Below are positions 1 to 21,548 of a stretch of 21,548 nucleotides of DNA, piece by piece (the stretch's first letter is position 1; every line of letters begins with the position of its first letter). Under the pieces are notes generated by a model. The model was not told where the DNA came from. It saw only the letters and a list, made by a program, of their open reading frames with translations, and did not search any database. This stretch comes from a virus, in the IMG/VR virus record IMGVR_UViG_3300025889_001100, positions 1 through 21,548 of that record, one strand, 5' to 3'. The translations under genes and the position numbers were made by a program.

Positions 1-40
1 ACAATGCAGAGCATATCTGTAGTATCAGAACAAATTTCAT
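1..40 (-). CDS. 5' end of a small gene cut by the window edge
   Basis: An ATG at 40 overlaps the preceding stop in TAATG and opens a frame of 13 codons to the edge: MKFVLILQICSAL. A Lys followed by a hydrophobic stretch with Cys looks like the start of a signal or membrane peptide. I recall short marine-phage proteins beginning MKF/Y-x-L-x-x-x-x-CS, but the visible part is too short to prove it. The coupling geometry matches five other junctions in this operon, which supports a real gene. Confidence 0.5.
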   Translation of the reverse strand, partial: MKFVLILQICSAL

Positions 41-1098
41 TATCTTGCAGTAGCTGGTATTGAAGAACTTACATTAGCTACAAGAGGTTCTGCTGCAAAT
101 GCCATGAAGATATATGTATCTCCAGAACCATTATTACCACCATCAGTACTTCTAAATTTAAAACCATTAGACAACATATCCATGCTATCTGAACCAGAAC
201 TTTCAGCTACATTTTGATTAGGAAATAATCTTAAATTATTTACATTTGTTGGGTCTCTACCTGTATCATTAATAGTCCAATTAGAAGTACCATTAGTATG
301 TTTAATCATAACAAAAGCAGGTTTAAATCCAGTATAAACAAATGTTCCATTAGCATTTCCATTACCAGTATAAGAACCAAACTTGCTGAAGCCTTTTATA
401 CTTGTAAAGGCATATATAATATTTGCATTTGAGCCATTTAATCCACCACCACTTCCTAAAGTAAATACAGATGATGTTGGTGCAGTTCTACTAGAACCTC
501 CAAATAAAGCACTATCATCAGCTTGTGCATCTGTAGTAAAACTTAATTTATAACCTGCATTTGTTAAATCTTTATGCCAAATACCCCAACCCGAGCCATC
601 TGATAAATCTTTCCCTATAAGCATATCAGGAACAGCACCCAAACCATGACCAACAGTAGCACCATCTGTTGCATTACCTGTATAAGAAACAATACTAAAT
701 CCACTTGTTGTATTAGCACTAACAGTTGAGGTTATGCTTCCATCAGTATTACTAGCTGTGCCATTAGCACCTAACCAGTTCCAACTAGCCATTGTATATG
801 TATTTGGATTAACTTCTCCAACAGTTGCATCATCTCCTAAAGTAAATCCATCTGAATCAAAACTTTTTAAAGTATCTGCAACAGTAGCTTCAGCATTAGT
901 TAAATTAGATTTAATTGTTTTTGTAGCACCTCTTACAGCATCAAATAAATTGTGATTTGCGGCTTGATTTCTTCTTTTTATCCAAACTAAATCTGGTTGA
1001 AAATTTACACCTGTAATAGCATGATTATCTGTTGAGTTACCTGTATAAAGTTTAGTATTAAAATAGTCGCTAGGTTTTGAGATTGTTGAGTATGCCAT
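40..1098 (-). CDS. DUF7483-type tail protein, copy 2
   Basis: A 352-residue paralogue of the protein at 3111-4136. It begins MAYSTISKPSDYFNTKLYTG and again has three units (28-109, 150-231, 257-336): NFQPDLVWIKRR (32-43), FDAVRGATKTI (52-62) and SFDSDGFTLG (79-88); GHGLGAVPDMLIGK (150-163) with VFTLGSG; and YTGFKPAFVMIKHTN (255-269) with FKFRSTDG. It closes with IPATAR, where copy 1 has VPCTAR. The gene begins 8 bases after the LamG-SPRY stop, and its own stop overlaps the next ATG as TAATG. Its biochemical role is unknown; tail location is inferred from gene context. Confidence 0.82.
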   Translation of the reverse strand: MAYSTISKPSDYFNTKLYTGNSTDNHAITGVNFQPDLVWIKRRNQAANHNLFDAVRGATKTIKSNLTNAEATVADTLKSFDSDGFTLGDDATVGEVNPNTYTMASWNWLGANGTASNTDGSITSTVSANTTSGFSIVSYTGNATDGATVGHGLGAVPDMLIGKDLSDGSGWGIWHKDLTNAGYKLSFTTDAQADDSALFGGSSRTAPTSSVFTLGSGGGLNGSNANIIYAFTSIKGFSKFGSYTGNGNANGTFVYTGFKPAFVMIKHTNGTSNWTINDTGRDPTNVNNLRLFPNQNVAESSGSDSMDMLSNGFKFRSTDGGNNGSGDTYIFMAFAAEPLVANVSSSIPATAR

Positions 1099-1106
1099 AT
1101 TATTTG

Positions 1107-2393
1107 TTATCCATAAGTGTTAATATTTTTTGTATTTAATGCGTAATATCCTGATGGTACATCATATTCAAATAAAGATCCATTACCATTTGAACCTGCA
1201 GAACTAATAGGTGTAGTACCAAAAAATCCATTGCCGAAGTTCCAAAGATGACCAGCATCTGAATGACCAGCATCTCCAAAATAATAAAATTTATCAGCAG
1301 TTAATGAAACTGAATTTCCTGTTGAAGCACCATTGATATAAAATTGAACTGTGTTGTTATCTAAATCCATAGCTATTCCAACTATTGTACCATTAGAGAA
1401 AGAAGTTAATCCAGTTTGTTGATTTGAATTTGCTTTTTTTATTTCTCCATTTTGAAGATAACCAATACTATCTGTTTGTTCACCTATAAAATCTTGGCTA
1501 TTTTGTCTTAAATTTGCTGTATCAACACTTATAACTCCAACAGAACTTGCTGCACCAACTGCATCAATTTCACATTCTGCATACCATTTTCCAGAAGATG
1601 CAGCTAATGTTGAATAAACTGCAAAAGTAGATGTTTGATTATAAAATGTTTTAGTATTTCCATTACCATAAACAACAGTAGGATCTTTTTGAGAAAGAGG
1701 ATTCATAGTAGCATAAACATTTGATGGTGTATCAAGTGCTTGTTTTAAATTTCCATTAACTGTAAATGTATTTGAGTTACCAGAACTATCTGTACCTAAT
1801 GCACCAGAGTTTTCCATTTTTAAATGAAAACCATTAGTACCCCAAGTAAGACCAGATGGTGATTTAAATTTCCAAATACCTGATGTAGAATCTGTTTCAC
1901 CGAATACAGTTGGAGCTAATGCTTGACCATCAACTAAAGCTACATGACTTATATAACCCTCAAAATATCCATCATTTCCACTCCAACCTATTTGATTTGA
2001 CCATGTATTATTCCAATTTGTAGAAGCATTTTGAGAATAAACTGTGTTTGATGCAAAAGATGTTTCTTGTACTCCATTAACATAAATTTTTGCTCTATCA
2101 TCAGATGATGCTTGGGTTGTATCTATATTACAAACTATATGATACCAGGCAGAAGTATCTCTAAATTTTCTATTAGTTGTCTTACCTAAAACTGTAGTAG
2201 AACTTGCATAATCTACAAAAGCTAATGTATCATCATCTAAAAATCTAATTGTAGTATTGTTACTTCCACTAGACCATTTAGCTATTACTTCTTGTCTTGC
2301 ACCTATTTTACTTCTTTTAACCCAAAAAGATGCAGTAAATTTAGTTGTACTTCCATTTCCACTAAATGTTTTATTTAAGTAACTGTTTGCCAT
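1107..2393 (-). CDS. LamG-like and SPRY-like domain protein, copy 2
   Basis: A 428-residue paralogue of the protein at 4136-5500 with the same two folds. LamG-like part, about 15-180: FTASFWVKRSKIG (19-31), NRKFRDTSAWYHI (74-86), DRAKIYVNGVQETSF (99-113). SPRY-like part, about 267-390: SSGKWYAECEI (266-276), GTIVGIAMDLDNNTVQFYIN (335-354), then LWNFGNGFFG. The end has FEYDVPSGYYALNTK. The regions that differ most from copy 1 lie in loops of both domains, which fits altered binding specificity. A TAGGAT site lies 9 bases before the ATG, and the gap to the preceding gene is 9 bases. No signal peptide or catalytic motif is seen. Confidence 0.82.
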   Translation of the reverse strand: MANSYLNKTFSGNGSTTKFTASFWVKRSKIGARQEVIAKWSSGSNNTTIRFLDDDTLAFVDYASSTTVLGKTTNRKFRDTSAWYHIVCNIDTTQASSDDRAKIYVNGVQETSFASNTVYSQNASTNWNNTWSNQIGWSGNDGYFEGYISHVALVDGQALAPTVFGETDSTSGIWKFKSPSGLTWGTNGFHLKMENSGALGTDSSGNSNTFTVNGNLKQALDTPSNVYATMNPLSQKDPTVVYGNGNTKTFYNQTSTFAVYSTLAASSGKWYAECEIDAVGAASSVGVISVDTANLRQNSQDFIGEQTDSIGYLQNGEIKKANSNQQTGLTSFSNGTIVGIAMDLDNNTVQFYINGASTGNSVSLTADKFYYFGDAGHSDAGHLWNFGNGFFGTTPISSAGSNGNGSLFEYDVPSGYYALNTKNINTYG

Positions 2394-2402
2394 AATATTA
2401 TC

Positions 2403-3107
2403 CTAGTTAAACTGTCCAGAGTTGTTAGCTCCTACTGTTATTGTTATACTAAATGCTCTATCAGCAGTTTGGTTTTCACCATCTGTTGCTCGTAGAGTAA
2501 AATTGTAAACTGTCTCTGCTGTTTCTGTTCCTGTATGTGTTCCAGTAATAGCACCAGTAGAAGTATTTAAACTTAACCCTGCAGGTAAACTACCAGATTG
2601 AACACTGAAAGCAACTGTACTATCAGATGTAGCATCAACATCAAAGTTTGCAGTTCCACCTTTTGCTAGACTTCCTAATGAACCAGAAGATGTCGACCAA
2701 GTAGGAGCATCAGATACAGTAAGTAAAGCAGTTGAAGATCTTACAGCTAATCCATTTGGATTTTCAATTCTAATAAAATAAGTTCCATCAGTTGCAAGTG
2801 TTGCGTTGATTGTTAATTGTGTAGCACTGTCTCTTGTTATTGTGTTTGGATAAAAGATTGCGCCAGTAGTAGATATAATTTCTACATTAGGAGTTATTAC
2901 AAATTCTGTTCCTGTAATTACAATGTTGGTTGCTGTGTTAGAAATTGTAGTTGGTGAAATAGATGTTATTGTAGGTTTAGTCTCGGCAACACCTGTAAGG
3001 TTAGCACCACTAACAGCAGGTAAAGCACCTGTACCATCTAGTTGTACAAACTCATTAGCTGTGTTTGCGTCTTTAAATATATCTGCTATTTCTTTTGCTC
3101 TTGTCAT
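2403..3107 (-). CDS. Short fibre-like protein with IPT/TIG and Ig-like domains
   Basis: A 234-residue protein made of a short N-terminal segment (1-43, AKEIADIFKDANTANEFVQL, LPAVSGANLTGV), an IPT/TIG domain (44-131, with FIRIENPNGL) and an Ig-like domain of the He_PIG type (134-226, with LPAGLSLNTSTGAITGT). It ends GQFN, like the big fibre. The N-terminal segment resembles a shaft-to-tip connector often found in marine phage fibres, so the protein may attach to another tail part through it. It matches the last two domains of the fibre at 5500-8130 and heads cassette copy 2. The ATG lies 3 bases after the stop of the previous gene. Role inferred: adhesin. Confidence 0.8.
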   Translation of the reverse strand: MTRAKEIADIFKDANTANEFVQLDGTGALPAVSGANLTGVAETKPTITSISPTTISNTATNIVITGTEFVITPNVEIISTTGAIFYPNTITRDSATQLTINATLATDGTYFIRIENPNGLAVRSSTALLTVSDAPTWSTSSGSLGSLAKGGTANFDVDATSDSTVAFSVQSGSLPAGLSLNTSTGAITGTHTGTETAETVYNFTLRATDGENQTADRAFSITITVGANNSGQFN

Positions 3108-3110
3108 ATT

Positions 3111-4136
3111 TTACCTTGCTGTACATGGTACATTGTTTGAACCTACTAATGATTGACCAAATGCCATGTAAATAATACTTCCTTGATTTGATGTAGTATC
3201 ATTAACTCTCATTTTAAATCCATTACTTAAAAAATCCATTAATGTTACAGTTCCCTCTGCTGCACTTAAATCTGGGTGTACATATTTATCAACTGCATTA
3301 AATGTATTTCTTTTGTTATCTACTAATACCCAACTATATGAGCCACTATCATATCTTTTGTAAATTACAAAAGCAGGTTTAAAGCCAGTGTAAATAAAGC
3401 TACCATCAGCATTTCCATTTCCAATAAAAGAACCAATTTTGCTATAACCTTGTTTCTCTGCGAAGCAGTAAGCTATATATGTTGCACCACTTGCATTTAC
3501 AGAACTATGAGTACCAAGTGTAAATACTGAAGAAGTTGGAGATGTATCATTCCATCTGTTTGATTGGTCGCTTGAAGCAGAAGCATCATTTAAAATTAAT
3601 CTATGAGTATTACCTAAAGATTGATGATAAACTTGCCAATCATTAACATCTCCTAAAATTCTTATTAGCATCATTTTTGGAGCAACACCTAGACCATGAC
3701 CGACTGTAGCTACACTTCCTGTACCAGTATATTTAACAATACTAAATCCTGCTGTTGTATTTGCTGATGTATAAGTTGAGTTTATAGTGCCATCTGTATT
3801 TGATGAACCTTGACCATTTGCTTTCCAGTTCCATGATACAAAATTGTTTCCACTTCCATTTGATTGAGTATTAGTATTTACTGTAAAACCATCTGAATCA
3901 AATGAAGATAAACCATTTGTATTTGTACCTTCTTCATTATTTAAATTTGAATAAATTGTTTTAGTTGCACCTCTAACAGCATCATATATTCTATGATTAC
4001 CTGTATCGGTTCTTGATTTAATCCAAGTCCAATCAGGTTGAAATCCTACTCCTGTAACATTATTTGTACTTCCTGTACCTGCATAAAGTTTAGTATTAAA
4101 ATAATCTGTAGATTTATTAATTGTAGAATAAGCCAT
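3111..4136 (-). CDS. DUF7483-type tail protein, copy 1
   Basis: A 341-residue protein of a type common beside marine phage tail genes, which I recall as DUF7483. It starts MAYSTINKSTDYFNTKLYAG and carries three related units of about 80 residues (27-107, 146-227, 248-327). Each has 'P-x-h-h-x-h-K/R', a short W-containing strand, an Asp/His-rich middle and an 'F-x-x-x-x-F ... A-F/W' close. GFQPDWTWIKSR (31-42), HDAVRG-like YDAVRG (51-56) and FDSDGF (79-84) are strongest in the first unit. The ATG overlaps the LamG-SPRY stop as TAATG. Function is unknown; a surface-exposed tail part is inferred from context. The paralogue at 40-1098 has the same layout. Confidence 0.82.
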   Translation of the reverse strand: MAYSTINKSTDYFNTKLYAGTGSTNNVTGVGFQPDWTWIKSRTDTGNHRIYDAVRGATKTIYSNLNNEEGTNTNGLSSFDSDGFTVNTNTQSNGSGNNFVSWNWKANGQGSSNTDGTINSTYTSANTTAGFSIVKYTGTGSVATVGHGLGVAPKMMLIRILGDVNDWQVYHQSLGNTHRLILNDASASSDQSNRWNDTSPTSSVFTLGTHSSVNASGATYIAYCFAEKQGYSKIGSFIGNGNADGSFIYTGFKPAFVIYKRYDSGSYSWVLVDNKRNTFNAVDKYVHPDLSAAEGTVTLMDFLSNGFKMRVNDTTSNQGSIIYMAFGQSLVGSNNVPCTAR

Positions 4137-5500
4137 TATAAATTTAATCCTTTTGTTGATAAAGCAGTATAGCCTGTTGGTACATCATATTCAAATATTC
4201 CATTACCACTTGCGTTAGTTCCTGCACTACTAATCTGGGTAGAACCGAAGTAGCCATTGCCGAAGTTTACTTCATAAGTAGCTGTTGCTGATGAATTTCT
4301 ATCACCTAAAGCAAGATGCCAAAAATCAGAATTTGCAGATAAAGTTGCTGCACCTGTACCAGTAGAGCCAGATGTAGGATCTCCACTATTACCCCAAGTT
4401 CCATTTTTACCGAAATATGCTTTTTGGTTATCTAAATCCATAGCAATCATAATTATGTCTCCTGTACCATAAGTTCCAAAGCTACCTTGACTACCACCAC
4501 TATCTTTATAAACATTACCATCATATTCATAACAAAGATTTGGAAATGAAGCACCTACTTGATTTGAATGTTGATTTGTTCTAGCAGATTCTCTAGCATT
4601 TGATGATGAGCTTAAAGATATATTACCCATATTAGAACTACTTTCTGCTGTAAATTTAATTTCAAAATAATATTTACCACTTGATGCACCTAAATTACTT
4701 GAACCACCAAAATTTCCACCAGTTGATGTAACAACTTTTGTATTACCATTACTAAATGTTGGTGCATTACTTGTTGGAACATTTAAAGGATTCATTGTTG
4801 CAAAAACATTGCTTGGATTATCTTCTGTTTTTGTAAGTGTACCACCACCAACTGTAAAATTATTTGAATTAGGAGATTGGTCTGTGACTGTGTTTCCATC
4901 TTTTAAAATTAAAAATCCATTAGTTCCATAAGATGATATTGTTGGAGAAGTATTTATTTTCCATTCTCCAGTTGTGCTATCTGTTGAACCAAATTGAGCA
5001 ATATCTATGACTGAACCATCAACATAGTAGAAGTGTGACATTGCACCATCAAATTGACTTGAAGTATCTCCACCATATTTGCCAATATAATTTGTATAAC
5101 CATTAGCATAACCTAAATCTGCATTTTGTGATGGATAAGTATCATTTGAAAATGATGTTTCTTGTACACCATTTACATAAAGTTTTATTCTATCTGATGC
5201 TGTGCTTTGTGTAGTATCAACTGCATAATAGATATGATACCACGCGTTGGGGTCTCTGAATTTTCTATTAGTTAAAAGAAAACCAGTTGCAGAACCACCT
5301 ACTACATTATAAAGACCTAATGTATCTGCTCCACTTGCTTGAAAATATATTACAAGTCTATTATCTGTACTGTAATACCCATTCCAAATGTGCTGTGCAT
5401 TACTTGAACCAACTTTAGATTTTTTTACCCAAACAGAAATAGTAAATTTTTTTCTGCTTGTAGGTGTTCCCATTGTTCTTTGTAAATATGTACTAGCCAT
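4136..5500 (-). CDS. LamG-like and SPRY-like domain protein, copy 1
   Basis: A 454-residue, Ser/Thr/Asn-rich protein with two binding folds. Residues 15-185 look like a laminin-G/concanavalin-A-like lectin domain: FTISVWVKKSK (19-29), NRKFRDPNAWYHI (78-90), and DRIKLYVNGVQETSF (103-117), the usual 'W-h-h-x-D ... h-Y-V-N-G' hairpin. Residues 273-416 look SPRY-like: SSGKYYFEIKF (273-283), GDIIMIAMDLDNQKAYFGKN (347-366). The end FEYDVPTGYTALSTK is shared with its paralogue at 1107-2393. With the preceding fibre gene it shares a TAATG overlap. It is probably a tail-associated adhesin or fibre accessory; no catalytic residues are evident. The sugar or protein bound is unknown. Confidence 0.82.
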   Translation of the reverse strand: MASTYLQRTMGTPTSRKKFTISVWVKKSKVGSSNAQHIWNGYYSTDNRLVIYFQASGADTLGLYNVVGGSATGFLLTNRKFRDPNAWYHIYYAVDTTQSTASDRIKLYVNGVQETSFSNDTYPSQNADLGYANGYTNYIGKYGGDTSSQFDGAMSHFYYVDGSVIDIAQFGSTDSTTGEWKINTSPTISSYGTNGFLILKDGNTVTDQSPNSNNFTVGGGTLTKTEDNPSNVFATMNPLNVPTSNAPTFSNGNTKVVTSTGGNFGGSSNLGASSGKYYFEIKFTAESSSNMGNISLSSSSNARESARTNQHSNQVGASFPNLCYEYDGNVYKDSGGSQGSFGTYGTGDIIMIAMDLDNQKAYFGKNGTWGNSGDPTSGSTGTGAATLSANSDFWHLALGDRNSSATATYEVNFGNGYFGSTQISSAGTNASGNGIFEYDVPTGYTALSTKGLNL

Positions 5501-8130
5501 TAGTTAAATTGTCCTCCACCTGTTGCACCGAAGCTAGAAGTAAAACTAAAGTTTCTATCTGCTGTTTGACTTTCGGCATCTGTAATCCTTATTGTAAAGT
5601 TATATGTTGTAGGTGTTGTTGAAGCACCACCAAAGTCTGTAGTTGTTATCACACCTGTAGAAGAATTTAAAGTACAATTTGCTGTAGTCAATACAGAAGT
5701 TGTTTCGCTAAAAGTAATTGCACTATCTGAACTACCTGCAATCGTTGCTACAGTTCCACTAAAGTTTCCTGCAATTGTACCAAGTGAACCTGCTGCAGTT
5801 GTAAATGATGGAGCAGTAGATGCAGTTAAAATATTTTGTGTACTTCTTCCAGCATTACCATCTGGATTTTCTATTCTTACATAATAATTTCCAGAAGCTA
5901 AAGTTACATTAACTGAAAGTGTTGTTGAGTTTGTAAATGAAACTGTATTAGCTAAAGTTACTGATCCGTCTGTTTTAATAAATTCTACAATTGGTATAGA
6001 TACAAATCCTGTTCCTGTAATATTTATTGTTGTAGCAGTTGCAGGAGCAATAGTTTGAGATACATTTGCTACTGTTGGTTTTGCTTCTACTGCGTCAACC
6101 CAAGATAATTGATTTGTACTTGCTCCATTACTTGCAAGAACTTGACCATTTGATCCAACTGAAGTTGGTAATATTAAAGTATAAGATTGTGCAGCAGAGT
6201 GTGCAGGTGATTTAATTTTTACACCATGAGAATTTTGTGAACAGTTTAATTGTATAGCAGCATCTGTTGATGAACCATCACCTTTAACTGTTAATGTTGG
6301 AGAAGGAAGTCTATCAATATTTAGAGTTCCGCTTGTAATATTTGATGCACTTATATTTGCAATATCAAAAGTACCATAACCAATTATGTCTATACTATCT
6401 CCTACTGCAGCACCAGCAGCTAATACAATAGATGTTCCACTTGTTACAGTAACATCAACACCATTAACTAATTTTACACCATTTTGATAAATGTCTACAT
6501 AACCAGCATCGTATGCCAAAGTCTCGCCATTATTATCTGTGCCTGTAAATGTAGTTTGACCAGCAGTTGCTGTGTAATAAAATCTTGCCGCAGTTGCATT
6601 AATGGAACTCCCAGCATTTATCCACCCAGTTGCAGAGTAAACTTTAAGCTGTCCAGCAACAGTATCAAAATATAAATCTCCAATATCTAATGCGCTTCCA
6701 TCTGGATCTGCAGTTGGAGCAGATGATTGTGGTCCAAGATAGATATTTGCAAAAGCATTGATGTCGGCAAGATTATTTGCTGCTGTGTTAATTGAAGCTA
6801 TGTTAGTTGCTACACTCGTAATATTAGAGTTTGCACCAGCTACTGTGTTTATATTAGTTGAATTTGAATTTACTGCATTAATATTCGTTTCATTTCCAGC
6901 AACAGCAGTTACATTAGAACTTATTCCTGCCACACTCGTTATATTAGCAGAAATTCCAGCAGTTGTGTTTATATTCGCTATGTTAGTTGCATTTGTGTTT
7001 ACATTCGCAATATTAGTTGCGACAGTTCCTATTGTGTTTGATCCAGATAGATCTGCAGCAACAGTATTAACATTTGCTTGATCTGAAGTTGATAATTGTA
7101 TTTGTCTCCATTGAGTGTTAGTCAAGTCATAAACTTTCATAACATCATCAGTAGTATTAAAGTATAATGCTCCGTCTGTTAATGCGTCTCCATCATTATC
7201 AACAGTTGGATCACTAGCTTTAGCACCTAAAAATTTATCATCAAAATTATCTAAAGCAGCTTCTGCAGCAGCTTGAGCTGTTTGTGCGGCAGTAGCAGAA
7301 GTCGCAGCATTTGTAGCAGATGTTGATGCGTTGGTAGCTGAAGTCGATGCTTCACCTGCTTTTGTTGTAGCTGTTGTTGCCGAGGTTGCAGCATTAGTTT
7401 CTGAAGTAGCTGCAGCTGTAGCTGATGCGGCAGCATTAGTAGCACTTGTTGTAGCACTAGCTGCATCTACCAATAGATCCCATTTAGCACTATCTGTATT
7501 TGTAGTTAGTGGTTGAGATCCAGAAGATGTATGACCAGTGTTACATAAAAAAATATTATTTGTTGATGTGTCTTTAACTATATCTCTTGCAGCATAAGTA
7601 GTTGATGCTGACCAGTTGCCTTTGAAAGTTCCTAGTTCTTGAGATACAACAAGTTCACCATTGTCATCAAAACCAAAAATCTTTCCAGCTCTATCAGTTG
7701 CGCCAACAGCAAACTCTGTGTTGTTCATTGTGTTGGTTCTTGATAACTTGATCGATCTATCAACTTCTTCTTGAAGTTGTTGGATTGACATCATTGAACG
7801 ATCCAATCCCTCTTCATGTGATTCCGCAGGGAAAGGATCATTAGCAATATAATCTATTGCTTGTGTTTGCGGAACAGCTCTTCTAATTACTACAGTTTCA
7901 GTTGCAGTTGGAATATTGCCAGTTGTGAATACTATAGTTCCACCATTAGCATTTCCTGCACCTGTTACTGTATAATGAGTCGTTAAAGTTTTTACTGTTT
8001 CAGTAGCTGTCGCATCCCTTATGATAACCTGTAAATCAGAGTCAGCAAAGATTTTAAAAGTATAGTTAAAGGTATCTAGTGTACCATTTCCAGAGTAGGA
8101 GTTCTTTACTGTAGTAGATGATATTGTCAT
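5500..8130 (-). CDS. Tail fibre with T7 gp17-type N-terminus, IPT/TIG and Ig domains
   Basis: This 876-residue fibre probably attaches to the nozzle and reaches the host surface. Domains in order: a gp17-like N-terminal beta sandwich (1-105, FNYTFKIFADSDLQVIIRD); a helix with EEGLDRSMMSIQQLQEEVDR (106-125); WSASTTYAARDIV (173-185); an Ala/Ser/Thr heptad coiled-coil (223-295); two copies of a small beta module (301-345, 465-509) flanking nine decapeptide repeats (370-459); a sandwich with QTTFTG and IYQNGVKL (513-590); a fibre domain (613-677); an IPT/TIG domain (684-770); and an Ig-like domain (773-868) ending GGGQFN. The C-terminal two domains recur as the gene at 2403-3107. GAGGAA lies upstream of the ATG. 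No depolymerase motif is seen. Confidence 0.9.
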   Translation of the reverse strand: MTISSTTVKNSYSGNGTLDTFNYTFKIFADSDLQVIIRDATATETVKTLTTHYTVTGAGNANGGTIVFTTGNIPTATETVVIRRAVPQTQAIDYIANDPFPAESHEEGLDRSMMSIQQLQEEVDRSIKLSRTNTMNNTEFAVGATDRAGKIFGFDDNGELVVSQELGTFKGNWSASTTYAARDIVKDTSTNNIFLCNTGHTSSGSQPLTTNTDSAKWDLLVDAASATTSATNAAASATAAATSETNAATSATTATTKAGEASTSATNASTSATNAATSATAAQTAQAAAEAALDNFDDKFLGAKASDPTVDNDGDALTDGALYFNTTDDVMKVYDLTNTQWRQIQLSTSDQANVNTVAADLSGSNTIGTVATNIANVNTNATNIANINTTAGISANITSVAGISSNVTAVAGNETNINAVNSNSTNINTVAGANSNITSVATNIASINTAANNLADINAFANIYLGPQSSAPTADPDGSALDIGDLYFDTVAGQLKVYSATGWINAGSSINATAARFYYTATAGQTTFTGTDNNGETLAYDAGYVDIYQNGVKLVNGVDVTVTSGTSIVLAAGAAVGDSIDIIGYGTFDIANISASNITSGTLNIDRLPSPTLTVKGDGSSTDAAIQLNCSQNSHGVKIKSPAHSAAQSYTLILPTSVGSNGQVLASNGASTNQLSWVDAVEAKPTVANVSQTIAPATATTINITGTGFVSIPIVEFIKTDGSVTLANTVSFTNSTTLSVNVTLASGNYYVRIENPDGNAGRSTQNILTASTAPSFTTAAGSLGTIAGNFSGTVATIAGSSDSAITFSETTSVLTTANCTLNSSTGVITTTDFGGASTTPTTYNFTIRITDAESQTADRNFSFTSSFGATGGGQFN
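6754..7023 (-). repeat. Nine tandem decapeptide (30-base) repeats in the tail fibre
   Basis: Fibre residues 370-459 divide without gaps into nine ten-residue units such as VATNIANVNT, NATNIANINT, VAGNETNINA and VATNIASINT. Position 2 is mostly Ala, while small-hydrophobic Val/Ile recur at positions 1, 5 and 8 and Asn is common. The regular period suggests a repetitive trimeric shaft. Each unit is 30 bases, but copies have diverged at DNA level. Confidence 0.85.
7246..7464 (-). repeat. SATNAATSA-type heptad repeat in the tail fibre
   Basis: The codons for fibre residues 223-295 form degenerate 7-codon repeats of the SATNAAT type (e.g. STSATNASTSATNAATSAT), without Pro. This is typical of trimeric coiled-coil shafts in phage fibres. 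The repetition is visible at DNA level as runs of gca/gct/act-rich triplets and also makes long open stretches in other frames. Confidence 0.85.
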
Positions 8131-8147
8131 ATTAGTTCCTCTATATA

Positions 8148-11100
8148 CTATTCTTTATCTTGTTCAACATCTTTAATAATTTGTAAACCTTTTTGAGCCA
8201 AACCAATTCTTACCTTATAAAGATCATCTATTAAATCTCTTTTTTCTTCTGGAGTAAATAATGTACCATCATCTTTCATTTTAGCATTATATATAACTTT
8301 TATATCTTTTGATACTTGTTTCATACCTTTTTCTATCTCTATAACCGCTTCTATATCAAAATCAACTTTTTGTATTTCTTTTAAATATCCTTCGGTATTT
8401 CCAGTTTTAAGCAAATAATCTACTGTATTCATTATGGTTTTATAATCTTTTGTTTTATTATAAAATTGTTGTATTGAATTAGAATAACCATAAACATCTT
8501 TAGCTTGAAATACTCTAATACCCGGTATTTTTGTTAATGGATCAGCAGGTCTAATTGGGTCATCTATAATACCACCTTTAATTGCTATAGCATTAATAGC
8601 ATCTTTAGCCATCATACCAACACCACCAGTATAAGAATCATATATATTTTCTAAATATATTGGATTTGCAAAATAGTTATCTACTCCAACAATGATTGCT
8701 AAATTTTCTGCTAATGCTTTTATAGTTGGATTTGTATACTCTGTTGAATAATAAGAGTGAAGCATATCTTTTGGAGCATCTGTAGGTAGTATTGGAGCTT
8801 CTCTAAATATACTGTAGTCAAATAAATTTTCTAAATGAGGTCTTAAAAAAGTTGGAATAGGTGCATATCCTTTTGCGTGTTCTTTAGAAAAATCTTTTAC
8901 ATAACTCATAAATTCTTGTTTTTCATTTGTTCTTAAATAATCTAAAACTTTTTCAGTAAGGTTAGAAAAAAAAGTACCTACTTCAAATCCTTTTGGAAAA
9001 AACCTTCCTTCACCATTTACTTTAAAATAATATTTATTATTTTTAATATAATCTGGAAGTTCTTGATAGTCTTTATCAAGTTCTCCATTTTCATCTAAAT
9101 TAGAAATATAATTACCTACAGTTGGTAAAACTACAGCAAGTCCAATCATAGCAAAAAATTTTTTAGGTCTATCTCTACCTGCTTCATAAGCCTTTACCGC
9201 ACCATTTATTCTTGCTGTAAAAAATGGAACTCCTTTATTAATTCTTCCAGCTACTGTTCCTTGTCTTGTATAGTCAAGTAAATCTTTACTTTCAAAACCT
9301 GCTCTTTGTAAAGCATCTCTTTCTGATAAACCTTTTTTCTTTGCTGCTTTATAAACTTTTTCACTCATCATAACTCTAGTTGATATTTCCGAAACATCTG
9401 TAAGGTATCTAAATGGTCCTAATGGATTTGTTATTCCAATTTTATATTCATTTCTCATAACACCTTTGTTTAATAAAGTATGAGCATCTTTATCAAACAC
9501 AGTTCTATCTACTGATCTTAATGTACTAAATGCTGCGCCACTTTTTAAATATCTTTTATAGGCTTCTGTTGCTTTTTTGGGGTCTTTATAGACAACATGA
9601 AATATTCCTCTAATTGAATCTACAATAGGAATCCATCCTACTTTAGATAAAAAAGTTGCGTTCATTGTATCTTTAAAAAAGTTTGGTAAAGCAAAACTAG
9701 GGGTTACAATTGCACCAGATCTTAAAGTTCTAGTTGGTGCTGTTAGCCATTTTGCTACAAAATTCATACTTGGATTATCCATAACCCTAAAAGCAGTAAC
9801 TAAATCTTCACCAACTTCGTAAACTTCATATTTACCAGTTTTTGTATTTCTAAAAGAAATAGAGTTAGCATCTGGATAAACAGCTTCTTGTCTAAATATG
9901 GCAAGTTCTTGTACCCCTTTATCTGAAAGTCTATCAAGAGTTTCTTTATCAAAGAATTTTTCTAATTCTTTTCTTTGAACTGTAATTGGTTTTAATTCTC
10001 CTTTTTTCTTTTTAATCCAATCAAAAGCTAAAGGATCTTTTTTTTTAGCTTCTAAAACTACATTCATAAAATCATTTTTAGTTTTATTAAGCTCTGTCAT
10101 TCTAACAATATAATCTGTATTTTTAAGAATGCTTTCTAATGGATCTATAATTTTATATTTTTTTTGACCTTCTAATTTTTTAAATGGATTACTTGATCCT
10201 TTAATAAATCCAGATTCTCCGGGTCTAGGTAGCTCTACAGCCATTGGCATATAATTTTTATTAATTTCTTTATACGCATTAAAAGATTCTTTTGTTATAA
10301 GTCCACCATCTGCAGCATATTTTAAAACAGCTTGTTGATATAAATCTACTTTTTTAGCGGCTTGTTCATAAGTAATCATTTTACCTGTATCTGGATCTTT
10401 AACTTTTTTATTTGTATATTTTTTTAAAAGTATTTCTGCATTAGGAATATCAATAGGTGTATCTTTACCTCTTTTAGCAAGAGTTACTGCGTGTCTGTTT
10501 ACTAAATATGTGCCAAATAAAGTTGTTTCAGTTTTACTATCTTTTACAAATGGTTTTACAATAGACATAAGAGATGGTCCATTTTCAGCTAATGTTTTAA
10601 AATCAAGAGTTCCAAACTCAATAAAGTGTGCTGATCTTCCTTGCATACCCTCTTGCAATCTTAATAATTCGTATTCGTTTAATTTTTCAATACCTGTTTT
10701 AGTTTTAACATTAGCTTCTTTAAGAGCTTCTAGTACAGGATATTTTTTATCTATAGCTTTAATAATAAATTTTCTTTTTGTAGTTTTAGCTGCTTCTTTT
10801 ACAGATTGTGCTATTTGTTCTTTTGTAATTGGTATTTGTTTTCCTTCAAAAGAAATATTTTCTGCTGCTTTATTTGCAATAGGATCTGAAAATCTTGTTT
10901 TAAAAGGTTTATATGATGGAGTTATTTCTATTTCTTCTTTTGGTATTTCTATTTTTTTAGCATCTTTTATTTCATAAGCTCTAACTGTTACATTGTTTGA
11001 TAATACATCTTCTCTTACTGTTCTATTTTTTGCTAAATCTAAAGCTACATCTGTAGGTTTTTTTCCATAATCAACAAAAATTTGTTTTGATTTTTTTTGT

Positions 11101-11987
11101 GCTTTTCCTTTTGGTAATCTAATATTAAATATAGAAAACAATAAAGCAGTAGATGCAAACTCTCCTTTATCTGGTATTTCTTCATCTAATATTAAACCTG
11201 TGCCTTGATAGCCAGTTATTTGAGCTGCAGTTCTTGATATATAATTAGAAGCTAAAGTTTTTCCACCGGGAATTTTTAACATTGGTAAGGCAAGGGATGC
11301 AGAAAATTTTGCACCTTCTTTAACACCTTCCATTAAAGTTTCTTCTAATAATATCTTCATAACATCAGATGGTTTTCCTTCATCTTGATTTTCTAAAACT
11401 TTTAATAAAGTTGCTCTAGTTGTCGTGGGTATCATTGCTCCTGTAAATCCAGCACCTAATGATCCTGCAGGTGAACCAAGAACAGCACTTCCAGCATAAA
11501 TAGGAGAATCAACAGCAAGTGTGCCTAATGTTGAAAGAAACTCCTCTGTCCAAGTATAATCTTCTGGTCTTGGCATTGTAAATGCCTCTGGAGTACCTTC
11601 ACCTTTTGCAGCTCTTTTACTTATATTCCAAAGATTAGTTCCTAATATTTGTTCAGCTATATAATCTCCATCAAATTCTTTTCCTATTACAGTTTCTTTT
11701 ATATCTTTTATAGCTTGTTTAACTGGTTTACCTCTGTTTAAATTTGATTGGTATAGCATCTCATCTTCTGGAGAAACTATATCTTGTGCTAAATAATCTT
11801 TAGTTATTTTATTAACATAATCTTTAATAACTTTAGTATCTGGTTCAAATTTAAACTCATTAGAAATTTCTTTAGTAGTGAATCCACCTTCTTGAAGTTG
11901 TTTTACTTTATCTTGTTTCCAACCTGTTATTTCTTCTTGAGTAAATCCACCTTCTTGTAATAACTTTTGCTGATCATTTAAATTCAT
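8148..11987 (-). CDS. Large internal virion protein in the T7 gp16 position
   Basis: A 1279-residue protein, close to T7 gp16 (1318), which is ejected and spans the inner membrane during genome entry. At the N-terminus a helical unit occurs twice, 21 residues apart (LLQEGGFTQEEI, 9-20; QLQEGGFTTKEI, 30-41). A Gly/Ala-rich hydrophobic region (152-190) and another hydrophobic segment, FFAMIGLAVVLPTVGNYI (944-961), could contact membrane. The C-terminal half, with PTRTLRSGAIVTPSFALPNF (751-770) followed by FKDTMNATF, resembles the LPD38 domain found in large phage internal proteins. I see no N-terminal lytic transglycosylase domain of the T7 type. No clear ribosome binding site precedes the ATG, and the gap to the previous gene is 12 bases. 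Confidence 0.82.
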   Translation of the reverse strand: MNLNDQQKLLQEGGFTQEEITGWKQDKVKQLQEGGFTTKEISNEFKFEPDTKVIKDYVNKITKDYLAQDIVSPEDEMLYQSNLNRGKPVKQAIKDIKETVIGKEFDGDYIAEQILGTNLWNISKRAAKGEGTPEAFTMPRPEDYTWTEEFLSTLGTLAVDSPIYAGSAVLGSPAGSLGAGFTGAMIPTTTRATLLKVLENQDEGKPSDVMKILLEETLMEGVKEGAKFSASLALPMLKIPGGKTLASNYISRTAAQITGYQGTGLILDEEIPDKGEFASTALLFSIFNIRLPKGKAQKKSKQIFVDYGKKPTDVALDLAKNRTVREDVLSNNVTVRAYEIKDAKKIEIPKEEIEITPSYKPFKTRFSDPIANKAAENISFEGKQIPITKEQIAQSVKEAAKTTKRKFIIKAIDKKYPVLEALKEANVKTKTGIEKLNEYELLRLQEGMQGRSAHFIEFGTLDFKTLAENGPSLMSIVKPFVKDSKTETTLFGTYLVNRHAVTLAKRGKDTPIDIPNAEILLKKYTNKKVKDPDTGKMITYEQAAKKVDLYQQAVLKYAADGGLITKESFNAYKEINKNYMPMAVELPRPGESGFIKGSSNPFKKLEGQKKYKIIDPLESILKNTDYIVRMTELNKTKNDFMNVVLEAKKKDPLAFDWIKKKKGELKPITVQRKELEKFFDKETLDRLSDKGVQELAIFRQEAVYPDANSISFRNTKTGKYEVYEVGEDLVTAFRVMDNPSMNFVAKWLTAPTRTLRSGAIVTPSFALPNFFKDTMNATFLSKVGWIPIVDSIRGIFHVVYKDPKKATEAYKRYLKSGAAFSTLRSVDRTVFDKDAHTLLNKGVMRNEYKIGITNPLGPFRYLTDVSEISTRVMMSEKVYKAAKKKGLSERDALQRAGFESKDLLDYTRQGTVAGRINKGVPFFTARINGAVKAYEAGRDRPKKFFAMIGLAVVLPTVGNYISNLDENGELDKDYQELPDYIKNNKYYFKVNGEGRFFPKGFEVGTFFSNLTEKVLDYLRTNEKQEFMSYVKDFSKEHAKGYAPIPTFLRPHLENLFDYSIFREAPILPTDAPKDMLHSYYSTEYTNPTIKALAENLAIIVGVDNYFANPIYLENIYDSYTGGVGMMAKDAINAIAIKGGIIDDPIRPADPLTKIPGIRVFQAKDVYGYSNSIQQFYNKTKDYKTIMNTVDYLLKTGNTEGYLKEIQKVDFDIEAVIEIEKGMKQVSKDIKVIYNAKMKDDGTLFTPEEKRDLIDDLYKVRIGLAQKGLQIIKDVEQDKE

Positions 11988-11999
11988 ATTATTTACTTA

Positions 12000-13505
12000 T
12001 TAATTTTTTTGTATTCTTTCTAAATACTGACTTGGTGTTTCTCCTTCAAGTCTTTTAAATTTAGTATTAACTAAATTAAGTTCTTGTTCTTTTGCAAAAT
12101 TTAAAAGAGCATTTCTTACTTGTGATTTAGTTGGAGTATAAGCTAAAATATCTTTAGCAATATAATTTTCAGACAATGAATCTAATAATTTTGTTACTGG
12201 TATATTTTGTTTTAATCCTTCAACAAACCTGCTATACATATCTTGTCTAAAAGAACTTAATCTATTATTATAATTATTATCAAAATATTTAGAACTTGTT
12301 GATCCTTCAATTAAAGGAACAACTTTATTTATAAAATTAAAAAACTGTTTATTAGTTTTATTTAACTCTGGATTTTGTTGTGCTTCAAAAATATTATTAA
12401 AAAAATTATCATCACTTAAATTAATAGAACCATCTCCAACTCTTTCAGTAATACTTTTTGAATCTTTTTCTCCTGATAATTTAAATTTTTGAAATGGATT
12501 TTTTATTTCATTGTTTAAAATTTTATTAATAATTTTATCGTTTATCAAATAATTATTATCTAAACTTATTTGATTATTAATAATTTTATTATTTAAATTA
12601 TTAATTTGATTATCATATTCCTTATTTCCTGTATAATATTGATAAATATCATTTGGATCTATTCCAAAAAATTTATTAGCTTTGTCACCTTTTATAGCAT
12701 CTGCAACTTTTTTTTTAGATTCTACTAATTGTGTATTAGTTGCAAACTCTACAGCTTTACCTTGAAAAGTTGCTATTTGTCTTAATTCATTTCTCAAATC
12801 ATCCCTATCATCTCCTTTAATATTTGGATAATTTTTATCATCATCTAATAAACTTAATGCTCCATACGCATTTGTTATTGACATTTTTTTTACCATTTCA
12901 GTTTCAATTAATTTTGGTAAATTGTCTCTATAAATATTAAAATCTTGTTCACTTATAATTCCATCTTGAACTAAACCTCTATAATCGTTTAAAATATCAT
13001 TAGATAAAACTTTAAATTGAAAATTATTTCCACCTAAAGAATCTGCAATTTTAGATTTAACTTTTTGTTCTGTTTGACCAACTCTTGTAGTTACTAAATT
13101 TGTTCTAGTTTTATCAAGAATACTATTAACATATTTATTTTTACTAGCTGAAAATTCTAAATCAAAATATTTACCAACATCAGAATTTTTTGCTTGTGAT
13201 TTATATTTATCTTTAATTACTTTATATTGTTGATAAAAATAATCTAATCCTTCAGATGGATTATTTTTTAATTCCGCTGCTTGAGCAGCATTAAAAACAT
13301 CTACTGTTGCATCAGCAAATAACTCTCCAGCTTTTACTTTGTTAGTAATCTGTTCTTCTTTTGCATAATATTCTGCGATTGTAGATAATGGTTTTGTTAA
13401 TGCTCCAGCAACAGATTCAGTAGGGGAAATTTGAATACCACTTCTTACTCCAGTTGGTTCAGCTGTTGGTCTTGCAGTAGTTGCAAATGTAGGGATCTTT
13501 GGCAT
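12000..13505 (-). CDS. Internal virion protein in the T7 gp15 position
   Basis: A 501-residue protein placed exactly where T7 has gp15 (747 residues), a core protein that is ejected and helps build the channel through the periplasm. The start, with FATTARPTAEPTGVRSG (7-23), resembles N-termini of gp15-type proteins of marine podoviruses. After that it is mostly helical and charged with no enzymatic motif. Residues 297-337 are almost entirely Asn, Ile, Lys, Leu and Asp, and the DNA there is nearly pure A/T. A good AGGAG, 6 bases before the TAATG start, lies in the end of the previous gene. The position is strong evidence, the sequence alone weak. Confidence 0.75.
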   Translation of the reverse strand: MPKIPTFATTARPTAEPTGVRSGIQISPTESVAGALTKPLSTIAEYYAKEEQITNKVKAGELFADATVDVFNAAQAAELKNNPSEGLDYFYQQYKVIKDKYKSQAKNSDVGKYFDLEFSASKNKYVNSILDKTRTNLVTTRVGQTEQKVKSKIADSLGGNNFQFKVLSNDILNDYRGLVQDGIISEQDFNIYRDNLPKLIETEMVKKMSITNAYGALSLLDDDKNYPNIKGDDRDDLRNELRQIATFQGKAVEFATNTQLVESKKKVADAIKGDKANKFFGIDPNDIYQYYTGNKEYDNQINNLNNKIINNQISLDNNYLINDKIINKILNNEIKNPFQKFKLSGEKDSKSITERVGDGSINLSDDNFFNNIFEAQQNPELNKTNKQFFNFINKVVPLIEGSTSSKYFDNNYNNRLSSFRQDMYSRFVEGLKQNIPVTKLLDSLSENYIAKDILAYTPTKSQVRNALLNFAKEQELNLVNTKFKRLEGETPSQYLERIQKN

Positions 13506-14026
13506 TATCTACTCCTCGCAAAACTTAAATTAGCTTGTGTGTATTGACTTGGTGATGTGGATTGTCCGCCAAGTAATGATTGACCATAAGGTGCAACAGT
13601 TGCTGCGGCTTGACCATAATATCCAATAGCAGCAATTCTTCCTTGTTGTTTTGCAATATTTCCTTGCATTCTAGCAAAGTTAGCTTGTTCTAATGCTTGT
13701 GATTGAGCAACTTTAGAATTGTATTCCATAATATCTTTTTGTATTTCTGCTTGTTCAGCATTTGATCTTAATATTCTTAAAGCAGAACCAGATATTTCTG
13801 CACCAGATTTTATTACAGCTACTTTTGTTTGAGATTGTAATTGATTAAACTGTTGATCAAATCTTGCAATATCAAATTCATTTTGTCTTTCAATAGCTTC
13901 GGCTTGTTGTTCTGAAACTTGAGCATTTCTTTCTTGAATACTTTGATTATATTTTCCAAGAGCAGATGCTTGTTTTGCTGCGGCTACTGATGTTACTGCT
14001 GATACTACTGCTGTTTGCCAACCCAT
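13505..14026 (-). CDS. Internal virion protein, T7 gp14-like
   Basis: A 173-residue protein in the place of T7 gp14 (196 residues), which is ejected first and forms a channel in the outer membrane. It shows the gp14 pattern: a short hydrophobic Ala/Val start (WQTAVVSAVTSVAAAKQA, 3-20), a long Gln/Ala-rich helix likely to be coiled-coil (25-80, with QAEAIERQNEFDIARFDQQF), GAEISGSALRIL (75-86), a second long helix (90-130), and a Gly/Ser/Tyr-rich end. Sequence similarity to T7 itself is probably low, so the assignment rests on position, size and composition. A GAGG site precedes the TAATG start. AGGAG in its last codons serves the next gene. Confidence 0.82.
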   Translation of the reverse strand: MGWQTAVVSAVTSVAAAKQASALGKYNQSIQERNAQVSEQQAEAIERQNEFDIARFDQQFNQLQSQTKVAVIKSGAEISGSALRILRSNAEQAEIQKDIMEYNSKVAQSQALEQANFARMQGNIAKQQGRIAAIGYYGQAAATVAPYGQSLLGGQSTSPSQYTQANLSFARSR

Positions 14027-14478
14027 TAGAATAACCTCGCATACATATATTGATCAGAACCATCAAAACCAAATTTCTTCATTAAACCTTCTTCCTCTAA
14101 TCCTAACCATTTAGCAAATTTTAAACCTGTTGTATAGTTAGCTCTTATAGCAGTTTGAACTCTATTGATATTATTTTCTTTAGCAATTCTTGCAAAATCT
14201 TTCTTTATAGCTTTAGCGACTAGCAAAGGATGGTCTAAAACATCTTTAGTAGCTAGAACCCAACCTTCTGCAACACCATTCCAAACCATCTTCATACCTG
14301 CAGCAAATATAGGTTTGCCATTAATCATACCTGTAAATGCTAAATTATTTTGTTCTAGGTTATCTGGGTTTCCATTAAACTCCATATCTTTATCCATTAG
14401 TAAATGATTCATTTTTTGGTTCATAATATATCTTCCATGTTCACCTTTGTATTTAACTATATTTAATATTCTATCCAT
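14026..14478 (-). CDS. Internal virion protein, T7 gp13-like with GNAT-like fold
   Basis: A 150-residue protein in the gp13 position (T7 gp13 has 138). In T7, gp13 is needed for infectious particles. The sequence resembles an N-acetyltransferase (GNAT) fold: GMINGKPIFAAGMKMVWNGV (50-69), a helix with LLVAKAIKKDFARIAKEN, and RANYTTGLKFAKWLGLEEEG (112-131), the GNAT 'N-x-x-x-G-x-x-F-A-x-x-LGF' region. The acetyl-CoA-binding loop (Arg/Gln-x-x-Gly-x-Gly/Ala) is not visible, so a structural rather than enzymatic role is more likely. The ATG overlaps the nozzle stop by 8 bases and the stop overlaps the next start as TAATG. Confidence 0.85.
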   Translation of the reverse strand: MDRILNIVKYKGEHGRYIMNQKMNHLLMDKDMEFNGNPDNLEQNNLAFTGMINGKPIFAAGMKMVWNGVAEGWVLATKDVLDHPLLVAKAIKKDFARIAKENNINRVQTAIRANYTTGLKFAKWLGLEEEGLMKKFGFDGSDQYMYARLF

Positions 14479-16477
14479 CGTTTGTTTGAAGTTTAGGATA
14501 TAAAGATAGGATCGTCAAAGGTAAAGGTTGAGTTTGTCTTACAAATATAAAACCATCTGTTTCATAGTTGCCTCTAAATTCTATTTCTTTATCTCCAGTA
14601 AATACATTAATACCACTATCCATTGCATTAGCTGAAGATCTAAAAGGTATTCTTTCCATATTGTTAAGATCTGGTCCAACTTCAACACCAATACTTTCAT
14701 AAAGTCTAGCAGTGATTTCATATATTCTTTTTGTTTTAGATTGTGATGTACCATTCTGCGCACCAGCATCTATTCTCATTGTTTGTAATAATGATGTATA
14801 ACCTAATCCAACTTTAACTTTACTTGCAGATCTTTCTAAAGTTATTGATCCAGAGCTAACTGTTTTATCTGGATGAGTTGCGCCATCTGCTAATACTGAA
14901 ACTGTTTGACCTTCAAGATGAGCAAGACCAGATATAGTTGTAACTGCAGATCCGTCATAAGATAATTGTGAATCTAAAAAATTAAAAGATGTATCATCAC
15001 TCTCATCAAAATCATATTGATGAATAAATTCTACATATCTTTTTGTTGCACCATTAATAGTTCTTTTAATAATTACCCATGATTGATATTCAGAATCATC
15101 TGTAGGAATTGTAGCAATACTTTCACAAACTGCGTTACCACTTCCAAATGCTCCACCAAATATATGTCTATGCCAAGCAACAACTTGCTGTTCTCTTTGA
15201 TAAGTTAATCCAATTAACTGACCATCATTTCTTACACCCCATATAACTTGATTAGGTTCTTGTTGGTATGATAGTTGTTTAAATCCACCTTCTGAAATAT
15301 GTTCAGCAAGTATAGTTAAGTCTGGAGCAACATAACCATCAACATCAAAGTTGTAAGCTAGTTCTCTCATTTTTCTTCTAGCTCTTTGTAAAAAGATAGT
15401 TGCATTACCAACAGCTAAAGCATCTACATTTGCTGCGCCATTGTTAGATTGTTTTTTAATTAATATATTTGTAGGGGTAACAGCAACATCTGTTCCACCA
15501 CCACTAACTGTAAACTCACCACCTGCTGTACCAATAATTAAAGTTCTTGTTGATGTCATAAATCTAATTGCGTTTACTTGGTTAGATGCAATCGTATAAA
15601 TAATAGCATCATCGTCTGCAATAGTTCCGCCTCTATTCTCATCCATATTTTCATAATCACCAGATCTTGAAAAAAATATTGTTTGTGGTTGTGATAAGGT
15701 TGCTGCAAATACTAATCTTTGTTCAAAGAAAGTAACACATGAAGCATGACCTGTAGTATTTGAAAAAGCACCTAACGACCAATCTGTTGATGCAGTTGAT
15801 GAACCTGTATCTTTTATTATTTCCCATGTAACAACTGTAGCTGAAGTGTAAGCTGTAATTTTTCCATAACCATCTCTAAATCTAACTAATCTTCCAACAT
15901 CTGTAGTTACCCATAAACTTGCACTAGATGTTAAAACTCTACCTGTTCCTACTGTATGATGATCTGTATTTAGTGTTGTTGTTGTAATGTTGTCGTCTAG
16001 ATATGGACCATTAGTAAAATCTACATCTGTTAGTGTCCATGATGTATGACCTGTTCTTGATAATTTTTTTACTGGATGATTAGGATGACACACATACATA
16101 ACATCTGCTGATTGCGCATATTTAATATCAAATAGTTCTGCTTCTAAATATGGTGATGATATTTCATAAGCTGAACCACTAGATAATATTTGACCATTGT
16201 CTTTATAAAATCTTATATATTGATCTCCAAACTCTAACATATAAGTTTGTGCTGTAGAAAACTCAAAAGGAATTAATCTTGTTTCTTTAGAACTATCTTT
16301 TACTTCTGAAACAAACTGTGTACCAGATCTTCTTGCCGCACTTCCATGAGGAAAGATAATCATGTTCTCTAATGTTTTACATCCTGTAGGATATTTAGCT
16401 AAATCATTTCTACCATCTAGTCTTGGTGATAATTCTCCACCAGTAAAATTGGTTAATTGAACAGCAACTCTAGCCAT
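14471..16477 (-). CDS. Tail tubular protein B (nozzle), T7 gp12-like
   Basis: This is the nozzle protein at the end of the short tail; six copies form the tube and help hold the fibres. It has 668 residues, shorter than T7 gp12 (794). The family signature is at the N-terminus: LTNFTGGELSPRLDGRNDLA (8-27), then YPTGCKTLENMIIFPHGSA (29-47) and the basic ARRSGTQFV (47-55). The remainder is rich in beta strands with turn motifs such as VCHPNHPVKKL, VTFFEQRLVFA and IFFSRSGDYENM, as expected for its propeller-like body. The start lies 3 bases after tail tubular A, with AAGG about 9 bases before the ATG. The stop overlaps the next start in ATGGATAG. The identification is secure. Confidence 0.95.
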   Translation of the reverse strand: MARVAVQLTNFTGGELSPRLDGRNDLAKYPTGCKTLENMIIFPHGSAARRSGTQFVSEVKDSSKETRLIPFEFSTAQTYMLEFGDQYIRFYKDNGQILSSGSAYEISSPYLEAELFDIKYAQSADVMYVCHPNHPVKKLSRTGHTSWTLTDVDFTNGPYLDDNITTTTLNTDHHTVGTGRVLTSSASLWVTTDVGRLVRFRDGYGKITAYTSATVVTWEIIKDTGSSTASTDWSLGAFSNTTGHASCVTFFEQRLVFAATLSQPQTIFFSRSGDYENMDENRGGTIADDDAIIYTIASNQVNAIRFMTSTRTLIIGTAGGEFTVSGGGTDVAVTPTNILIKKQSNNGAANVDALAVGNATIFLQRARRKMRELAYNFDVDGYVAPDLTILAEHISEGGFKQLSYQQEPNQVIWGVRNDGQLIGLTYQREQQVVAWHRHIFGGAFGSGNAVCESIATIPTDDSEYQSWVIIKRTINGATKRYVEFIHQYDFDESDDTSFNFLDSQLSYDGSAVTTISGLAHLEGQTVSVLADGATHPDKTVSSGSITLERSASKVKVGLGYTSLLQTMRIDAGAQNGTSQSKTKRIYEITARLYESIGVEVGPDLNNMERIPFRSSANAMDSGINVFTGDKEIEFRGNYETDGFIFVRQTQPLPLTILSLYPKLQTNDG

Positions 16478-16480
16478 AGG

Positions 16481-17062
16481 TTAGTACCTTGAGTTTATAA
16501 ATGTAGAAGCTCCCATTACATCTGCTTGACCATTATCTGGATTAGTATTGTAACCTTCAGTAGCATCTACAAATCTAGCTTCTTTTAATTTATCTTGAAA
16601 TAAATTGTACATATTAGAAGCAACAGGATTAGATGATGTAACTGCGTATGCAATGTCAGCAGCTAATGCAGCAGATATTGTTTCTCTTAACAACTCATCA
16701 TATTGATTGGCATCTGTAATTCTTGCAACATATTGTATCTTAACTGTTCCATGGTTTGCTACAATTTTTCTTCCTTCAATTTTATAATCATAATCATAAT
16801 TTAAAATTGTAAGAACTCTCAAACAATCTGCAGGTAAAGTAAACTGATAACTAAAACCCCATGAAGGTGTTTCCGTATCTTTTGCAAGTTCAACTCTTTT
16901 AACTAAACAGTTCCAAGGATGAGATCTAAATAAACTATCTCTAACTTGTGTGTATCTTGCGTTGCAAAGTCTTGCGTTTTTTGAATCTTCTGTAAGTGAT
17001 AATATTGTTGACGCACCAAGTTGATTTAATGCTCCATTACAAATGTCTACTACTGATGCCAT
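16481..17062 (-). CDS. Tail tubular protein A (gatekeeper), T7 gp11-like
   Basis: This protein forms the ring below the portal that connects it to the nozzle and closes the channel after packaging. It has 193 residues, compared with 196 for T7 gp11. The N-terminal signature ICNGALNQLGASTI (7-20) is typical. It is followed by LCNARYTQVRDSLFRSHPWN (32-51), with the conserved RD-x-x-x-R-x-HPW element, and by FSYQFTLPADCLRVL (70-84). The C-terminal half is helical and Ala-rich. AAGGAG lies 4 bases upstream of the ATG and overlaps the stop of the 66-residue gene. Tail tubular B follows after 3 bases. The identification is secure. Confidence 0.95.
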   Translation of the reverse strand: MASVVDICNGALNQLGASTILSLTEDSKNARLCNARYTQVRDSLFRSHPWNCLVKRVELAKDTETPSWGFSYQFTLPADCLRVLTILNYDYDYKIEGRKIVANHGTVKIQYVARITDANQYDELLRETISAALAADIAYAVTSSNPVASNMYNLFQDKLKEARFVDATEGYNTNPDNGQADVMGASTFINSRY

Positions 17063-17063
17063 A

Positions 17064-17264
17064 TTACTCCTTTATAATATACTTTCGCCTTATCTGTCTA
17101 TCTTTTTCTAATGCAAAGATTTCTTCTGTAGTTCTTTCTTCTTTAGCATCAAAACCATAATGGTACTTACCATCATTTTTAAATCTGTCCACCAATACAT
17201 ATCTATAGATATGATCCCCTTTCTTAAAATGTAATACTGTTTTTAAATCTTTTATTTGTTTCAT
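17064..17264 (-). CDS. Small basic unknown protein after the capsid gene
   Basis: A 66-residue, strongly charged protein that I do not recognise. It has many Lys/Arg and aromatic residues (HFKKGDHIYRYVLVDRF, 12-28; KYHYGFDAKEE, 33-43) and a basic end. The alternating hydrophobic pattern in the first half suggests a small beta-sheet fold. The ATG lies just past the hairpin and has only a weak AGAG upstream, so initiation may be poor or depend on coupling. Its frame stays open upstream, without a stop, to 17345 inside the last codons of the capsid gene. A capsid extension by -1 frameshifting is therefore formally possible. A good ribosome binding site for tail tubular A overlaps its stop. Confidence 0.6.
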   Translation of the reverse strand: MKQIKDLKTVLHFKKGDHIYRYVLVDRFKNDGKYHYGFDAKEERTTEEIFALEKDRQIRRKYIIKE

Positions 17265-17270
17265 GCACTC

Positions 17271-17302
17271 TAGGGGGTTTCCACTCTCGCTTCCACCCCC
17301 TA
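17271..17302 (-). terminator. GC-rich hairpin after the capsid gene (T7 Tphi position)
   Basis: The arms TAGGGGGT (17295-17302) and ACCCCCTA (17271-17278) pair perfectly over 8 bp around a 16-base loop. This is exceptional in such AT-rich DNA and lies 12 bases after the capsid stop. T7 has its main terminator Tphi in the same interval. No U-run follows on the minus strand (the next bases are GAGTGCATG), so strong factor-independent termination is doubtful. Partial attenuation, 3'-end protection of the capsid mRNA, or control of the small gene starting 6 bases downstream are alternatives. Confidence 0.55.
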
Positions 17303-17314
17303 AAATTCTATTTA

Positions 17315-18178
17315 TTATGCTTCGTGAGCCTGTACTTCTACAACTTTAGCTTCTTCCATTCTAGTCGCACCGAATGCAGCAGAATAGTAAACTTGAGTTG
17401 CGTAGCCTTTGTCAGATCTTTCATCGATTCTAGCAGTAGAGTCTTTACCTACAGCTAATGCAACACCATCTTGTACGAAAGCGATACATTTTCTTTTGCT
17501 TGAAGCGATTGCTAGTCTGTTAGACACACAGAAATCAAAGCCAAGGAATGTATTAACATCTCCAGCAGCTAATGCTTTTACTGTGTTGAAATCACTTGAA
17601 GTTACTTCAGTAGTTCCTAATAGATCAGAGATCTGTTTTGGAGATACTACGATGTATCTTTTTAGTGAAGGATCAACATCAGCTAAATCAATGATTTCTT
17701 TTGCTTGTCTTAATTTAGCAACAGTTAAACCTGCAGTTCCAGATTCAACGATTTTTTGACCAGCAGGTAATGCAACAGCAGTACCACCAGCAACACCTGT
17801 ATCAGATGAACCGATTGCTGCAGTTAAGATAGCATCATCCATTGCTCTACCCATTGCATAAGCAGCAGCTTGTGCATAGCTAGAAGTAGGATCTACTAAC
17901 ATTCTTACTTTGTCTAGATCGTCTACAAGATCTGCGAACTCATAGTCAACAAGTGAAACTCTTCTTCTTGAGTGAGGAGTATCTGCTTGTGGAGTGTCAG
18001 AGTGTCTAGTTGATCTTACAGTTGCAGTTACAGAACCAATTTGGTCGAAGAAAGCATTCTTCCCTGTAACAGACTCAAGTCTCACTTTGTCTCTTAAAAG
18101 TGATCCTTTTTGTTGTGATAACATTTGTATGTTTGAACTATATTGTTCTACAAATGCTTTTGTTATTTCAGTTGACAT
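17315..18178 (-). CDS. Major capsid protein, BPP-1-related coat type
   Basis: This is the shell protein, expected to adopt the HK97 fold. Its 287 residues make it shorter than T7 gp10A (345). The sequence follows a coat family related to phage BPP-1 (Pfam Phage_capsid_2 as I recall it): an N-terminal helix with YSSNIQMLSQQKGSLLRD (13-30), AFFDQIG (42-48), the loop SDTPQADTPHSRRRVSLVDYE (60-80), DDLDKVRMLVDPTSSYAQ (86-103), AMGRAMDDAIL (108-118), and a C-terminal VYYSAAFGATRMEEAKVVEV. An ideal AGGAG lies 6 bases before the ATG, and two TAA stops stand in tandem. GC is higher than in its neighbours (26 of 60 bases in 17941-18000), as expected for a highly expressed gene. The capsid role is secure; the subfamily is less so. 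Confidence 0.93.
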   Translation of the reverse strand: MSTEITKAFVEQYSSNIQMLSQQKGSLLRDKVRLESVTGKNAFFDQIGSVTATVRSTRHSDTPQADTPHSRRRVSLVDYEFADLVDDLDKVRMLVDPTSSYAQAAAYAMGRAMDDAILTAAIGSSDTGVAGGTAVALPAGQKIVESGTAGLTVAKLRQAKEIIDLADVDPSLKRYIVVSPKQISDLLGTTEVTSSDFNTVKALAAGDVNTFLGFDFCVSNRLAIASSKRKCIAFVQDGVALAVGKDSTARIDERSDKGYATQVYYSAAFGATRMEEAKVVEVQAHEA

Positions 18179-18204
18179 AATTGTCTCCTATTATTTGTTA
18201 AGTT

Positions 18205-18234
18205 ATTATTAAACAAAATCAGAGGAGTTCTCAA
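18205..18234 (-). promoter_or_regulatory. Candidate sigma70-type promoter before the capsid gene
   Basis: The largest intergenic gap (100 bases) precedes the capsid gene. It contains TTGAGA (18229-18234), an 18-base spacer and AATAAT (18205-18210), each one mismatch from the TTGACA and TATAAT consensus. Transcription would start near 18198, about 20 bases before the capsid ATG. A separate boost for the most abundant structural protein would make sense. In such AT-rich DNA, matches of this quality arise by chance, and a phage-polymerase promoter could be used instead. Confidence 0.3.
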
Positions 18235-18260
18235 AAAAATTTGGCTTCTCTTGCATTTAA

Positions 18261-18280
18261 AGTCTGTTAGACTAGAGTCT
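18261..18280 (-). repeat. Overlapping inverted repeats after the 60-residue gene
   Basis: On the minus strand the segment reads AGACT-CT-AGTCT-AAC-AGACT. The middle arm can pair with either the left or the right copy, so two hairpins with 5-bp stems exclude each other. The repeat begins at the stop codon of the 60-residue gene. No U-run directly follows; a seven-T run occurs about 20 bases later. It could be a weak attenuator or an RNA processing site, or chance in a short AT-rich gap. Confidence 0.4.
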
Positions 18281-18461
18281 ATTCCTTCTTGTCAGTAAGG
18301 TGCTTACGCATTGTCTTACTTTTGTTAGCCGAATTTTCATTCGGCTTACAAACCCATTTATAATATTCTTCGCAGATTGGCAAGGGATTAGATTTTTGAT
18401 TTTCTGATCCACTCTCTACAACAATACGAAGTATTTCTAATCTTAATTCTTTGTTATCCAT
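18279..18461 (-). CDS. Small unknown protein between scaffold and capsid genes
   Basis: A 60-residue protein with no function I can assign. It starts with a charged helix (ELRLEILRIVVE, 5-16), then a Pro-containing turn and CEEYYKWVC (30-38), and ends in a basic Lys/Ser/Asn-rich tail. Small proteins with a 'LRLEAL' start and an aromatic YxWV element occur near head genes of other phages, so I believe the gene is real. The two Cys seven residues apart could be chance. The ATG overlaps the scaffold stop in ATGGATAA, so translation is probably coupled to scaffold. The stop lies at the edge of the inverted repeat at 18261-18280. Confidence 0.65.
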   Translation of the reverse strand: MDNKELRLEILRIVVESGSENQKSNPLPICEEYYKWVCKPNENSANKSKTMRKHLTDKKE

Positions 18462-19329
18462 TAAGCATTGTTCTTAAAGTAAACACTTGCTGAACTACTT
18501 TGTCATGATCTGGGTGACCTTTATTCCAATATGGACCATCCCTGTCATTAACAATTTTACTTATTTCAGCTTCGTAGTCTGTACCTTTGTCAACATTTTC
18601 GCTTTCAGTACCAATTAATTTATCTTCAGATAAAAGATTAGCAATGTTAGCAAAGCCTTTTATAACATCAGGATGATCTCCAACTCTTGTACCATCTTTA
18701 AGTTCTAAATTTAAAATGTCTCCATTCATATTTGCTTTTGCTACAGCTCCTGCTTTCTTAATATTATCCTCATAAGATCTACCCCACTCTTTACGAAGTT
18801 CAGCTTCTGCATTTGCTTGTGCAGTTTCTGTATCTACTCTTGCTTGTTGAGCAGAACCTTCCATAGAGTTCTTATAGTATTCAAGAATACCTTGAGCTTG
18901 TTTATTATTTAAACCTAGCTTGTGAGCATTTTCTGCAAAAGATTTAACTGCACCTTCATCTAATGGTACAACATCTGATTTAGCTTCTAGTTTATATTTA
19001 TCTGGTGACTCTGGTCTACCTAGCTTTCCATAAACTTCATTCCACTGATCATCAGTTGAGTTTTCATTAGGCACTGCAACTTTATCTTGACCAATCATTC
19101 TAGTTGCGTTGATGTAGCTTTTTGCTAACGCATCTATTTCTGTAAATTTAGAAATGTTAGGATCGTTTCTAAACTCTTCAGAGATTGTTTCTTTCCAAGA
19201 TTTAGCAACAGTTGGTTGCTCTGTTGTTGTAGAACTAACCGCTTGTTCTGTTTGTTTAGGAGTGTCTGTAGTAGTTTGTGTTGTCTCTGCTACAGGCACA
19301 TCAGTTTGTGTTATCTGTTCATTTGACAT
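18454..19329 (-). CDS. Capsid assembly scaffolding protein, T7 gp9-like
   Basis: This protein guides assembly of the capsid shell and leaves before or during DNA packaging. It has 291 residues, compared with 307 for T7 gp9. Typical traits are a Thr/Gln-rich disordered N-terminus (1-43), acidic composition, a long predicted helical middle (125-200, e.g. QARVDTETAQANAEAELRKE), and the C-terminal motif PYWNKGHPDHDKVVQQV (266-282) seen in scaffolds of this class. That C-terminus normally contacts the capsid protein. An AGGAG site lies 7 bases before the ATG, the clearest in this part of the operon. The gene overlaps the Bbp19-type gene upstream by 11 bases and the 60-residue unknown downstream by 8, as expected for coupled head genes. 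Confidence 0.92.
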   Translation of the reverse strand: MSNEQITQTDVPVAETTQTTTDTPKQTEQAVSSTTTEQPTVAKSWKETISEEFRNDPNISKFTEIDALAKSYINATRMIGQDKVAVPNENSTDDQWNEVYGKLGRPESPDKYKLEAKSDVVPLDEGAVKSFAENAHKLGLNNKQAQGILEYYKNSMEGSAQQARVDTETAQANAEAELRKEWGRSYEDNIKKAGAVAKANMNGDILNLELKDGTRVGDHPDVIKGFANIANLLSEDKLIGTESENVDKGTDYEAEISKIVNDRDGPYWNKGHPDHDKVVQQVFTLRTMLNG

Positions 19330-19555
19330 TTTTATTCTCCTTTTGCAGCATTTGTTTTATAAATAGAAGTACACTGCGTTGACCTTCCATATATGCACTC
19401 TCATGACTATCACCTTTTACATTAGTGGTAGAATGATAATGACATCTTTTTTCTAAATCAGATAAGACTTGTTTGCCTTCTTCTGTATTAAAAATATATT
19501 GATAGTTGTCTCTTAATTTTTTTATTATGCTTTCCAGCTGTTTATTTGTTTCCAT
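19319..19555 (-). CDS. Bbp19-like small phage protein
   Basis: A 78-residue protein whose core YIFNTEEGKQVLSDLEKRC (20-38), followed by ESAYMEGQRSVLLFIKQML (52-70), matches the Bbp19-like phage domain as I know it: a 'phe-x-x-T-x-x-G-x-x-VL-x-x-L' segment and then 'EG-x-R-x-x-x-x-x-I'. The exact molecular role is not established. Members sit among portal, scaffold and capsid genes, so a head-assembly role is inferred. I chose the ATG at 19555, one base after the portal stop and behind a weak GTGGA. An in-frame ATG at 19573 would lie inside portal with no ribosome binding site and would add six residues. The 3' end overlaps the scaffold start by 11 bases. Confidence 0.8.
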   Translation of the reverse strand: METNKQLESIIKKLRDNYQYIFNTEEGKQVLSDLEKRCHYHSTTNVKGDSHESAYMEGQRSVLLFIKQMLQKENKNVK

Positions 19556-19556
19556 A

Positions 19557-21182
19557 TTATTCCACTTCAGCATTCGCTACAGCTTTAGCTTCTTCTGGTA
19601 AAGCCTTTGCTAGTGGTGCTATATCTCTCCCTGCTTGAGCTACTTGTTGTAGCTGTTGCATTTGTTGCATTTGTTCTTGTTGTTGTTGTGCTTGTTGTCT
19701 TTCAGCATTTAATTGTGATTGTGGTTTTAATATTTTTTGCGGAACACCTACAATGTCTGCCAAGTGTCTAACTAATTTATCCATATTGATATGATCAAAT
19801 ACTGGAGCAACATTTGATAGACTACCCATAATCTCAATAGCTCTCATGATTGATTGTAACTCACTAGACTTTTGTGCTTTAGCTAATGGAGATACATATT
19901 CAATTTCTACATCTTTACCTGATAAAAATTCTGGAGCTTGTCTGAATAAATTCTTTCTTAATATGATTGAGAAAGTTCTATCAATTAATGGTTTTAATAA
20001 TTCAGATTGTAGTCTACCTAATACTGGACCAAGTAATCTCATCTTCTCTTCGTTTCTTTGTATTACTTCTGTTGCTGTCATCTGTGGACCATTCTGCATC
20101 ATTAATTGATTTACATAGAAAGCATTTCTAATTGAGTTTCTTCTTTGCTCTTCCATGTTTAAACCTAGTGGAGTGTTTGCTCCAATGTTTAATGGTTCAA
20201 TTCTATCTCTAGTTCCTGCTCTGTAAAAATTTAAACCACCGGGGATAGTTCTTACCGGCAACATAAATCCATCATCTGGAACAAGTAAAGGTGGATCAAC
20301 TTGTTTCTGTGCAGACTTGATTGTAGTCTTTGACATTTCATTTAACATTTTAACATCAGGCAATGCTGTCATTGCTGGAGATCTACCATAGATTTCATGT
20401 GATGCTTTTAAGTATCTTGGTACTACAAATGGAAACTCTTTAAATCCAGATACAGATAATTCATCACCAGACTCTGCATCTAAATAAATAGATTCAAATG
20501 GCATATTAATTTTATCTTGTTTCTTTGGATTAAAATCAGATCTTGGATAAACAGCATGAAGTATTTCTACTTCTTCGTATGGATCTTTTTTTGCTTTGGT
20601 TGCAATGTTAATTGATATGTCGCCAAACTTTTGTATTGCTGCTCTTGCAGATATATGAAACTTTCTAAATACTGTATCGATTCTGCCTTTATCATTTTCA
20701 GCAATAAAGATTTCGTTAATGTGTCTTGTAGAAAATTTTAAAACATCTTCATCATCTTCTTCGATAAACATTGCTGCCGTACCAAAAGTAATTAGATCAT
20801 GATACAGTTCAAAAATTTCTTGTTGGAAGTTTGATTTATTAAATGCTGCATACATTGTTTCTGTTGCAGACTCTAACCATTCTTTTGCCTCATCCTCATT
20901 CTCCATATCATCTTGTTTAAATCTTAAAGAGAACCATGGTGTAGATGGATTAGTTAACATACCATGTAGTGATGCTGCTAATAGTTCTACTGATTGTAAT
21001 GGTGAACCATCAAAAATAAGTTCTGTTCTTTTGTCACCTTTAGATCTTGTTTTAGTTACATCAGCTTTTCTTGGTTGCATATAGTCTGCAACTTCTTGCC
21101 AATGACTTTCCCAATTTTGTCTTTGCGATTTTAATCTGTCAAATCGTTTTAATAAATTTTTTGCTTTATCTGTTTGCGCCAT
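19557..21182 (-). CDS. Portal (head-tail connector) protein, T7 gp8-like
   Basis: This is the portal: twelve copies form the ring at one capsid corner through which DNA is packaged and ejected, and to which the tail attaches. Its 541 residues compare with 536 for T7 gp8. Recognisable parts are the N-terminal helix with RQNWESHWQEVADYMQPRK (21-39), LLAASLHGMLTNPSTPWF (67-84), the core strand LITFGTAAMFIEED (130-143), YGRSPAMTALPDVKMLNEM (265-283), and the wing/stem motif QMTATEVIQR (367-376). Residues 488-517 are almost all Gln and Met, a low-complexity tail before an Ala-rich end. The start is fixed by the TAATG overlap with the preceding gene. Downstream, the Bbp19-type gene starts one base after the stop. 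The family call is very secure. Confidence 0.96.
   Translation of the reverse strand: MAQTDKAKNLLKRFDRLKSQRQNWESHWQEVADYMQPRKADVTKTRSKGDKRTELIFDGSPLQSVELLAASLHGMLTNPSTPWFSLRFKQDDMENEDEAKEWLESATETMYAAFNKSNFQQEIFELYHDLITFGTAAMFIEEDDEDVLKFSTRHINEIFIAENDKGRIDTVFRKFHISARAAIQKFGDISINIATKAKKDPYEEVEILHAVYPRSDFNPKKQDKINMPFESIYLDAESGDELSVSGFKEFPFVVPRYLKASHEIYGRSPAMTALPDVKMLNEMSKTTIKSAQKQVDPPLLVPDDGFMLPVRTIPGGLNFYRAGTRDRIEPLNIGANTPLGLNMEEQRRNSIRNAFYVNQLMMQNGPQMTATEVIQRNEEKMRLLGPVLGRLQSELLKPLIDRTFSIILRKNLFRQAPEFLSGKDVEIEYVSPLAKAQKSSELQSIMRAIEIMGSLSNVAPVFDHINMDKLVRHLADIVGVPQKILKPQSQLNAERQQAQQQQEQMQQMQQLQQVAQAGRDIAPLAKALPEEAKAVANAEVE
19644..19697 (-). repeat. Gln-rich codon repeat in the portal C-terminus
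   Basis: Eighteen codons (portal residues 496-513) encode Gln at thirteen positions, with scattered Met, Ala, Glu and Leu, from mixed CAA and CAG codons. It probably forms a helical or disordered extension beyond the portal crown. Mixed codons suggest selection for Gln rather than recent slippage. Confidence 0.8.
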
Positions 21183-21548
21183 TATGCTCTACCTAATAAA
21201 CTTGGTTTACCTAAAGTCAAGTCACCAGTTACACCAGTAGACCTTGTTATGATTGTTGATGATCTTCCTTTAGCTAAAGTTTTTCTTTTTCTTATTTCGA
21301 TTGGATCTTCTGCTTTTGTTGCTTCGCTTTGAGAAATTTCTGCAGTAGTAGGTGCAACTACTGTTGGAGCTTGAACAACTACACCAGAAGTATTCATACC
21401 ATCGCCACCACCATTATTGTTATTATTATTATTATTACCTTTGCTTTTACCTTTTGAATCTAAATTACCTTGATAATCTGAAGTACCCATTAAAGAATCA
21501 TTTGCTTTTTTATCTTTAGTCTTTTGTGTGTTTTCCCAACCTTCATCT
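21182..21548 (-). CDS. Partial gene in the T7 gp7.3 position, upstream of portal
   Basis: The reading frame has an ATG at 21490 that would give 102 residues. It stays open without a stop from there to the window edge, and no good ribosome binding site precedes the ATG. The upstream codons read like protein (DEGWENTQKTKDKKANDSL), so the true start is probably outside the window and this is the C-terminal part. Visible parts are a run of eight Asn followed by GGGDG, a Val/Thr/Pro-rich stretch, and a basic tail with KGRSSTIITRSTG ending LGKPSLLGRA. T7 gp7.3, a small virion protein involved in tail assembly and adsorption, sits in the same place and also ends in a basic Ser/Gly-rich tail. The link is by position and general character only. 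The stop codon overlaps the portal start as TAATG. Confidence 0.7.
   Translation of the reverse strand, partial: DEGWENTQKTKDKKANDSLMGTSDYQGNLDSKGKSKGNNNNNNNNGGGDGMNTSGVVVQAPTVVAPTTAEISQSEATKAEDPIEIRKRKTLAKGRSSTIITRSTGVTGDLTLGKPSLLGRA
21413..21436 (-). repeat. Asn-codon microsatellite (eight AAT/AAC codons)
   Basis: Eight consecutive Asn codons, seven AAT and one AAC, lie inside the gene upstream of portal and are followed by Gly codons. It reads as a flexible linker between the N-terminal part and the basic C-terminal tail. Trinucleotide runs like this change length easily by slippage without breaking the frame. Confidence 0.9.

Follow-up and report, generated by a model that had tools for sequence, protein, structure and literature searches.

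The minus strand of the window (the whole stretch of 21,548 nucleotides analysed here, IMG/VR record IMGVR_UViG_3300025889_001100) carries, at positions 40-6087, two homologous three-gene units in the identical order T, L, D, where T is an Ig-like fibre end, L a LamG+SPRY protein and D a DUF7483 protein. With a probability of about 0.7, we read this region as an adhesin array with two slots, belonging to an HTVC010P-type pelagiphage, whose L and D products would bind receptors. Each slot would consist of a T protein with a slot-specific N-terminal anchor (a T7-type main fibre in slot A, a short TKAR-type anchor in slot B) and an Ig-like end with a conserved -GQFN terminus, on which L and D would be mounted as the payload that forms the receptor-binding tip. 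The portal, used as a core structural gene, was 79-91% identical to those of HTVC010P-type pelagiphages and at most 59% identical outside this group, which places the virus in this type; it is a marine virus, probably with SAR11 bacteria as hosts.

In slot A the adaptor is the main tail fibre (5500-8130, minus strand; 876 aa), an open reading frame with a T7-type N-terminus, whose N-terminal part matched PHROG tail and tail-fibre families and whose Ig-like T part (about 5500-6087) ends in ...GATGGGQFN. The fibre stop shares 1 nt with the start of L_A (4136-5500, minus strand; 454 aa; LamG-like and SPRY-like domains), and the stop of L_A shares 1 nt with the start of D_A (3111-4136, minus strand; 341 aa; DUF7483, PF24299, E 2.6e-124; three internal beta repeats). 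The slot B adaptor T_B (2403-3107, minus strand; 234 aa; T homology; He_PIG, E 3e-14) begins 3 nt past D_A; its TKAR-type anchor is short (about 2988-3107) and leads into a T part ending in ...GANNSGQFN, and its N-terminus reads MTRAKEIADIFKDANTANEFVQLDGTGALPA..., unlike the T7-type N-terminus of the slot A fibre. L_B (1107-2393, minus strand; 428 aa; Pfam Laminin_G_3, E 3e-16, and SPRY, E 2e-9) begins 9 nt past T_B, and D_B (40-1098, minus strand; 352 aa; DUF7483, PF24299, E 3.8e-123), in the last unit of the array, begins 8 nt past L_B. Similarity within each pair is far above chance, with 168/355 identical residues (47%, E 3e-93) for D (40-1098 vs 3111-4136), 188/458 (41%, E 2e-85) for L (1107-2393 vs 4136-5500) and 94/200 (47%, E 1e-42) for T (2403-3107 vs ~195 residues at the C-terminal end of the fibre). 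At the DNA level the units show colinear repeats spaced by 3.02-3.10 kb. The first-pass annotation had described two units of this order, 2.97 and 2.94 kb long, with the first part fused to the main fibre in copy 1 and standing alone with a different N-terminus in copy 2; all three gene pairs were found in place on the minus strand, the lengths agreed when counted from the start of T homology (about 6087 and 2984), and the fused and standalone forms were seen in the open reading frames. The window, a linear virus fragment, stops just past D_B. A third T-L-D copy past this edge was ruled out by contig L083, which overlaps the window over 794 bp at 100% identity and, further on, has small genes along with a peptidase-M15-like gene.

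The domains proposed in that annotation were recovered for DUF7483 in both D proteins, for LamG-SPRY (in L_A by predicted fold) and for Ig; for its IPT/TIG call, Pfam gave no match to the TIG/IPT family in either T. The Pfam DUF7483 model (PF24299) scored 411 and 415 bits over 330 positions in the two D proteins, where the curated score is 27 bits and a whole-length match was required. The Ig domain He_PIG was found in T_B only, and LamG and SPRY were both found by Pfam in L_B, with only a sub-threshold SPRY in L_A. L_A matches phrog_27411, and its AF2 model (pLDDT 89) contains LamG-like and SPRY-like folds with Foldseek matches to neurexin/laminin G and SPRY; the predicted folds of L are lectin-like. 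D_A was modelled by AF2 with a pLDDT of 93 and its thirds are homologous to one another (hhalign 97-98%), in keeping with a predicted single chain of pseudo-threefold symmetry. A known fold is not claimed for DUF7483, whose structure matches were all weak, the best E value (5e-4) coming with a TM-score of 0.24 and the best Z score (5.6) covering 78 residues.

The number of slots in related marine phages ranges from one to three, with the three-slot arrays coming from metagenome assemblies, where repeated genes can be misjoined, and within a lineage the anchors recur in the same order. HTVC103P and HTVC104P, whose genomes are complete, have two slots each. T stays with its own slot and each T carries a different, conserved anchor; that of T_B was 55-66% identical to HTVC024P, HTVC031P and seven contigs. 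Alignments indicate that the three-part unit does not evolve as a whole, T being tied to its slot and L-D being exchanged. Where T ends were at least 90% identical, the median identity was 48% for L and 52% for D, near the background of slots with unlike T ends. The isolates HTVC121P and HTVC105P share 93% identity in the fibre and 96% in the T end, with 42% in L and 52% in D; for Greip and HTVC204P the values are 91%, 94%, 57% and 58%. The window and contig L233 have fibres 95% identical in amino acids and L proteins 66% identical, and such variation of a lectin gene between near-identical relatives, taken with the gene positions in Skadi-1, identifies this as the HTVC010P-type hypervariable region.

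The exchange was most sharply delimited between contigs L202 and L213, whose three T genes share 84-100% DNA identity and whose downstream flank shares 99-100%, with all three L-D pairs replaced; the breakpoints are the T end and the D end, and third-position differences were 0.04 in T and 0.45-0.51 in L-D. A 1.7-kb L-D block with 93-100% identity occupies slot 1 in L208 but slot 3 in the near-identical L213, a swap again seen in metagenome assemblies, which are open to misjoining of repeated genes. Strongly supported D sister pairs sit on different anchors, and one such pair includes the isolate HTVC021P. Identities of L and D were correlated at 0.57, compared to 0.32 for T and L and 0.18 for T and D, so that L and D are inherited together. 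Payloads of the same slot were slightly more alike than random, and exchange is thus not fully free. By these comparisons, L-D is an exchangeable payload from a large pool swapped by related viruses. Avoidance of similar tips inside one genome found no support, as L identity within genomes equalled the shuffled value and D identity was slightly higher. A split into two clean old classes according to whether T and L overlap by 1 nt or are 9 nt apart was rejected, needing at least 14 changes on the D tree; the junction label does cluster on that tree, as a tendency only.

In the proposed array, the conserved flanks, at the T end/L start and at the D end, would recombine to exchange the payload, D as a pseudo-threefold single chain would cap the trimeric T end, and both tips may be mounted simultaneously and bind different host surface molecules. 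The earlier suggestion of two specificities on one virion fits this arrangement, since a repeated, diverged unit of probable binding proteins could allow them. Alternatively, the second set may be a spare, with only one set being produced or built into the virion at any time and a switch between the sets by recombination or regulation; this agrees with the occurrence of L-D lineages on different anchors and with HTVC200P, where D is inverted and has an L gene on either side. We consider it rather unlikely, because all T, L and D genes of the window lie on one strand with gaps of at most 3 nt between units, suggesting co-expression, because the different conserved anchor of each T would be needless for a mere spare, and because no inverted repeats flank the units in the window (none of 14 weak pairs brackets a unit). 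Two differently anchored slots suit two tips mounted at once better than a spare copy. A wider generalization, put forward tentatively and at slightly less than even odds, is that marine phages possess ordered arrays of one to three privately anchored sockets, refilled from a pool of L-D cassettes common to several phage families and movable between sockets, with the DUF7483 pseudo-trimer of the tip capping the trimeric adaptor. If true, receptor binding would be a combinatorial system here, and a small phage would show up to three independently exchangeable specificities.

The first-pass annotation had explained the two units by local tandem duplication, here taken as a copying of T-L-D within this lineage with later divergence of the copies, and the same order, similar lengths, 41-47% identity and adjacency across a 3-nt gap are what it would produce. 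It had also reasoned that nearest relatives in other phages, rather than in the partner, would refute this origin, and such relatives were found for all six parts: L142 for T_A (93%), L185 for T_B (74%), L233 for L_A (66%), L279 for L_B (56%), L108 for D_A (62%) and L084 for D_B (63-65%), with identity to the partner in the window lower, at about 41-49% across T, L and D. When 181 other units were ranked by similarity to each copy, the number placed above the partner was 129 for T, 136 for L and 128 for D with copy A, and 159, 46 and 92, respectively, with copy B. AU tests, run under LG+G4 on reduced sequence sets, rejected the two copies as sisters for T (p 1e-4), L (p 3e-4) and D (p 0.043), the last lying barely below 0.05. 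Of 80 copies from multi-copy arrays, 0 for T, 1 for L and 1 for D had their best match within their own genome, and single-slot phages are known with a fused anchor (Greip) or a standalone anchor (HTVC024P, HTVC031P). On the nearest relatives, ranks and AU tests, duplication is refuted as a recent event, and we hold its part in this lineage to be improbable. D identity inside genomes, at 0.458, slightly exceeded the shuffled value of 0.444, so that some old duplication may have occurred, conceivably a very old one at the origin of the slots.

It is similarly improbable that L and D are other virion parts, e.g., capsid decoration or fibre-folding chaperones. PHROGs names phrog_19943 'virion structural protein' and files it under head and packaging, the category it gives to the family of D, which counts against a tail-tip model; L and D, with their predicted tail location, nevertheless always lie behind the fibre or another anchored T, have lectin-like folds and undergo the extreme allele exchange typical for host recognition, and the authors describing Skadi-1 came to a host-recognition reading (PMC10504331). 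Hypervariable phage receptor-binding genes can be targets of diversity-generating retroelements (PMC10743442, PMC6199706), but as the source of the diversity seen here such an element has a minimal chance and appears close to refuted, the L-D differences falling at all codon positions along both genes rather than at adenines only and no reverse transcriptase (PF00078) being found in the window (an incomplete genome), L083, the records behind L202 and L213, or the complete HTVC024P and Greip genomes.

Hypervariability of the payload in a single slot is already known. The published hypervariable region of Skadi-1 (13,646-15,713), proposed as a hotspot of the arms race that encodes a lectin-domain protein (PMC10504331), falls on its matches to L (14408-15730) and D (13353-14408), and metaviromic islands of marine phages have been described (PMC3909814). 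Skadi-1 has one slot, compared to two in the window, and these papers report low read recruitment and do not describe multiple slots, anchor order, adaptor versus payload or sharing across slots. Greip EXVC021P and HTVC204P have the T-L-D order in a single slot of the fused A type, and HTVC024P and HTVC031P in a single slot of the standalone TKAR (B) type, with a shorter fibre and the T part on the standalone protein. HTVC103P and HTVC104P are like the window in carrying two T-L-D units per complete genome with an own N-terminus for each T, and their slots match by position between the phages and not within a genome; they differ in belonging to another phage group (54 kb), in having AYIG-type anchors in both slots and in having two genes between the units. 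The multi-slot array, the sharing of payloads across slots and the threefold repeat in DUF7483 appear to be new: we found no account of slots in the open-access literature on pelagiphage adhesins or duplications, and no open-access paper using the name DUF7483.

Pelagiphages are among the most abundant marine viruses, and we know of no established mode by which they recognize SAR11 cells. If the slots are real, host recognition would be a two-gene plug-in cassette behind a conserved socket, L and D would be named as candidate receptor-binding proteins, and a single virion may test two or three specificities simultaneously; where hosts change, swapped adhesin sets may help phages to keep pace. 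Real slots would also offer an explanation for assemblies of these genomes breaking at the fibre, and cultured phages that share the fibre and differ in L and D would provide a natural comparison.

In its way of working, the proposed T and L-D arrangement would resemble T2/S16-type phages, in which the conserved distal fibre gp37 is followed by a separate hypervariable adhesin, gp38, on the trimer tip (PMC12892980). gp38 is a polyglycine-II sandwich encoded by a single adhesin gene, whereas the window has different folds as far as seen, two adhesin genes and several slots. gp38 was absent among the structure matches of D or L, which may still be homologous to it. Several receptor-binding proteins with differing N-terminal anchors on one short tail are also seen in T7-like phages that have two such proteins, e.g., K1-5. 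Those phages exchange whole spikes or their C-terminal domains; here unfused L-D genes are exchanged behind a retained adaptor. Finally, phrog_19943, a long cyanophage virion structural protein (1227 positions), holds LamG (33-210) and DUF7483 (894-1221), uniting L and D in one chain without a separate T adaptor.

The fragment is linear (21,548 bp). All of its large genes are encoded by the minus strand, running from portal and scaffold through capsid, tail tubes and internal virion proteins to the fibre, with gene names assigned from position and relatives. The portal has 91% identity to Greip EXVC021P and 89% identity to HTVC024P, compared to at most 59% outside this group, which places the window, as judged from sequence, among the HTVC010P-type pelagiphages. 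A 150-aa gene (14026-14478) lies between the tail tube and internal virion genes, and uncultured phage S46-C10 has, at the equivalent position, a gene annotated as a putative acetyltransferase. A 1279-aa internal virion protein (8148-11987) contains an LPD38 polyvalent-protein domain (residues 971-1155, E 5e-27).

Six coding parts follow the internal virion proteins, all on the minus strand. The fibre (5500-8130), which ends in an Ig-like part (T), a LamG and SPRY protein (L; 4136-5500) and a DUF7483 protein (D; 3111-4136) make up slot A, while a standalone T (2403-3107), L (1107-2393) and D (40-1098) make up slot B. A related contig (L083) matching the window at 100% across 794 bp extends the genome beyond the window edge and carries no third T-L-D unit there, with small genes and a peptidase-M15-like gene coming after D.

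The first-pass annotation had described this region as a local tandem duplication of a three-part adhesin cassette. Two homologous three-part sets in the same order were confirmed by pairwise alignment (D 47%, L 41%, T 47% identity); duplication in place was not. Relatives gathered from viral contigs and phage records gave 182 T-L-D units, and among these the closest relatives of T, L and D differed from the in-window partner, an outcome that the first-pass annotation itself had named as speaking against local duplication. Slot A was closer to 129 (T), 136 (L) and 128 (D) of the 181 other units than to its slot B partner, and slot B was closer to 159 (T), 46 (L) and 92 (D) of them than to its slot A partner. 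For the 80 copies that belong to multi-copy arrays, the top match came from the same genome for no T, one L and one D, and mean identities within and between genomes were nearly equal (D 0.458/0.472, L 0.398/0.413, T 0.557/0.559). AU tests rejected a sister relationship between the window copies of T (P = 1e-4), of L (P = 3e-4) and of D (P = 0.043), the sister-copies tree costing 117, 117 and 69 log-likelihood units, respectively. With separate nearest kin and sisterhood rejected, tandem duplication was dropped in favor of a two-slot array with an exchangeable payload, the L-D gene pair behind T. An ancient duplication may have first given rise to the slots.

Arrays of one, two and three units all occur in relatives (46, 11 and 9, respectively, of 66 arrays fully spanned by contigs), counts that do not represent population frequencies, as the set was picked by similarity to the window. 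Units vary most at the N-terminus of T, the slot-specific anchor. In slot A an entire T7-type fibre takes this place. The slot B anchor is short, starts MTRAKEIADIF (TKAR-type) and shares 55-66% identity with the beginning of the standalone T from HTVC024P, HTVC031P and seven contigs. HTVC024P and HTVC031P each have one slot of the standalone type, with the adjoining fibre annotated as a separate gene, Greip has the fused type only, and the window has both. Anchor orders recur (IEVDK>SEVKVNK>SILKV six times, SEVKVNK>GILKV four, AYIG>AYIG four), and the fused>TKAR order of the window was found in four other phages, whose contigs stop within the second unit. In some arrays T is missing and L itself carries a directly fused anchor of another kind (MSKQNGGIIGP...); in seven such contigs (L019, L036, L062, L063, L078, L082, L089) this anchor (M..NGGIIGP...) spans about 55 residues. 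HTVC200P (L150, 7507-12378) carries T, L, inverted D, L and D, the flipped D between two L genes, possibly a payload that was rearranged or can be inverted.

T is conserved while L-D is exchanged. Slots with T ends at least 90% identical had median identities of 48% (L) and 52% (D), not far above the background of unlike T ends (40% and 47%). Assembly error does not explain this mismatch, because cultured isolates display the same: HTVC121P and HTVC105P have 93% identity in the fibre and 96% in the T end, with L at 42% and D at 52%, and Greip and HTVC204P have 91% and 94%, with L at 57% and D at 58%. Between two related contigs (L202 and L213) three T genes have 84-100% DNA identity and the downstream flank 99-100%, with all three L-D pairs replaced and identity breaking where T gives way to L and where D gives way to the next T. 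Third-position differences were 0.04 in T compared to 0.45-0.51 in L-D, and the payloads thus resemble alleles brought in from elsewhere, not the product of rapid point mutation. Recombination would be the means of exchange. Conserved T-end/L-start stretches (2272-2504 and 5422-5697; 91-92% DNA identity to contigs L231 and L086, which physically stop there) are candidate recombination flanks. The fibre of the window is 95% identical to that of contig L233, with long DNA stretches at 99-100%, and L then drops to 66%. The internal virion proteins of L233 (2178-7341) do not align to the window (8164-13662) between this near-identical fibre and upstream tail genes at 95%, indicating exchange of this module as well. 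From 30 contigs anchored on the fibre-adjoining internal virion protein, 19 stop no more than 400 bp into the fibre gene (window 7730-8084), as expected for assembly failure in a variable region.

Payload lineages also sit on different anchors. Contigs L208 and L213 are 99.2% identical across 3.8 kb, T1 included, yet a 1.7-kb L-D block from slot 1 of L208 recurs at 93-100% identity in slot 3 of L213, stopping at the D stop. This single case could be an assembly misjoin; independent of it, the D tree contains further strongly supported sister pairs on different anchors, one including isolate HTVC021P. Identity correlations were 0.57 for L-D, 0.32 for T-L and 0.18 for T-D, and L and D both belong to one long protein family (phrog_19943); this co-inheritance and joint membership argue for a functional pair.

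The two genes in the published hypervariable region of Skadi-1 are its L and D; that region has been reported as a conserved feature of HTVC010P-type phages, with a proposed role as an arms-race hotspot (PMC10504331). Host-recognition genes of marine phages under-recruit (PMC3909814) and HTVC010P-like genomes assemble poorly owing to microdiversity (PMC6487183). No account of multiple slots per genome, recurrent anchor order, cross-slot payloads or the DUF7483 repeat was found in the open-access literature. L-D would be placed at the tail tip and may bind the receptor, possibly with both slots displayed simultaneously. The way of working would be analogous, not demonstrably homologous, to that of the T2-type gp37-gp38 fibre and adhesin (PMC12892980). 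The slot A L is predicted to have LamG-like and SPRY-like domains (pLDDT 89). D was also predicted with confidence (pLDDT 93), and structure searches gave no convincing solved-structure match for it. The thirds of D are mutually homologous (hhalign probability 97-98%, E 7e-12 to 7e-14), indicating that DUF7483 is a threefold internal repeat, and a single-chain D with pseudo-threefold symmetry would fit a trimeric fibre end.
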